DNA from: Saprospiraceae bacterium
GTDB taxonomy: Bacteria; Bacteroidota; Bacteroidia; Chitinophagales; Saprospiraceae
Reading direction: 5' to 3'
Assembly (NCBI GenBank): GCA_021739645.1
Contig: JAIPBL010000012.1
Coordinates: 30,353 to 94,352, forward strand
Length of the DNA stretch: 64,000 nt
Shown: piece by piece, positions 1 through 64,000 of the stretch
How positions within the stretch are numbered: position 1 is the first letter of the stretch
How the letters are laid out: each line of letters opens with the position of its first letter
The notes under the pieces: generated by a model
Database searches by the model: none
The model's input: the letters and a program-made list of their open reading frames with translations, nothing else
Told to the model about the DNA's origin: nothing
Position numbers and translations under genes: made by a program

Positions 1-173
1 TCGAATTTTTCCTTTTCGGATTTCAGTAAGTCCTTCACAGCCACACCCACATCTTTCATTTCACCTACAATCCGCTTTGCCCCTTGTTTTTCTTCGTCGG
101 TGCCAAGGAACAGGTTGTAAATCAAAATGCCGATAACAAGAACGGCTAACAGTTTCAAAGCATTTTTTATCAT
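1..173 (-). CDS. Small single-pass membrane protein, 3' end outside window
   Basis: The reading frame starts with ATG at 173 and runs off the left edge, so only the first 57 residues or so are visible. The N-terminus (MIKNALKLLAVLVIGILIYN) is one hydrophobic segment, followed by a charged Lys/Glu-rich stretch. This is a typical membrane-anchored small protein with a cytoplasmic or periplasmic tail. It starts 26 bp downstream of the protease gene on the same strand and is probably cotranscribed with it. I do not recognise the family. The C-terminus is needed to say more. Confidence 0.6.
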   Translation of the reverse strand, partial: MIKNALKLLAVLVIGILIYNLFLGTDEEKQGAKRIVGEMKDVGVAVKDLLKSEKEKF

Positions 174-199
174 TTCAAAAATTAGGTTTGTTTAAATAT

Positions 200-1183
200 T
201 CAAGTTGCTGAGTCATCCACGCTCCCTGACTGAACAGACGATGTTTTGTATAAAACTGGGTTTGTGCCATTCCAATCAGGAGTCGCCAGCAATTGGAGGA
301 ATTTCTGACTTAACCCTTTTAAGAAGTCAATTTGCGGCCTAGTCTTGTATTCGGCCTGTTCCCTTTTTTTAATGGAAGCAATGTAAAGCGCCGCCACCCC
401 AGCTACCAAATAGGTAGCATAACTGCTCGATACAGCTTCCTGCACGTAATTATTTTGAATCCTACAAAAATAAGCAGATGCATTGGCTGTCACAAAATGA
501 ATCGTCGCCTCAGCATCTATTTCAGCTCTCCGGTTCTGAAAAACACCTTGTGAAATAGCGCCTACATTTATCGATTCAGGTCTTAATGAGGGGAAATTTG
601 CGGCAGAAAGTCCCGCCCAAGATTCGTCTTCGTCCTGATTCGGGAGCGAGGCAAAAAGCACTGCGCCAGAAGCATTCAGTAGTCCAAACACCCGGTTAAT
701 CTCTGCTTGAGAGATTCCTTCCAACGCAATGTCCGCTTTCGGATAAGACACGCTGGCCACAACAATGTCAACGCCAAGGTTGGAGGCAGCCTCCAGCCCT
801 TTCAAGAAGTCCTTTACCCTGAAAAATTTGTGGTCAACCGTGTTGATTTTCAGGATAAAAATCTCTGCTTCAGGCACAAATCCGAGTAGGGCGTTCTGGT
901 CTTCTGCCTTTGCTGAAAGTACGCTTACGCATTGGGTACCATGCCCTTTTTTCCGATGCAAATCATTCACGTCGCCGTTCCCGCTTAGCAGCGGCAAGGC
1001 TGGATTGAAGCCTGGTGCTGCCGCATTGAATTTGTGACCAGCCTTGTCCAGGTGTTTCAATGCTTGGTGAGCCAAGTCAACGCCAGTGTCAAGCACAGCT
1101 ATCTTTACGCCAGCTCCTTTATTGTCGAGCCAAGTCTTAAAAACCTGCTCCTGAATCTTTTCTGCCCAATCATATTGAATCAT
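200..1183 (-). CDS. Subtilisin-like (S8) serine protease, cytoplasmic
   Basis: A 327-residue protein with an S8 peptidase layout. The Asp motif is VLDTGVD (D32), the His motif is GHGTQ (H81), a likely oxyanion-hole Asn is near N182, and the serine block SSSYATYLVAG puts the nucleophile at about S254. The serine block departs from the usual GTSMA-P-H form: the first Gly is Ser and the Pro is missing, so activity is likely but not certain. There is no signal peptide and no obvious pro-domain, so it should act in the cytoplasm, unlike most secreted subtilases. It lies 71 bp downstream of hsdR and is followed 26 bp later by a small membrane protein. The position suggests cargo of the restriction locus; that role is inferred. 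Confidence 0.8.
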   Translation of the reverse strand: MIQYDWAEKIQEQVFKTWLDNKGAGVKIAVLDTGVDLAHQALKHLDKAGHKFNAAAPGFNPALPLLSGNGDVNDLHRKKGHGTQCVSVLSAKAEDQNALLGFVPEAEIFILKINTVDHKFFRVKDFLKGLEAASNLGVDIVVASVSYPKADIALEGISQAEINRVFGLLNASGAVLFASLPNQDEDESWAGLSAANFPSLRPESINVGAISQGVFQNRRAEIDAEATIHFVTANASAYFCRIQNNYVQEAVSSSYATYLVAGVAALYIASIKKREQAEYKTRPQIDFLKGLSQKFLQLLATPDWNGTNPVLYKTSSVQSGSVDDSAT

Positions 1184-1254
1184 AAGGTAAAGTTGGTGGG
1201 TTTAAGCAAAGATGGGAAATTTTGGCAATTTGAGGGTTTTTCGACGAAAAATCC

Positions 1255-4200
1255 TCACGCCGCCACCCGCCCATCATACCGCTTTCTGAAAAACTCAAAA
1301 AGCATCTCCGTTCTTTCATCAATATCACTTTCCACAAATGCGGGGTAAGGCAGACGCTCAAAGAGGCAATTATTTATCACCACACGCACCGCTGATTTCG
1401 TCTGCTCCTTTTCAAACCAGTTCACCACCCGAAACTCGTTTTCTTTCAGGCGCTCCAAAAGTTGTTTGGCGATTTCCTTTAGTTCGGCCTTTTCCTTGTC
1501 GCTCACTTTCTTGTCACGGCTCAACATGTCCAGAACGGCTAATTCTTCCTCGCTCACATCTTCCCGGACAGACCGTTTTTCCTCCTCGCTCAGGTCTCCG
1601 TAAAAGTTTATCAATTGGTCAAAAATCTCTTTTATCGCCCCGTATTCCTTGCCCGTGTTGTATTCGGCTATGATGCGTTGATAGCGTTCATAGTAGTCCA
1701 CCCGGAAAGGGTTGTCCCTTAACATCTGGTTCAGCTTGTCGGCAATCTTGTCTTTCAGCGATTGCACGGCAACGGGTTGGTTGTCGCCCAATTTCAGAAA
1801 CTCCCTTTCGATGCGCTCAAAGTCCAACCCGCTCAAATCAATCTTGTTTCCATGCCCTTCGACGGGGTCTAAGGCGATGTTCAGGCTTTCGATAGATTTG
1901 TCCACCACGTCCTGAACTTGCCGAACGATGGCGGAAATATCGCTTTCTTCCTCGTTCCGGTAGATGACGGCATAAATGGCGTTGATAGCGTCCCGCTGTG
2001 GTTGGAAGGCATAAATGGTCTTATCGGGAAACAGTGCCTTGAATTTCTTGAACACCTCCCTACCCAGCACCCCGAACTTGTTCCGGCTTTCATCGTTGAG
2101 GCAAACGGCGTTCACTCCTTCCTGTACGGCCTTTATTTTCCAAACCCCTTCGGCCTCGATGGCCTTGTCCAAATCGAAGTCCACATCGTCCCGCAAAAAT
2201 CCAACGGTAGCTTCAATGGCCTCTTGCAGGTCTTCCACCAAATCCTCCAAGGGTTTTACAGGCACATCAGGTTCTCCTCCTCCTCCTCCGTCCACGTTCT
2301 TGTCGCCGCCAATGGCATAGACGGCCAATGCTTCCAAAAGGGCTTTGTAGGTCTCTATGTAGTCAACGATTAAGCCGTTGTTCTTCCATTCGTCATGCAC
2401 CCGGTTTGCCCTTGCGATGGTCTGCATCAGGGTGTGAGATTTCATTGGCTTGTCTATGTACAAGGTGGAAAGGCTTTTCACGTCGAAGCCCGTCAGCCAC
2501 ATGGCGCAAACGATGACGAAGCGGAAAGGGTTTTCATCTTCCTTGAATTCCTTTTCGAGGTCTCTTTCGTTCATCTTGAGGCGGTGGGGTTCGATGTCCA
2601 AACCCCAAGCCGTGAACCTTTGAATCTCATTCTGTTCATGGCTCACCACAACCCCCATTTCTGTTTCTTCCGACCATTGCAGCGCCTTGGCTTGGGTCAA
2701 TGCTTCCTGTTCGTCTGTCAGCTTTTCGATTTCTTTTTTGCGCCTTTCGAGGTACTTGGTTTGCTCCTCACTGATATAGTCGAACATGCGAACGGCTGTC
2801 AGCTTGTCCAGTGCGACGAACATGGCCTTTCCCTTGTAGCCCCGGTTGTTGAAATGTTCCACCACGTCCCTGGCGATGGAGCGCAACCGTTTTTCAGCCG
2901 TCAAAATCGGGTAGTCTTTGGCGAATAGCCGCTTTAGCTTTTCCGTTTGGTCTTCGTCCAGTTCGGCGGCTTCTATGGCCGTCCTGATTTCGTCATTGAT
3001 TTTCGGGTTGTCGAGGCGCAATTTTTCGCCCCGGTTCTCATAGTACAACGGCACGGTCGCCCCGTCTTCGATACTGCGTTTGAAGTCGTAAACGGAAACA
3101 TAATCGCCGAAAATGCGCCGTGTGAGTTCGTCATCCTTGAAAAGCGGCGTACCTGTGAAGCCGATGAAAGAGGCGTTGGGCAAAGCCTTTCGCATGTTCA
3201 ATGCTAACGTGCCGCCCTGTGTCCGGTGGGCTTCATCACTGATGACAATGATGTTTTCCCGCTCCGTCACCGTCCCTTCAAAATTGAACTTGTGAATCAG
3301 GCTGAAAACATATTTTTCATCAGTCCCTAAAATCTCCTTCAAATCCTTGCCGCTTGCTGCCTTGGCTTTCTTGTTCGTCACCGCTCCCACCCCGGCAAAC
3401 GTGCCATAAATCTGGGTGTTGAGTTCCACCCTGTCCGTCACCAAAACGAAGGTGTAAGCCCCGCCAAACTGCCTTTGTATTTTCTGGCAAAGGAACACCA
3501 TCGAATAGGACTTCCCGCTGCCCTGGGTATGCCAGAACACGCCCAAGCGTTGCGCCTCCTCCTTGGTGATTTCACCGTTTTTTCGACGTTTCAACTGGTT
3601 CTTGAAATGGTCAACGGCCTTGTTCACGCCAATGAATTGGTGGTTTCTGGCAATGAGTTTTACCAGCTTGTCGCCCACGTCGAACAGGATGAAATTCTCA
3701 AAAATGTCCAGCAAATGCGCCTTCTCACAAACCCCTTTCAGGATGGTGTCGAGGCTCACCACCCCTTCCTCGTTTTCCCGGATGCGCTTCCATTCGTGGA
3801 AGTGTTCAAACTTGGAGGTGAGCGAACCGATTTTACTATCAAAGCCGTTGCTCAAAATGATAACGGCGTTGCAATGAAACAGGCGGGGAATGGTGTCTTT
3901 GTAATCGGCGAGGTTGGTTTCAAAAGCCACTTTCAGCTTGCGGTGGTGGGCTTTCAGCTCGATGAAAACCAAGGGGATGCCATTCACGAAGCCCACAATG
4001 TCGGGGCGCTTGCGGCGCTTGGATTTGCCCTCCATCCACATTTGCTGCACGGCAAGGAAGTCGTTCTTTTCGGGTTCATCGAAATTGAAAACCCGGATGC
4101 GCTTGCCTTCCACCCGTTCGCCCTTTTCATTGATGAAATCAACCGGGATGCCTTCTTTCAGTTGCTTGTACTTTTCGTGGTTGAGGTCTGGCAGCGTCCT

Positions 4201-4452
4201 GGATGCGTTGTCGCTGGCTATCTCCTCCAATGCGGCAAGGTAGGCCGCTTCGGGCAGGTCGGGGTTTAGCGCCCGCACCGCTGCCATGAAACGCTCCCGC
4301 AAAACCACGTCCGCCTCCGATGCCCTGCCCAAGGTTCCGCCCGCTCCGAAGCGCTCGCCTTGATACACATTGGTGGTTTGCCAGTCCATTTCCTTGAAAA
4401 TGGCAATGGCGGTCTTTTCGATGAAATTGTCTTCGGAGTAGGTGTAGGACAT
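1255..4452 (-). CDS. hsdR: Type I restriction enzyme, restriction/translocase subunit HsdR
   Basis: A 1065-residue protein of normal length for HsdR. It cuts DNA after ATP-driven translocation, in complex with HsdM and HsdS. The PD-(D/E)xK nuclease is near the N-terminus (D151, then IELK with E165 and K167). The helicase motor follows, with Walker A HTQGSGKS (308-315), the DEAH box at 406-409, TGTP at about 433-436 and a QTIARANR motif VI further on. A C-terminal helical region closes the protein and should bind the methylase core. All key residues visible by eye are intact. Three cargo genes and an XRE gene separate it from hsdS, which is unusual for a compact hsdMSR operon. The start is ATG at 4452. 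Confidence 0.95.
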   Translation of the reverse strand: MSYTYSEDNFIEKTAIAIFKEMDWQTTNVYQGERFGAGGTLGRASEADVVLRERFMAAVRALNPDLPEAAYLAALEEIASDNASRTLPDLNHEKYKQLKEGIPVDFINEKGERVEGKRIRVFNFDEPEKNDFLAVQQMWMEGKSKRRKRPDIVGFVNGIPLVFIELKAHHRKLKVAFETNLADYKDTIPRLFHCNAVIILSNGFDSKIGSLTSKFEHFHEWKRIRENEEGVVSLDTILKGVCEKAHLLDIFENFILFDVGDKLVKLIARNHQFIGVNKAVDHFKNQLKRRKNGEITKEEAQRLGVFWHTQGSGKSYSMVFLCQKIQRQFGGAYTFVLVTDRVELNTQIYGTFAGVGAVTNKKAKAASGKDLKEILGTDEKYVFSLIHKFNFEGTVTERENIIVISDEAHRTQGGTLALNMRKALPNASFIGFTGTPLFKDDELTRRIFGDYVSVYDFKRSIEDGATVPLYYENRGEKLRLDNPKINDEIRTAIEAAELDEDQTEKLKRLFAKDYPILTAEKRLRSIARDVVEHFNNRGYKGKAMFVALDKLTAVRMFDYISEEQTKYLERRKKEIEKLTDEQEALTQAKALQWSEETEMGVVVSHEQNEIQRFTAWGLDIEPHRLKMNERDLEKEFKEDENPFRFVIVCAMWLTGFDVKSLSTLYIDKPMKSHTLMQTIARANRVHDEWKNNGLIVDYIETYKALLEALAVYAIGGDKNVDGGGGGEPDVPVKPLEDLVEDLQEAIEATVGFLRDDVDFDLDKAIEAEGVWKIKAVQEGVNAVCLNDESRNKFGVLGREVFKKFKALFPDKTIYAFQPQRDAINAIYAVIYRNEEESDISAIVRQVQDVVDKSIESLNIALDPVEGHGNKIDLSGLDFERIEREFLKLGDNQPVAVQSLKDKIADKLNQMLRDNPFRVDYYERYQRIIAEYNTGKEYGAIKEIFDQLINFYGDLSEEEKRSVREDVSEEELAVLDMLSRDKKVSDKEKAELKEIAKQLLERLKENEFRVVNWFEKEQTKSAVRVVINNCLFERLPYPAFVESDIDERTEMLFEFFRKRYDGRVAA

Positions 4453-4480
4453 GACGGTTTGAATGGTTGTCCTTAAAAGT

Positions 4481-5101
4481 TTAACCCTTGCTGTAATGAA
4501 TGATGGAGATTGGTTCTAACTTTTCAGGAGTATTGGTACAAATGCAATCTTGCAAATAATGCCGCATGGTTGCATAGATTCTTTTCTGCCAAGCAGAATC
4601 TTTTTTGTATTTTTCATAGCCATCTGCCCCTTTCCAACAGATAGAGAAATGCCAAAAGTTAGACCTCGTGGGAGTATGCACAACATTGGAGGTTATTGTT
4701 TCACTGTATCTTTTGGGATGGTCTAACAAAGGCACACTAAGTTTTTGATGTATTTCTACAATTGGTAAGGTGAAGAAACTTCGCTCAGTAGCTATTTCAA
4801 AATCTTGTTGATATACAGGCAATCCAACTTCTTCTTCAAAATCCCAGTACGAATAAAAGTATTTCTTATTTTCTCCAATCAGTTCGATTTGGTTATCTTC
4901 TGGTAAAAAATGGCCAAGCAAATTGGTAGAATAGTCAAATAGGTCTTTGTCGTTTTCACAAAGGGTTTCTTCGGGGTAAATCCCATTGACTTTTTCGAGT
5001 AGTCGGGGCGAATTGACTACCCTGCAAAGAACGTAAGCTGAAAGGTCAGTTTCAATTCGTTTGAAATTAATACGGGGAATAAGTCTGTCCGGGTATTGCA
5101 T
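4481..5101 (-). CDS. Unrecognised 206-residue protein in the restriction locus
   Basis: I chose ATG at 5101 (MQYPDRLIPRINF). The frame is open further upstream to 5197, but that would overlap the preceding gene by about 130 bp; the chosen start overlaps it by 35 bp, consistent with translational coupling. There is no signal peptide or membrane segment. The protein is rich in aromatic residues and has a mixed alpha/beta look, with no motif I can name. Base composition is AT-richer than hsdR. It is the last of three cargo genes lying between the XRE gene and hsdR, and it ends 28 bp before the hsdR start. Function unknown. Confidence 0.7.
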   Translation of the reverse strand: MQYPDRLIPRINFKRIETDLSAYVLCRVVNSPRLLEKVNGIYPEETLCENDKDLFDYSTNLLGHFLPEDNQIELIGENKKYFYSYWDFEEEVGLPVYQQDFEIATERSFFTLPIVEIHQKLSVPLLDHPKRYSETITSNVVHTPTRSNFWHFSICWKGADGYEKYKKDSAWQKRIYATMRHYLQDCICTNTPEKLEPISIIHYSKG

Positions 5102-5633
5102 AGTCAGACTGGATGAAGTATTCGTAGGTAGCCACTTTGAAAGGTTCAAAATAGTTTTGAACATCTGAAAAAACTTCTTCAATAGTGCCGAATACATTCA
5201 ATTTTTGGGTTTTGTTGGAAAAGATATTGACTACTGCCTCCTCAAACCTCCCTGTTTCCTCACTAAAAATCAAATCAACATGAAGATTTTGATGGTTAAT
5301 CTCGGCCTTCATATAAATACTTGGTGTTTTCGTGGCTTGAATTGCAACGTTGGAAGGTGCAAATTGTAGAATCTTATCTGCCGCTTTTTCAAATAACTTT
5401 TTCAAGTCTTTGGGCGACGACTTAGCAAAATAGGTGCTTTTGCCACTGAGTTCAATAGCAAATTGCTCTACAAGGTCGCTTATTAGTCCTTTGCTCACCT
5501 TTGGCCTTCCAACTATTCCACGAACTTGAACAAGGTCGCATTTGAGCCTATTTTTTGCCTTACTGTCGTTCACAAACATTTCAATTTTTTCATTTGTAAA
5601 CGCTTGTGGTGGAGCTTTGATTTCTGCAACCAT
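5067..5633 (-). CDS. Unrecognised 188-residue protein, partner of the TIGR04255 gene
   Basis: ATG at 5633, soluble, no signal peptide. The N-terminal half is Lys-rich and helical in appearance. The second half looks beta-rich (for example ENIFS-type and HVDLIFSEETGRF strands). It begins 19 bp after the TIGR04255-family gene and overlaps the next gene by 35 bp, so the three form a tight unit. I see no catalytic motif. The proteins may act together, but this is inferred only from spacing. Its AT-rich composition matches its two neighbours and differs from the flanking hsd genes. Confidence 0.7.
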   Translation of the reverse strand: MVAEIKAPPQAFTNEKIEMFVNDSKAKNRLKCDLVQVRGIVGRPKVSKGLISDLVEQFAIELSGKSTYFAKSSPKDLKKLFEKAADKILQFAPSNVAIQATKTPSIYMKAEINHQNLHVDLIFSEETGRFEEAVVNIFSNKTQKLNVFGTIEEVFSDVQNYFEPFKVATYEYFIQSDYAIPGQTYSPY

Positions 5634-5652
5634 GATGTTTTGCTTTTGATGG

Positions 5653-6402
5653 TTAGTATTCCGGGTTGAGTGTTTCCAAAAAATCAGGCTTCAATAGACC
5701 AAAAAACTGCTCTTTCTGGTGCTGATGTACCCCGTCAATTATTGGAAACAGTACTTCAGGTTTGTTTGTGCTAAAACCCTCCTGAATCACGTCTATGTCA
5801 ATCAGAGATGTAAAACTTGCTTTTTCTTCAACTTGTACTACCAACGGCTGAATGGGTAATTTCGTTGCAAGGTTCACGATAAAGCGATATTGTGCTTTAG
5901 TCCATTCAACTCTAAAATTTCCGCTTGTTATCGTTTCGCTCAAACCGGAAAGCTCAACCGTGAAATTGGTGTGTTCCAAAATGTCAATGTTCGGAAACTC
6001 ACTAATGTAGCGCAATCCGACCCTGTTGAAACTACCAACAACTTGTTTTTCCAGCAGTAATTTAATAACGCTTTGGATTTGCTCAAAATACACCTGCCAA
6101 CCGGGATAGGTGTCTGTGCAATTGAACACCAACGAACCGTCGCTTACTTGAAAACGGATTATGTCGTTGGAAAAAAAATACTGAGGGGCTAAAGCAAGGT
6201 CGAAAGTGTTGGGTAAGGCTTGTGTACCTTGTTGCAAGAAATGCTTTGGCCGTACTGGACGGTTGGTGTATGAAAAACCGGTCTCTGACAGAAAAGCGTA
6301 GAAATAGCCAATCAACGGCTCGAAAGGAATGTCTGAATCAAAGTACAACTGTACCACAGCGTCTCGAATGCGTTCAGGACTTATTTTCTTAGGTAATCGC
6401 AC
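5653..6402 (-). CDS. TIGR04255-family protein
   Basis: A 249-residue soluble protein resembling the sporadically distributed TIGR04255 family. Features that fit are the N-terminal IRDAVVQLYFD segment, a central GWQVYFEQIQ helix leading to RVGLRYISEFP, a DIDV segment, and the C-terminal HQHQKEQFFGLLKP...LNPEY. The start codon is GTG at 6402; no better start is nearby. The biochemical role of the family is not known to me. A 183-bp gap separates it from the XRE gene, so it may have its own promoter, although I could not define one. It heads a three-gene AT-rich unit inside the type I restriction locus. Confidence 0.75.
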   Translation of the reverse strand: MRLPKKISPERIRDAVVQLYFDSDIPFEPLIGYFYAFLSETGFSYTNRPVRPKHFLQQGTQALPNTFDLALAPQYFFSNDIIRFQVSDGSLVFNCTDTYPGWQVYFEQIQSVIKLLLEKQVVGSFNRVGLRYISEFPNIDILEHTNFTVELSGLSETITSGNFRVEWTKAQYRFIVNLATKLPIQPLVVQVEEKASFTSLIDIDVIQEGFSTNKPEVLFPIIDGVHQHQKEQFFGLLKPDFLETLNPEY

Positions 6403-6585
6403 GTGATTTGCTGTTTTGGTTTATGTTTAAACACAATGGAGCGCAAAAGTGCCAAGGTTTGTGCAAAATTTTAGAAAAAACTCGACTTTTTCTCTACAAA
6501 ACTGCCTCATATCTTTGTCAAGCTACACTTTATTTTTTGCTCATTGCAAATTTTGAACCTATTTCCCGTCTATTCTCAAGTTAGC

Positions 6586-6951
6586 TCAAACCTGAAAGGT
6601 TAAGTCCTGAAAGTCTTTTTTGCCGCTTGGAACGCAAATTATCTCCCCACCCAACGCCACCTCCAACTCAGCAATCATCCGCAAACTGAGAATGTGATTC
6701 CATCTTAGCCATTCGCTGATTTCTGATTCAGTCTTTCCCATCTTGTTGGCAAGGTCTTTTTCAGAAAAGCCCCTTTCCTCCATCAACTCATAAATCCGGT
6801 CTATGATGTCCCCGTACTTCCTGACAAAGACACGGGTATGCTCCGGCACTTGTTCCAAAACCTCCTGAAAAAGTTTGTTTCGCATGGCTTTCATCTTTTG
6901 CAGTGGCAAACGATTTATGGCTCCGAAAAATTCACTTTCAGCAATACTCAC
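6586..6951 (-). CDS. XRE-family helix-turn-helix regulator
   Basis: A 121-residue protein with an N-terminal helical extension and a HTH_3-type domain at roughly residues 50-105; the GFSEKDLANKMGKTESEISE stretch is the helix-turn-helix. It starts at GTG 6951, whose codon overlaps the hsdS stop (GTGA, 4 bp), so it is translationally coupled to hsdS. A small XRE protein in this place may control the restriction locus or act as an antitoxin. No partner toxin is visible next to it. The regulator role is family knowledge; the target is inferred. Confidence 0.85.
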   Translation of the reverse strand: MSIAESEFFGAINRLPLQKMKAMRNKLFQEVLEQVPEHTRVFVRKYGDIIDRIYELMEERGFSEKDLANKMGKTESEISEWLRWNHILSLRMIAELEVALGGEIICVPSGKKDFQDLTFQV

Positions 6952-8129
6952 ACCTCCAAAACCCCACCCATCAACCTCGGCAACAACAAATCCCGTCCCG
7001 CTTTCAGCCGTTGGTTTTGCTTGGTAAAGTTCAAAACTTGGCTCAAAATCGGTTTGGCAACCTCTGCAAATAGTTCTGAAATTTCCTTGGTCGGCTTGGT
7101 ATAAAACACGGCGTCCAATTCGGTACGCTTAATGTGTTTCATGGTTGCACCTGTTGTTCTGTTCCTGAAATCCTCCATTGAGTTTTTCAGGGCATAGTAA
7201 AAATGGAACTTGTTTGTTCCTTTCAACGGATGTACCAAAAAAAGATGCTGATTCAATAAAGCCTCACCACTTGCCCACCAATAAACATCCAAGTCCGCCG
7301 ACCAACTGAACAAAATCGAATTGTCTCCAAACTTGTATTTTTCGGGCACATCACTTCCTTGGTATCTTGGTGTATCGTTCCCAATTCCCGCTTTCAATTC
7401 TTTGATTTTTATAATTGGCAAACCGTCCTTTGAATGATGGTGAGGTTTGAAAGCAAAGCCATTGATAAATTCAGCAACCGCCGAAAATGGCACTTTCTTC
7501 CACCCCTCCGGCAACCCATCCACCACCTTCACCTCCTTCCAACCCGGAAACCGGAACTTCACGAACCATTCCCGGTACAGGTGTTGCGCCGCTTCTTCCA
7601 ATAGCCGGATGCGCTTCAAATTGTTCTCTATCCCGTCATCGTAAGCGGAGAGGATGGAGGCGATTTTTTGTTGGGTTTTGTATGGAGGAGCGGGCATTTT
7701 CATTGTGAGCAATTTCTCCATGCTCAAATTTTCCCTTGCCGTTCCTTGCGAAATCCGATGCAATTCGATTCTTTTCGTGTCTAAAAAGTATTTAACAAAC
7801 TTGGTATCTGATTTTCCTTCCTTCCCAATGAATCCAATTACGCTGTCTGGGAAACAAGCATCAAATCCTAAAATTGCAGTTGCCGCCGTATTTGCACCAA
7901 CTATTGAAATACAAAGTGTCCCCGCTTCCCACAATTTGCTTTGAGAAAGCCCAAAATCATTATAGGTTTTTGAATATTCATTTATGTAAAAATTGGCATT
8001 TTGGATTTCCCCGGTTTGGATTAATGGATAAATACCACCATAAAGCCTTTCATCATTTCGTGGCCTATGTCGGGACTTCCCCCTTGAAATGTACCCCAAT
8101 TCATCAAGTTGTTTTTCTTCCCATTTCAT
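6948..8129 (-). CDS. hsdS: Type I restriction enzyme, specificity subunit HsdS
   Basis: A 393-residue protein with the standard two-part HsdS layout. Target recognition domain 1 covers about residues 5-155 and is followed by a conserved helix (QQKIASILSAYDDGIENNLKRI). Target recognition domain 2 covers about 210-345 and is followed by the second, shorter helix at the C-terminus. It sets the bipartite DNA target of the HsdM/HsdR complex. The ATG at 8129 overlaps the stop codon of a leftover copy of the hsdM 3' end, the classic ATGA coupling between hsdM and hsdS, although the intact hsdM is now 1.3 kb upstream. Its own stop overlaps the XRE start. Confidence 0.93.
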   Translation of the reverse strand: MKWEEKQLDELGYISRGKSRHRPRNDERLYGGIYPLIQTGEIQNANFYINEYSKTYNDFGLSQSKLWEAGTLCISIVGANTAATAILGFDACFPDSVIGFIGKEGKSDTKFVKYFLDTKRIELHRISQGTARENLSMEKLLTMKMPAPPYKTQQKIASILSAYDDGIENNLKRIRLLEEAAQHLYREWFVKFRFPGWKEVKVVDGLPEGWKKVPFSAVAEFINGFAFKPHHHSKDGLPIIKIKELKAGIGNDTPRYQGSDVPEKYKFGDNSILFSWSADLDVYWWASGEALLNQHLFLVHPLKGTNKFHFYYALKNSMEDFRNRTTGATMKHIKRTELDAVFYTKPTKEISELFAEVAKPILSQVLNFTKQNQRLKAGRDLLLPRLMGGVLEV

Positions 8130-8130
8130 A

Positions 8131-8200
8131 GCCCCAACTCATTTAAGTGTTCCTGAATCGTTCCCGCCAAAACCGCCGCTTCCCGGTCGAGGTCGGCGAG
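8131..8200 (-). pseudogene. Leftover duplicate of the hsdM 3' end
   Basis: This 70-bp stretch matches 9444-9513, the last codons of hsdM, at 62 of 70 positions. Its translation, LADLDREAAVLAGTIQ followed by EHLNELGL and a stop, differs from the hsdM C-terminus at only two residues. The stop overlaps the hsdS start. It has no start codon and no upstream part of hsdM. It is most simply read as the original hsdM end, separated from the gene body when the ATPase gene was inserted. Confidence 0.9.
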
Positions 8201-8239
8201 TGGTGTGTGCGAATATGGTTGTGATTTTTTCATGCTCAT

Positions 8240-9373
8240 TTATTGGATGCCGACGAAAGCATCGAAATTTTCTTGGTCAATCAAGGTTGTTTCGCTGTCG
8301 GGATAGGCTTCCAGGAAAGACTTGGGGAAACGGGCGGATTTTTTCGCCTGCCATTTGAACTCGAAGGCATGGAGCCTGCCACCGGCGTCTTCCACGTAGT
8401 CAATTTCCTGCTGCGTCGTGGTGCGCCAGAAGTAGGTATTGCAGTCGTGACCCGTGTAGGCGTTTCGCTTCATGCGCTCGGCAAGCAGGAAGTTTTCCCA
8501 CAGCGCCCCGGTGTCGTTACGCAGGGCGAGCGGCGAGAAGTTTTTGAGGATGGCGTTGCGGATGCCGTTGTCGAAGAAATAGATTTTCCTGCCTTTTTTG
8601 ATTTCGTTGCGGGCATTGCGGCTCAGTGAGGGCAGCCGGAACAGCACGAAGGACTGCTCCAGCAAGTCCACGTATTTTTCCACGGTGACGGGGTCGGCGC
8701 CGATAAGCTGGGCGACTTCGTTGTAGATGACCTCGCTGCCCAACTGGAGCGCCAGCGCTTGCAGGAGCTTCACCAGCAGGGTGGGCTTCTTGATTTGGTC
8801 GAGGGTGAGCAGGTCTTTGTACATCAGCCCGTCGCTCAGGTCGTTGAGGGTTTTTAGCGCCTGTGGGGGTTCGTTTTGTGCCACTTCGGGGTAGTAGCCG
8901 TAGAGCATCCGGTGTTCGAGCAGCGAACGCTCGGCGAGGTAGCCATGCTGTCCGCACATTTCCCCAAACGAAAGCGGGTAAAGCGAAAACTCGAACTTTC
9001 TGCCGGTAAGGCTTTCCTTGGTCTGGGCGGCAAGGTCGAGCGAGGAGGAGCCGGTGACAAAAAGCTGCACATGCGGCAGGTGGTCGGTGATGAGCTTGAG
9101 CATCAGCCCGGCGTTGGTGAAGCGTTGCGCTTCGTCCACCACCACCACCTCGTTTTGGCCGATGAGGGTTTGTAGGCGTGCGAGTGAAACATTGTCGAGC
9201 AGAGAACGGGCTTCGGGGTCGTCGCCCGTCAGCCAGAGGGTTTTGCGGTCTAGGCTTTGGGTGATTTTGCGGACGAGGGTGGTCTTGCCCACTTGCCGGG
9301 GACCAGTGACGATGATGGCTTTACCCTTGCCGAGCCATTGCCTAATGTTTTGTTCTTGTATGCGCTGTACCAT
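8240..9373 (-). CDS. AAA-type ATPase with DUF4143 domain
   Basis: A 377-residue protein counted from ATG 9373; a TTG at 9388 would add five residues. The N-terminal AAA_14-like ATPase has Walker A GPRQVGKT and Walker B VVVVDEAQRF. A winged-helix-like middle (EVIYNEVAQLIGADPVTVEKYVDLLEQ is its core) and a C-terminal DUF4143 region with an FEFKW segment follow; the last resembles a nuclease-like fold. The family is widespread, often single-copy cargo, and its function is poorly known. Here it sits between hsdM and hsdS, flanked by the two copies of the hsdM 3' end, so it is a likely late insertion. GC content appears higher than in the cargo trio downstream. Confidence 0.9.
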   Translation of the reverse strand: MVQRIQEQNIRQWLGKGKAIIVTGPRQVGKTTLVRKITQSLDRKTLWLTGDDPEARSLLDNVSLARLQTLIGQNEVVVVDEAQRFTNAGLMLKLITDHLPHVQLFVTGSSSLDLAAQTKESLTGRKFEFSLYPLSFGEMCGQHGYLAERSLLEHRMLYGYYPEVAQNEPPQALKTLNDLSDGLMYKDLLTLDQIKKPTLLVKLLQALALQLGSEVIYNEVAQLIGADPVTVEKYVDLLEQSFVLFRLPSLSRNARNEIKKGRKIYFFDNGIRNAILKNFSPLALRNDTGALWENFLLAERMKRNAYTGHDCNTYFWRTTTQQEIDYVEDAGGRLHAFEFKWQAKKSARFPKSFLEAYPDSETTLIDQENFDAFVGIQ

Positions 9374-9438
9374 ACCTTTTGATGGCAATTTTATTGATTT
9401 TTTCGATTTAAATCCAAAAAATAGGTCTTTATTTTCGA

Positions 9439-11385
9439 TTACAGCCCTAATTCCGTTAAATGCCCCTGAATCGTTCCCGCCAAAACCGCCGCTTCCCGGT
9501 CAAGGTCGGCGAGTTCCAGTTTGATTTCCCCCATTCTTTCCTCAAAGTCGAAGCCGTCATCTTCTTGCACCGCTACGCCCACATAGCGCCCGGCGGTCAG
9601 ACTGTAATCGTTGGCGGCTATTTCGGCCTGTGTCACCACCCGGCACAAGCCCGGCACGTCCTGGTATTTGCCTTCGGGAAAGCGTTCGCTCAGCCATTTC
9701 AATTCCTTCTCAAAGTACAGGGCATGGTCGGCGGCTTCTTGGAAGGTTTTCACCCGGCTTTCCGTTTCGATGAGGTAGCGTATCAGGTTTTCTCGGCGGG
9801 TTTTGTCCTTTTTCAGTTCGTCGCTTTGCAGGCTGGTCTTGGCTTCGGCGGCGAGTTCCTTGTGGGCATGGTTCAGGTGCTTTTTCAGGCGCTTGAGGTC
9901 CGTTGCCAAACCTGACAGGTCTTCGAGACCTGTCAGGTTTTCGAGACCTGTCAGGTTTTCAGTCTTCAAGTCCAGCAACAGTTTCTCGGCTGCGAGGCTG
10001 CGGTTTTCCACCATGCCAGACCATGCCTGTTTTGCGGCGGCTAAAGCCGCCTGTACTTCGCTTTGGTAGCTTTCTATGGCCGAATTAAAGGGGTCATCGT
10101 TGCCCCGGTAAAGCCCCACAACGGCCTTGATATTGCGCAAATGTTCCGGCGTGAAATCGTGGATGCTGGACGAAACTTTACGGTAAACGTCCCGAAGGTC
10201 GAGCATCAGGGTTTTGTCGCTGCGTTCGGGGTCGGCCTCCTTCGCCCGGTCATAAAACCAAAGGGTACAGGGCAAGGAACGGGTGTAAAAGAACTTCGTG
10301 CCGATGCTTACCATCACGTCCACCGCCCCCGTTTTCACCAACTGTTCCCGGATGTCCTTTTCCGTATGCCCGGCGTCCGAAGCCGACGAAGCCATGACGA
10401 AGCCCGCCCGCCCGTTGGGGTTCAGGTAGGCATAAAAATATTGAATCCAGAGGTAGTTGGCGTTGTCAGATTTGGGCAGGCCAAAAGGCAGGCGTGGGTC
10501 GTTCTTTACGCTGTCCCTTGCCTTGTCCACCCCGTCCACGTTGAAAGGCGGGTTGGCCATGACGAAATCGCAGCGCCCCGCCATGCTGTGTTGGTCTTCG
10601 TAAAAAGTGTTGCCCTGTAAAATGCTCGCTTCCAAGCCGTGAACGGCCACGTTCATTTTCGCCAAACGGGTGTTGGTGTCCGCTTTTTCCTGTCCGTAAA
10701 ACGAGACCTTCGAGGCGGGGTTTTCGCCCTCCTCCTCGATGAAATGCCCCGTCTGAACGAACATTCCCGCCGAACCGCAAGCGGGGTCGAAAACGATGCC
10801 GTGGTCGGGTTCTATGATGGCCACAATGGTATTGACCAGGGAAGGCGGGGTGAAAAACTCGCCGCCCTCTTGCGCCCCGCTCTTGGCAAATTCGTTGAGG
10901 AAATATTCGTAAATCCTGCCAAATACATCGCCCGGCATACGGTCGAGGGTTTCATCGTTGAAAATCCTGAGCAGGCGTTGCAACAGGTCTTTTTCAAAGG
11001 CTTGGTAGTCTTTCGGCAACACGCCCAAAAGGGCTTCGTAGTCGCTTTCTATCAGGCGCATAGCCTCGTTGATTTCCTCGCCGATGTCCTTGCCTTCGGG
11101 CAGGTTCACGAGGTAATCCCAACGGGCATTTTCTTGCAGGTAGATGGCCTTGGCTTCCTGAAAATCGTCCTTGGTGACTGCCCGCCGCCCCCGTTGAGGA
11201 TGCACTGGCAGCTTTTCCTCCATCATCACCTTTGCATCGTTGAAACGGCGAAAAGCATGGCGAAGGAACAACAACCCCAAGACGGGGAAGGAGTATTCGG
11301 TGGCGGTGAGTTTGGAGTTCGCCCGGAGTTGGTCGGCGGCCTGCCAGAGGCGGGTTTCGAGTTCTTTGAGTTGGTTTGCTGTCAT
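9439..11385 (-). CDS. hsdM: Type I restriction enzyme, methyltransferase subunit HsdM
   Basis: A 648-residue N6-adenine methyltransferase. The start is ATG 11385 (MTANQLKELE). The frame stays open upstream, but that part lies in the ssrA gene and its terminator, so it is not coding. An N-terminal HsdM_N helical domain is followed by the SAM-binding motif FDPACGSAGMF near residue 198 and the catalytic NPPF motif near 275. The C-terminal third is helical and contains an odd Leu-Thr/Ser-Gly-Leu repeat encoded by a DNA palindrome (9908-9958). The length is a little above many HsdM proteins. It is the first gene of the restriction locus, 46 bp from the ssrA terminator. Confidence 0.94.
   Translation of the reverse strand: MTANQLKELETRLWQAADQLRANSKLTATEYSFPVLGLLFLRHAFRRFNDAKVMMEEKLPVHPQRGRRAVTKDDFQEAKAIYLQENARWDYLVNLPEGKDIGEEINEAMRLIESDYEALLGVLPKDYQAFEKDLLQRLLRIFNDETLDRMPGDVFGRIYEYFLNEFAKSGAQEGGEFFTPPSLVNTIVAIIEPDHGIVFDPACGSAGMFVQTGHFIEEEGENPASKVSFYGQEKADTNTRLAKMNVAVHGLEASILQGNTFYEDQHSMAGRCDFVMANPPFNVDGVDKARDSVKNDPRLPFGLPKSDNANYLWIQYFYAYLNPNGRAGFVMASSASDAGHTEKDIREQLVKTGAVDVMVSIGTKFFYTRSLPCTLWFYDRAKEADPERSDKTLMLDLRDVYRKVSSSIHDFTPEHLRNIKAVVGLYRGNDDPFNSAIESYQSEVQAALAAAKQAWSGMVENRSLAAEKLLLDLKTENLTGLENLTGLEDLSGLATDLKRLKKHLNHAHKELAAEAKTSLQSDELKKDKTRRENLIRYLIETESRVKTFQEAADHALYFEKELKWLSERFPEGKYQDVPGLCRVVTQAEIAANDYSLTAGRYVGVAVQEDDGFDFEERMGEIKLELADLDREAAVLAGTIQGHLTELGL
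9444..9513 (-). repeat. Direct repeat, intact copy at hsdM 3' end
   Basis: Intact partner of 8131-8200. The two copies flank the DUF4143 ATPase gene in the same orientation. The match is 62 of 70 positions, with mismatches concentrated at the last eight codons. Confidence 0.9.
9908..9958. repeat. Palindromic repeat inserted in frame in hsdM
   Basis: Positions 9908-9940 form a perfect hairpin with 15-bp arms (AAACCTGACAGGTCT and its complement) around a TCG loop. The last 18 bp are then repeated exactly at 9941-9958. The stretch encodes the odd LTGLENLTGLEDLSGL segment of HsdM. Similar palindromes are common in intergenic DNA of Bacteroidota, so this looks like one that landed in a gene without breaking the frame. 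Confidence 0.85.
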
Positions 11386-11430
11386 GGGGGCGAATGTATT
11401 GAATTTTTGCAATACCCAATGCCACAAACA

Positions 11431-11470
11431 AAAAAAAAACGCCCTGTAAACATCACGTTTACAGGGCGTT
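11431..11470 (-). terminator. Rho-independent terminator of ssrA
   Basis: A near-perfect hairpin with 14-bp arms (AACGCCCTGTAAAC and its complement) around a 5-nt loop. On the minus strand it is followed by a run of nine T. It lies just past the tmRNA 3' end. An A/T tract on the other side could let it work in both directions. Confidence 0.85.
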
Positions 11471-11482
11471 ACAATTTTTTTT

Positions 11483-11875
11483 TGGTGGAGACGCCGGGAG
11501 TTGAACCCGGGTCCAGCGAAAGCACCCATAGGCCTTCTACATGCTTATTTTCTGATTAAGTTTTCGAGTGCAATGTAGGCTCAGAAACGAAGCCGCTTTA
11601 CACCTTATCCCCCATCCTGACAGCAAGCTGCCAGGATTCACCTTTTGGCCGAGGCACTCCGCAAGGCTATCCCGAAGTTGGTTGATACGCGGCACGCTGT
11701 GTATCGGAAGTCAAGCGTACGGCATAATGGCATTCTAATTCCTAGAATTAGGCCGCCATGGCATACTGATAGTTGCCATTTGAATTGTTGAATGTCATTT
11801 TTTACGGAGTGACCACTCATGCTCCGGCATGCTTACCTACCGGTTATTCTTCCCTGTCGATTCCGGTACGTCCCC
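11483..11875 (-). ncRNA. ssrA: Transfer-messenger RNA (tmRNA)
   Basis: A 393-nt one-piece tmRNA. The 5' end GGGGACG pairs with CGUCUCC before an encoded CCA (one G-U pair). A T-arm with GGGUUCAACUCCCGG precedes the 3' end, and the 5' side has the conserved GGAAUCGACAGGG. The reading frame for the proteolysis tag is GNYQYAMAA plus stop (11748-11777), matching the Bacteroidota pattern G-x-x-x-Y-A-(L/M)-A-A. The resume codon would be GGC at 11777. It rescues stalled ribosomes with SmpB. Its 3' end is a well known landing site for integrative elements, and here the restriction locus begins right after it. Confidence 0.95.
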
Positions 11876-11950
11876 AATGTTTTCTTGAAAATCAAACGAC
11901 TTCCAAGTCTATCCATTTTTGTGACCCAACTTTTCAGGTCAAATGGATGG

Positions 11951-11958
11951 CAAAAGTA
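11951..11958 (-). promoter_or_regulatory. Possible -7 box for ssrA
   Basis: TACTTTTG on the minus strand matches the Bacteroidota -7 consensus TAnnTTTG. It would start a transcript about 70 nt upstream of the mature tmRNA 5' end, leaving a leader for RNase P to remove. I did not find a convincing TTG -33 box, so this is tentative. Confidence 0.35.
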
Positions 11959-12091
11959 TAAACTTCCAGCACAGCTAAAAAGTTTCATGCTGAAACACAT
12001 GAATGACGGGAACAAACGCATCGTGTTGCATTGAGCATCCAGGATAGTCAGGTCCAAATGGGCAGGATGTTAGTAGGTATTTATGGTTCTT

Positions 12092-12193
12092 TTAAATCTG
12101 CTTGTCAGAGCTTTCCACTTGATATTTGGTCTGACTGTTGAGGAGGGTAATGAAAAGCGCGGCAATAACGACAGTGATACAAAGGATTGTCAT
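12092..12193 (-). CDS. Possible 33-residue membrane peptide
   Basis: ATG at 12193 opens a 33-residue frame, MTILCITVVIAALFITLLNS followed by a short polar tail. The first 19 residues form a clean hydrophobic helix. A purine-rich GAGAGA lies just upstream. It sits alone between ssrA and the divergent dehydrogenase gene. No homology can be judged at this length, so it may be chance. Confidence 0.3.
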   Translation of the reverse strand: MTILCITVVIAALFITLLNSQTKYQVESSDKQI

Positions 12194-12508
12194 GTTCTCT
12201 CAATTTAGTAAGTTGAATGGTAAATGTAACGCAGTTGGGAGGTACATGCTATAAGGGGAAAGCATTGCAAAAATAAGGGTTTATACTGAACGTATCAATA
12301 CTGATTAAAAGAAAATTAGAATTGTTTTTCCATATTTATTATTCTCATGTTTAAGCGCCTATCATTGAGAGTTTAATGCCCAATTTTTCACTTTCCCACT
12401 TTTTACAAAAAAATATAATCTGTAGGTACGGAATTTGCAAATGCTGTGCGATTGAACAAATGGCTACCTTTGGCGCTCATTTCCGAATTAACAGAATCAA
12501 ACAGAAAA

Positions 12509-13732
12509 ATGAAAATAGGTATTATTAAGGAGGGCAAATTCCCACCCGATTCAAGGGTTCCGCTAACACCCCAACAATGCAAGCAAGCGATGCTTGATTT
12601 TCCAGTGGAAATAGTGGTCGAGACCTGCCCAACCCGCTGCTACAAGGATGAAGAATACCAACAAGCAGGCATCCAAGTCACGGAGGACATCAGTGATTGC
12701 GACATCCTCATGGGCGTCAAGGAAGTACCAGTCCGGCAATTAATTCCCAACAAAACCTATTTTTTCTTTTCACACACCATCAAAAAACAAGCGTACAACC
12801 GCAAGCTGCTCTGGGCCATTTTGGATAAAAAAATCCGAATGATTGACTTTGAGGCGCTGAAGGACGAAAACGAAAACCGCCTGATCGCTTTTGGGCGTTT
12901 TGCTGGTATGGTTGGGGCGCACAACGCCCTTTGGGTCTATGGGCAGCGCACTGGTACCTTTTCGATGCCCCGGATGAAGGATTTCCATGACTACCAGGAA
13001 GCCACCGATTTTTATAAAACCCTAAAAATACCTGCAATAAAAATTGTGCTGACAGGCACGGGTAGAGTGGCAAATGGCGCCGCAGAAGTACTCCGGGACA
13101 TGGGTATCCAGGAAGTTAATCCGACCGATTTTTTGGAAAAACCCTTTCAAAAAGCTGTTTTTACGCAGTTGAGCAGTCATCATTATTTGGCCAGAAAAAA
13201 TGGAAGCCCGTTTGTGAAAAGTTATTTCCATGAGCAACCGAACCGTTTCAAAAGCAACTTTGCTCCGTATTGGAAAGTTTCCGATGTGATGATTAACGGC
13301 ATCTATTGGGACAATAACGCTCCAGCTTTTTTCACGACGGAAGAAATGACCAGCCCCGAATTCAACATCCAAGTCATTGCAGATATTACCTGCGATATTG
13401 CCCCAGTCGCTTCCATTCCGGCTACACTTAAATCTTCTACCATCGCCGACCCAGTTTTCGGTTTTGACCCAAGAACTGGCAAAGAAACTGCACCGTACCT
13501 GCCCAGCAGTGTGGACATGATGACCATTGACAACCTTCCCAACGAATTGCCGAGGGACGCATCCGAATCGTTTGGCAACCAATTTTTGGCTCACATCCTG
13601 CCGGAGCTATTCCTTGCTAAAAGCCAGACAATCGAGCACGCTACCATTGCAAAGGATGGCCACCTGACACGGTATTTTCGGTATTTGGCAGACTACGCCA
13701 AAACTCCGGTTTTCGATGGATTGGTGGCCTAA
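12509..13732 (+). CDS. Saccharopine dehydrogenase (NAD+, lysine-forming)-like protein
   Basis: A 407-residue member of the AlaDh/PNT-type saccharopine dehydrogenases, which convert saccharopine to lysine and 2-oxoglutarate or the reverse. I chose ATG 12509 (MKIGIIKEGK) because the longer frame adds a non-conserved leader. GTGRVANG (183-190) is the NAD-binding loop. K71 in GVKEVP and H89 in FFFSHT match the catalytic Lys/His pair of the yeast enzyme. The adenine-ring and substrate regions look complete (ITCDIAPVASIP, DMMTIDNLPNELP). It is cytosolic and monocistronic, divergent from ssrA. Whether it makes or degrades lysine cannot be told from this window. Confidence 0.85.
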   Translation: MKIGIIKEGKFPPDSRVPLTPQQCKQAMLDFPVEIVVETCPTRCYKDEEYQQAGIQVTEDISDCDILMGVKEVPVRQLIPNKTYFFFSHTIKKQAYNRKLLWAILDKKIRMIDFEALKDENENRLIAFGRFAGMVGAHNALWVYGQRTGTFSMPRMKDFHDYQEATDFYKTLKIPAIKIVLTGTGRVANGAAEVLRDMGIQEVNPTDFLEKPFQKAVFTQLSSHHYLARKNGSPFVKSYFHEQPNRFKSNFAPYWKVSDVMINGIYWDNNAPAFFTTEEMTSPEFNIQVIADITCDIAPVASIPATLKSSTIADPVFGFDPRTGKETAPYLPSSVDMMTIDNLPNELPRDASESFGNQFLAHILPELFLAKSQTIEHATIAKDGHLTRYFRYLADYAKTPVFDGLVA

Positions 13733-13828
13733 GTTTGCTTACATCGCTGACGCTAGTTCAATATTTTGCACAACTGACATATTTGTTTTGTGCAAAATCC
13801 TACCTTTCTTGCTTCCAAATCTAATTCA

Positions 13829-15478
13829 ATGACAAACAAAGAAATAGCCAAGCAATTCCAGTACCTCGGCGAAATCATGGAACTCCACGAGGAAAATCCG
13901 TTTAAAATAAAATCCTATCTGAACGCCTACCTCACCATCCGTAAGTTGCCAGAACCAATCACTGAAATGGCACCTGGCGACCTGGAAAAAATCAAGGGAA
14001 TAGGCAGCTCAACCAGCGCCAGCATTCAAGAACTGCTGCAAACTGGTGCCATGCAGGCTTTGAAAAAATACGAAGAAAAAACACCTCCCGGGGTTCGGGA
14101 GATGCTGCACATCCCAGGCTTCGGCCCAAAAAAAATCAGGGACATTTGGAAGGTGCTTGGCGTGGAAACTATCGGAGAACTGCGATACGCCTGCAATGAA
14201 AACCGGCTCGTCGAGCTTAAAGGCTTTGGTGAAAAAACACAGGAAGACCTTCGACAAAAACTAGAATATTATCAAAAATCAAAAGGTAAATCCCTTTTCG
14301 CCGACCTTGATGTTAAGGCCAATGACTTGCTGGAGCAAATTTCAAAAGCATTGCCGGAGGCACAGGTCAGCCTCGTTGGTGGAATGCGCCGCCGCAGCAA
14401 TGTGGTAGAGCGGATGGAATTTTTGGTAGCTAGTGAAACTGGTGTTGAACCGATTTTTGAACAAGGTTTTCTGACAAAAATGGGCGAACAAGCTGACATT
14501 TTCACAGCAAAAACTACCGACGAGCTACCCGTCACAGTTTATGCTTGCGCTCCACAGGAATTTGGGAGCAAACTGTTCCGATATTCGGCTGGTGAGGGAT
14601 TTTTGTCAGCTTTTCTGGAAAAAAACAAGGAAGTGGACTTCAAGGGCTTGGCGACAGAAGAAGCTGTCTTCGAAAAAGCAGGGATGCCATACCTCTTGCC
14701 TGAACTTCGGGAGGAAGCTTGGACGCTCGGAAAGTCATTCGGCAAGCTCCTAGAACCTGAGGACATCCGAGGTGTTGTGCACGCCCACAGCACCTGGTCG
14801 GACGGCCTGTTCAGCATCCGCCAAATGGCCGAACATGCCCGCAGCCTCGGGTACAGCTACCTCGGAATTACCGACCACTCGAAGGCAGCATTTTATGCCA
14901 ACGGCTTAAAAGAGGACCAAGTGCTGGCGCAATGGCAGGAAGTGGACGAACTGAACCGGGAACTCGCCCCGTTCCGAATTTTCAAGGGAATCGAAAGCGA
15001 TATACTCCATGATGGTTCACTAGATTACTCTGATGAAATGCTTGCTGGCTTCGATTTCATCATTGCTTCTATTCATTCCAACTTGCGAATGGAGGAAGAA
15101 AAAGCCACTCAACGTTTGTTGGGGGCCATCGAAAACAGGCACACGACCATCCTTGGCCACCCTACTGGCCGACTACTGCTCTCCCGACCCGGCTACCCCA
15201 TTGACCATCAAAAAATTATTGACGCCTGTGCTGCCAACGGAGTGGCCATAGAACTGAATGCAAATCCCTACCGGCTCGATTTGGACTGGACGTGGATTCC
15301 CTATGCTTTGAATAAAAACGTGAAGATTTCCGTCAACCCCGATGCCCACAGTACGGGTGGGATGAAGGACATAAAATACGGTGTCTATTCTGCCAGAAAA
15401 GGCGGACTCACTGCCGAACAATGCCTCACATGCCTTGAAGTAGCTGGTTTTGAAGGGTTTATTTCAATGAAAAAATAA
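13829..15478 (+). CDS. PolX-like protein: degenerate X-family polymerase fused to PHP domain
   Basis: A 549-residue protein from ATG 13829; a GTG at 13790 is in frame but adds a poor leader. An N-terminal HhH/8-kDa-type region (residues 1-150, with KIKGIG and IPGFGPKKI hairpins) is followed by a pol X-like palm and a C-terminal PHP phosphoesterase. PHP metal ligands all look present: HAH (318-320), TDH, GIESD, SIHS, GHPTGR and NPDAHS. In the palm, GGMRRR replaces the GS..RR motif, and the usual D-x-D aspartates are RME (about 195-197). The third Asp position also lacks Asp. So it probably keeps a 3'-5' exonuclease or phosphatase activity but not DNA synthesis. The usual role of the family is base excision repair. 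Confidence 0.85.
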   Translation: MTNKEIAKQFQYLGEIMELHEENPFKIKSYLNAYLTIRKLPEPITEMAPGDLEKIKGIGSSTSASIQELLQTGAMQALKKYEEKTPPGVREMLHIPGFGPKKIRDIWKVLGVETIGELRYACNENRLVELKGFGEKTQEDLRQKLEYYQKSKGKSLFADLDVKANDLLEQISKALPEAQVSLVGGMRRRSNVVERMEFLVASETGVEPIFEQGFLTKMGEQADIFTAKTTDELPVTVYACAPQEFGSKLFRYSAGEGFLSAFLEKNKEVDFKGLATEEAVFEKAGMPYLLPELREEAWTLGKSFGKLLEPEDIRGVVHAHSTWSDGLFSIRQMAEHARSLGYSYLGITDHSKAAFYANGLKEDQVLAQWQEVDELNRELAPFRIFKGIESDILHDGSLDYSDEMLAGFDFIIASIHSNLRMEEEKATQRLLGAIENRHTTILGHPTGRLLLSRPGYPIDHQKIIDACAANGVAIELNANPYRLDLDWTWIPYALNKNVKISVNPDAHSTGGMKDIKYGVYSARKGGLTAEQCLTCLEVAGFEGFISMKK

Positions 15479-15828
15479 AAAAATGAAGGTTTTTAAGGTT
15501 TTTGCACAGAATTTATTTTGGATCGCAGATGAAATATTCAACAAGTCCAATACTTTTGCAAAAAATATTTTGACTTCGACCGAACAAATGGGAACACCTT
15601 TCAGTTAGTCGTTCAGTTTCTTTGAAATATTCAATAGGTGGATTCCCCAAATCAGTAAATGGAACTAAAAATATCAATAGCAGATTCATCTATTTTTGTT
15701 TGTCCAAAATCCTGACCAAAATACTCCACCAAATTAGCTTTCTAGAAAAAAGACAACCTACCTAATTGGCAGGTTTAAGAATAATTAATCATCATTTTCA
15801 ATTTTTCAATTTTTCAATTCTTCTAAAC
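15479..15828. other. Intergenic, AT-rich, little structure
   Basis: No gene is visible. A TACTTTTG box at 15551-15558 could be a plus-strand -7 promoter element, giving a long leader for the lipoprotein gene. Three tandem copies of an 8-bp CAATTTTT unit lie at about 15798-15821. No hairpin of note. Confidence 0.4.
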
Positions 15829-16035
15829 ATGAAAAAAGTATTCAGCCTCTTAGCAGTTGCACTGCTTTTCGTTTCCGTTCTATTCACTGCTTGCCGTGAC
15901 AACGCCGGTTCTGGCGAAGCCCAAGAAGCTCCAGCCACTGAAGCTCCAGCACCAGAAGCAGCTCCAGCACCAGAAGCAGCTCCATCACAAGCAGTTCCTG
16001 CTGACTCAACTGACGCTGCTCAGCAAGCACAGTAA
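15829..16035 (+). CDS. Small Ala/Pro/Glu-rich lipoprotein
   Basis: A 68-residue protein from ATG 15829. It has a lipoprotein signal peptide ending in LFTAC, with Cys at about residue 21. The mature part is almost entirely Ala, Pro, Glu and Gln in degenerate APEA repeats and has no fold of its own. It should be anchored to the inner or outer membrane as a flexible spacer-like peptide. The DNA of the repeats is internally repetitive, so length may vary between strains. Followed by a good terminator. Function unknown. Confidence 0.75.
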   Translation: MKKVFSLLAVALLFVSVLFTACRDNAGSGEAQEAPATEAPAPEAAPAPEAAPSQAVPADSTDAAQQAQ

Positions 16036-16056
16036 TCCGATTTTTCGGAGGGAATC

Positions 16057-16092
16057 AAAAGGGTGTGGCTTTCGCCATGCCCTTTTGTTTTT
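16057..16092 (+). terminator. Rho-independent terminator after the lipoprotein gene
   Basis: A hairpin AAAAGGGTGTGGC / GCCATGCCCTTTT with two G-U pairs and a 3-4 nt loop, followed by a T-rich run. It lies 22 bp past the lipoprotein stop. Confidence 0.8.
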
Positions 16093-16117
16093 TCACAAAT
16101 AACAAACCCATTTTCTC

Positions 16118-16125
16118 TACTTTTG
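16118..16125 (+). promoter_or_regulatory. Possible -7 promoter box for the DedA gene
   Basis: TACTTTTG fits the Bacteroidota TAnnTTTG consensus and lies 30 bp before the DedA start codon. No clear -33 TTG at the right distance. Confidence 0.4.
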
Positions 16126-16155
16126 CCCCTCATTTTAAAAAACTTGATTGCCCGA

Positions 16156-16806
16156 ATGGACACCATTATTGACTTCATACTGCACACAGACCATTACCTA
16201 AACGATATCGTAGCGCAGTACGGCCTATTGATTTACGTCGTACTTTTTTTGGTGATTTTTGCGGAAACAGGCTTTGTTGTAACTCCTTTCCTGCCTGGTG
16301 ATGGGTTTCTTTTTACGGTCGGCGTCATCGCAGGAAGCACAGCTGGGGGTCTGAACCTGTGGGTCTCCATGCTTATCATGATGGTAGCTGCCATCTTGGG
16401 CAACACCGTCAATTTCCATATCGGAAGGTATTTCAGTACAAAGCTGCTGGATGGCAAGGAGCGAAATTGGCTTAATCCTAAATATTTGAAAGATGCCCAT
16501 GATTTCTTCGAAAAACATGGACAGAAGGCGGTTATCCTAAGTCGATTTTTTCCAATTTTCCGAACGTTCGTGCCGTTTGTGGCAGGCCTTTCCAAAATGG
16601 ACCGAACCAAGTTCATGAGCTATACCATCATTGGCGGGGTGTCCTGGGTCATTCTGCTTACCCTTGCAGGGTACTTTCTAGGCAGCATTCCGTTCGTTAA
16701 AAACAATATCTCCTTCATTGTACTGGGCATAATCGGTGTCTCACTGATTCCATTATTCATCACTGCCATCAAGAAGTATTTGGAGAACAAAAAAGCGAAA
16801 GCCTAA
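16156..16806 (+). CDS. DedA-family membrane protein
   Basis: A 216-residue inner-membrane protein from ATG 16156. It shows the DedA/SNARE-associated (VTT) signatures: ETGFVVTPFLPGDGFLF near residue 38, then the FRTFVPFVAGLSKMDRTKF block with its conserved Arg and Gly. There are about five hydrophobic segments and a Lys-rich tail. Family members move lipids such as undecaprenyl phosphate across the membrane or affect proton motive force homeostasis; which applies here is unknown. The stop codon TAA forms part of a 13-bp repeat flanking the mobile-like element that follows. Confidence 0.9.
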   Translation: MDTIIDFILHTDHYLNDIVAQYGLLIYVVLFLVIFAETGFVVTPFLPGDGFLFTVGVIAGSTAGGLNLWVSMLIMMVAAILGNTVNFHIGRYFSTKLLDGKERNWLNPKYLKDAHDFFEKHGQKAVILSRFFPIFRTFVPFVAGLSKMDRTKFMSYTIIGGVSWVILLTLAGYFLGSIPFVKNNISFIVLGIIGVSLIPLFITAIKKYLENKKAKA

Positions 16807-17053
16807 ATGAAAATAGCAGGGCTTTCCTATAAAAAAACGTGCAAGTCTTTTGACGCCCCATCGGGGCGAAATGTCGGTAGTTATTACCCAGAACCTTTGC
16901 CTTCAGTGCCGTAGGTACGGCATACTGGCTACAACATTCCGTACCTAAGGCACGGAAACCCGTTCGCAATGGATTTGCTACCGACATCTCGCCCCGATGG
17001 GGCGCTTAACTTGCACCAGACAGTTTTTATAGGAAAGCCCTAAATGAAAATAG
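16804..17053. mobile_element. MITE-like palindromic element with 13-bp flanking direct repeat
   Basis: The core 16817-17040 has 17-bp perfect terminal inverted repeats (GGGCTTTCCTATAAAAA) and further imperfect inverted arms extending about 60 bp, including GCCCCATCGGGGC hairpins and GTCGGTAG. TAAATGAAAATAG occurs at 16804-16816 and 17041-17053, as expected of a target-site duplication. It carries no coding sequence. The left copy of the repeat contains the DedA stop codon. A related core is seen at 61383-61569. Confidence 0.85.
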
Positions 17054-17150
17054 GAAGGCATTTGGTATTGTATTGAGAATCAACTACTTGCACTGTTCAT
17101 TCTCAAACAGAAATTCACGGACACCCTTTCAAAACCAAGATTTTGCTCAC

Positions 17151-18110
17151 TCAAATTTGGGTTAAATTCAAAATCTTCTCTGCCAGCACCCTTGCATGTT
17201 TTTCCTTGCTTTCGAACGACCATCCAGCGATATGCGGGGATAAAACCACGTTGCCCGCATGGGTGAGATAGTCAAAGTCGGGCGGGAGTTGCTCTAACCG
17301 GAACTTGTCAAAAGACGTCTCTTCATACTCCAAAACATCGAGCGCAGCGCCGCGCACTTTTCCGGATTTTAGGGTTTCGACGAGGTCGGCGGTGTTCAGA
17401 ATTAGGCCACGGGCGGTGTTTACGATGTAAATGTTTTTTCTAAAACTGTTTAAAAAAGCACCGTTGATAAAATGGTGATTATCAGCATCGTACGGGATAT
17501 GGGCACTCAACACATCCGCTTCTTGAAACAGTGCCTCAAGGCTCGACTCTTCCGCAGAATCGTCTCCGTAACCCGTCTTGAATTTGTCGTAGGCCAACAC
17601 CCGCACCCCGAAACCTTGGAGCCGTTGCGAAAAGGCACTGCCCATGTTCCCGTAGCCAAGTATCCCCACTGTTTTGCCCTTTAATTCAACAGCCCGGTTG
17701 GCCTCTCGAACCCATTGCCCACTGCGTACTTGACGGTCGGCACGGCTCAGGTTGTTCATCAAACAAAGAAGCAGGCCGAGCGCATGTTCGGCCACTGTGT
17801 CCCGGCTACCTTCAGGGGAAATCAAGACTTTGATGCCACTTGACTCAGCAAAATCAACATCAATATGCTCCACACCGACGCCCTCTCTGGCCAAAAATTG
17901 GAGGCTACTGGCTTTTTCAAGAAATGATTTATCAATGGAAAAGCGACTTCGCATAACGATACCATGAAATTGCCCAACGAACGCCTCGACCTCCGATTTT
18001 GAACTGGTCGTGTCCGTGTGACAATCGAACCCGTGCTCCGTCAAGTACGTTTCTAGGAACGGGTGGGCTTTGTCCAAAAAAAGGACTTTTGGCTTGCGAT
18101 TGTTGTTCAT
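17151..18110 (-). CDS. D-isomer 2-hydroxyacid dehydrogenase (phosphoglycerate dehydrogenase-like)
   Basis: A 319-residue cytosolic NAD-dependent dehydrogenase. I chose ATG 18110 (MNNNRKPKVLFLDKAHPFLE); the frame is open to 18473, but that part would overlap a divergent gene and is unlike the family. The Rossmann loop is GYGNMG (about 152-157). The catalytic triad is Arg234 in NTARG, a Glu in YEETSF (about 263) and His293 in SPHIAGW. It has no ACT or other regulatory tail, so it is a short-form enzyme. It could be a serine-pathway phosphoglycerate dehydrogenase or act on another 2-hydroxyacid; the sequence alone does not decide. It is divergent to the next gene. Confidence 0.85.
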   Translation of the reverse strand: MNNNRKPKVLFLDKAHPFLETYLTEHGFDCHTDTTSSKSEVEAFVGQFHGIVMRSRFSIDKSFLEKASSLQFLAREGVGVEHIDVDFAESSGIKVLISPEGSRDTVAEHALGLLLCLMNNLSRADRQVRSGQWVREANRAVELKGKTVGILGYGNMGSAFSQRLQGFGVRVLAYDKFKTGYGDDSAEESSLEALFQEADVLSAHIPYDADNHHFINGAFLNSFRKNIYIVNTARGLILNTADLVETLKSGKVRGAALDVLEYEETSFDKFRLEQLPPDFDYLTHAGNVVLSPHIAGWSFESKEKHARVLAEKILNLTQI

Positions 18111-18271
18111 TTCTTTCCAGTTAATTTTTTGACCGTAGTTTTGCGGCAAGATTTTCTCTGCGCAATATGCAAGAACCTTTGGAAACGGCTCGTTTGAGGC
18201 ATGAAAAATTGTCAAGCTTTTTTTAACCGCATTCCTATTCATTTCACCACAAAAAGCACAACAAATTGAAA

Positions 18272-18805
18272 ATGAACAAATTAACACTGATATTCTTTGT
18301 TCTGTTTTGCTTCGCAAATGCCTTGCAAAGCCAAAACGACACCATTCCCGGACGCTCCGAGACCGAAAAATACAATTGGCGGCTACGGCAGTCCGTGCTT
18401 TATGGCACTTATATCCCGAAGGACGTGAACGAGGTGATGCTGGAATTGAACAAAAAAATTGACGCCAAATCAAAGGCGAAGCTTGCAGCTGTGAGTGAGG
18501 ATGAAGCAGCCACCAAACTTTTTTTTAGCCTTGGCCGCTGGATGACCCACAACTGGAGTCTTTTTGAAGGTTCCCGGCTCAGTAAATACATGCAGGACCT
18601 AGGCATCCACCACCCCGATGACATGGTGCGGTTTTTCATCATCGTTTATCATCGTAGCTTGACCAAGCAACCAATGGAAGTTAAGGAGTTGGTAGTGAAG
18701 TTTAATGACAAAGAAGAAGCTGAAAAACAGGAAAGGCTGAAAAATGGCACCATTCTGCACGAAGAAAAAAAGAAATTAGATAAGCCAAACGATAGCAAAA
18801 ACTGA
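18272..18805 (+). CDS. Secreted DUF6794-like protein
   Basis: A 177-residue protein starting at ATG 18272; a TTG six bases upstream is in frame. It has a signal peptide (MNKLTLIFFVLFCFANALQS) and therefore is exported to the periplasm. The central part, from YIPKDVNEVMLELN to FHPDDM-type IHHPDDMVRFFIIVYHR, resembles the DUF6794 domain as I remember it, with the conserved GRWMTHNW and GSRLSKY segments. The C-terminus is a charged Lys/Glu tail. The family's function is unknown. It is divergent from the dehydrogenase gene. Confidence 0.65.
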   Translation: MNKLTLIFFVLFCFANALQSQNDTIPGRSETEKYNWRLRQSVLYGTYIPKDVNEVMLELNKKIDAKSKAKLAAVSEDEAATKLFFSLGRWMTHNWSLFEGSRLSKYMQDLGIHHPDDMVRFFIIVYHRSLTKQPMEVKELVVKFNDKEEAEKQERLKNGTILHEEKKKLDKPNDSKN

Positions 18806-18890
18806 GCATTACGGCTCGTCCAGCCTATCCAAATCGCATTATATTAATGTGCAATTGCCAAGTTCGACGCACTTGGTTTTTCAAAATTTA

Positions 18891-18898
18891 TACTTTTG
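18891..18898 (+). promoter_or_regulatory. Possible -7 promoter box for topA
   Basis: TACTTTTG matches TAnnTTTG. A TTG at 18873-18875 is a possible -33 element, though the spacing is short. The transcript would have a leader of about 100 nt. Confidence 0.45.
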
Positions 18899-19007
18899 CG
18901 CCGTCAAAGGTGGCACCCTGCTGAATTCTAATGTCCGCAATCATTGGTTTTTGAAAGGTCTGACCATCGAATTTTTACCATTCTCATCCAATTTTAACGA
19001 GTAACCT

Positions 19008-21527
19008 ATGGCCAAGAATCTCCTCATCGTAGAGTCGCCAGCCAAAGCAAAAACCATCGAAAAAATCCTTGGCAGCGACTTCACCGTGAAGTCCAGCTAC
19101 GGTCATGTCCGTGACCTGCCCAAAGAGGATATTTCCGTTGATGTCGAACACGATTTCAAACCAAACTACGTCGTCACTGCGGACAAGCAGAAGGTGGTAA
19201 AGGAACTGAAAGACGCCGTTAAGAAGGTGGACGAAGTTTGGCTCGCAACGGACGAAGACCGTGAGGGGGAAGCCATTTCCTGGCACCTCTGCCAAGTGCT
19301 TGGCCTCGACGAGCACAGCACCAAGCGCATCGTTTTTCATGAAATCACCAAGTCGGCCATCCAACTGGCCATCACACAGCCCCGCAAACTGGACCTGAAC
19401 CTCGTGGACGCCCAGCAGGCTCGCCGCATTGTGGACCGGCTGGTGGGCTACGAACTATCCGGGCTGCTTTGGAAAAAAGTGAAGGGCAAACTTTCCGCAG
19501 GCCGGGTACAATCGGTGACCGTCCGCTTGGTAGTGGAACGGGAGCGGGAAATCCAAGCCTTTGAAACGACCCCATTTTTTAGAATAACCGCCGAGTTCAA
19601 CGTGAAAAGCGCCGATGGCAAAGTGTCGGTGCTCAAGGCGGAGTCCCCAGAGCGTTACGATACGCAGGACAACGCTGCCAGCTTTTTGAAAAAATGCGTT
19701 GGCGCAGCCTTCAACATCAACAATATCGAGGTAAAACCAGCCAAGCGCAAACCCGCTGCACCATTTACAACCTCCACATTGCAACAGGAGGCTAGCCGTA
19801 AACTCGGCTTCTCTGTGAGCCGAACGATGTTGGTGGCGCAGCGACTTTACGAGGCCGGTTTTATCACCTACATGCGTACCGACTCGACCAACCTGAGCGA
19901 AATGGCCATCGCATCCATTGCGCAAGAAATCGAAAACCTATACGGCTCAAGGTATGTTCACACCCGTCGGTACAAGACCAGCAAAGCCGGGGCCCAAGAG
20001 GCGCACGAAGCCATCCGCCCGACCTACATCACCAACCAGCAAATACCGGGTGACCGTGACCAAACCCGCCTGTATGAGCTTATTTGGAAGCGGACGATTG
20101 CCAGTCAAATGTCAGAGGCTGAACTGGAACGAACCATTGTGAAAATCGGTGTCTCCACAATGCCTGGCTCACCGCTGCAGGCAGAGGGTGAAGTACTGAA
20201 GTTCGACGGCTTCCTGAAGGTGTACCTCGAATCTCAGGATGATGACGACGAGGAAGATACAAAGGGGATTCTGCCGCCATTGAAGGTTGGCCAGCCACTC
20301 GACTTGCTGGACATGACCGCAACGGAGCGTTACACACGCCCGCCAGCCCGCTACACGGAGGCTGCATTGGTAAGCAAATTGGAGGAGCTTGGCATTGGAC
20401 GTCCATCTACATACGCCCCAACGATTTCAAAAATCATGGAAGAAAACCGGGGCTACGTCGTGAAAGAAAACCGAGACGGCGAGGTACGGAAATATGCCAT
20501 TTTGACCCTGAAGGATGGTCAAATCAAGACTTCTGAGGGAAGTGAAGTGACTGGCGCCGTAAAAAACCGCCTATTCCCCACGGACATGGGCATGGTGGTG
20601 ACTGACTACCTCTTCGAGCATTTCAAAGAAATAATGGATTTTGGCTTCACGGCTGGCATCGAAAAGGATTTCGACATCATTGCCGAAGGCAATAAAAACT
20701 GGGTAAAAACGGTGGGCGATTTCTACCACCCCTTCCACGCCACGGTGCAGAACGCCCTTGAAACCAGTGCCCGTGCCACGGGTGAGCGCATTCTCGGAAA
20801 AGACCCGGAGACTGGCCGAACGGTGTTGGTGCGCATGACCCGGTTCGGGAAACCTGCCGTACAGATAGGCTCGAAGGAAGAGCTTGCCGAGGACGAAAAA
20901 GCCAAATTTGCCAACCTCGGCCCAAACCAAAGCATCGAAACGGTGACGCTGGAGGACGCACTTAGGCTGTTTACCCTTCCAAAATCTTTGGGTGAATTCC
21001 AGGGAAAGGAAGTTAGCATTGGGCTTGGCCGTTTTGGGCCTTATGTGAAGCATGGCGACGTCTTTGTTTCTATCCCACGGGGTGAAGACCCCCTTGAAAT
21101 GGAGATAGAACGGGCCAACGAACTTATCAAGGAAAAGCAACTGGCAGATGCCCCAATTGGCACCTACAAGGGCATTGACATCACCAAGGGCAAAGGACGA
21201 TTCGGGCCATTTCTCAAATATGGCGACCTGTACATCAATGTGCCTGCCAAGCACAAACTGGATACCATCACCGTCGAGGAGTGCCACAAGCTCATTGAGG
21301 CCAAGATAAACAAGGAAGCTAACCGATACGTGCAGCGGTGGGAAAAGGAAGAAATCGCCATCGAAAACGGAAGGTGGGGGCCTTTTATCCGCTTCAAAAA
21401 GAACAATGTTTCGTTCCCGAAAACGGAGGGCCAAAAAATGACCTCGGAGGACGCAGCAAAATTGAGCTTCGAGGACGTTAAAGCAATAATCGAGGCAGCA
21501 TTGCCCGGTAGTTTCAAGAAAAAATAA
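19008..21527 (+). CDS. topA: DNA topoisomerase I (type IA)
   Basis: An 839-residue enzyme that relaxes negative supercoils by cutting one strand. The TOPRIM domain has the E9 motif (VESPAKAKT) and D82-x-D84-x-E86 (DEDREGE). The active tyrosine is Y288 in GFITYMRTDST. The type IA core runs to about residue 600. After it, instead of Cys4 zinc ribbons, there are four C-terminal repeats, each with a G-R-F/W-G-P-(F/Y)-(V/I/L) signature (Toprim_C_rpt type). That form is usual for Bacteroidota. The gene appears intact and stands alone with its own promoter. Confidence 0.97.
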   Translation: MAKNLLIVESPAKAKTIEKILGSDFTVKSSYGHVRDLPKEDISVDVEHDFKPNYVVTADKQKVVKELKDAVKKVDEVWLATDEDREGEAISWHLCQVLGLDEHSTKRIVFHEITKSAIQLAITQPRKLDLNLVDAQQARRIVDRLVGYELSGLLWKKVKGKLSAGRVQSVTVRLVVEREREIQAFETTPFFRITAEFNVKSADGKVSVLKAESPERYDTQDNAASFLKKCVGAAFNINNIEVKPAKRKPAAPFTTSTLQQEASRKLGFSVSRTMLVAQRLYEAGFITYMRTDSTNLSEMAIASIAQEIENLYGSRYVHTRRYKTSKAGAQEAHEAIRPTYITNQQIPGDRDQTRLYELIWKRTIASQMSEAELERTIVKIGVSTMPGSPLQAEGEVLKFDGFLKVYLESQDDDDEEDTKGILPPLKVGQPLDLLDMTATERYTRPPARYTEAALVSKLEELGIGRPSTYAPTISKIMEENRGYVVKENRDGEVRKYAILTLKDGQIKTSEGSEVTGAVKNRLFPTDMGMVVTDYLFEHFKEIMDFGFTAGIEKDFDIIAEGNKNWVKTVGDFYHPFHATVQNALETSARATGERILGKDPETGRTVLVRMTRFGKPAVQIGSKEELAEDEKAKFANLGPNQSIETVTLEDALRLFTLPKSLGEFQGKEVSIGLGRFGPYVKHGDVFVSIPRGEDPLEMEIERANELIKEKQLADAPIGTYKGIDITKGKGRFGPFLKYGDLYINVPAKHKLDTITVEECHKLIEAKINKEANRYVQRWEKEEIAIENGRWGPFIRFKKNNVSFPKTEGQKMTSEDAAKLSFEDVKAIIEAALPGSFKKK

Positions 21528-21593
21528 TATGCTCCCAAGCGTTGGTTTGCGGGGCATTGCCAAACGGAATTTCGATTTACAAAAACGCAATTC

Positions 21594-22307
21594 ATGAAAC
21601 CTATCGCCCTTCTCGTTTGCCTTTTGTTTTCAAGCTTCGCAATGGCCCAAGAAGCTGGCAAGGACATCGTTTACCTCAAAAGTGGAATGGTGCTTCGGGG
21701 TAAAATTATGGAGCGGATGGACGACGGGGCAATCAAGATGGTGACCAATGAAGGCCGTGAAACTATCGTTTCCTTTCGGGAAATCAAAAATATCACCATT
21801 GAAGGAGTAGGAACCAATCCTACGGACTACGGCAGCGACAGCGCCATCGGCCTGCTGCTGCGTGGCGAAGGGGGCATCGGGGTTTCCTATCGCATTAAAT
21901 TTCAAAAAGACACTTGGGCCGACCTTAATGTGCAGCCGGACTTGAGGGTGCTCATCAACAAGTACACTGATAAAATCGTATTGTCCCCGGGCATCAACTT
22001 AGGTGCCGAAATGGATTTTTTCATCAAACGCTTTTACAAGGAAAGAAAGCAAAGGGTCAGGGCGAATGGCATCTTTTTCCGCGGGGTGACGGCCCTCAAC
22101 AAATACCCTGTTACCACGGTGTCCTTTGGTTGGTGCTCCGAATATTTCAGGTTGAACAATTTCAAGCGGAGTTTTATGCTCAACCTTGGCCCTGGAATGC
22201 AGATAAACCATTGGTTCGACGACTCCAAAAATTCCGCCTACACTGAAAATATCTATAAATACATGCCCACGGTGATGTTCAAAGTCCAATGGCATTTTTT
22301 CCAATAA
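21594..22307 (+). CDS. Secreted protein, probable small outer-membrane barrel
   Basis: A 237-residue protein with a signal peptide ending in AMA-Q. After it comes a short region (VYLKSGMVLRGKIMERMDDGAIKM) resembling the N-terminal Sm-like or SH3-like strand pairs seen in Bacteroidota periplasmic proteins. The rest alternates hydrophobic and polar residues in strands and ends with an aromatic residue (WHFFQ). This is consistent with an outer-membrane beta-barrel. I recognise no named family. It follows topA by 66 bp, so readthrough is possible. Confidence 0.6.
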   Translation: MKPIALLVCLLFSSFAMAQEAGKDIVYLKSGMVLRGKIMERMDDGAIKMVTNEGRETIVSFREIKNITIEGVGTNPTDYGSDSAIGLLLRGEGGIGVSYRIKFQKDTWADLNVQPDLRVLINKYTDKIVLSPGINLGAEMDFFIKRFYKERKQRVRANGIFFRGVTALNKYPVTTVSFGWCSEYFRLNNFKRSFMLNLGPGMQINHWFDDSKNSAYTENIYKYMPTVMFKVQWHFFQ

Positions 22308-22378
22308 AATTGAATCCCACAAAACAAATCAAGGATTCAGTTCTTTTGTTAACAGGTTTTATCGTTCGCACAGACTGA

Positions 22379-22735
22379 TTGAAAAACAACCAGACATATC
22401 GCCAAACGACTGCACTCCTGCTGGCTTTTCTAGTCCTTCAGGTCGTGATGTTGAAGGAGTTCCACGGCTTTTTCGATAGCCATCACCATGTGCAGGTAGC
22501 ACACTGTGACGATACCAAGCAGGGCGAATCCCACCTACACAACGAAGAATACGCCCCAAACGACTGCGCCATTTGCTTTTTCAACTTGGCGCCAGCCACG
22601 CTGGATTTTCAGGAATTTTCGGCACAAACGCCCGTTTGCCTGCCGCTCCGCAAACCCTTCTTTTATCAAGAAACCCTCAGCAACAGGGTAAATTGGCACT
22701 TCCAACTCCGTGGCCCGCCTGCCATGGCCGCTTGA
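22379..22735 (+). CDS. His-rich small membrane-anchored protein, likely metal related
   Basis: A 118-residue protein that seems to start at TTG 22379: an in-frame stop lies directly before it and the next ATG would remove the hydrophobic N-terminus. After the membrane segment there is a cluster SHHHVQVAHCDD, then HLHNEE and a DCAICFF motif with a CxxC pair. Such clusters suggest binding of a transition metal such as zinc or copper. The TonB-dependent receptor gene follows 116 bp downstream. A role in metal uptake with that receptor is inferred from this pairing. Confidence 0.6.
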   Translation: MKNNQTYRQTTALLLAFLVLQVVMLKEFHGFFDSHHHVQVAHCDDTKQGESHLHNEEYAPNDCAICFFNLAPATLDFQEFSAQTPVCLPLRKPFFYQETLSNRVNWHFQLRGPPAMAA

Positions 22736-22851
22736 TTTTTTCTTTTTCTATCTTCCAAAACCAGGAACGCTTAAGCCGTGTTCGTCGATGGCCATGACCG
22801 CTTTTCATGGCTATCGAATTGCGGACGGGCGTCCACAATCAAGCTCAGGCC

Positions 22852-25275
22852 ATGAAGTTAGTTTCTATTTTCACAGTCTTTTTTCTTTCCGTTTTTACGC
22901 TCAATGCACAAAACAGCATCACGGGCCATGTACTCGATGCTGCCGACAAATCCCCCATCATCGGCGCAACGGTCTTCATTGCCGACCTAAAAACGGGAAC
23001 AGCCACCGATGAAAACGGCGCATTTTCCCTCCAAACCCTGCCGAAAGGAAGCTTCCTTGCTGAGGTTTCCGCTTTGGGCTACGCCAAAATCGTTCTTAAA
23101 GTAAACACTTCGGACACGAAACAACTGGATATTCTGCTTTCTGAAACGGCGGTGGAAATGCAGGAGGTCATCGTCACGGGCGTTTCCTCCTCCACAGAAA
23201 AAACGAAAAACCCCGTGCCAGTGGCCCAAATGCGCAGAGATATGTTGCTCCAAAACACCTCCACCAACCTGATTGATGCGCTGTCCAAACTGCCCGGTGT
23301 GAACCAAGTCAGCACGGGCACGGCTATTTCGAAGCCCGTCATCCGAGGGCTTGGCTACAACAGGGTTGTCGTGCTGCGCAATGGCATCCGCCAGGAGGGC
23401 CAGCAGTGGGGCGACGAGCACGGCATCGAATTGGACGAAAACGACGTGGAGCGGGTCGAAATCATCAAAGGCCCCGGCAGCCTGCTCTACGGCTCTGACG
23501 CCATGGCTGGAGTCGTGAACTTCCTGCTCCCCCACCCCGTTGCCGAAGGCACCATGTCAGCCGAGGCTAGCACTGAATATCAAACCAACAGCAACCTCGC
23601 TGGCACATCCCTCATGCAAGCGGGCAACCTGCACGGTGTCCATTGGCAGGGCCGTGGCACTTGGCAGCGCTCAGGCAATTTCCAAAACCCCGTGGACGGT
23701 CATGTGCTCAACAGTGGCTCGGAGTTGTATGCAGCCAGTGGATTCATTGGCATCAACCGGAATTGGGGGCATTCTCAGCTTCATCTCAGCAGCTACAACC
23801 AGCGCATCGGCATCCCCGAAGGCGAGCGGGATTCGCTGGGCAACTTTACCGGGCTAGTCGCCAAAAATGGGCTGGAGGTAGAACGCAGCTTCCAAAATTC
23901 TTCCCTGAGTGGTTGGCAGAACAGCATCGGTGTGCCGTTCCAACGGGTGAACCACCAGCGTGTGGCTTGGTCGAACACCGTTTTTTTTGGGGAATCAAAA
24001 CTGAACCTCGACTTGGCCTGGCAGCAAAACCGACGACGGGAATACGGAAATGTGCTCGACCTCAGCGCCACGGAATTGTATTTCAAACTGAACACGCTCA
24101 ACGCAAATTTGAAATATTTTATCCCAGAAAAGAACAACTGGAAATTGACAATGGGCCTGAGCAGCCAGCACCAGATCAACCGAAATTTTGGCGAAGCCTA
24201 CATCATACCTGCGTACCAATTGACCGATGGCGGCGCTTTTGTTTTTGGTCAAAAAGAACTTGAAAACTGGTTTTTCAGCGGGGGGCTTCGGTTCGATTAT
24301 CGCCACCTCAGCACACAGCCGCTTTTTTTGGGTAGCAACGAGGAACCCGTTGAGCCAACCGACCCAAATGCCGTGGAAAAATTTGCCGAATTTCAACGAG
24401 ATTTTACCAATATGACGGGCAGCATTGGCGCTACCTACCAAATTAGCAAGCCGCTCGTCGCAAGGCTGAACGCATCCCGTGGCTTCCGCTCACCGAACCT
24501 CGCCGAACTGGGCAGCAATGGCCAACACGAAGGCACTTTCCGATACGAAATCGGCAACCAAAACCTGAAAGCCGAAACCAGTCTGCAAGCCGATGCTGGA
24601 ATCACCTACTCCGGCGACCATGTCGTGCTCGACGTCAGCGGTTTTTACAACAGCATCCAGCATTTCATCTTTTTGGAAAAAATGGAAGGGAGCGGCGGCG
24701 ATTCACTGATTGACGGCACGCCTGCTTTCCGGTTTGTTCAGGGCAATGCGGCACTCTTCGGCGGCGAGGTCAGCTTCGACCTCCACCCCCACCCTTTCGA
24801 CTTCCTGCACTTCGAGAACGCATTTTCATACGTGAGGGGGCAGCTTAGCAACCTCCCGATAGCTATCGGGACTGATTCCTTGAGCAACCTGCCCTTCATG
24901 CCCCCCGCCAAATTGCAGAGTGAGCTGCGGGCACAGTTGCAAAAGCCCTGGAAATCCTTGCAAACTGGATATGTGAAATTGGAGGGTGAGTATTTTTTCA
25001 AACAAGGAAAAGCCTACACTGCTTTCGACACGGAAACCCCCACGAACGGGTATTTCCTGCTGAACGCTGGCATCGGCGCTGATTTTATGAACAAGAAAAA
25101 TGTGGTGGTTTGCCGACTGTTCCTTTCCGCAGAGAACCTGCTGGATACGGCCTATTTCAGCCACTTGAGCCGCTTGAAGTATGCACCAGAGAATCCAGTA
25201 ACCGGGGTGGCAGGTATTTATAATCCGGGACGGAACTTTGGGGTGAAATTGGTGGTGCCAATTGGGATAAAATAG
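22852..25275 (+). CDS. TonB-dependent outer-membrane receptor
   Basis: An 807-residue receptor from ATG 22852; a longer frame starts at 22807 but lacks a signal peptide. The signal peptide ends in LNAQ. A CarboxypepD_reg-like domain (ITGHVLDAADKSPIIGA) covers residues 20-105. The plug follows, with VEIIKGPGSLLYGSDAMAGVVN, and then a beta-barrel to the C-terminus. The plug contains GQQWGDEHG, which I associate with metal-type receptors, and the upstream His-rich protein points the same way. The substrate is inferred only. Near residue 670 there is an in-frame palindromic insertion (24854-24871). Confidence 0.92.
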   Translation: MKLVSIFTVFFLSVFTLNAQNSITGHVLDAADKSPIIGATVFIADLKTGTATDENGAFSLQTLPKGSFLAEVSALGYAKIVLKVNTSDTKQLDILLSETAVEMQEVIVTGVSSSTEKTKNPVPVAQMRRDMLLQNTSTNLIDALSKLPGVNQVSTGTAISKPVIRGLGYNRVVVLRNGIRQEGQQWGDEHGIELDENDVERVEIIKGPGSLLYGSDAMAGVVNFLLPHPVAEGTMSAEASTEYQTNSNLAGTSLMQAGNLHGVHWQGRGTWQRSGNFQNPVDGHVLNSGSELYAASGFIGINRNWGHSQLHLSSYNQRIGIPEGERDSLGNFTGLVAKNGLEVERSFQNSSLSGWQNSIGVPFQRVNHQRVAWSNTVFFGESKLNLDLAWQQNRRREYGNVLDLSATELYFKLNTLNANLKYFIPEKNNWKLTMGLSSQHQINRNFGEAYIIPAYQLTDGGAFVFGQKELENWFFSGGLRFDYRHLSTQPLFLGSNEEPVEPTDPNAVEKFAEFQRDFTNMTGSIGATYQISKPLVARLNASRGFRSPNLAELGSNGQHEGTFRYEIGNQNLKAETSLQADAGITYSGDHVVLDVSGFYNSIQHFIFLEKMEGSGGDSLIDGTPAFRFVQGNAALFGGEVSFDLHPHPFDFLHFENAFSYVRGQLSNLPIAIGTDSLSNLPFMPPAKLQSELRAQLQKPWKSLQTGYVKLEGEYFFKQGKAYTAFDTETPTNGYFLLNAGIGADFMNKKNVVVCRLFLSAENLLDTAYFSHLSRLKYAPENPVTGVAGIYNPGRNFGVKLVVPIGIK
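24854..24871. repeat. 18-bp perfect palindrome inside the TonB receptor
   Basis: TCCCGATAGCTATCGGGA, a perfect palindrome, in frame in the barrel region. The protein reads LSNLP on both sides of it (LSNLPIAIGTDSLSNLP), so the inserted stretch is bounded by a duplicated five-residue segment. This looks like an insertion with target duplication. Confidence 0.75.
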
Positions 25276-25298
25276 GAAAGGGCAATTTCACGAATTTG

Positions 25299-25329
25299 GA
25301 CCTTCCAAGTTTGTCAAACTTGGAAGGTC
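25299..25329. terminator. Bidirectional terminator between convergent genes
   Basis: Perfect 14-bp arms (GACCTTCCAAGTTT and its complement) with a GTC loop, followed by TTTT. It lies between the receptor on the plus strand and the aminotransferase on the minus strand and can serve both. It also resembles palindromic repeats common in Bacteroidota. Confidence 0.8.
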
Positions 25330-25343
25330 TTTTCGATAAAAGA

Positions 25344-26627
25344 TTAGGCAGCTTTCTCGAAGCCCAATACTACCTTTTCAATAATATCGCAGCACTCGTG
25401 CAACTGCTCCTCCGTCATCACCAGCGGTGGCGCAAAGCGGATGATATTGCCATGAGTCGGCTTGGCTAGCAGGCCGTTCTCGGCAAGCTTCACACAAACG
25501 TCCCATGCGGTATGGCTGTCCTCATCGTCATTGATGACGATGGCATTGAGGAGCCCCTTGCCCCGCACCAGCGTCACGAGGTCGGTCTTTGCAATCATCA
25601 AATTCATGCGCTCCCGAAACAGGTTGCCGAGGTGCATGGCGTTTTCAGCCAAACCTTCATCCTCAATGACTTGAAGGGCGGCAATGGCTACGGCACATGA
25701 AAGCGGGTTGCCGCCAAAGGTGCTGCCGTGATCGCCGGGCTTGAGGGTCAACATGATTTCGTCGTCGGCCAGTACGGCGGAGACTGGGTACACACCACCA
25801 GACATTGCCTTGCCCAAAATCAAAATATCGGGACGGCTCTCGTAGCGGTTGTCGCAGCTTTTTTCACAATCACAGTTGCCGCAGACGGCCAAAAGCTTGC
25901 CCGTGCGGGCAATTCCGGTCTGCACTTCGTCAGCGATGAAAAGTACGTTGGCAGCTTTGCAGCGGCGGCGAACTTCTGGGAGGTAGCCTTCATCCGGCAC
26001 AAACACACCTGCCTCGCCCTGGATGGGTTCGAGAATAAATCCAGCAACTTTAGGGTCTTTGAGGGCCTCATCCAATGCAGCCAAGTCATTGTAAGGGATG
26101 ATTTCAATGCCGGGCAGGTAGGGGCCAAAGTCGGCAGTGGCTCCAGCGTCCATCGAAGCGGAGATGATGGCTTGGGTACGGCCATGAAAATTGCCAGTGG
26201 CAAAGATGATTTTGGCTTCTTGCTGTGGGATGCCTTTTACCTTGTAGCCCCATTTTTTGCAGAGTTTCATGGCAGTTTCCACCGCCTCAGCACCTGTGTT
26301 CATTGGCAGTACCCGGTCGAAACCGAAGTATTCGGTCACGAATTTTTCATAAACGCCCAATTGATCGTTGTAAAAAGCACGGGAGGTCAGCGTCAACTTT
26401 TCCGCTTGTGTTTTCAAAGCATCAATGATACGGGGATGACAGTGTCCCTGGTTCACAGCCGAGTAGGCAGAGAGGAAATCGTAATATCGCTTGCCGTCAA
26501 GGTCCCAAACAAAAACGCCTTCGCCCCTATTGAGCAAAACGGGCAGCGGGTGGTAGTTGTGTGCGCCATACTTGTCTTCGAGTTTCATTAATTCGGCTGC
26601 GCCGAGGTGGGTTGCTTCCTGTACCAT
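25344..26627 (-). CDS. rocD: Ornithine--oxo-acid aminotransferase
   Basis: A 427-residue PLP-dependent class III aminotransferase that converts ornithine and 2-oxoglutarate to glutamate semialdehyde and glutamate. The PLP Lys is K273 in ILGKAMSGG. The ornithine-type features [18 protein letters not shown] and EPIQGEAG are all present. It has an extra Cys-rich loop between residues 249 and 258 (C249, C252, C254, C258) that many homologues lack; it might bind metal, but that is a guess. Monocistronic, ending at the shared terminator. Confidence 0.93.
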
Positions 26628-26891
26628 ATTCTTCAGTTATAAGTTGTGAATCGTGAATCGTGAGTCATTCCTACCAAGTTTAAAAGGAAATGCTACTCAA
26701 ATTTCACTAAAAATAGTTGATTTCCACAAAGGTAAGGGGGAGAATCCGTTTGGGACAATCTTACGACAAAAACGGGAGCTGTATCAAAAAGAACCCTCCT
26801 ATCAAGATGGAATCTAAATAAATTGCAAAGCAATGACGATTTATCCAGCTTTCGGATATACTTTTACACCAAGGTTTACAAAAACACCTGC

Positions 26892-27053
26892 ATGAGTAAG
26901 CAAAAACAGTATTTCCAAGAAGAAGGAGGAACGCCTACCAATCCTAATCGCCACCTGCCGTTTTGGCTACCTGTTGTGCAATCCAAGGAAAAGAAAAAAT
27001 GCTGTAAAAAGTACAAGGATGGCAAGCGTTGCAAGAGTTGCCCGAAAAGGTGA
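26892..27053 (+). CDS. Small basic Cys-rich protein
   Basis: A 53-residue protein from ATG 26892. A frame upstream to 26823 exists but is unlikely. It ends in a basic Cys cluster: KKKCCKKYKDGKRCKSCPKR. I believe related short proteins occur in other Bacteroidota, but cannot confirm it here. The four Cys might bind zinc. No signal peptide. A near-consensus box TATACTTTTA lies about 30 bp upstream. Function unknown. Confidence 0.6.
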   Translation: MSKQKQYFQEEGGTPTNPNRHLPFWLPVVQSKEKKKCCKKYKDGKRCKSCPKR

Positions 27054-27110
27054 ATCCATCATTGGCCTCCTGGCTTCCTGATAAAAATCCCTACTTTTTC
27101 ATTTTCAGTG

Positions 27111-27518
27111 CTATTTCTCCACACAGCGGACCAGCACAACGTCCATCAAAATACCCGTACAAGTACATTTGAAAGTAACCTGCTCGCCTGTGTTGAAGGT
27201 GGTTCGTTTAGGTGTGCTGAGGTCATCCAGTTCACAAATGACACCAGACATGGCATCACCGGTATCGAGGCTAACGCTGGTCTTGCCGTCGGTTTGGGTG
27301 GCTTCCCGCACGGTACCTGTCACTTCGACAATTTTGTCGTTGTATTTGGTGTTGGCATCGGCTTCGTTTGCTTGAAAGGCAGCCAAAAGGTCGCTTGCTG
27401 AAATGGTCACATCAGATTTTGCACCGGCAATGTCTTGATGTGGCTTGTTCCATTGCATATACCCGAAAATGCCTGCGCCAAGGATTAGGATTACGGTAAT
27501 AATTAGTAATTTTTTCAT
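27111..27518 (-). CDS. Membrane-anchored OB-fold protein (tRNA_anti-like)
   Basis: A 135-residue protein with one N-terminal membrane segment, then SDVTISASDLLAAFQANEADANTKYNDKIVEVTGTV, typical of the tRNA_anti-like OB-fold family, and a C-terminal strand region with CTCTGILMDVVLVRC. Three Cys near the end could form a disulphide if the domain is periplasmic. Family members in Bacteroidota are of unknown function. It faces away from both neighbours. Confidence 0.8.
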   Translation of the reverse strand: MKKLLIITVILILGAGIFGYMQWNKPHQDIAGAKSDVTISASDLLAAFQANEADANTKYNDKIVEVTGTVREATQTDGKTSVSLDTGDAMSGVICELDDLSTPKRTTFNTGEQVTFKCTCTGILMDVVLVRCVEK

Positions 27519-27692
27519 AAAAATAAATGTGTTTGAGACAGCAAGCTTTGCTGTCTGGTTGTAATTTCAGCATTTTTAGATTCCACAATTTCTGCCTCAA
27601 AGCTAACGGAGAAAAGGGCTAGATAAAATTATTCAATTCCGAACGAAAAGAATCACCCTCCGAAACCGTAAATTTGAAAAAAACAGATTGAC

Positions 27693-28115
27693 TTGAAGCG
27701 AATTACGAATAAAACCAAAACGAACAACATAGCCAATAGGCTGAAACTGGTTATTGCACCGCTCCTCGTTGGGACTGCCGTTTATCGCTTTTTTAGGTCA
27801 AAACGCCCATCCATCCTCGGTGAAAGCCCGGCTTTATACCTATCCAAAAACATCTTTTTGCAATCTGCGCCCAGCTTTCTTTGGTCGTTTGCACTTGCCT
27901 CCGCTTTGCTGCTGATTTGGAAACCAGCTACCAAAGTTGCGGCTTTCTCAATTGCTGTTTTAACCGCTTTGGTTTCCGTACTTTTCGAATTTTGGCAAGC
28001 CGCAAATCTTGGCAGCGGCACGTTTGATTGGAACGATTGCCTGTTTTCCATGATAGGCTGTTTGATTTCAACGCTTGTTTTTCAAAAAATGATGGTCAAT
28101 GAAAACCTCGACTAA
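27693..28115 (+). CDS. Small multi-pass membrane protein, VanZ-like
   Basis: A 140-residue hydrophobic protein with about four transmembrane segments. The start is probably TTG 27693; TAAATTTG lies 18 bp upstream as a possible -7 box. The GSGTFDWNDCLFSMIGC segment resembles the end of VanZ-like and related small membrane proteins, but the match is weak. It overlaps the next gene by 17 bp, so the two are likely translated together. Confidence 0.6.
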   Translation: MKRITNKTKTNNIANRLKLVIAPLLVGTAVYRFFRSKRPSILGESPALYLSKNIFLQSAPSFLWSFALASALLLIWKPATKVAAFSIAVLTALVSVLFEFWQAANLGSGTFDWNDCLFSMIGCLISTLVFQKMMVNENLD

Positions 28116-28467
28116 AGCACTAATTTCTATACCTGTCCTCGCTTTTTTCCTTTACCTGGCCTGGGCTTGTTCCTATGAAAAGGATTACCCGTATTTCACT
28201 TTTGTTGAAATGACTTTCAACAACAATTCGGACAGTTGTAAGGTCAAGGATATTGCACTCATCTACCGGGTGCGCCGTGACAACAATGACACGCTTCAGG
28301 TTTTCAGGGAAATCCTGCCCGGTGATTCAAGCTATTTTCAACCCGATGCACTCGATTTTCGGAAAATGAACTACACCTGCGATTGCCCCGGCCATGTCTT
28401 TCAGGAAAGCCGGAATGTGCAACTAGATACCATCGGCGTCAACCGAATCTTGTTTGATTGCGATTAA
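28099..28467 (+). CDS. Small secreted protein, paralogue of 28775-29137
   Basis: A 122-residue protein with a signal peptide or N-terminal anchor, possibly a lipoprotein (LAWAC). The mature part is beta-rich, with the pattern F-N-N-S-x-x-C near the front and YTCDCPG...LDC-type end (YTCDCPGHVF, then FDCD). The paralogue 28775-29137 shares this layout, including CDCP. Four Cys could form two disulphides in the periplasm. Family not recognised. Confidence 0.65.
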   Translation: MKTSTKALISIPVLAFFLYLAWACSYEKDYPYFTFVEMTFNNNSDSCKVKDIALIYRVRRDNNDTLQVFREILPGDSSYFQPDALDFRKMNYTCDCPGHVFQESRNVQLDTIGVNRILFDCD

Positions 28468-28475
28468 GCAACTAT

Positions 28476-28753
28476 AACGTCGGGGAGGTTTTGAACCTAT
28501 CCATTACCCATAGAAATAGGTTTCTTTGAAGTGTGCGCATTGTGCGAAGCAAACATCCCCTAATTGGCTCGACATATCAATTCCGATAGATTGATTGTGG
28601 TAACTTGGAAGTGTCTGCGCTGCCGAAGCGGACTTCGGCAGCGCAGAGATTACCAAGTTACAAGGTATTTTGCAACGGTGTTATACAACTTTCCATCTTT
28701 CAACGCTTCTCTTTCTGTGGGAAATGGATAGGGTTTAAAACCTCCCCGACGTT
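28476..28753. mobile_element. MITE-like element with about 30-bp terminal inverted repeats
   Basis: Ends read AACGTCGGGGAGGTTTT and its complement; the arms extend 30 bp (28476-28505 and 28723-28753) with about two differences. Inside there is a second hairpin, CTGCGCTGCCGAAG with its complement, and a GTAACTTGG / CCAAGTTAC pair. There is no coding sequence. It separates two paralogous genes. Confidence 0.75.
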
Positions 28754-28774
28754 TTATTTCGTAGGTTTACAGCT

Positions 28775-29137
28775 ATGAATATTTACCTAAAAGTCATCGC
28801 CTCCGCCACTGTCCTTGCTGTATTTTGGACAATGGCCATCGCCACTTCCCCGGCCATTCCACCTGCCGCTAACATTCAATTTATCAATGGCAGCGAAACC
28901 TGCACTATCCACGACTTTAGTTTCCGGTTCAGTGATGTCCATATCGTGAGCGACACCCAAAACCTGACGGTGATTTTACAGCCGAATGACACGTTTACCT
29001 ACGAAGCTATTGGTGTGGATACGCTGATTGGCGTACGCTACAATTGCGATTGCCCCGACAGCGGCATAAAAATCGGAGAATATCCCGTCAAAGTTGAGCC
29101 ATCCAAAACCATTGCAATCAGGTTGGATTGTCAGTGA
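28775..29137 (+). CDS. Small secreted protein, paralogue of 28099-28467
   Basis: A 120-residue protein with an N-terminal signal or anchor segment. It shares with the upstream copy the order N-G-S-x-x-C, a beta-rich middle, YNCDCPD and a final LDCQ. It lacks the Cys in the signal region, so it is less likely a lipoprotein. Downstream it nearly meets the next gene on the opposite strand (5 bp). Family not recognised. Confidence 0.65.
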   Translation: MNIYLKVIASATVLAVFWTMAIATSPAIPPAANIQFINGSETCTIHDFSFRFSDVHIVSDTQNLTVILQPNDTFTYEAIGVDTLIGVRYNCDCPDSGIKIGEYPVKVEPSKTIAIRLDCQ

Positions 29138-29142
29138 ACGGT

Positions 29143-29586
29143 TCAATCCATTTTTTGCAAATCCGGCTGTACAAACGCCTTCCTCGCCTCCACGCTCGCC
29201 ATCAAATCTTTGGAATAATATTCCGCCCAAAGATTTCTATCCGACAAACTTTCGTCGAAAAGCAGGTCGTCCAAGGCATCCTGGTTCCAGTAAACCCGGC
29301 CATCATCATCAGCAAATAACTCCTTGAGCGCCCACAGCCAAAACACCGTCATGGTTTCATGGTAACCGTTCTGGTCATCGTTCACGCCACCCACCGACTC
29401 ATTGTAGCGAAGCAGTCGGGTGCGCAATTCCGGCAGGGCCTTTTCACCGTGGCGGGCCAGTAACCAAAGGCCCGTGATGAGGTGCGCTTCGTGTGTCCAC
29501 TCGGCTTTCGGCAGGGTACATTCAGTGAAGCCTTTCACCAATTTCTCAGCATCAGCGAGTAGGTAGAGGTATTCGTCGTTTGGCAT
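29143..29586 (-). CDS. Conserved hypothetical protein with WTHEAHL and GYHET motifs
   Basis: A 147-residue soluble protein from ATG 29586 (MPNDEYLYLL). The frame extends upstream to 29712, but that part is repeat DNA. The WTHEAHL motif near residue 31 and GYHETMTVFWLWAL further on resemble a widespread helical bacterial family with conserved His residues; I cannot name it. The His residues may bind a metal. Convergent with the preceding gene. Confidence 0.65.
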   Translation of the reverse strand: MPNDEYLYLLADAEKLVKGFTECTLPKAEWTHEAHLITGLWLLARHGEKALPELRTRLLRYNESVGGVNDDQNGYHETMTVFWLWALKELFADDDGRVYWNQDALDDLLFDESLSDRNLWAEYYSKDLMASVEARKAFVQPDLQKMD

Positions 29587-29611
29587 AAATACAGCTTGTT
29601 GTTTTAAAATA

Positions 29612-29692
29612 ATGGTTAAAAAATATCTTCCCAAATTGCGGAGTAAGTTAGGCCGCAACTTGAAGTTTCGGCCTAACTTGAGCCTGATTGAA
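29612..29692. repeat. Hairpin repeat, related to 53175-53207 and 61346-61585
   Basis: The left flank (29612-29652) matches 61346-61386 at 39 of 41 positions; the right flank (29672-29692) matches 61565-61585 closely. The centre is a hairpin, AGTTAGGCCGCAACTT and partner. In the 61-kb copy the centre is replaced by another element. Confidence 0.75.
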
Positions 29693-29738
29693 AATAGGCT
29701 AGCGGACAGCAATTTTTATGTGACACGCTTACGTTTTC

Positions 29739-29816
29739 TTGGCATGGTCGAAGACCAACTGCGACGTCTAGCGAGCGGCCTTATTTGACGTCGCAGTTGG
29801 CCTTCGGCCAAGCCAA
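29739..29816. repeat. 30-bp inverted repeat hairpin
   Basis: Arms at 29739-29768 and 29787-29816 differ at only three positions and end in GCGACGTC / GACGTCGC. It forms a strong hairpin with an 18-nt loop. No gene overlaps it. Confidence 0.75.
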
Positions 29817-29895
29817 AAGCGACTTTAATGACGTGTGTATCTTACATCAGGAATTGCTGGCTAGTGGATAAATTTTGCAAGTAATTGAATTCCAA

Positions 29896-29929
29896 CCCAA
29901 TTCCCCAATTCCCCAATTCCCCAATTCCC
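29896..29929. repeat. Tandem 8-bp microsatellite-like repeat
   Basis: About four copies of CCCCAATT in a row. Likely to vary in copy number. Confidence 0.8.
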
Positions 29930-29972
29930 AACTATTGAGCGCCAAAAATAGGCGTTTCATTTTTTGGAAACT

Positions 29973-30003
29973 AAAAAAAGGTGGGAGCAAACACGCTCCC
30001 ACC
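29973..30003 (-). terminator. Terminator of the 5821-residue gene
   Basis: Perfect stem GGTGGGAGC / GCTCCCACC with a 6-nt loop, followed on the minus strand by seven T. It starts 33 bp after the stop codon. Confidence 0.85.
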
Positions 30004-30035
30004 CTTCAATCTAAAAGAGGATACTTAAAGTTTGG

Positions 30036-33000
30036 TTATCTTCTGATTTGAACAAAACCGGAGTAATTCTTACCTTCCCCATCCTTCAGCAAGTAATAAT
30101 AAGTACCATCTGGCAAATTGTTCTGTCCCCACGAGCCACCCCAATCACTCAGGTAGTGGCTGGTTTTGAAGACCATGTTGCCCGAACTATTGAAAATCTT
30201 CAGCTCATGCTGTGGATACAGCTCAAGCCCATCAATTTTAAAGAAATCGTTCTTGCCATCGCCGTTTGGCGAGAAGCCGTTGTAAACCTTGATGCCTGCC
30301 GGAGTTGTTGATTGCCCAGCGTTCTCAGCTGCCCGACTATCCACATCCTGGCCAAACGATACTTCCGTCTCATCCTCCGCAACGTTGACAAAAAGCTCAC
30401 CCGAACATCCCGTCAGGGCATTTGTGAAAGTCACCGTATGCCCACCGCTTGGCAGGGTTAGCATCGTACCCGTATTTGATGTGGTAGCAATGGCCGTCAA
30501 GTTCTTCACGGTTCCCGTCGCATTCTGGCGGATGCTCAACTGGCCGTAGTTGCCGTTCAGCCTTCTCGTCACCAGCTCCTTCGCAGCGGCATCGTCGTAC
30601 CAAAGCCCCGCCGGGTCAGCAAAATTCATTGCTGCCACTAGCTCCGAGAGGTTGTTGATGAAAGTGTAGAAAGTGGTGCCCTCAAACTCCCAAACCACCG
30701 AGTAGCTGCCAACTGCTGGCACATTTGCGTAGCTGTACACCTTCGCCGCATGTGGGTCACAAGGCTCCAACAAGCCACTGAAAAGGTTGCCGTCCACCCT
30801 GATTTCATAAGTCGATGCCAATCCGAACGGCACTGGCAGGCAAATGTCAACTGGGCCTTGAGGGCCTGTCAATGAAGTAGCAGCTTCTGGGGCAATCGGC
30901 CCACATTCAGGGCAATCATCCTTGATGTCGAACGAAGCTACGGTCACGCAACTTGCCAAACTGTTCGAAGCGATTTGCACTTCGTAATGGCCAGCCGGGA
31001 GGTTCGTCCGTGCGTTGCCCAAAATATTAGGCGTACCAAAGTTTGGCGTCCAGGTGTAGTTGTAGTCAGCCAAGTTTTGGGTGATGTGAATCACCGCCTT
31101 GCCTGTGTTCGACCCGCAAGGAATGGTGTTTCTTCTCACTTCTTTCACGTTGGCTGCATCGCAATTACACGCTGCTTCGACTGTGACAGTCGCCGTGCTG
31201 GAACAGCCGTTGGCATTCGTGGCGGTCACGGTGTAGATGCCTGCGGCAAGTCCGTTCTGAACGGCCCCCGTACCGATGTTTGTCCCAGTGGAATCACTCC
31301 AAGCGAAAGTCAACGAAGCTGGGGTCAGCACCACCGAGCCGTTCGTGCTGTTGCACGAGTCAACCGTCATGCTCGCCGAGAACGGCACGCTGTCCGTTAT
31401 CGTGATCGTCTGCGTCTCCGTCACCGTCATACCGTTCGGCCCAACTGCTGACCAACTGCGCTCGATGACCGAGTTGCACGGGTCAAGCTGTTGGCTGTTC
31501 TCCACAAAATTCAGTGGAATCGCAGCTCCGCTGCAATTGTCCACCGCCGTGACGGTAGCTACTGGCGGAACCGATTCTCCAATGCCCAGGTCAACGGTTA
31601 AATCTGCTGGAACGCCCACGAGTTGCGCAGCGCCAATATTGTAAACCTGCATGGCCTGCGAAGCAGTGGCCGAATTGCCGCAGTTGTCCATCGCCGTCCA
31701 AGTACCCACGATGTTGTGGCCATTGGCAGTGGCGGTTGTTTGCGAAGCAAAGGAAATGTCCACGTCGCCGCAGTCGTCCAACACCGCAGGAGCAATGAAA
31801 TTAGGTGCGGCATCGCCGCAATTCACCACGATGTTCGGCAGGTTCGGGAAAACAGGTGGCTCGTTGTCCACCAGTCGCACGTTCAACCAGAGTGCTGTTG
31901 CGTTGCCACAGGCATCCGTCGCCACCCAATTGAACTTCGCAGCCACGAGGTAGCCGTCCGTAGTGCAGTTGCCGTAGGCAAAATTCACCATGTCCATGTT
32001 CACCGTCACACTGCTGCAAGCATCCGTCGCCGTCACGTCCGATATGTTGAAAACCAATCCGGCAGAACAGCTCAAAGTCAATGTATCGTTGTCGTTCAAG
32101 CCCGCCAGCATTGGATTCGTGAAGGTCAACGCAGGCGCAGTCATATCAATCACATGGATAATTTGGTCAACGACTTTGCTGTTTCCGCAGTCGTCCGTAG
32201 CGGTCCAAGTCCTGAGGACGTTTTTACCACAAGGTACTTTGGTTGCAATTTCGGTAAACAGCACGGTGAGGTTTTGGTCGCAATTATCCGTAAAAACAGG
32301 TGTCACTGCCGGGGGCAAGCCACCGCAGTCCACCGTCAAATCAACTGGCTCGATGGCCGTTGGTGCCAGGTCGTCGGTCAGCGAAATGAGCTGGCTCACC
32401 GAGCTGGAGTTTCCGCAGGCATCCGTGGAAGTCCAGGTACGCAGGATTTCCTGACCACAAGGCGTGGCCGTGGTAGTTTCCACCATATCCACTTGCAAAT
32501 GAGCCGTGCAGTTGTCGGTTGCCGTGAGCATAATTGCTGCTGGCACTTGGTCGCCGCAGTGGAGTGTCAAATTAGCTGGCGTACCAGCAATCACTGGTGG
32601 TTCCGCATCATTCACTTCGATGGTTTGGCTCACGGTGGCGTTGTTTCCGCAGGCATCGGTCGCCGTCCAGGTACGCTGGATGGTTTTGTCGCAACCGACG
32701 CCTGTGATGGTTTCCGTCATCGTAACCGGTAGCATTCCCATGCAATCATCGGTGGCCGTGAGCACAGCGGCAGTTGGCACGTTGGCACCGCAAGTGACGC
32801 TCAAGTTCGCAGGAGCAGCCGAAAGCACCGGTGGGTCGGTGTCAATTATCGTGATGATTTGTGTTTCCTCCGCCTGGTTGCCGCAGTCGTCCACCCCAAG
32901 CCAGGTGCGGACAATTTTCTGAGGGCAGCCCGGCGCCGTCGTTTCCTTGAAAATCACTTCCACGTCAGGGTCGCAGTTGTCGCTGCCGAGCACGGTAGGC

Positions 33001-36000
33001 GATGACGGGAAGTTCCCGCAAGTCACCGTGATGTCGGCTGGAATGTTTATCAGCGTTGGCAGCGTATTGTCCACCACATGGATGGTTTGCTCCGCAATGG
33101 CCGAGTTGCCGCAAGCGTCCGTCACCGTCCATTTGCGAAGCACCGAAGTGCTGCAAGCGTTGCCGCCCGGCAGTGTCGTTTCCTCAAAGTTTACCGAAGG
33201 CGAGGCATCGCAATTGTCACTGACCGTGAGGGTCGCTACCGCAGGCAACCCTGTTTCGCAGCTCACCGTGAGGTCGGCCACTGGTGCATTCGCAATGGTC
33301 GGTACCTTGTGGTCGGCCACCCAGATGTACTGCTGCTTGATGGCCGAATTGCCGCAGGCATCCGACGCCGTCCATGTACGGAGAATGGTGTACTGGCAGT
33401 TGCTGCCGGAGGTCGTTTCCGTGAAAGTAAGTGGCAGGGTTCCGGCACAATCGTCGGTGGCCAGCACGTTGGTTGCTACCGCAGGGATATTCTCGCAGGA
33501 GACCGCCACACTCACAGGTACGTTCACGATTTCAGGAGCATCCGTATCCAGTACGGTGATTTTTTGCTGCGCAATGATTGAGTTGCCACAGCCATCGGTA
33601 GCCGTCCAGGTGCGGGTCAGGATTTGCGGACATCCTGCCGTCAGGTTTTCAACCAGTGAAACCGAGGCGTTGCCACTCAAATCTGTGGCCGTTACGTTGG
33701 CGGGAGCTGGTATGGTTCCACAATCCACCGTCATGTCCTGCGGTAGGTTGACGACGCTTGGCGCCATGTCATCCGTGAAGCTGGCTGTCGCTGTGAACAG
33801 TGCCGTGGACGCATTGCCGCAGGCATCTTCCGCTTGGAAAGTAACCGTAAAGCTGCGTTCGCAACCAGTGTTCGTCTCCGCAATATTGCTCACCCGGAAA
33901 CCGATTCCACTTTCAGGCGTGCAGTCGTCGGTGGCGATTCCGCTGAGGTTCGGCATGGTCTGATTGCCGATGCTCCAAGTCTGGTCCGGTGAAATCTTGT
34001 CGCCAATGGCAAGGCTCACACCGCCGTTTGGCGATGCGTTTTGCGAAGCAACAAAAACCAAATCAATTCCAGCAGCCGGGTCGAAAGTCGGTGCTTCCGT
34101 ATCCTCCACATGGATATTTTGCTCCGCAATGGCCGTATTGCCACATTCATCGGTGAAGCTCCAAGTACGCAGGATGTGGTAGCCGCAGTTGAGCAACGTC
34201 GTGTCGGAACTGAAGCTCATGGTCAGTGTGTCGGTGCAATTGTCGATGGCGGTAAGTTGCGGCATCGGCACGTCACCGAGGCTGCAAGTGCCAGTGACAT
34301 CAGCTACCGTGCCCGAAATAACAGGTGCCTGCGAGTCGGTGACCGTGATGGTTTGCGTAGCCGAGCTGCTGTTGCCAAAGTCGTCGGTGGCCGTCCATGT
34401 GCGGGTAACCACGTAGCAGCAGATGCCGCCCGACCTGTTCTCCACGAAAGTGATTTCGGGATTGTTGTCGAGGTTGTCGGTGGCCGTCACCCCGGCAGGG
34501 GCTGGCAGGTCAACGACGGGGCCTTCGATGGTAATGTCCGCTGGCATGTTGCCCAGCACTGGTGCAGTGGTGTCGTCGGTGACAATAATAATCTGCGTAG
34601 CCGTCACGATATTCCCGCAATCATCCGTTGCCGACCAGGTACGGGTCGTAATCTGGAAGTCAGGTGGGCCGGTCGTCACAGAGTTGTAGCTGATTGGCAT
34701 CGAGTTGTCGCAGTTGTCCACCGCAATGACGGTTGGTGGCGTTGGGAGGGAACTTCCCGCTGGCAGCACCACGTCCGCTGGCACGCCGTAAAGAACAGGC
34801 GGCGTGTTGTCAATCACGTAAACCGTGAAGAACAGGCTGCTGGAATTGCCGCAGCAATCCGTTGCAATCCAACCACAATGCATCATGGCAATATAGCCGC
34901 TGGATTGGCAAGTGTTAGGCGTCACCGTTTCGTGGAAAGTAATGGTCGGTGCTCCGCAACAATCAGCTGTGGCGGTGACACTGGAAGCGCTCAAGCCTGG
35001 CAAGTTGTTGCATTCCACGTAAAGCACATCACCGTCTTGCACCCCAGCCATGGCTGGAACGATGATGCTGATGACCGGAGCAACCGTGTTGGTCACGTTG
35101 AAAGTACGAGAGGCGATGCGAGTATTGCCGCAGTCGTCAGAGGCCGTCCAAGTGCGCACCACCTGCGTCACGCAGCCACCCGCACTCGACTGGATATGGT
35201 CAGAAATCACGACCGGTACGTTGGCGTCGCAGTTGTCCGTGGCGGTCACGTTGCCACCGGGCAGGTTGTCGCAAGAAGCTGGGCCATTGGTTGGCAGGCC
35301 AATCAAATCTGGCGCTATGTTATCAATGACGTTGATATTTTGAGTGGCAGTAGCCGTGTTGCCACAGCCGTCGGTAGCCGTCCAAGTGCGTATCATGATG
35401 TAGCAGCCGGAGGTTGGGTCGCCGATGTAGCTGATGGTCATGGCCACGGGCACACTCGGGTCGCAATTGTCGGAAGCCGTGACGGTCGGCGCAGCCGGAA
35501 TTGGTGAACCGCAGTTGATGGTCGTGCTGGCCGGAACGGCAGCCAAAACTGGCGGCACGTTGTCGTTGATGGTGATGGTCTGCGTCCAAGCCACGGAATT
35601 GCCACAATCGTCACTAGCCGCCCAAGTGCGCAGAATCTGGAAGTTGCAACCCAGTGGGTTGCCGATGGTGGTCTGGCTGAACACTACCGGAACGTCAGTG
35701 TCGCAGTTGTCGGTAGCGGTGATGGTTGGTGCAGCCGGAACGGCATTGGCGCAGGTCAACGTCAAGTTTGCCGGATATGCAGACAGTGCTGGGGCCGTGA
35801 GGTCCTGCACGGTAATGGTTTGCGAAGCGGAAACGGTGTTGCCGCAATCGTCGGTGGCCGTCCAGGAGCGGCTTATCAAGTAGCAGCCCGTAGCCGGGTT
35901 GCCGTTGATGTTTTGGTTGTAAACGACTGGAACATTGCTGTCGCAAAGGTCGGAGGCGGTAACTGATGCAGGGGCAGGCACCGTCGTTTCACAGGTGATG

Positions 36001-39000
36001 GTCAAATCCGCAGGCACACCGGAAAGCGTTGGTGGCGTGTTGTCGGAAATGTTGATGGTTTGCGAAGCAGAAACGGTGTTGCCGCAATCGTCGGTGGCCG
36101 TCCAGGAGCGGATGATGGAGAAGCAACCCGTACTGGAATTCCCAATGATTACTTCGCTGAAAACGACTGGAACGTCGGTATCGCAATCGTCGCTGGCCGT
36201 GACCGCCGCTGCAAAAGGCACTGACTCGGAGCAATCATAGTCAGCATCGGCAGGCACGCCAACCAGCATCGGCGGCGTGGTGTCCGATATGGAAATGGTT
36301 TGCGAAGCAGTCGCCACGTTGCCACAGTTGTCGGTGGCTGTCCAGGTGCGAGTGATGGTGTAGCAGGCCGTGGCAGGGTTGCCCGTAAAATTCTGGTTGA
36401 AAACCACTGACACATCCGTATCACAAGCGTCCGTGGCGGTGATGGTTGGAGCAGCCGGCACAGCATCCGTGCAGTTCAGACTGAGGTCAGCCGGTACACC
36501 CGCCAGCGTCGGGGCGGTGTTGTCGAAAACGGTGATGGTTTGCGAATCAGTGGTCGTGTTCCCACAGTCATCCGTGGCCGTCCAGACCCGCACAATTTGG
36601 CTGATACAGCCATTGCTGTCTGCCGTTACCGTTTCATCCACCGTCACCGTCGGGGCTGCATCGCAATTGTCGGTAGCACCGAGGATAGCAGGTGCTGGTA
36701 TTGCGGAGCAACTCACCGTAATATCGGCGGGCGCTGACGCCAGCGTCGGTGCGGCATTGTCGTAAATGACCACGATAAAAAACAGGCTGTCCATATTCCC
36801 GCAAGCGTCCGTGGCCGTCCAGCCGCAGTAGCGATTTTGGTAAAAACCATCGGTCGGACAACTTCCATAGGTGATGTTTTCGGTGAAAGTCACCGTTGTT
36901 GCGCTGCAATTGTCGAAGGCAGCAAAGCCCAAGGAATCGAGCGCAGGAATCATGGAGCAATCGGCAAAAAGCGTATCACCGTGCATGATTGGGCCGAAGA
37001 AAGGATGGCTGGCCGACATGGTCGGTGCCTGCGTGTCGCTGACCGTCAGTGTCTGTGTAAATGTGGTGGAATTGCCCTCGTCGTTCGTTGCCGTCCAGGT
37101 AATTACCTGCACAAATCCACATGCCGTTGGCGTAGCAACGGTGTCGGCAATAATCAACAGACTCGTATCACAATCATCGGCAAAGATTGGGTCTTCCACC
37201 GGCAGTGGTGCGCACTGAGCCGTCGAATCGGTGAACGGCACATTGGTCAAGAATGGCGTAGAACTCCCGACGTTGACCGTAATCGTATCGAAGTCAACGC
37301 AGCCGAAGCCGTCATTGAAACTCACGTAATAATTGGTGGAGGTTGATGGTGAAGCTACCGGGTTTTCAATGGTCGGGTCGCTGAGGCCAGTCGGAGGCGT
37401 CCAACTGAAACTGCCAGTGCCGTGCGACAGGTTTGCATCCAGTTGGGAGGAACTGGCACTGGAACAATGGTCAATGTCCGGCCCTGCGTCGATGGTCGGG
37501 CAGGTGTAGAGACAGAAAACCTTTGTCGTGTCACATTCACCCCAGTTCAGTGACATGCAATCGGAGAAGCCCGACTGGTTGATGGTTCCCGTGGAAACAA
37601 AGCGGGAATTGGCCAGGGGGTTGAGGCCCACCACATAATCGCCGGGGAGCAGCCCATCGAAACGGTAACGGCCCGAGGCATCAGAAATGACGGAATCAAC
37701 GGGTGTGGTCAAATCGGTGCAATCGTAAAGGTGAACCGTCACGTTTGGCTGCGGCGTGTCAGCAGCGTCAATGGCATCGTTGAAGTTGCTGTCTTCGCAA
37801 ACGATAGAACCGATAAAAGTGCAACTAACGGGCAGGTTGTTCAAATGGATGTTCGGGTCGCCCGGCTCCAGGTCGAATACAAGATAGTGCGGATTGCTGG
37901 CGCAACTTGGGTCAGAGAGGTACATCGCATTGAGCGTGTCCACACCGAAAACCAGCGGGTTGGGGAATGGCGTCGGGTCAAATGGGCCAGCCAATTCTGG
38001 ACAGGCAGCACTGAGTGGATAGCCGAGCGGGTGTGTAAAATTGATGGTGTAACTACCCGGCGTCCCATCGGTATAAAATTCATAGTAGCCGTTCGAGCCA
38101 TCGTGAATGATGGACACTTGACTGTTTGGGATGCCGTTCGGGCCGGTCACGGTGATGGCTCCACCCGTGATGATTTTGCCTGTTTTATCGCAATAAATCC
38201 AACCAGTTGGGTCGTGCGGGATAAGCACCACGGGAACTCCGTCAATATCATCTTCACCGGGCGTACCGTTGTTTGGCGTGGAGTCCACATCAGTTACCAC
38301 ATCGCCGTTGATGTCCTGTACACTTGTTATTTCTGCTGTATTCTGCAAGGTAGCACCGGAGGCTGCGTACTGCAAGGTCAGCAGTATTTCCACCGATACC
38401 GATTGGCCCGTCAGCATCGGCCCAGCGATGATGTACTCGGCAGTGTTGGGGCCAGTTGGGTTCCAGCCCATGTTGTTTGCACTCAAAATCAAGCCTGCTG
38501 GGTAATGGTCCACGATGTTTATTGCATAAGCTGGATTTACACCTTCATTTGTCACAGTGATGGTGTAGGCGATTTCGTCGCCAATGTCCACGGTGCTTGG
38601 CTGGCCGGGGCTGAGCGTTTTGGTGAGGGCAAGGTCAAATTCTGACGAATAAATACCCATGTCCTGCGTGTTGTCCACTTCACCAGCATCGAGAACGATG
38701 ACTTCGGTCATGCCCATCGAGTTGGCGTCGCTATCGTTGTTATCGCTACCACCAGCGTTTTGCGCAACTGGCACAAAACCAAGCGGATAGCTCGTGGGGT
38801 CGAACACCAGATAGTAGCTGCCGGGGTTCAGGTTCGTGAATTCGTACTCGCCGTTAGGACCAGTCACCGCCGTGGCAATTTGATTGTCGTCGTTGCCTTT
38901 CACGCCATCCAGACCAAGGTCGAGGAGGACGACCGTAACACCTTCCACGCCCGGCTCTCCGCCATCTTGGATGCCGTTGTTGTTGAGGTCCTGCCAAACG

Positions 39001-42000
39001 AAGTCACCGATGCTGGCGGGTTCTGGCTCAATACCAAAATCTATGGTCACGTTGACCTCACCGGAAGCCAGGGTAATAAGCTCCGTCATGCCCATGGCAT
39101 TGGCATCGCTGTCAGTCAGGTCATCACCGTTGCCTTGGCTTGTTGGGTGGTAGTTCGCGGGGAAAGACAACGGGTCAAATAGCAGGTAGTAGTTCCCTGG
39201 GACGATGTTTTGGAAATAGAAAATACCGTTCGGATTCGTTGCTTGCGTAGCAAAAACAAAATCGTCTCCATCACCTTTTATGCCATTGACGCCGGGGCTC
39301 ATCAGGTTTACAATGATGTCCGGCACGCCAGCTTCATTGAAATCTTGCTGTCCGTTGTGGTTGCTGTCGTACCAAACGAAATTGCCCAGCGAAGCCGGCT
39401 GCAAAGGCTCGTAAAGGCCAAAGTCAACCGTCGTGTTAATGTCGCCGTTCGGTTCGTCGCCCAGGGTCAATTGGATAATTTCCGACATAACCATACTGCC
39501 CATTTGGGTGCCATCGTCCACGTCGTCCATGTTTCCATTCGTTCCAATGGCTGGCTCAAAGGGACCATTTCCGTCGTTGTCGAGGATGCCTTCTCCCGTG
39601 GAGGAAACATGGTTCGCAGGGATGCCGTTACCATTGAGTTTTACGAAGTAAACTCCTTCGGCAAGGCCCGTGAACAGGTACTCACCAAAGCCATTTGTGA
39701 ACTGGCTCCCAACGAATTGGTCGTCGGCAGTGCCCTTGATTTGGTCGGGGCCAGCGTCGTAAAGTTCGACCTCCACCTGCTCGATGCCAGTATCTGTGTT
39801 GTTGAAAATACCGTCATTTTCAGCGTCCAAAAAGACAAGGTTGCCGAGGCTCAAAGTCGGTTGTACCTGCGGCTCGTAGAGGCCAAAGTCAACGGTCAGG
39901 TTTATGTTGCCGTCTGGCTCATCGCCAAGGGTCAGCTCGATGACGTCTGACATGACCATTTGGCCCATCTGGGTGCCATCGTCCGTACCGTCCACATTGA
40001 GGTTTGTGCCAGTGGCTGGCTCGAAGGCACCTGCTCCGTCCATGTCGTAAATGCCGTCGCCGGTGGAGGAAACATAGCTGGCAGGAATGCCGTTTCCGTT
40101 CAATTTTACGAAGTAAAAACCCTCGGCCAAGCTCGTGAACAGGTAGCCGCCAAAGCCATTGGTGAACTGGCTGTCAACGAATTGGTCATCGGCGGTACCT
40201 TTGGTTTCGTCGGGGCCAGCGTCGTAAAGTTCCACCTCAACGTCCTCGATGCCAATATCAGAATTGTTAAAAATCCCGTCGTTGTCATAATCGTGGAACA
40301 CGAGGTTGCCCAGGCTTAAAGTCGGTTGTGTTTGTGGTTCGTAGAGCCCAAAGTCAATGGTCAGGTTTATGTTGCCGTCTGGCTCTCCGTTGAATGTCAG
40401 CTCGATGATTTCTGACATCACCATTGCGCCCATCTGGGTGCCATCGTCAGTGCCGTCCACGTTGAGGTCGGTTCCAGTGGCAGGCTCGAAAGCTCCTGCG
40501 CCGTCCATGTCGTAGATGCCGTCGCCGGTGGAGGAAACATGGTTGGCTGGGATGCCGTTGCCCGTAAGTTTTACGAAGTAAAAGCCCTCCGGTAAGCCCG
40601 TGAACAGGTATTCGCCGAAGCCGTTGGTGAGCTGACTGTCAACGAATTGGTCATCGGCGGTGCCTTTGGTTTGGTCAGGGCCTGCGTCGTAGAGTTCTAC
40701 CTCCACATTGCCGATGCCCGCATCAAAATTATTGTAAATACCATCGTTGTCGTAATCGGCAAACACGAGGTCGCCGAGGCTGAGCGTCTGTGGTTGTGGC
40801 TCGTAGAGACCAAAGTCAACGGTCAGGTTCACATCGCCGTCCGGCTCATTGCCGAGGCTTAATTCGATGACTCCTGACATGACCGCAACGCCCATCTGAG
40901 TGCCATCGTCCGTGCCATCCACGTCGTTGTTCGTGCCAGTGGCTGGTTCAAATGCGCCTGCACCGTCATTGTCGAAAATGCCGTCACCAGTGGAAGAAAC
41001 ATGGTTCGCTGGGATGCCATTTCCACTGAGCATTACGTAGTAAAAACCTTCGGTCAAACCTGTAAACAGGTATTCGCCAAAGCCGTTGGTGAACTGGCTG
41101 TCAACGAATTGGTCATCGGCAGTGCCTTTGGTTTCGTCGGGACCAGCGTCGTAGAGTTCTACTTCCACATCTTCGATACCAGCATCGGAATGGTTGTAAA
41201 TGCCATCGTTGTCATAATCGGCAAACACGAGGTTGCCAAGGGTTACGGTCGGCATTAACTGCGGTTCGTAGAGGCCAAAGTCCACGGTTAGGTTCACGTC
41301 ACCGCCCGGTTCTGTACCAAATGCGAGTTCGATAACCTCCGACATGATGATCATGCCCATCTGGGTGCCGTCGTCCACGTTGTCCACATCGTTATTCGTT
41401 CCGGTGGCTGGTTCATAGGCGCCTGCACCGTCCATGTCAAAAATGCCGTCGCCCGTGGAAGAAACATGGTTGGCAGGGATGCCATTGCCATTGAGCACCA
41501 CGTAGTAAAAACCTGCTGTAACAAGATTGAAAGTGTACTCGCCTGCGCCATTGGTAGTTGTGTTATCCACCAAAGCATCATCGGTCGTGCCCTTGATATG
41601 GTCCAATCCTGCACTGTACAAATCCACTTCCACCCCGCTGATACCGACGTCCAAATTATTGAAAAGACCATCGTTGTCTAAGTCTTTAAATACGTGGTTG
41701 CCAAGGGTAAGGCTTGGAATACTAACGACCACAGCTGCACCGTCATGGTCGTCTTCATCCGTAAGGGGGTTGTTGCTGCCGGGTGCTCCTGTGCCGTCAC
41801 CAGTAATTATATCATCGGCTGCACTACCGGGCAACCCACCTGGGTCGTCGTACAAATATGCGTTTGGATTTGAGTCAATATCGGTAGGCGGGGAAGTGGT
41901 GTTGGGGTCATCATCGTCAGCCGAACTTATTTCTGCGTAGTTGTTTATCGCCCCGTTGGGCGCTGTTGGCTTTACGTGCAGGATGATGTTTTTGGAAAAA

Positions 42001-45000
42001 TTTGCACCGGGTGCCAAGGACGGTATAAATAGGGTAGGTCCTGCCCCAAAATTTACCCAACCAGGATTTTGCGCAGCACTAAAAGTCATGTTGGTAGGCA
42101 GGTAATCTATTACGAGTATGTTGGTGGCAGTCAATTGGCCTTGGTTGAAAACCGTGATGGTAAATGCCACATCCACGTTGGGCTGTACAGACATGGATTG
42201 GCCCGATGCCAATGTTTTCCGAAGGGCAAGGTCAAAAATAAATGGACTCTGTACCGTAAAACTCTTTGATTCCGTGCAGCCATAAGCATCAGTCACCGTT
42301 ACGACATACGTACCGGCGAAAAGGTCAAATAGGTCTTCCGTATCGTTGTCCGGCGTTTCGGGGCCATCGTTGCTCCAATCAAAAGTGTAGGGGGACGTGC
42401 CTCCGCTCACGGAGATGTCCACGTATCCATCGTTGGCTCCAATTGAATTCACATTGGAAACGAAGCCATCAATTTGAATCGCATCAGGTTGGCTTACCTG
42501 TGCGGTCAGCGAGTCAATGCAGCCAAAACTGTCTGTCACTGTGACCGTATATGAACCAGCGGGGACACCACTTAAATCTTGTGGGTCATTGTCGGGTACG
42601 TCTGCACCGTCGTTTGACCAGTCGTAGGTGAAAGGTGCGCCGCTTCCAGTCACCATCAGGTCAATGGAGCCGTCGGTAGATGAGTGGCAACTTGCGTCTG
42701 TCACGCTGCTGGACAGTGAAAGGTCGCAGGTTTGTTCATCAATATTGAAGCTAGCGGTTGCCGTGCATCCAGTGGCATTGGTTACCGTGACGGTGTATGA
42801 GCCGACCGCCAAACCAGTAATATCTTCCGGGTCATTGTCAGGTGTTTCGGGGCCATCGTTGGACCAGTCGTAGGTGTACGGAGCGCCAGGGCCGCTCACA
42901 GTTAGGTCAATTTCGCCATCGCTTCCGCCCGGTGTGCTTACGTTGGAAACTACGCCAGAAACCGTGATTTGCTCAAAAACAAGATTGACTGTCACGGTGG
43001 AATCGCAAAAATGTTGGTTGGTCAATACTTCTGTGCCAGTTGGGTTATTTTGGTTATAAACCACACCATTTACCGTCACCGAGTAGCCGTCGCCGGCGCA
43101 GCCTGTGTAAGTCTCGCTGCCGGTTGTCGCCGGGTGGAAAACCAAAGCCACCGTCACCGTCGAGTCGCAGCCGTTTTGGTTGGGCATCACTTCCGTGCCT
43201 GTTGGGTTGCCTTCGTCGTAAACCGTGCCGTTCACGGAAACCGAGTAGCCGTCGCCCTCGCATCCTGTGTAATTCTCGCTGCCGGTTGTCGCCGGGTGGA
43301 AAACCAAAGCCACCGTCACCGTCGAGTCGCAGCCGTTTTGGTTGGGCATCACTTCATTGCCTGTCGGGTTGCTTTCGTCGTAAACCGTGCCGTTCACGGA
43401 AACCGAGTAGCCGTCGCCCTCGCAGCCAGTGTAAGTCTCGCTGCCGGTTGTCGCCGGGTGGAAAACCAAACTCACCGTCACCGTCGAGTCGCAGCCGTTT
43501 TGGTTGGTCAATAGTTCAGTTCCAGTTGGGTTGCCTTCGTCGTAAACCGTGCCGTTCACGGAAACCGAGTAGCCATCGCCGGCGCAGCCTGTGTAAGTCT
43601 CGCTGCCAGTTGTCGCCGGGTGGAAAACCAAACTCACCGTCACCGTTGAGTCGCAGCCGTTTTGGTTGGGCATCAGTTCAGTTCCAGTTGGGTTGCCTTC
43701 GTCGTAAACCGTGCCGTTCACGGAAACCGAGTAGCCGTCGCCGGCGCAGCCTGTGTAAGTCTCGCTGCCGGTTGTCGCCGGGTGGAAAACCAAAGCCACC
43801 GTCACCGTCGAGTCGCAGCCGTTTTGGTTGGGCATCAGTTCAGTTCCAGTTGGGTTGCCTTCGTCGTAAACCGTGCCGTTCACGGAAACCGAGTAGCCGT
43901 CGCCCTCGCAGCCTGTGTATGTCTCGCTGCCGGTTGTTGCCGGGTGGAAAACCAAGTTCACCGTCACCGTCGAGTCGCAGCCGTTTTGGTTGGGCAATAG
44001 TTCAGTTCCAGTTGGGTTGCCTTCGTCGTAAACCGTGCCGTTCACGGAAACCGAGTAGCCGTCGCCCTCGCAGCCAGTGTAAGTCTCGCTGCCGGTTGTC
44101 GCCGGGTGGAAAACCAAACTCACCGTCACCGTCGAGTCGCAGCCGTTTTGGTTGGTCATCACTTCCGTGCCTGTTGGGTTGCCTTCGTCGTAAACCGTGC
44201 CGTTCACGGAAACCGAGTAGCCGTCGCCAAGGCAGCCAGCGTATGTCTCGCTGCCGGTTGTCGCCGGGTGGAAAACCAAGTTCACCGTCACCGTCGAGTC
44301 GCAGCCGTTTTGGTTGGGCATCACTTCCGTGCCTGTTGGGTTGCCTTCATCGTAAACCGTGCCGTTCACGGAAACCGAGTAGCCGTCGCCCTCGCAGCCT
44401 GTGTAAGTCTCGCTGCCGGTTGTCGCCGGGTGGAAAACCAAACTCACCGTCACCGTCGAGTCGCAGCCGTTTTGGTTGGGCATCACTTCCGTGCCTGTTG
44501 GGTTGCCTTCGTCGTAAACCGTGCCGTTCACGGAAACCGAGTAGCCGTCACCAAGGCAGCCAGCGTAATCTATTGGAGTAGTGGATTTAGGGTTTACTGT
44601 CAGCGTCAACTCGATAATGCTGTCGCAGTTATGGACTGTGGACAGGGTGTCGAAATACGTTCCGCCCATCGTTAGGTTCTGCGCATTGAAAGCAAAACTT
44701 TCACCTTCACAAATTGATTCAGAAATGGCCGTCAGTGCTTCGGGATAAATGGTAACGAGGGCCGTATCAGAAAAACCATTGGCAGCCGTAAAAATGACGG
44801 TATCCACTACTGCTGACGGATTAGAATTGGTGAAAACAATGGTCAAAACACTGTCGCCACTGGACGTTGGAGGGGTAGCGGTACTACCTGCCTGCACATT
44901 TACCAACCAAGTTCCAGGGATGGAATCGGAGGTAGTCAGGTTGTCTGGGTAAGCAATAATTATTGCAGCATCTCCGCTGCAAAGCACCAAGTCGTTACCG

Positions 45001-47501
45001 ATATAAGGTGGCAAGACGACACTCAAGCCCATATCCAGCGAGTGGTCAACAAAGCCGGCACTGCCGATTATAACGGTCACAACGGGATACCCATCGAAAG
45101 GCTTGGAAGCGTCCGAGAGGAGGTAGGCGTCCGAGTCATTCCCGTCGGCGTTTGAGCCTTCACCGGTGTTTATTGAAGTAATTTGGTAGCTATCTCCACT
45201 CAAGGTGAGTAGTCCGGTTGCGGAGCTAAACTGCCCACCTTCACCGAAACTGACGAAGTACATTTTTCCGGGCATCAGTGTGTCGTACCCGCTCCCAAAC
45301 TGCTGATAATCAGTAAATTGCCACGAACCAGCCAAGCCATTGACGGTGGCTGTGGTGGTGGTTGCCACCAGGGTCGTGTTGCCAGCATCCATTTTATAGA
45401 GTTTCACGGTGATGCCATTCAAGCCCGTTTCACAGGGGTCTTGGACGCCGTCTTTATCCGTATCATTCCATACCAAGTTGCCGATTTGGACAGGCGCTGC
45501 TGCGCAAACCATATCCACATCGCCAAGGCCATTTCCCTTGCTTTCTGCAGGCCCAGAATCAATAATTCGGAATTGGTCGGAACGAGCGCCTGTGGTTGGG
45601 TTGTGCCAAATAATGCCAAGGTCCCAAGCAAAGTTTGAACCATTGATGGGGTCATAATGCACAGCGACAACCTCATTTTTGCCTTTGATAACTCCCACGC
45701 TGCCTACAAATGTTTCGTTGTGGTTATAAGTAGGTGAGGCGTTGGTATCATCAAAATAATCTTGGTAGAAAAATTCACCCGTACCGCTTGGCCCGTCTGT
45801 CCCCAAGGTACTTTTGGAGGTATCATCGTTTTCACCACAGCCAGTGCCACCCTCCAGCACCCAACTGCCATTAACCTTACAGACTTTGATGATGTCACCC
45901 GCCACGTCACCGCTTGTTTGAGAATTATCTCCAGAAACCGGGATGTAATTTGCCCTGCCCATTTGGAAGCCAAAACGGTCGGCAAAGGCAAGTACCATTG
46001 CACCATCATCCGTAAAATCGAGGTCGGTCAAAATTGGTTGAGGATACCCCGTTTCAGATGGCGGACTGTTGTTGTAGCCCGTGCCTGCCCAAGTTGAAAC
46101 CCAAGGATGCCAAGCACCAGGAATATCAAGGGAATAGGCTGGAAAATCCACTGCTTTTTCCCGTGTATAGTTAAGGGGGAAATCAATTTCTGTCGTGAAA
46201 GCAGTTGGGTTTGCAGGGTCAAAAGAAAGGACATAAGCGCGCATGTTGGCGCTGGTTCCGCTGGTTTCCGCAGTACAAACACAGCCCAGGTACCCACGCC
46301 CCTTGTCAAACCCCAAACCCCAGGGCCTGAGTAGGCCATTCGTGCAACTGGGCAGACCCGTAGCATTGCTCAATAGGAATTGTTTTACCGTGCCGGGGTA
46401 GGAACCGGTGGAACTGACGTCCACAGTTATCAAGGCACGTTGGTTCAAGTTGACCAACCAGAGTGTGCTATCGTCCGGCGAAATGTCTGCATCTCCAAAC
46501 CCTACTTTTCCGATTTTGTCAAAGGCATCCAAGTCCCAGTTGTCCGTGTTGTTCGAATTTGGCAAAGCGTAGTCTGTTCCAGTTCGGTTTATACTGCCAA
46601 GGTCAATCGCAGCCCCGCCATTGCTTGGTGTCAGGCCCTGCAAGTCGAAACTGGTTGCAACGGAACCACTACCTGATGCAAAATCCAGTACGTAAACACC
46701 GCCTAGCCCCTCTGGGCCAAGGCCGGAATGTCGCTTGAGAAAAGAAGCGGTGAACATCCGCTTGGTAGTAGCCTGCCATCCCATTCCCCAAACTGTACCC
46801 ACCTCGTAGATTTCTGCAACACCTGAGATGCCAGTTGGTGCAGCGCCAGAGCTGTTGTACGGAAAGCTGATTATTCCTTTGTTTTCATTGCCAGTGGAAC
46901 CATAGAATGCATTGCCAGATTCGTAACAAGCAAGCACAATTGGGGGATTGGACACCCCGCAATAATCGTCGGGACTGGTCAACCCAAAGTTCACGGTGCA
47001 GGCTGCGGCACTGACAAATTGAACAGAAGTGGCAGAGTTTGTTCCGCTAAAAGATTCGTTGGCCCAAGCTGGCAGGTTGCTGAACTCCACACGTACCGGA
47101 AAGGTTAAGCTGCTGGGATCAACATACCAATTGCCTCCATCATCTGAAATATCGGTGGCAGCGAGGTTTCCATCGCAATCATAAATGCTGATATTCACAT
47201 CAGGGATACCTACCGTTTCGGCGGCGTCTTTTGTGCCATCGGCATCATAATCTTGCCAAACGACGCCACCCAGGTTTGCGCCAGCGCAGGGATCCTCGGT
47301 CAGCCAGGCGGTTTTACCAATTGAAATTGATTGTTCAGACAGGGCTGTGCGGAGTTGTTGCTTCACTTCACTTGAAAGCAAGTACCAAGTCTTTACAGAA
47401 AAATCCGCAGCGTGGAGCGGCTGAAAACTCATGGCCAAAATCTGAACGGCCACCAAGGCAATAACCTGAACTCCTTTGTTTGGAGTAATCCTCTTTTTCA
47501 T
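30036..47501 (-). CDS. Giant secreted multi-repeat protein with T9SS type B sorting domain
   Basis: A 5821-residue protein. Order from the N-terminus: signal peptide (to about 31), an SdrD B-like domain (70-175), a propeller-like region (about 185-665), a second SdrD B-like domain, ten tandem 54-residue repeats (about 976-1511), three SprB-like repeats, a DUF11 domain, five near-identical 154-residue SdrD-like domains (about 1928-2704) and two more, a second DUF11 domain, about 24 HYR-like/Ig-like units (about 3420-5300, most with D-x-C-G-N), another SprB-like unit and a gliding motility-associated type B C-terminal domain (YNGFSPNGDGKNDFF to FVQIRR). Export through the type IX system to the cell surface or medium is family knowledge. 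Asp-rich SdrD and HYR units suggest calcium-stabilised rods; an adhesin or S-layer-like role is inferred. Confidence 0.92.
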   Translation of the reverse strand: MKKRITPNKGVQVIALVAVQILAMSFQPLHAADFSVKTWYLLSSEVKQQLRTALSEQSISIGKTAWLTEDPCAGANLGGVVWQDYDADGTKDAAETVGIPDVNISIYDCDGNLAATDISDDGGNWYVDPSSLTFPVRVEFSNLPAWANESFSGTNSATSVQFVSAAACTVNFGLTSPDDYCGVSNPPIVLACYESGNAFYGSTGNENKGIISFPYNSSGAAPTGISGVAEIYEVGTVWGMGWQATTKRMFTASFLKRHSGLGPEGLGGVYVLDFASGSGSVATSFDLQGLTPSNGGAAIDLGSINRTGTDYALPNSNNTDNWDLDAFDKIGKVGFGDADISPDDSTLWLVNLNQRALITVDVSSTGSYPGTVKQFLLSNATGLPSCTNGLLRPWGLGFDKGRGYLGCVCTAETSGTSANMRAYVLSFDPANPTAFTTEIDFPLNYTREKAVDFPAYSLDIPGAWHPWVSTWAGTGYNNSPPSETGYPQPILTDLDFTDDGAMVLAFADRFGFQMGRANYIPVSGDNSQTSGDVAGDIIKVCKVNGSWVLEGGTGCGENDDTSKSTLGTDGPSGTGEFFYQDYFDDTNASPTYNHNETFVGSVGVIKGKNEVVAVHYDPINGSNFAWDLGIIWHNPTTGARSDQFRIIDSGPAESKGNGLGDVDMVCAAAPVQIGNLVWNDTDKDGVQDPCETGLNGITVKLYKMDAGNTTLVATTTTATVNGLAGSWQFTDYQQFGSGYDTLMPGKMYFVSFGEGGQFSSATGLLTLSGDSYQITSINTGEGSNADGNDSDAYLLSDASKPFDGYPVVTVIIGSAGFVDHSLDMGLSVVLPPYIGNDLVLCSGDAAIIIAYPDNLTTSDSIPGTWLVNVQAGSTATPPTSSGDSVLTIVFTNSNPSAVVDTVIFTAANGFSDTALVTIYPEALTAISESICEGESFAFNAQNLTMGGTYFDTLSTVHNCDSIIELTLTVNPKSTTPIDYAGCLGDGYSVSVNGTVYDEGNPTGTEVMPNQNGCDSTVTVSLVFHPATTGSETYTGCEGDGYSVSVNGTVYDEGNPTGTEVMPNQNGCDSTVTVNLVFHPATTGSETYAGCLGDGYSVSVNGTVYDEGNPTGTEVMTNQNGCDSTVTVSLVFHPATTGSETYTGCEGDGYSVSVNGTVYDEGNPTGTELLPNQNGCDSTVTVNLVFHPATTGSETYTGCEGDGYSVSVNGTVYDEGNPTGTELMPNQNGCDSTVTVALVFHPATTGSETYTGCAGDGYSVSVNGTVYDEGNPTGTELMPNQNGCDSTVTVSLVFHPATTGSETYTGCAGDGYSVSVNGTVYDEGNPTGTELLTNQNGCDSTVTVSLVFHPATTGSETYTGCEGDGYSVSVNGTVYDESNPTGNEVMPNQNGCDSTVTVALVFHPATTGSENYTGCEGDGYSVSVNGTVYDEGNPTGTEVMPNQNGCDSTVTVALVFHPATTGSETYTGCAGDGYSVTVNGVVYNQNNPTGTEVLTNQHFCDSTVTVNLVFEQITVSGVVSNVSTPGGSDGEIDLTVSGPGAPYTYDWSNDGPETPDNDPEDITGLAVGSYTVTVTNATGCTATASFNIDEQTCDLSLSSSVTDASCHSSTDGSIDLMVTGSGAPFTYDWSNDGADVPDNDPQDLSGVPAGSYTVTVTDSFGCIDSLTAQVSQPDAIQIDGFVSNVNSIGANDGYVDISVSGGTSPYTFDWSNDGPETPDNDTEDLFDLFAGTYVVTVTDAYGCTESKSFTVQSPFIFDLALRKTLASGQSMSVQPNVDVAFTITVFNQGQLTATNILVIDYLPTNMTFSAAQNPGWVNFGAGPTLFIPSLAPGANFSKNIILHVKPTAPNGAINNYAEISSADDDDPNTTSPPTDIDSNPNAYLYDDPGGLPGSAADDIITGDGTGAPGSNNPLTDEDDHDGAAVVVSIPSLTLGNHVFKDLDNDGLFNNLDVGISGVEVDLYSAGLDHIKGTTDDALVDNTTTNGAGEYTFNLVTAGFYYVVLNGNGIPANHVSSTGDGIFDMDGAGAYEPATGTNNDVDNVDDGTQMGMIIMSEVIELAFGTEPGGDVNLTVDFGLYEPQLMPTVTLGNLVFADYDNDGIYNHSDAGIEDVEVELYDAGPDETKGTADDQFVDSQFTNGFGEYLFTGLTEGFYYVMLSGNGIPANHVSSTGDGIFDNDGAGAFEPATGTNNDVDGTDDGTQMGVAVMSGVIELSLGNEPDGDVNLTVDFGLYEPQPQTLSLGDLVFADYDNDGIYNNFDAGIGNVEVELYDAGPDQTKGTADDQFVDSQLTNGFGEYLFTGLPEGFYFVKLTGNGIPANHVSSTGDGIYDMDGAGAFEPATGTDLNVDGTDDGTQMGAMVMSEIIELTFNGEPDGNINLTIDFGLYEPQTQPTLSLGNLVFHDYDNDGIFNNSDIGIEDVEVELYDAGPDETKGTADDQFVDSQFTNGFGGYLFTSLAEGFYFVKLNGNGIPASYVSSTGDGIYDMDGAGAFEPATGTNLNVDGTDDGTQMGQMVMSDVIELTLGDEPDGNINLTVDFGLYEPQVQPTLSLGNLVFLDAENDGIFNNTDTGIEQVEVELYDAGPDQIKGTADDQFVGSQFTNGFGEYLFTGLAEGVYFVKLNGNGIPANHVSSTGEGILDNDGNGPFEPAIGTNGNMDDVDDGTQMGSMVMSEIIQLTLGDEPNGDINTTVDFGLYEPLQPASLGNFVWYDSNHNGQQDFNEAGVPDIIVNLMSPGVNGIKGDGDDFVFATQATNPNGIFYFQNIVPGNYYLLFDPLSFPANYHPTSQGNGDDLTDSDANAMGMTELITLASGEVNVTIDFGIEPEPASIGDFVWQDLNNNGIQDGGEPGVEGVTVVLLDLGLDGVKGNDDNQIATAVTGPNGEYEFTNLNPGSYYLVFDPTSYPLGFVPVAQNAGGSDNNDSDANSMGMTEVIVLDAGEVDNTQDMGIYSSEFDLALTKTLSPGQPSTVDIGDEIAYTITVTNEGVNPAYAINIVDHYPAGLILSANNMGWNPTGPNTAEYIIAGPMLTGQSVSVEILLTLQYAASGATLQNTAEITSVQDINGDVVTDVDSTPNNGTPGEDDIDGVPVVLIPHDPTGWIYCDKTGKIITGGAITVTGPNGIPNSQVSIIHDGSNGYYEFYTDGTPGSYTINFTHPLGYPLSAACPELAGPFDPTPFPNPLVFGVDTLNAMYLSDPSCASNPHYLVFDLEPGDPNIHLNNLPVSCTFIGSIVCEDSNFNDAIDAADTPQPNVTVHLYDCTDLTTPVDSVISDASGRYRFDGLLPGDYVVGLNPLANSRFVSTGTINQSGFSDCMSLNWGECDTTKVFCLYTCPTIDAGPDIDHCSSASSSQLDANLSHGTGSFSWTPPTGLSDPTIENPVASPSTSTNYYVSFNDGFGCVDFDTITVNVGSSTPFLTNVPFTDSTAQCAPLPVEDPIFADDCDTSLLIIADTVATPTACGFVQVITWTATNDEGNSTTFTQTLTVSDTQAPTMSASHPFFGPIMHGDTLFADCSMIPALDSLGFAAFDNCSATTVTFTENITYGSCPTDGFYQNRYCGWTATDACGNMDSLFFIVVIYDNAAPTLASAPADITVSCSAIPAPAILGATDNCDAAPTVTVDETVTADSNGCISQIVRVWTATDDCGNTTTDSQTITVFDNTAPTLAGVPADLSLNCTDAVPAAPTITATDACDTDVSVVFNQNFTGNPATACYTITRTWTATDNCGNVATASQTISISDTTPPMLVGVPADADYDCSESVPFAAAVTASDDCDTDVPVVFSEVIIGNSSTGCFSIIRSWTATDDCGNTVSASQTINISDNTPPTLSGVPADLTITCETTVPAPASVTASDLCDSNVPVVYNQNINGNPATGCYLISRSWTATDDCGNTVSASQTITVQDLTAPALSAYPANLTLTCANAVPAAPTITATDNCDTDVPVVFSQTTIGNPLGCNFQILRTWAASDDCGNSVAWTQTITINDNVPPVLAAVPASTTINCGSPIPAAPTVTASDNCDPSVPVAMTISYIGDPTSGCYIMIRTWTATDGCGNTATATQNINVIDNIAPDLIGLPTNGPASCDNLPGGNVTATDNCDANVPVVISDHIQSSAGGCVTQVVRTWTASDDCGNTRIASRTFNVTNTVAPVISIIVPAMAGVQDGDVLYVECNNLPGLSASSVTATADCCGAPTITFHETVTPNTCQSSGYIAMMHCGWIATDCCGNSSSLFFTVYVIDNTPPVLYGVPADVVLPAGSSLPTPPTVIAVDNCDNSMPISYNSVTTGPPDFQITTRTWSATDDCGNIVTATQIIIVTDDTTAPVLGNMPADITIEGPVVDLPAPAGVTATDNLDNNPEITFVENRSGGICCYVVTRTWTATDDFGNSSSATQTITVTDSQAPVISGTVADVTGTCSLGDVPMPQLTAIDNCTDTLTMSFSSDTTLLNCGYHILRTWSFTDECGNTAIAEQNIHVEDTEAPTFDPAAGIDLVFVASQNASPNGGVSLAIGDKISPDQTWSIGNQTMPNLSGIATDDCTPESGIGFRVSNIAETNTGCERSFTVTFQAEDACGNASTALFTATASFTDDMAPSVVNLPQDMTVDCGTIPAPANVTATDLSGNASVSLVENLTAGCPQILTRTWTATDGCGNSIIAQQKITVLDTDAPEIVNVPVSVAVSCENIPAVATNVLATDDCAGTLPLTFTETTSGSNCQYTILRTWTASDACGNSAIKQQYIWVADHKVPTIANAPVADLTVSCETGLPAVATLTVSDNCDASPSVNFEETTLPGGNACSTSVLRKWTVTDACGNSAIAEQTIHVVDNTLPTLINIPADITVTCGNFPSSPTVLGSDNCDPDVEVIFKETTAPGCPQKIVRTWLGVDDCGNQAEETQIITIIDTDPPVLSAAPANLSVTCGANVPTAAVLTATDDCMGMLPVTMTETITGVGCDKTIQRTWTATDACGNNATVSQTIEVNDAEPPVIAGTPANLTLHCGDQVPAAIMLTATDNCTAHLQVDMVETTTATPCGQEILRTWTSTDACGNSSSVSQLISLTDDLAPTAIEPVDLTVDCGGLPPAVTPVFTDNCDQNLTVLFTEIATKVPCGKNVLRTWTATDDCGNSKVVDQIIHVIDMTAPALTFTNPMLAGLNDNDTLTLSCSAGLVFNISDVTATDACSSVTVNMDMVNFAYGNCTTDGYLVAAKFNWVATDACGNATALWLNVRLVDNEPPVFPNLPNIVVNCGDAAPNFIAPAVLDDCGDVDISFASQTTATANGHNIVGTWTAMDNCGNSATASQAMQVYNIGAAQLVGVPADLTVDLGIGESVPPVATVTAVDNCSGAAIPLNFVENSQQLDPCNSVIERSWSAVGPNGMTVTETQTITITDSVPFSASMTVDSCNSTNGSVVLTPASLTFAWSDSTGTNIGTGAVQNGLAAGIYTVTATNANGCSSTATVTVEAACNCDAANVKEVRRNTIPCGSNTGKAVIHITQNLADYNYTWTPNFGTPNILGNARTNLPAGHYEVQIASNSLASCVTVASFDIKDDCPECGPIAPEAATSLTGPQGPVDICLPVPFGLASTYEIRVDGNLFSGLLEPCDPHAAKVYSYANVPAVGSYSVVWEFEGTTFYTFINNLSELVAAMNFADPAGLWYDDAAAKELVTRRLNGNYGQLSIRQNATGTVKNLTAIATTSNTGTMLTLPSGGHTVTFTNALTGCSGELFVNVAEDETEVSFGQDVDSRAAENAGQSTTPAGIKVYNGFSPNGDGKNDFFKIDGLELYPQHELKIFNSSGNMVFKTSHYLSDWGGSWGQNNLPDGTYYYLLKDGEGKNYSGFVQIRR
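31590..37250 (-). repeat. Array of about 24 HYR-like/Ig-like units
   Basis: Units of 75-95 residues built on P-A-D-(I/L)-T-(V/I)-x-C, then A-T-D-(N/D)-C-D, then R-T-W-T-A-T-D-x-C-G-N. Copies are divergent in DNA, unlike the two other arrays in this gene. A few units lack a Cys or are lengthened. Confidence 0.8.
39400..41715 (-). repeat. Five tandem SdrD-like domains of about 460 bp
   Basis: Five units of about 154 residues, each with F-x-D-x-D-N-D-G-I near the start, K-G-T-x-D-D, then GNGIPANHVSSTGDGI and a DFGLYEPQ end. The DNA copies are highly similar over long runs. Confidence 0.85.
42971..44575 (-). repeat. Ten tandem 162-bp repeats (54 residues each)
   Basis: Each unit reads YTGCEGDGYSVSVNGTVYDE, then N-P-T-G-T-E-V-x-P-N-Q-N-G-C-D-S-T-V-T-V. 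Two Cys per unit suggest a disulphide. DNA identity between central copies is very high; only the first and last are divergent. Confidence 0.92.
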
Positions 47502-48071
47502 GCTTATTTATTTTAAAAACGGCAAGCCACCACGTAGGACATACCCAAGTCAGGGTAAGCAGTGTAGCTTACAAGATTGATGGAATACAGTTAAGGCTGA
47601 AAGACAGTAGGGGGGATTACTTTCAGATAAGGGTGAGTTGTTCTAGAATTTAGAATGATTTGTTGCTGATAGTGCCGTACTAAGGAATGAGCCTAATGCT
47701 TAAAAAAGCAATAGGAACAGCGGGGGGAAGGAAGTAATTCGAGATTACAGGGTTCACCTGTTTTGCCAAAAATCATTCCAAACAAAATTGGTTTAGTCCT
47801 GCGTAAACTAAATACCTTGACATTTCCCCCTCCTTGCCACCTCCGGCGGCTCGTCGGGGGAGAGGGTCTTTTGGGGCGTTCCGCCGCAAACCCCTGTTTT
47901 CAGAGCAGTAAGAAATTTAATTTACGCTGTACTAAGATGAAAAAAGCGCAACAAGCTTTCGCTCGTCACGCTTTTGTTTAAAAGAACAGTTGGAATAGTT
48001 TGCAATTCTGGAGCCTGGGTCAGGAGTCAGCTAAATGCTCAAAACCCGGCCTCCCATGGCATGTCCTCAGA
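47502..48071. other. Spacer with inverted repeats
   Basis: No gene seen. An inverted pair of GCGTAAA-x-TAAAT flanks about 47802-47930. A motif GCGTAAAYTAA...CCTTGAC is shared with 53023-53046. Minus-strand promoter signals for the giant gene should lie in 47502-47700 but I could not define them. Confidence 0.5.
47941..47978 (-). terminator. Possible terminator after the 1550-residue gene
   Basis: Interrupted hairpin AAAAGCG...AAGC / GCT...CGCTTTT followed by T on the minus strand. It lies about 95 bp past the stop. The stem has small internal loops. Confidence 0.45.
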
Positions 48072-51000
48072 CTAGGGCAAATGCTCCCGCACAATGAAGT
48101 TGGCCAAGTAGGAGCTGTTTGTCGGATGACTCAACACGGTGTAGTACAACAGCGTGGCCCGTTCGTTCCCTGGGCCTTGGTAAATAGTCCTGCCATCGAG
48201 GTTCATATCGTTCCGGTCATAGCCCGAACTGATAAAGTTTGCAAGGTTTGAAGTGTTCAAAGGGTCAGCTACCACCCTGGAAAACAGGTAGAAAATATCA
48301 TTGCTTGGCCCCTGGTAGATGACTTTGCGGTCGCTATTGAAGTCGCCTGCCCACTGCATCCGCACACCGTTCACCACTTTCCCGGCCTCGTTCCAACCTT
48401 TGATGCCAAAGTTGGGGTCGGTAAAGTCCACAAGTGGTGGGGCGATTGAATTTAGCTGCACGGTAGCATCGGTCATTATGCCAGCATGGTTCCTGTGGCG
48501 GACAGCCACATAGTATTTACCCTCTTGCAGTTCAGGGAAAATGAGCAGATCGGAACCATCCGCAGTCACGACATCTCCGTCCCGCTGAATCAAGGCCGAC
48601 CTTGTGGCCAGCACCAAAGCACTGTTAGCGGAGTCCCGAACTTCGACAAAGACCCAATCCACTATGGCATCTGGGCCAGTAACAAGCAGGAGGGACGGCT
48701 GTACGGCTTCTCCCCCACCCTTTCCTTTGTGGTTGAAAGTAGTCAGTGCAGTGTATGGCTCTTGTGCGGGCACCATGCCCTTCGTGCGCAAATCATCCCG
48801 CATCAGGTTTCCGCCTCCGTTGCCGTAAAATGCTCCGTGCAATATCGTTTTCAATCGAAGAGCTGCGATGGTACAGGTGTCGTTTCTGTTGGCGATGGTG
48901 GTTTTGCCACAATCGTCAATTGCCATCCAAGTGCGGGTAGTCAACATGCCGGTTGCCTGCATTTCCTCCACCTCAGTTTGCCCAAAACTAAGCTGGTTGT
49001 CACAGTTGTCGTGTGCAAAAATATTCTGGTTAATCACGAGATTTGAGGCTTTTCCCTCACAATAATACCCTTTGTCAGCAGGTATGCTGCCCTCCAAAAT
49101 AAAGTAGGTGACCTGCTCTACCCCGTGGTTTCCATCTTGGTAAGTCCATTCTTGTAATCGAGCCTGAAAGCTGGTTGGCGTCACTGCTTTTACCCGAATG
49201 GTTACCGGGTCACCATCGTTCAAAGTGATGCCTCCCATGATTACGATAGGCTTGGTGTATCTGTGCTGCATCGGGAAGGAAGCCCAGGCATTGGTCAAGT
49301 TCAAAGTGCCGGTCTCGCCAATAAAATCACCATTCACATCGGTAATGTCCACACCTGACTTCAATGCAAGGTAGGCCAATGACTCAGTGCCATGGATGGT
49401 TTCACCGTCCTTCGACGATTCTTCATCAATGAACACTTGTGCACCACTGCTGGAAAGATTTTGAAAACGAGGCGTAGCGGCATCCACTTCATTGGTGGTT
49501 TGCTGCATGGCAATCAAGCCGGGCGCATTCGAAAAGGCCAAGGCAAAATTAATCGCAGTGGGAGAACTGGTTGCATTGGCAATCGAACCAGCCTCTAATG
49601 CAAAACTGGTGTTGAATGCCGTTCCCTTTTCCATGGCCGTCCAAGATACGGTTTCAGGCAGGTGTTTGCCATTGGAGGCTTCTTGCTCTGTAAGCCTAAG
49701 CTCAAAACCTTGTTTCGAGACGTTCCTGAGTTGCACAGTGGCAGCCTGGTTTTCCACCTCCGTGGTCAATTGGGTGAATACCACCGGAACACTGGCAAAA
49801 GTAATGGGGAACGAAACATATTTCCAGCGCTCAGAGGTGAGTGCTGCATTGCCTGAAACCAGTTTCTTGCCATTGGACAAGGTGTAAAGCCGTTGGATTT
49901 CAGGTGCTGTCAGGTCTTGTACGGTAATAACCTGCTTCCCAATAGTCATGTTGCCGCAAAGGTCAGTGGCCGTCCACGTCCTGGTAACATCGAAAGTTTC
50001 GCAGGCTCCTACTGCATGCGCAGTAGTTTCTTCTGAATATTCCATGTAGATGCCAGGACAGGCATCATAAGCCAAAACCTGGGTTGGCGCTGGCACTTCA
50101 TCATCGCAACTAATGGTTATGTCTGCTGGAAGGTTCAGCATAATCGGAGCCTGTGTATCGCCAAAATGGATATAAACGGTAGCCACGTCACAGCAACCAG
50201 AACTTTGATTGCAAACCTGGTAGATAAAGGAATCAGTGCCACAATTCTGACCGGAGGGCGTGTAGGTAAATTTGCCCGTACCATCAATGGTAACGCTACC
50301 AAATGAGGGCAATGAGGTGATACTGTAAGCCGGGTCTTGCAAGTTGCCATCGTTGTAAACTACCCGATCGGTGTACACGGTGCCAGGACAAGTGAAGTAG
50401 TTGTCGTCCACCAAATGCGGTGCTCCCACCAAGGTGCAATCAGGGTCGGCGCAGTCAATCAAGCCATCGCCATCATCGTCAATGCCGTTGGTACAATCCT
50501 CCGGGCAATTGACCACCACCACTTCAACAACCTTTGTTTCCGTGCAACCTACACTTGGGGTCACCGTCACGGTATAGTTCGTCGAAACGAGCGGCGTAAC
50601 GGTTTTCGTCCGACCAGTACCTAAGCCCTGGTCCCAAACATAGGTAAACACGCCGCTGCCTCCAGATGCCGATACGGTGAAACTAACGGGAGTGCCTGCA
50701 CAAATGGAGAAGTAAGAATCGGACTCCACCGTTATCCCGCAGGTCTGGTCGGCGCAATCCACCAACCCATCTCCATCATCATCAATTCCATTTGTACAAT
50801 TCTCTACACAGTTGGACACAGTGACTTTCACTTGGTCGGTAGCGACACAGCCGTTGCTGCCGGTTATGGTTACGGTATAGGTTTTAGTAGAAGTTGGTGA
50901 AACGGTTTTTACCGCACCGCTGCCCAACCCGTTGTCCCAGTCAAAACTATATGGGCCTACGCCGCCACTGCCTACTGCGGTAAGCGTCGCAATTTCTGTA

Positions 51001-52724
51001 TTGCAAATGAAGACATCAGCCCCTGCATTCACGCTCGGAGTCGGGTTCAAAAAGATGGCTACTTGGTCAGTGGTCGTACAACCGTTACCTGCGGTCACTG
51101 TGACGGTATAACTTGAGCTAGATGTTGGCGTGACCGTTTTTGAGGCACCAGTACCGAGCCCATTACTCCAGGTATAGTTAAATGGGCCTGGTGCGTTCGT
51201 TGCGAGTGCTGTAAGTGTTGCACTTGTGCCCCCACAAATGGCCACATCTGAGCCTGCATTCAGCGTGGCTGCAGGCTTAACTACCACCGTATATGCCGCC
51301 AACGGCGCACAGGTGGCAGGATATTGTGGTGCCGGTTTTACACAACCATATACATAATAGGTCGTGTTACTGGTTGTATTATTTGGAAAATTATTAGACG
51401 ACACGGTGCCCGTGCCATTTGTATTGGCATATTCCCCAAGCCATGTCTTTGCATCCGTTGATAAATATGGATTTGCTTGTAGCGCATCAAACCTGTAGTA
51501 TTCGATATAAGAGTATGGCGGGTTGGGCGCATTTGAAGTTGCGTTAAAAGTTACCGTTTCACCTTCACAAATTGTTCTGGCAACAGCATCATTGGGGGTT
51601 ATGGTTGGACAAAGGCAATCTTGGTCTTGGTTATCAACGAGGCCATCACCATCATCATCAATGTTATTGCCACATATTTCCACGGATTGTGGGCAATTAA
51701 TAGGGCCAGTCAAGTCCCATATTCTTCCGCCAAAATTAATGATATTACCATAAAAATAACCCGTCGTGCGGTTAATTTTTTGAATCATGCCACTGGACAA
51801 ACTTCCTGCCCATGTATTGCCATTTATATCAACGCCGATTTGCATTTCCGTTGGCAAATCATTTCTTATCAAAGTATATTGTGTAGTGTTCACATTATAC
51901 CGAAAGAAATAGCTGGTTCCCGCAGCAGCCATACCATATATAATGACATGCCCACCCTCAGCCGTGGCTATCATATCGCCCCAGGAAAGCTGGGTTGGAA
52001 TTGGCACATTCAAATTAACTGGCGCCCCTACACCGGACTTGCCATCCGCAGAAAGCTGCAAACGCCATATTTTTGACGAAGCGCCAGGATTCCCATTTTC
52101 AGTGCCGAGGTAAACATACCCGCCATAATACTCTCCCCCGCCGCTACTTAGGGATTCATTGCTGCCAATATACCCATTTAGGTCAAAAACTTGGCCGTGA
52201 GTCCCAGTGGCTGGCACCCAATAATAGACCTTTTTGTCCCTGCAATAATAGACGAGGTTCTTGTCTGCATTGGCTGCAAGGGCATTGAGGTTACCGGTAA
52301 CATAAGGGGAAGAAGTGGCAACGCTGCTGGAGCCGCCGGTGGCAAGGTTTACGCTCAAAATCTGGCCATTGTCCCTGGCTACCATCATCACGGTTTCCAA
52401 GCACCCACAATCGGGGTCGGCGCCATCAATGAAGCCGTCACCATCGTCGTCAATGCCGTTGGAGCAGTTCTCCGCCACCACCATTGGGGCCTCAAATTCG
52501 GCTGGTTGCGTGTTCGAAAAAGGTGAGGATAAGTGATACTTCCCGACAAATTTGATGCTTAACCGCTCCTTTAACAAGTCCATTTTTTGGGAGGCAAAGC
52601 TCAAAGGAGTGTGAGGCATTGGCTTCTCCATGGGGCTGTTTGCCATCGTCGGCAACAGCAGGATTGTCAACAGGAAAATGGATAGGACGCATACTTTTGG
52701 ATTTAGTGTTTGTGAAAGTCTCAT
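48072..52724 (-). CDS. Large secreted protein with lectin-like domains and GP-x-N loop C-terminus
   Basis: A 1550-residue protein from ATG 52724. After the signal peptide come a C-S-N-G-I-D-D-D-G-D-G motif (four copies overall), a propeller-like region (about 110-350), Ig/PKD-like units with GTGASKTVTP segments, a post-cadherin-like or Ig-like region with TCPGTVYTDRVVYNDGN, one HYR-like unit, and three H-type-lectin-like units (WKYVSFPITFASVPVVF and others). The C-terminal 270 residues comprise an MRDDLR segment, a VDWVFVEVRDS...VRHRNH domain, and a last module with two D-x-N-x-D-x-x-x-I-Y-Q-G-P loops. It has no T9SS type A or B domain that I can see. The same end is on the next gene and on the partial one. 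Confidence 0.9.
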   Translation of the reverse strand: MRLSQTLNPKVCVLSIFLLTILLLPTMANSPMEKPMPHTPLSFASQKMDLLKERLSIKFVGKYHLSSPFSNTQPAEFEAPMVVAENCSNGIDDDGDGFIDGADPDCGCLETVMMVARDNGQILSVNLATGGSSSVATSSPYVTGNLNALAANADKNLVYYCRDKKVYYWVPATGTHGQVFDLNGYIGSNESLSSGGGEYYGGYVYLGTENGNPGASSKIWRLQLSADGKSGVGAPVNLNVPIPTQLSWGDMIATAEGGHVIIYGMAAAGTSYFFRYNVNTTQYTLIRNDLPTEMQIGVDINGNTWAGSLSSGMIQKINRTTGYFYGNIINFGGRIWDLTGPINCPQSVEICGNNIDDDGDGLVDNQDQDCLCPTITPNDAVARTICEGETVTFNATSNAPNPPYSYIEYYRFDALQANPYLSTDAKTWLGEYANTNGTGTVSSNNFPNNTTSNTTYYVYGCVKPAPQYPATCAPLAAYTVVVKPAATLNAGSDVAICGGTSATLTALATNAPGPFNYTWSNGLGTGASKTVTPTSSSSYTVTVTAGNGCTTTDQVAIFLNPTPSVNAGADVFICNTEIATLTAVGSGGVGPYSFDWDNGLGSGAVKTVSPTSTKTYTVTITGSNGCVATDQVKVTVSNCVENCTNGIDDDGDGLVDCADQTCGITVESDSYFSICAGTPVSFTVSASGGSGVFTYVWDQGLGTGRTKTVTPLVSTNYTVTVTPSVGCTETKVVEVVVVNCPEDCTNGIDDDGDGLIDCADPDCTLVGAPHLVDDNYFTCPGTVYTDRVVYNDGNLQDPAYSITSLPSFGSVTIDGTGKFTYTPSGQNCGTDSFIYQVCNQSSGCCDVATVYIHFGDTQAPIMLNLPADITISCDDEVPAPTQVLAYDACPGIYMEYSEETTAHAVGACETFDVTRTWTATDLCGNMTIGKQVITVQDLTAPEIQRLYTLSNGKKLVSGNAALTSERWKYVSFPITFASVPVVFTQLTTEVENQAATVQLRNVSKQGFELRLTEQEASNGKHLPETVSWTAMEKGTAFNTSFALEAGSIANATSSPTAINFALAFSNAPGLIAMQQTTNEVDAATPRFQNLSSSGAQVFIDEESSKDGETIHGTESLAYLALKSGVDITDVNGDFIGETGTLNLTNAWASFPMQHRYTKPIVIMGGITLNDGDPVTIRVKAVTPTSFQARLQEWTYQDGNHGVEQVTYFILEGSIPADKGYYCEGKASNLVINQNIFAHDNCDNQLSFGQTEVEEMQATGMLTTRTWMAIDDCGKTTIANRNDTCTIAALRLKTILHGAFYGNGGGNLMRDDLRTKGMVPAQEPYTALTTFNHKGKGGGEAVQPSLLLVTGPDAIVDWVFVEVRDSANSALVLATRSALIQRDGDVVTADGSDLLIFPELQEGKYYVAVRHRNHAGIMTDATVQLNSIAPPLVDFTDPNFGIKGWNEAGKVVNGVRMQWAGDFNSDRKVIYQGPSNDIFYLFSRVVADPLNTSNLANFISSGYDRNDMNLDGRTIYQGPGNERATLLYYTVLSHPTNSSYLANFIVREHLP

Positions 52725-53245
52725 TTGCACACATGTGTTTAGTGTTTGTTGTTCCAAAAATCGATAAATATCGAAATCAGTGGGTCAAAAGTTCATTATA
52801 TACCTTTCATTATTGCGGATGCAACAACGAATAAATGAATCATTCAATTCCCAATAAAAAGCAAATAATGAGGTGTGGTGAGACTGTATTCGGAGAGGAA
52901 AGTAAACAAATGTAAATATAGCTGTTTTAGCGTAAAATTCTAATTATTATAGTTTTTATTTTTGATAATTTTTGTCACTGTTTTGAATTTATACTTCTCT
53001 ATACTCAACGTCATTCATACAGCGTAAATTAATTTCCTTGACTTTTATCTTTTCACGCCATGGTTGTTGTCATGGTTGTCGCCGCTTTTGGGAGGGCAGC
53101 GATGCCAAAAGCGGCGCCCAACCGTGACAACAACCATGACCTAAAAGGTCAAAAGTCAACAAATTTGGTGGCCAAGTTAGGGCGCAACTTCAAGTTGCAC
53201 CCTAACTATGCACTCGCCATTAATTCTAAATGCGCACATCTTTAA
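52725..53245. other. Spacer with two hairpin elements
   Basis: No gene. It holds the 53038-53159 inverted-repeat element and a 33-bp hairpin (53175-53207, AGTTAGGGCGCAACTT and partner) just past the 2599-residue gene, which might help end transcription. The rest, 52750-53030, is very AT-rich and should contain the promoter of the 1550-residue gene. Confidence 0.5.
53038..53159. repeat. 122-bp inverted-repeat element
   Basis: Ends TTGACTTTT and AAAAGTCAA. Inner arms, CATGGTTGTTGTCA and beyond, pair over more than 30 bp around a loop near GGGAGGGCAGCGATG. Preceded by the same GCGTAAAYTAA motif as seen at 47802. Confidence 0.7.
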
Positions 53246-56200
53246 TTATGGTATGAAATCCAACGCCATATAGTTGGCAATCATTGTAACATTATTTGGA
53301 TGTGAAAGTATCGAATAAAACAACAAGGAACTCCGGTCATTAAGGGGACCTTGGTAGATCGTTTTCCCGTCCATGTTAAAATCTTGCTGTACATATCCAG
53401 GCACAATAAAGTTGGCCAGGTTGTCCGAATTGTTCGCATCACCAACTACCCTGGAAAAGAGGTTGAACACATCATTGTATGGGCCTTGGTAGATGACCCT
53501 GCCATCCCCATTGTAATCGCCGCCCCAGAGGGTACGTTTTCCGTTGTTGATTTTGCCCGCACTGGCGCCGCCTTTGAGGTTTAAGCTTGTATCGTTAAAG
53601 TCAACCAATGGCGGACTGGCCAATGTCAGGTAAATTGGATCAAACGTGGTGACGCCCAAGTGGTTCCGATGCCGGACGGAAACGAAGTAGTCACCTTCCT
53701 CAATGGCAGGAAACACAATGACAGAGTCACCGTTCACGGACACAACCGAACCGTCACGTTTCAGCAGCACGGTGGCATAGCCCAATATATCGGCTTCGTT
53801 GGCAGCATTCCGCAGCTCCAAAAGCAGCCAGTCAACCACGGCCTCAGTACCCGATACTTGCAGCATCGTCGGACTCACCGTGCCTACATTGGCATTTACG
53901 GGTCCATCCGTGGCAGTGGTGCCGCCGCCGGTATTACCGCCGCCGCCCGTATTGCCACCTCCGCCAGTATTGCCGCCGCCAGTCTCAAATTCGTTAACCC
54001 CCATGCTACAGGAAGCTACCCAGTTGAAAATATTGGCACAATTCATCGTAGCTGGCAATGAAATGACAGGCACAGAAACCAGCCCTGACACACAATATTG
54101 CTCAACAGTTGCATTCCAAGTGCCCGAATTTAACAAGCCGCCATTTTCAATTAAAACGGAAAGTCCATTTCCATTAATGGTATTGCCAGCATCATTCTGG
54201 AAATTACCATTCACCACCCGGAACTTGCAGTTGGACACATACATGGAACCGTTTTTTTGGTTCTTAAAATTACCATTGACCGTTGCAGTTACGTTTATCA
54301 AGGTGTCCAAAACGCCAGCGAAGCCTCTTGAAAAATCAGTCCCGGCATTCACGCAGACGTTTTCCAATTTGCGCTTGCCACTTTCATGAGCAAACTCAAG
54401 CCCGGTTTTCACTTCACAGTTTTTCATATTTAGCTCACATGCGCCGCTCCACGTATAGAAATAGCCACTCACGTCAATAGAACTATTCGTGGCAAAAAGG
54501 GAGTTACCTTTCATTTTTATGTACCCGCTATTCAATTTTAGGCTGGCGTTGGTTATCCAAACTTTGGAGCCTGGTTTCAAATCCAAGTTGCCAGACAACA
54601 GTGTCACATGGTGCTCAATGCTGACAATGACGCTATTAATCCCATTAAGCGGAGGTATCAATCCGGTCTTCCAGGTGGCAGGACTGGTCCAGTTACCATC
54701 CGCAATGGTGCGGTAGGTGGCAGTAGCTGCACCGGTCGGCACCGGAAGAGGCGGAGGAGGACAGTCGCCCACGACATCGCCGTGGTCCAAATGCACTTGT
54801 AGCTCGCTTTCGTCAATCGTCATAGTCGCCTGGTCTGGCAGCCCAGAATGGTGGCAAATCGTCACCTGTACGTTGTTGTTTTGAACATACGGATAGGCAG
54901 GCAGTGCTGAGTAAGGTTCTGCCGTCGGTACATAGTTCAATTCACGCAGGTCGTCACGCATGGTATTGCCACCGCCATTCTGAAGCATAGCACCGTACAA
55001 CATGGACTTTACCTTGAGCGCAGCTACCTGACAGGTATCATTTCGGTTAATGACCGAGGTGTTGCCACAATCGTCGATGGCTGTCCAGGTCTGGTTGCGC
55101 ACAAGGCCGGTTGCCCCCTGCACGGACGACTCATTAAAGTTGAAAATAACCAAGTCGTCACAGTTGTCCAATGCAAAAACGTTGACATTGGCCTTCAAGC
55201 TTTCCCCATTGCCCCCGCAATAGAATTTGGCATTCGCAGGCACACTGCCCTCAACCACCATCCAGGAAACCATTTCAGGCGCATGGTTGCCGTCTTCGTA
55301 CTGCCACTCCTGTAGCCGTACCTCAAATTTATTGCTGGTCAGGTTCCGTACCCGCAGGGTCACCGGTTGGCCCTCGTTGATGGTTATGCCACCAACGATG
55401 ACTACTGGCTTGGTATATTTTCTGGCCAAATTGACCGTCGCCCAGGCATTGGTGACCTGCAACTGGCCAGCCTCCCCAAACACCTGGTCTTCATTGTCCA
55501 CCAACGGCGAATTTTGCTTGATGGCCAGGTAGGCCACCGTTTCGCCCAAGCGGGCCACTTCCGCATCCGCCGATTGTTCTTCTTGCCCAAAGACTTCAAC
55601 GCCGGTTCCCGTCAGGTTGAGGTGACGAAGGGTAGCCGGGTCAGATTGTTTGTTCGAAATAGAATTCGTGAAAAGCAATGGCGCTGCTGAATAAACTTGA
55701 GAGAAGTTGATTTGATCCGCTGTTTCATCAACATTGGCCAAAGAACCTGCCTCCCATTTCAAATTGCCGTTCTGTACATCTGCATCCATCGCTATCCAGG
55801 AAACACTTTCGAGGCCATGCTTGGCATCCAGCGCCTCCTCTTCCCGGAGTCGCACCTCGAATCCCTGCATTGATAGGTTGCGTATTTGCGTAGCTACTGG
55901 TGTAGCATCAGCATTGGTAGCGATGTTGGCAAAAAGCACGGGAGCCACCCTGAAGGTGATTGGAAACTTAACATATTTCCAGTCGTGGGTAACCCGTTGT
56001 GCAAGGCCTGCCACCAGTTTGGCCCCACCTTCCAGCGTGTATACCTGGAAAATCTCTGGTTTTATCTGGTCCAGCACCGTGATGACCTGGTCATCGGTTG
56101 CGGCGTTGCCGCAAAAATCGGTGGCCGTCCAGGTCCGGGTAATCGTGTAGGAGCCACATTCGCCGATATATGTCTGGTTAGAGGTTTCCTCGTAGTCCAT

Positions 56201-59200
56201 GTAAATGCCGGGGCACTGGTCAAAAGCCGTGACCACCGATGCCGGAGGCACCGCATCATCGCAGCTGATCGTCAGGTCAGCTGGCACGTTGGTCAGCACG
56301 GGCAGGGTGTTGTCGCCCAAGGTCATTGTCACTACCGCTGTTTGGCAACAACCCGAGGGTTGGTTACAAACCTGGTAGGTGAAATAGTCCGTCTGACACA
56401 GGAACGAGTTGGGGATATAGGTAAACTTGCCCGTCCAGTCAATGGTGACCGTGCCGTATTGCGGCGGTACCACGATTGAAAACAACGGGTTGTTGATGTT
56501 TCCGTCGTTGTAGGTTACCCGGTTGGAGTAGGTCATGCCCGGGCACGTCGTATAGCTGTCATCTACCAGCACTGGTGCCGTAACGCCAGAGCAATCAGGG
56601 TCAGCACAGTCTATCAGTCCGTCGCCGTCGTCGTCAATGCCGTTTGTGCAGTCTTCGCCGCAAAGCATTATCACCACCGCAATCTGGTCAACACTGGTAC
56701 AGCCCGAGGCCGATGTCACCGTGACCGTGTAGGTGGTGTTGACCAGTGGCGTCACTGTTTTTGTCGCCCCGTTGCCGAGACCGTTCGACCATGCGTAGTT
56801 GAACGGCGCACTGCCCCCCGTTACGCCCACGCTGAGGAGGGCCGGGGTGCCGGGACAGATGGTAATATCCGAGCCAGCATTAGCCGAAGGGCCACAATCT
56901 GAATCGGCACAGTCCACCAGGCCATCGCCATCGTCATCGAGGCCGTTGTTGCAGATTTCGGCGCACGGCGCCACGGTCACCGTTTTTTGGGCGGTGCTGA
57001 AACAGCCGTTGGAGCTGGACACCGTCACGGTGTAGGTCGTGGTAGCGCCCGGCGTTACCGATTGCGAAGCACCGGAGATGCCGTTGCTCCAAACATAGGT
57101 ATAGGGCGAAGGCGCACCAGAGCCAGTAGCCGCCAATGTGGTCGAACTACCGGTACAGATGGAAATATTTGCGCCAGCATTCGCTGTTGGTACGGCGTTT
57201 ATCGAGACCATGACCTGGTCGGTGGCGGTGCAGCCACCTGCATTCGTCACGGTGACGGTGTAAGTTGTGGCACTCGTTGGAGAAACGACCTTTGAAGCAC
57301 CGCTGCCAAGGCCATTTGACCAGTTGTAGGTGGTGCCGCCCGTGGCGGTCAAGGTCGTTGAAAGCCCTCCGCAAATGGTTATATCAGCGCCTGCGTTCGC
57401 CGCAACTGAGCCAATGGTCAGATAAGCGGCAGTAGAATTTACGCTCTCACAACCGTTGCCAGCGGCGCTGACGACAACGCGGTAGTAGCCATTGGTAGTC
57501 AACGCTGGTGTCGTGTAGCTGCTGGATGTGGCCCCATTGATGTCGGACCATTGACCATTGCCATTGCTATTGTATTGCCATTGATAAGTAAGGCTTGGGG
57601 TACCACCCGTTGCTGTCACGCTCAGGGTCGTCGTTCCGCCAGTACAAAAGGTAGCACTCACAGGTTGGGAAGTAATGGTGGGATCTGGTGTTACAGTCAC
57701 CAGTACCTGATTAGTGGCCGTACAGCCATTGGTGCTGGTCACTGTCACCGTGTAGGTGGTTGTGCCAGCAGGAGTTACCGTTTTAGAAGCGCCACTGCCA
57801 AGGCTGTTGCTCCAGGCGTAGGTGTACGGACTGACGCCTCCCGTTGCACTTGCTGTAAGCGATGTGCTACCACCGACGCAGAGTGTTGAAATAGTTGCGC
57901 TGACACTAGCTGCCAGGCCGAGGCTGCAATCGGAGTCAGCACAATCAGCAAGGCCGTCACCGTCGTCGTCAATGCCGTTGTTGCAAATTTCTGTATTGGT
58001 CTTGAACCCAAAAATATGGTCACAATCAGCCGTGCCGGACGCTGTAAAAGAAGCCGTGGCAGTGGCAGGTGTTGTCAATTGAGTAAAAGGCGGTAGCGTA
58101 TTGGCCTCAAGCCTCACTACATATTTTTCCGTGTTGTTCAACGTATAGTTGATGACCAACCTCGGTGCCTGGGTGCTGTTGTTATTGGTTTCATAAGATT
58201 TTGCTTCCACGTTGTTTGAACCTGTGGAAATCAGAATAAAGGCCATTTTGCCATTCGAGTAGGCACCATAGGTGTTCACCAATTCTTGCACGACATTTTT
58301 GATGTCTGCGGATTGGTACTCGTTATCTGATGTCCACCCCCCTACTGTCCAAGCTGTTTTTGCCGTGGTACGGGTTCTACTGGTAACGTTGGAATTCGAG
58401 CAAAAGGTTGAAGGGCTGGAGGTCTTATTGGCATATACATCCACACTGCCGGAGTTGCTTTGATTCGCCTTAGCAACAAAATAAAGGTATGCATTCGTAA
58501 TAGTAGCCCCAGCCGGAATTGTTATTCCCGTAAAGCGAAGGCCAATATCCTTGTCCTTTCCAAATTGGATTTTGTTTTCGCTGTTATTGCCATCCCTTCC
58601 ATCGTTACATCCAGTATTTATCCTATCATCATAAGTTGCAACGAAACTAGGGTTGACGGTGAAAGCGTATTTCCCAGAACTGTCAGATACTTTGGTGTCC
58701 AATTGTGTGTCGCCAGCATCAACTGCACCGTTTGAGTTGACATCCTTGAACAAGGTAAGGGTCACACCTGATTGGATGCTTTCGCCATTGTCGTAAACCT
58801 GGTTACTGTTGGAATCTTCAAATACTGCTCCGGTAATATTGTTTTGCCCAGTGGAATTGCCACAATTCCCAATATTAAAGCAATCAACATCTGCGTAATC
58901 TATAAACCCGTCACCATCGTCGTCCAGCCCATTCGTACAGATTTCAAAATTTGGGCAGTTTAGGACATCTATTTCCGCTACAGATGTCCAAGGATTTCCG
59001 GAAGCTTCGGAAGTTGCCCTTAAGCGTATGTACCGTGCAGAAGTAACCGTAAATTGTACTTCTTTCGCACTGTAATTTGAATACGTCCAAAGGCCAGACA
59101 CCAAAGGAGTACCCCAATTCACACCATCTTGACTGAGGTAAAACTCAAAATTTGCGATTCGGCCATTCACACCGGATTGACGAGGAAGACACCTAAATCC

Positions 59201-61045
59201 ACCGATATTTTTGGATGAGCCTAAATCTATCTGTATCTCATGGGGCAATGGGTCATTTCCGTTATTCCATTTCGAATGCCAAAAAGTGTTGGTATTCCCA
59301 TCGAAAGCGTTGGTAGCTGCACCATTTTCACCAACCGTTTCCTGGCTGTCAACATATTTAAGCACCCAATCTGTTTTTGGGAGTGCAACCAAACTTCCAC
59401 AACAATCTGGATCGTTGGCATCTATCAAGCCGTCACCATCATCGTCAATACCATTATTGCATATCTCATGGTCAGGGGGAAGAATTGTAATTTGAATAGG
59501 CTTGAAACTAGTTCGAAATCCACAACCATCGCTCACAATCAATTGAATTGTACAAGTTGTTGAAGTGCTAACAGTTGGTGCAGTAAAGCTTGAACTTGCA
59601 CTATTTGCATTGCTAAATATGCCACCGCAAGATGATGTCCATGTATAGGTATAACTCCCAGAACCACCCGTCGCAGCGGCGGAAAATAAGTAGGATTGAC
59701 CAGAATAGGCAACAGATGGAACAACCGTGACAGGTTTTATGGACTTGTCCTCTAACGCCATGAAACTGAAGTTAAAGAAAGTCCGTTGTGCTGCAATATT
59801 TGGTTCATTATTGCTTTTTGCAATGTCGTGCCCACCGGTGTAATCAATGTACCCCCTGCTGCTGTTTCCAAACGCATAGCCAAAGGCCAATTTTGCTGCA
59901 GGCCCATTCGATAGGGTACCCAAATCGCTTTGAGCAGGATCCCAAACTCCAACGATAGTACTTGGCCTCCAACCGACTGTTGGAAGATAAACCTGTTCTG
60001 CTCCACTTTCTTGACCACCATCCAATGAACCTAAAAACTGCATTATTGGGTGGTTATGATTTGAAGAATAGGAATAGGGCGGATTGCCATCGTCGTGGTT
60101 TCCTGATGGCACAGCTGGATTTGTCGCCGGTGCAATCGGATCTTGCATTAGAAAATTAAGGCGTTGAGATGGATTGCTAGGGTTAACTGAGTTTTCCATT
60201 TCACTGACTGCCTTACATCCAGCCCAAATTGCGCCCCTACACCCACCATTTGCCTCGCTGTCATTCCACGTCAACAAGTTGGAGTGGGTACTCCATGTTG
60301 GGTCAGCATGGGGCATTACAAATAAATCGTTGCAGCAATTCAGGTCACTAGGCAACACCCAATTATAGGCTGAACTTGGAATTCCAGCATTTTGCAAAAA
60401 ATCTTCGGCTATTGAGCCATTCTGTTGGTCAAGCGTCCAATGCATCGAATAGTTTAATTCCCTATCAACTGGAACGGTAATATCATAAGCAGTGGTGACT
60501 CCAACTACCCCAAGCGATTGCCAGTTTGCTATTTTTGCATTCACTTCTGCTGTACGATATTCTACTGAAATAATGAAAGGCCCGCCCCTGAAGTCGGTGC
60601 CATTATAAGTAAAATCAATGCCATCATTTGCCTTTGCAGGATTTATTGACCAGATTATAGGAACATGATGATTTTCGATTAAATCCCAAATTAGGCCATA
60701 AGGTTTTAAGGCGTTATCCACCGTTTGGGGTTGAACACCCATATTAATAATGAAGGAACCTGACGCTATCGTCTGGTATTCGACCATTGCGAATGGAGGA
60801 TTGTCACCATTAGCGTTTAAGCTTTCTGCCCCCATAAACGGCAAAGGGCCAACATCGGTGGATGTGGCCTTCCCCATCTTTTCAAAGACAGGTAGTTTTA
60901 GCGAAGAAAAAAGTGAATTTGGAAATGTTTCCTTGAATTCGGGTGGGCAATCGCTGTCGGGTCCATGACCAAGCATGGTGACAGGTAATAGGCAAACTAT
61001 GGATATAGTTCGCAGAACCCTTGATAGTGTTTGTGTTGGCCTCAT
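53246..61045 (-). CDS. Very large secreted protein: discoidin, DNRLRE-like, lectin-like domains
   Basis: A 2599-residue protein. Signal peptide, then an unrecognised N-terminal domain (about 30-430), Ig-like unit, F5/8 type C (discoidin) domain (about 550-690), SdrD B-like segment, DNRLRE-like domain (about 800-970), several Ig/PKD-like units (about 1018-1470), one HYR-like unit, H-type-lectin-like units (about 1660-1935), MRDDLR segment, a beta-helix-like insert absent from the 1550-residue paralogue (about 2050-2340), a GGGNT linker, a VDWLLLELRN...VRHRNH domain and two D-x-N-x-D-G-x-x-I-Y-Q-G-P loops at the end. Five C-x-N-G-(I/L)-D-D-D-G-D-G motifs separate the parts. Surface binding of glycans is inferred from the discoidin and lectin-like parts. 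No standard T9SS end is seen. Confidence 0.9.
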   Translation of the reverse strand: MRPTQTLSRVLRTISIVCLLPVTMLGHGPDSDCPPEFKETFPNSLFSSLKLPVFEKMGKATSTDVGPLPFMGAESLNANGDNPPFAMVEYQTIASGSFIINMGVQPQTVDNALKPYGLIWDLIENHHVPIIWSINPAKANDGIDFTYNGTDFRGGPFIISVEYRTAEVNAKIANWQSLGVVGVTTAYDITVPVDRELNYSMHWTLDQQNGSIAEDFLQNAGIPSSAYNWVLPSDLNCCNDLFVMPHADPTWSTHSNLLTWNDSEANGGCRGAIWAGCKAVSEMENSVNPSNPSQRLNFLMQDPIAPATNPAVPSGNHDDGNPPYSYSSNHNHPIMQFLGSLDGGQESGAEQVYLPTVGWRPSTIVGVWDPAQSDLGTLSNGPAAKLAFGYAFGNSSRGYIDYTGGHDIAKSNNEPNIAAQRTFFNFSFMALEDKSIKPVTVVPSVAYSGQSYLFSAAATGGSGSYTYTWTSSCGGIFSNANSASSSFTAPTVSTSTTCTIQLIVSDGCGFRTSFKPIQITILPPDHEICNNGIDDDGDGLIDANDPDCCGSLVALPKTDWVLKYVDSQETVGENGAATNAFDGNTNTFWHSKWNNGNDPLPHEIQIDLGSSKNIGGFRCLPRQSGVNGRIANFEFYLSQDGVNWGTPLVSGLWTYSNYSAKEVQFTVTSARYIRLRATSEASGNPWTSVAEIDVLNCPNFEICTNGLDDDGDGFIDYADVDCFNIGNCGNSTGQNNITGAVFEDSNSNQVYDNGESIQSGVTLTLFKDVNSNGAVDAGDTQLDTKVSDSSGKYAFTVNPSFVATYDDRINTGCNDGRDGNNSENKIQFGKDKDIGLRFTGITIPAGATITNAYLYFVAKANQSNSGSVDVYANKTSSPSTFCSNSNVTSRTRTTAKTAWTVGGWTSDNEYQSADIKNVVQELVNTYGAYSNGKMAFILISTGSNNVEAKSYETNNNSTQAPRLVINYTLNNTEKYVVRLEANTLPPFTQLTTPATATASFTASGTADCDHIFGFKTNTEICNNGIDDDGDGLADCADSDCSLGLAASVSATISTLCVGGSTSLTASATGGVSPYTYAWSNSLGSGASKTVTPAGTTTYTVTVTSTNGCTATNQVLVTVTPDPTITSQPVSATFCTGGTTTLSVTATGGTPSLTYQWQYNSNGNGQWSDINGATSSSYTTPALTTNGYYRVVVSAAGNGCESVNSTAAYLTIGSVAANAGADITICGGLSTTLTATGGTTYNWSNGLGSGASKVVSPTSATTYTVTVTNAGGCTATDQVMVSINAVPTANAGANISICTGSSTTLAATGSGAPSPYTYVWSNGISGASQSVTPGATTTYTVTVSSSNGCFSTAQKTVTVAPCAEICNNGLDDDGDGLVDCADSDCGPSANAGSDITICPGTPALLSVGVTGGSAPFNYAWSNGLGNGATKTVTPLVNTTYTVTVTSASGCTSVDQIAVVIMLCGEDCTNGIDDDGDGLIDCADPDCSGVTAPVLVDDSYTTCPGMTYSNRVTYNDGNINNPLFSIVVPPQYGTVTIDWTGKFTYIPNSFLCQTDYFTYQVCNQPSGCCQTAVVTMTLGDNTLPVLTNVPADLTISCDDAVPPASVVTAFDQCPGIYMDYEETSNQTYIGECGSYTITRTWTATDFCGNAATDDQVITVLDQIKPEIFQVYTLEGGAKLVAGLAQRVTHDWKYVKFPITFRVAPVLFANIATNADATPVATQIRNLSMQGFEVRLREEEALDAKHGLESVSWIAMDADVQNGNLKWEAGSLANVDETADQINFSQVYSAAPLLFTNSISNKQSDPATLRHLNLTGTGVEVFGQEEQSADAEVARLGETVAYLAIKQNSPLVDNEDQVFGEAGQLQVTNAWATVNLARKYTKPVVIVGGITINEGQPVTLRVRNLTSNKFEVRLQEWQYEDGNHAPEMVSWMVVEGSVPANAKFYCGGNGESLKANVNVFALDNCDDLVIFNFNESSVQGATGLVRNQTWTAIDDCGNTSVINRNDTCQVAALKVKSMLYGAMLQNGGGNTMRDDLRELNYVPTAEPYSALPAYPYVQNNNVQVTICHHSGLPDQATMTIDESELQVHLDHGDVVGDCPPPPLPVPTGAATATYRTIADGNWTSPATWKTGLIPPLNGINSVIVSIEHHVTLLSGNLDLKPGSKVWITNASLKLNSGYIKMKGNSLFATNSSIDVSGYFYTWSGACELNMKNCEVKTGLEFAHESGKRKLENVCVNAGTDFSRGFAGVLDTLINVTATVNGNFKNQKNGSMYVSNCKFRVVNGNFQNDAGNTINGNGLSVLIENGGLLNSGTWNATVEQYCVSGLVSVPVISLPATMNCANIFNWVASCSMGVNEFETGGGNTGGGGNTGGGGNTGGGTTATDGPVNANVGTVSPTMLQVSGTEAVVDWLLLELRNAANEADILGYATVLLKRDGSVVSVNGDSVIVFPAIEEGDYFVSVRHRNHLGVTTFDPIYLTLASPPLVDFNDTSLNLKGGASAGKINNGKRTLWGGDYNGDGRVIYQGPYNDVFNLFSRVVGDANNSDNLANFIVPGYVQQDFNMDGKTIYQGPLNDRSSLLFYSILSHPNNVTMIANYMALDFIP

Positions 61046-61345
61046 CTTAAGTGTATTTGTTTGTTCATTACATCATACTTGTATATGCTGACTTCTGTCA
61101 GTCACACCATTTAGCATGGAAAATCGAAAAATCTAATTTTTTGAAAAGGGAGAATTCGAGAGGGAAGTCTGCGAACCGTAAACCGGGCATATTCCATGCC
61201 AAAACTGCTTTTTATTCTGCTATCGAAAAAAATACTTGGATATTTATAGGTGTAATATTAAACGTACCATTGCTTCTGGGAACGCAGCCCAACACCAAAA
61301 CATCGGCTCATCTGTGAATTTTTTAGTCAAAAAATCTACTTGAGA

Positions 61346-61585
61346 ATGGTTAAAAAATAACTTCCCAAATTGTGGAGTAAGTTAGGGGTTGTGAAAAAAG
61401 TCCCATCGGGACTATATCTTTGTAGCATTGCCAAAGAATGTTCCGAACCGTTCCGTGGGAACGGCATCCTGGCAGAACAAATGCCGTTCCTACGGAACGG
61501 TAGACGAAATTACATTCGTCGGTTCTACAAAGATTCACCCCCTACGGGGCTTTTTACACAACCCCCTAATTTGAGCCTGATTGAA
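61346..61585. mobile_element. Near-palindromic element nested in a hairpin repeat
   Basis: The inner part, 61383-61569, has inverted ends TTAGGGGTTGTG and a second TTTGTAG arm. Its centre CCGTGGGAACGGCATCCTGG matches the pattern at 16910-16930 (CCGTNGGNACGGCATNCTGG). The outer flanks match 29612-29692. This reads as one repeat inserted into another. Confidence 0.75.
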
Positions 61586-61739
61586 GCTAGGAACTTATTC
61601 TTTCATCGTTCCTTAATTGCAGCAAAATCGTCTCATCGTGAGTGATTGTGAGAAATGCTCATTTCTCGTTTTCAGTCATTTACTGATGTAACGCTCTAAC
61701 TACTTTTAAACAACCGCTGAAAGTTGTTTGAAAGTCGTT

Positions 61740-62058
61740 GTACTCGTCTGGGCGGGTGGCCTGGCAGCGTAATGTTCGAGCATGAGATGGCTTGAGCCAT
61801 TTGGCTCAAAGGAATGAGGAAAAACGAGTTTACGCTGTCTTGAATTTTTGGTTCTTTTTTTCAAGAAAAAAGAACACCTCAGTAGGCATCAGAAGCTGTT
61901 ATTGATTGATAATCAACGTATTATCGACTACTGATATGAACTTTACACATCCCTGCCGGGGGCATTCTTTTTTTGCGAAAAAAGAATCAAAAACGCTTTC
62001 CAAAAAAACTCGCTCCGCTCAAACAGTTTTTTGGAGCGCCCCCCGCCCAGACGAGTAC
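61740..62058. mobile_element. Inverted-repeat element of about 320 bp
   Basis: Terminal arms GTACTCGTCTGGGCGGG (61740-61756) and its complement at the other end. Inside are hairpins GTTCTTTTTTTCAAG with its partner and ATTCTTTTTTTGCG with its partner. No coding sequence. Confidence 0.7.
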
Positions 62059-62115
62059 CCGCCAGAACTAACACACGAATAAGGATGAAAAGGCATTCTG
62101 CGTAACATTTGTCAT

Positions 62116-64000
62116 TTATTCTTTCATCGTTCCTAAATCAATATTTCTGTGGAGGATTTTCCAAAACCACGCATATTCATTGTCCGGCCCAGTCGGGATG
62201 ACAACGCCATCCAAGTTGAAGTCGTAAAACTCGTAGCAGTTGACCCTTCCTTTGCTTGGTATATTTAACTTTTCCACAAGGTGGAAAGCGGAGGACATGA
62301 TACCCGTATTATGCCCGAACCTGCCGTTTTCAAGCGTAAAGAACGCTGTGGTGAAAATGGTGTTTCCCATCTTAAATTTCAGTTTTTTGCTGACCACTGG
62401 TTCATGGTTTCTGTGACGGATGAGGAGGTGATATTTCTTCCCAGATAGCCCGACAAATGCCACCGGCGACTGGCCATCGAGTGCGGTGATGCTGCCGTTC
62501 CGCAGGAGCAGTGCAGGTCGGGAAAAAGCAGGGTTTGTATCCTTCAGGGATGCATATAGCTCCAGGCTGACCCAATCCACTACGGCCTTGCTTCCCGTTT
62601 TTTGGAAAACATCACCGTCAACTCGCTCGTGTTGGAAACTACCCTGACCGGGATATGGAGAAAAGCTGGGCAATAAGCCCTTGGCGCGCAAATCATCCCT
62701 CATCAAGGTGCCTTCACCTTCTGCTCCTTCTAACAGTATGCTCGTGGAAAGAAAGTAGGCACCCTCAGGCTGGGCCTTGGCCAGAAGGTTTCCCTCCCCC
62801 GGAGCGATAGAATCGCTAGCGATGACGTTGGAATATTCCCAGGGCAGGTGAGCGGCATTCTTAATTTTTCTTCTGTAATAGTTGTGCTTTTCAAAGCGGC
62901 TGGCAGGCAGGTCGGGGGCATTGGCACCGTAAAGCCCCGTCCAATCGCTTCCATTGTCGCTAAATTCCCACTGGTACATTACCCGCCGGGTCAGTATGCC
63001 TTTTGGGGGAACCTCTTCCACCAGTACCGATTTTTGACCGGATGCCGGTGAATGGCTCCTCGCCGCTATTACCCCCCCTCCTGTCAACGCCGGAATAACT
63101 TCTTTCACGACAGTGTTTGAATTTCCCCAGGTCGAGCCGCAGCAATTTGCATAGCCGGTGCATCCGACCGTTCTTGCACTCCTCCGATACCAGGTTGTCA
63201 GATTGATTAGGGGAGGGTCATAGGTGCTGGAATTGGCCCCCGGAATCAAATTCCATATATTATCGGTGGAACTGTACCAAATGTATTCAATGGGGTCACT
63301 ACTTCCTGAAGGGGCCGTGATACTGACAATGTTTGCAGGATCGTAAGCGCCGGTCATGGATTCATCGTAGCCGATGGTGCCGGCAGCCGTCAAGTTTTGG
63401 AGAACGATTTTGGAAACTGAGTTGGAGAAAAGGGAATCGGCACAAGAAAATGTACTTGCCTTTCGCCTGTAATAAGTGGTTTGGGAAATGGCGGAAGGCT
63501 GCAAGGTTTCCAGCGTATCTGCTGCGCCCATGTCCGCCCATGTACCTGAAATTGTGTCGGTAGTTTGCTGCCATCGGTATTGTAGAAAACTGCCCGCCCC
63601 ACTCGTCCCTGTTGAAACGGAAGCAATTGCAGCAGGGGTGTAAGTACCGCAATAAGATTCATCACCGGAAATGGCGCCGGAATCAGCAACAGTGCAATCG
63701 GAGTCGGCGCAATCTGCAAAACCATCCCCGTCGTCATCTAGACTGTTGTTGCATACTTCAGCACCACAGGCCCCTATCGTTACCGTCACCTGGTTGGTGC
63801 CCGTACACCCGTTGTTGTCGGTCACGGTCACCGTGTAGGTCGTCGTGGACGATGGCCCAACGGATTTGCTGTCACCGCTGCCCAAGCTATTGTCCCAGGC
63901 GTAGGAATATGGGCTTGCTCCGCTGGAGGCCGAGGCCGTCAGGATGGTGCTGGCCCCGTTACAGATGGAGACATCCGTGCCAGCATCGGCAGTAGGCACC
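62116..64000 (-). CDS. Secreted protein, N-terminus outside window, same C-terminal family
   Basis: The frame is open to the right edge, so the visible 627 residues are the C-terminal part only. From the visible start: Ig/PKD-like unit (DAGTDVSICNGAS), C-N-N-S-L-D-D-D-G-D-G motif, several Ig-like units with WYRRSARTVGC-type strands, MRDDLR segment, VVDWVSLELYAS...IRHRNH domain and a last module with one loop, D-x-N-L-D-G-V-V-I-P-T-G-P-D-N-E. The first of the two loops seen in its neighbours is missing or eroded. No T9SS type A or B end. It lies upstream of the 2599-residue gene on the same strand. Confidence 0.85.
   Translation of the reverse strand, partial: VPTADAGTDVSICNGASTILTASASSGASPYSYAWDNSLGSGDSKSVGPSSTTTYTVTVTDNNGCTGTNQVTVTIGACGAEVCNNSLDDDGDGFADCADSDCTVADSGAISGDESYCGTYTPAAIASVSTGTSGAGSFLQYRWQQTTDTISGTWADMGAADTLETLQPSAISQTTYYRRKASTFSCADSLFSNSVSKIVLQNLTAAGTIGYDESMTGAYDPANIVSITAPSGSSDPIEYIWYSSTDNIWNLIPGANSSTYDPPLINLTTWYRRSARTVGCTGYANCCGSTWGNSNTVVKEVIPALTGGGVIAARSHSPASGQKSVLVEEVPPKGILTRRVMYQWEFSDNGSDWTGLYGANAPDLPASRFEKHNYYRRKIKNAAHLPWEYSNVIASDSIAPGEGNLLAKAQPEGAYFLSTSILLEGAEGEGTLMRDDLRAKGLLPSFSPYPGQGSFQHERVDGDVFQKTGSKAVVDWVSLELYASLKDTNPAFSRPALLLRNGSITALDGQSPVAFVGLSGKKYHLLIRHRNHEPVVSKKLKFKMGNTIFTTAFFTLENGRFGHNTGIMSSAFHLVEKLNIPSKGRVNCYEFYDFNLDGVVIPTGPDNEYAWFWKILHRNIDLGTMKE

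Follow-up and report, generated by a model that had tools for sequence, protein, structure and literature searches.

A C-terminal module common to three secreted proteins

Three adjacent large proteins, A, B and C, encoded in a 64 kb stretch of a Saprospiraceae genome (the whole stretch analysed, here called the window), end in a common region with loops that resemble calcium sites. Are these tails a new sorting signal, a calcium-stabilised cap, or parts that bind other proteins? The tails of A, B and C gave no Pfam or NCBIfam match above cut-off. Upstream of them the same libraries recognise PKD, Ig-like, HYR, F5/8 and H-lectin domains and short acidic disulfide repeats; in A, a signal-peptide-like N-terminus (judged by eye) is followed by PKD/Ig-like repeats, Big_9 and an H-type lectin domain, which precede the module. 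The coordinates are collected in Table 1.

Table 1. Proteins A, B and C, the parts of their C-terminal modules, and the neighbouring protein.
Feature	Position in window	Strand	Description
Protein A	48072..52757	(-)	1561 aa as listed; C-terminal module
A, X-module-like part	48345..48854	(-)	Residues 1-170 of the AF2 model; fold match
A, MRDDLR segment	48786-48803	(-)	Within the X-module-like part, with the VDW...RHRNH Ig-like domain
A, dockerin-like part	48075..48344	(-)	Two loop-helix motifs; residues 171-260 of the AF2 model; fold match
A, calcium-type loop 1	48297..48344	(-)	DFNSDRKVIYQGPSND, 16 residues
A, calcium-type loop 2	48162..48209	(-)	DMNLDGRTIYQGPGNE
Protein B	53246..61045	(-)	2599 aa; F5/8 type C, Ig_7 repeats, Big_9, C-terminal module
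B, first module piece (MRDDLR segment)	54866..54970	(-)	Profile positions 3-37; MRDDLR at 54944-54961
B, insertion inside X-module part	53891..54865	(-)	About 325 residues; separates the MRDDLR piece from the module remainder
B, module remainder	53249..53890	(-)	VDW...RHRNH and loops at 53471-53518 and 53336-53383
Protein C	62116..63999	(-)	627 aa; 5' end cut by the contig end; C-terminal module
Neighbour	30036..47501	(-)	5821 aa; T9SS type B domain at its end; contrast case

The five loops described in the initial annotation are all present in the window, as are the MRDDLR segments and VDW...RHRNH regions. When all six frames of the 64 kb were scanned, the pattern D.N.D(2-3)[IV](1-2)GP.N was matched five times, always within the A/B/C tails. 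The stricter form that had been proposed, D-x-N-x-D-G-x-x-I-x-x-G-P-x-N-D, holds for the two B loops only; A loop 1 has R for G, while A loop 2 and the C loop end in E. Likewise, the module is found on all three proteins, as had been claimed of their common tail, but the copy in B is split by the insertion, some 325 residues long (the scanned stretch 53861-54880 matched nothing in Pfam or NCBIfam at E 0.01), and that in C has diverged. Of the loops in C, one is well preserved (62176-62223) and the first looks degenerate; the dockerin part of C is diverged, and the module profile covers only positions 3-142 of 247. The neighbouring protein had been described as having a known T9SS type B end in place of the module; it carries that domain at its C-terminus (PF13585, E 1e-25; TIGR04131, E 6.2e-16) and gave no match to the module profile.

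The genome (6.16 Mb in 147 contigs) encodes the module 11 times, counting A, B and C; the copies can be aligned along some 250 residues, in which VDW, H-R-x-H and the loop positions are invariant. Relatives were confirmed at 548 places in genome contigs, of which the best 80 (79 loci) were used, and 1615 module-carrying proteins were matched (120 of the 1615 listed); the divergent copy of C was excluded from the first module profile. Residues P33, W67, G93, R121, H123, G170, Y212 and D216 are kept in 99 module copies. The loop comprises 16 residues, D1-x-N3-x-D5-G with an acidic residue at 16, and is thus four residues longer than the loops of EF-hands and dockerins. Positions 1, 3 and 5 are D or N in 99, 96 and 97 of the 99 second loops and in 94, 73 and 85 of the first loops, and position 16 is acidic in 99 and 95, respectively. 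One relative, L010, has 12-residue loops, showing how the module loop is related to those of dockerins and EF-hands. From the conserved acidic loop positions we predict that the module binds calcium.

Predicted X-module-dockerin fold

The likeness to dockerins and EF-hands, noted at first for the loops, extends in the AlphaFold2 model to the entire module, which by structure comparison folds like a type II X-module-dockerin (XDoc). The top matches were 4u3s and 4wi0, both from Acetivibrio ScaA. In the model an Ig-like X-module packs onto a dockerin part that has two loop-helix motifs, and both loops have D/N at 1, 3 and 5 and an acidic last position. Structure prediction had been suggested as a test of the calcium-loop reading, and the model of A supports the likeness to dockerins and EF-hands, with a dockerin-like part containing the two motifs. 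The module is therefore predicted, from its model, to be an XDoc-like plug.

Membership of Pfam Dockerin_1 is ruled out: PF00404 returned nothing for A, B and C at E 1, and even L010, with its 12-residue loops, fails the cut-off with an E value of 0.024. Hence we use dockerin as a fold term only and name the module XDoc-like. Sequence comparison with solved structures returned nothing for the module or for the partner domain described below (best E 0.46 and 1.3), and the cellulosomal type II XDoc structures (2b59, 3kcp, 4fl4, 4u3s, 4wi0, 5m0y, 5g5d, 5k39) have no sequence match to the module. Compared with them, the module alone has the conserved MRDDLR segment before the Ig-like part; it is carried by adhesin-like giants and occurs in Bacteroidota and Thiothrix relatives. 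According to PMC5141474, the ScaA type II dockerin has an unusual insertion of four residues in its first loop; in the module an insertion of that size is standard in both loops. Cellulosomes have dockerins on plant-cell-wall hydrolases. Among the Pfam domains of 120 listed of the 1615 module proteins we recognised no glycoside hydrolase accession, which does not fit a cellulosome.

A putative partner domain with a predicted cohesin fold

A second domain, of about 150 residues, was seen in the neighbourhoods of the Thiothrix module copies. It has no Pfam or NCBIfam match, and its profile was grown from one copy. AlphaFold2 models of the Thiothrix copies, with structure comparison, gave the cohesin jelly-roll fold, with likeness to the solved cohesins 2jh2, 6kgd, 2vn5, 2xdh and 3fnk, whereas the Pfam cohesin model PF00963 misses the copies scanned (five partner-domain proteins at E 10 and four cohesin proteins of the window's own genome at E 0.01). 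By sequence, the copies in the own genome are of one family with the modelled ones. On these models the partner domain is predicted to be a cohesin socket that matches the module.

The statistics on co-occurrence take no account of shared ancestry. The partner domain is present in 41 of the 79 module loci (the best 79 loci of the 548 relatives), in 22 of them in the same frame, and in 46 of 50 genomes picked for carrying the module, a survey that left out loci L084, L087, L088, L090 and L091. Within the Thiothrix order (63 genomes), 25 of the 27 module carriers have it, versus none of the 36 non-carriers. In an even sample of 296 Bacteroidota genomes the partner family occurs in two, the own genome and one more, both module carriers; the module itself occurs in 40. 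The lower-scoring module relatives of other Bacteroidota thus mostly lack this partner family (38 of the 40 carriers).

Cohesins of the Pfam type are found in 98 of the 296 genomes and are enriched in module carriers (27/40 vs 71/256); in 12 of the 40 carriers neither kind of cohesin was detected. In one genome, G095, two PF00963 domains and a module share a single 787-residue frame. The module possibly pairs with PF00963-type cohesins in other Bacteroidota. PF00963 domains also occur elsewhere in the own genome; as partners of the module there they were rejected, none of the 8 places listed of 13 lying on a module-bearing contig.

A different reading takes the module to be a calcium-stabilised structural cap, or a carbohydrate-binding domain that has no protein partner, and regards the cohesin-fold domain as an adhesin domain that has no relation to it beyond lying in the same gene clusters. 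It would explain the 38 and the 12 Bacteroidota carriers just mentioned, and also two small proteins (L110:10205-11059 and L110:11365-12282) that consist entirely of a signal-peptide-like start and the module. We consider it very unlikely, and prefer a module that binds the cohesin-fold domain.

The module as a possible sorting signal

The module could instead be a new C-terminal sorting signal, for the T9SS or another outer-membrane exporter, in which the calcium loops just hold the fold. Its position speaks for this reading: in 109 of 113 stop-reaching frames from related loci it ends at most 20 residues before the stop, a position that leaves no space for a PF18962/PF13585 tail, and the final residues are frequently [EQ]Q[LI]P, and the two small proteins are again what one would expect of it. 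Placement at C-termini only, which the initial annotation had expected of such a signal, did not hold, albeit with few exceptions: four frames (L026-L029) and one of the 11 own-genome copies (L003/L113) have an internal module, and these copies then run into calcium-repeat-like segments.

Restriction to T9SS-positive genomes, the other expectation, failed as well. The module occurs in 27 of 63 Thiothrix-order genomes and SprA in none of the 63; the positives of the SprA model come from the other carriers and the Bacteroidota sample. In one comparison SprA was found in 0/6 Thiothrix, Thiofilum and relatives and in 12/12 other module carriers. All 40 module carriers of the Bacteroidota sample have SprA, and so do 227 of the 296 genomes overall. 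Since only 5 of 140 sampled genera are entirely without SprA, this association says little about the module. Still, with 40/40 carriers positive, a T9SS link inside Bacteroidota may not be irrelevant. The own genome is itself T9SS-positive, with 150 scored PF18962 matches and SprA.

The module gave no match to PF18962, PF13585, TIGR04183 or TIGR04131. It resembles the T9SS domains of type A (PF18962/TIGR04183) and type B (PF13585/TIGR04131) in its C-terminal place on large secreted Bacteroidota proteins, but it is about three times longer, differs in predicted fold and is present without SprA. That a domain of 250 residues is predicted to fold like a known binding module, and is strongly associated with a cohesin-fold partner, argues further against a sorting signal, which we consider unlikely.

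A proposed surface assembly

The organisation of the proteins suggests how module and cohesin would be used. Cohesin precedes module in 29/29 frames bearing both, and the first cohesin starts no more than 130 residues from the frame start in 28/28 of those with a complete 5' end. Cohesin-only proteins (n = 48 at E 0.01, after 2 of 50 were dropped for masked letters) end in a T9SS type A tail in 20 cases, a type B tail in 3, IPTL-CTERM in 2 and none of these in 23. The own genome has nine module-only proteins (A, B, C and six others), two cohesin-plus-module proteins and nine cohesin-only proteins; Pfam detects a T9SS tail in five of these nine, and one of them runs off its contig. On contig C80 (L110) the two small module-only proteins lie within about 2-4 kb of a protein of 1735 residues that has two cohesins and ends in a type B tail. 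Clusters in Thiothrix caldifontis (L070) and an uncultured relative (L062) combine module, cohesin-only and cohesin-plus-module proteins, as well as a cohesin protein with an IPTL-CTERM end.

We think it probable that the tails of A, B and C are XDoc plugs that bind, likely in a calcium-dependent manner, cohesin-fold proteins of the same genome, several of which have surface-sorting tails of the kind missing from the module proteins. We infer this binding from co-occurrence, neighbourhood and predicted folds. The secreted giants would insert their XDoc ends into cohesin sockets, proteins with both domains would serve as adaptors, and cohesin proteins with a sorting tail would hold the assembly on the cell. 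A, B and C are thus likely clipped together at the cell surface, instead of being sorted there by a new signal. Binding of this kind would display adhesin-like proteins (bearing domains of the lectin, F5/8, PKD and HYR types) at the cell surface, in an assembly that appears structural or adhesive and not cellulolytic. Module proteins without a T9SS tail could cross the outer membrane bound to a tailed cohesin protein.

More tentatively, and with rather less confidence than in the binding itself, proteins that start with a cohesin and end with an XDoc might chain head to tail into a non-covalent, calcium-locked, pilus-like surface fibre that would need neither sortase nor chaperone-usher. Its base unit would be a cohesin protein on a T9SS tail (Bacteroidota) or IPTL-CTERM (Thiothrix), and its tips would be XDoc-only adhesins such as A, B and C. 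The kit would have moved between Bacteroidota and relatives of Thiothrix, with a change of anchor.

Relation to known systems

Non-cellulosomal cohesin/dockerin systems are known, and PMC8542988 cites the 'planctosome' and describes, in Candidatus Stygibacter (Cloacimonadota), a scaffoldin, a cohesin protein inferred to be surface-fixed via a conserved C-terminal domain. As far as that text goes, the likeness lies in a surface-fixed cohesin protein with dockerins on other secreted proteins; in Stygibacter, however, standard models catch both domains and the dockerins are on hydrolases or peptidases, whereas Pfam misses both domains of the present system and the module carriers are adhesin-like. 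The conserved C-terminal domain of the scaffoldin, for which that paper cites Lasica et al. 2017, is probably that of the T9SS. Thiothrix has IPTL-CTERM where the T9SS tail would be.

In the available portion of a paper on Bacteroidetes (PMC5831590) no cohesins or dockerins were identified, which was said to match other Bacteroidetes genomes. Given the PF00963 cohesins in 98 of our 296 Bacteroidota genomes, the gap lies in recognition. The part available of a 2025 cellulosome review (PMC12484212) leaves Bacteroidetes/Bacteroidota unmentioned. Our literature search, made at listing level and not covering Peer et al. 2009, a review of cohesins and dockerins outside cellulosomes that may mention Bacteroidota, found no account of this module/cohesin pair. 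As far as these searches reach, what is new is two sequence families missed by standard models, an XDoc-type module outside cellulosomes with adhesin-like cargo, and a module system common to Bacteroidota and Thiothrix with differing anchors.

If correct, the assembly would give a role and location to many hypothetical proteins (1615 module relatives), a display route to proteins without a T9SS tail, and a single scaffold kit to Bacteroidota and Thiothrix on different anchors. Certain cellulosomal bonds show extreme force resistance, according to the accessible text of PMC4266597; similar bonds here would fit adhesion under flow. Protein assembly, too, would benefit from new natural cohesin/XDoc pairs.

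Host range

In an unrooted tree built from 99 modules, the 12 sequences of the Thiothrix group cluster together (100/99) in the midst of Bacteroidota sequences; being unrooted, the tree does not give the direction of transfer between Bacteroidota and Thiothrix relatives. A Thermoanaerobaculia bin (L071) also carries the module. Its genome has a strong SprA match and its module lies beside a Bacteroidota copy in the tree, so that this apparent host is likely a case of bin contamination and was set aside. The two partner-less module carriers of the Thiothrix order are genomes of 2.6 and 2.1 Mb.

Possible cohesin-module pairing beyond the known hosts

Two further Bacteroidota genomes hint that a second cohesin family, the Pfam-type cohesins (PF00963), is paired with lower-scoring relatives of the X-module-dockerin-like module. 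The hint comes from PF00963 cohesins that have the same frame length and place as a module copy (G095, contig C14:226-2454) or lie about 2 kb away from one (G031, C12:256444-260444). The genome from which the window derives has 13 PF00963 matches, and no module was found on the contigs of the eight that are listed (C129, C78, C9, C60, C11 and C35).

At least one of the two domains, cohesin or module, may extend further, as suggested by a protein-search match (P0214) named as Caldilineaceae, another phylum, with 54% sequence identity over 26% of the Thiothrix cohesin-plus-module query (E 1.7e-81).

Variation in protein architecture

Proteins of about 300 residues in which the module is accompanied only by a signal-peptide-like start are found in the own-genome locus L110 and likewise in L033 and L040. 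Close to two of these small proteins is one that has two cohesins and ends in a T9SS type B tail. Cohesin-only proteins of Spirosoma and Runella, tabulated below, have a similar cysteine-rich C-terminal tail (..CC...CVPF.V.K.. and variants), which, judged by eye, is not a T9SS tail and is possibly a further anchoring or sorting end.

Small module-only proteins and cohesin-only proteins with a cysteine-rich tail
Feature	Locus	Coordinates	Remark
Module-only	L110	10205-11059	own genome, contig C80
Module-only	L110	11365-12282	own genome, contig C80
Cohesin-only	L036	9768-11840	
Cohesin-only	L066	1494-2768	
Cohesin-only	L077	1498-2772	
Cohesin-only	L081	8843-10117	
Cohesin-only	L084	12651-13925	
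Cohesin-only	L090	12523-14079	

Three frames with an internal module (L026, L027 and L113:114-10250) share a CGPC motif near the stop, in place of a T9SS tail. The X-module part is interrupted by a large inserted segment in L014, L015, L017, L018, L024 and window protein B (53891-54865); a Pfam and NCBIfam scan of the protein B insertion returned no match. The window neighbour at 30036-47501 (5821 residues) contains about ten near-identical repeats (TGSETYTGCEGDGYSVSVNGTVYDEGNPTGTE...) and has a T9SS type B domain at its end.
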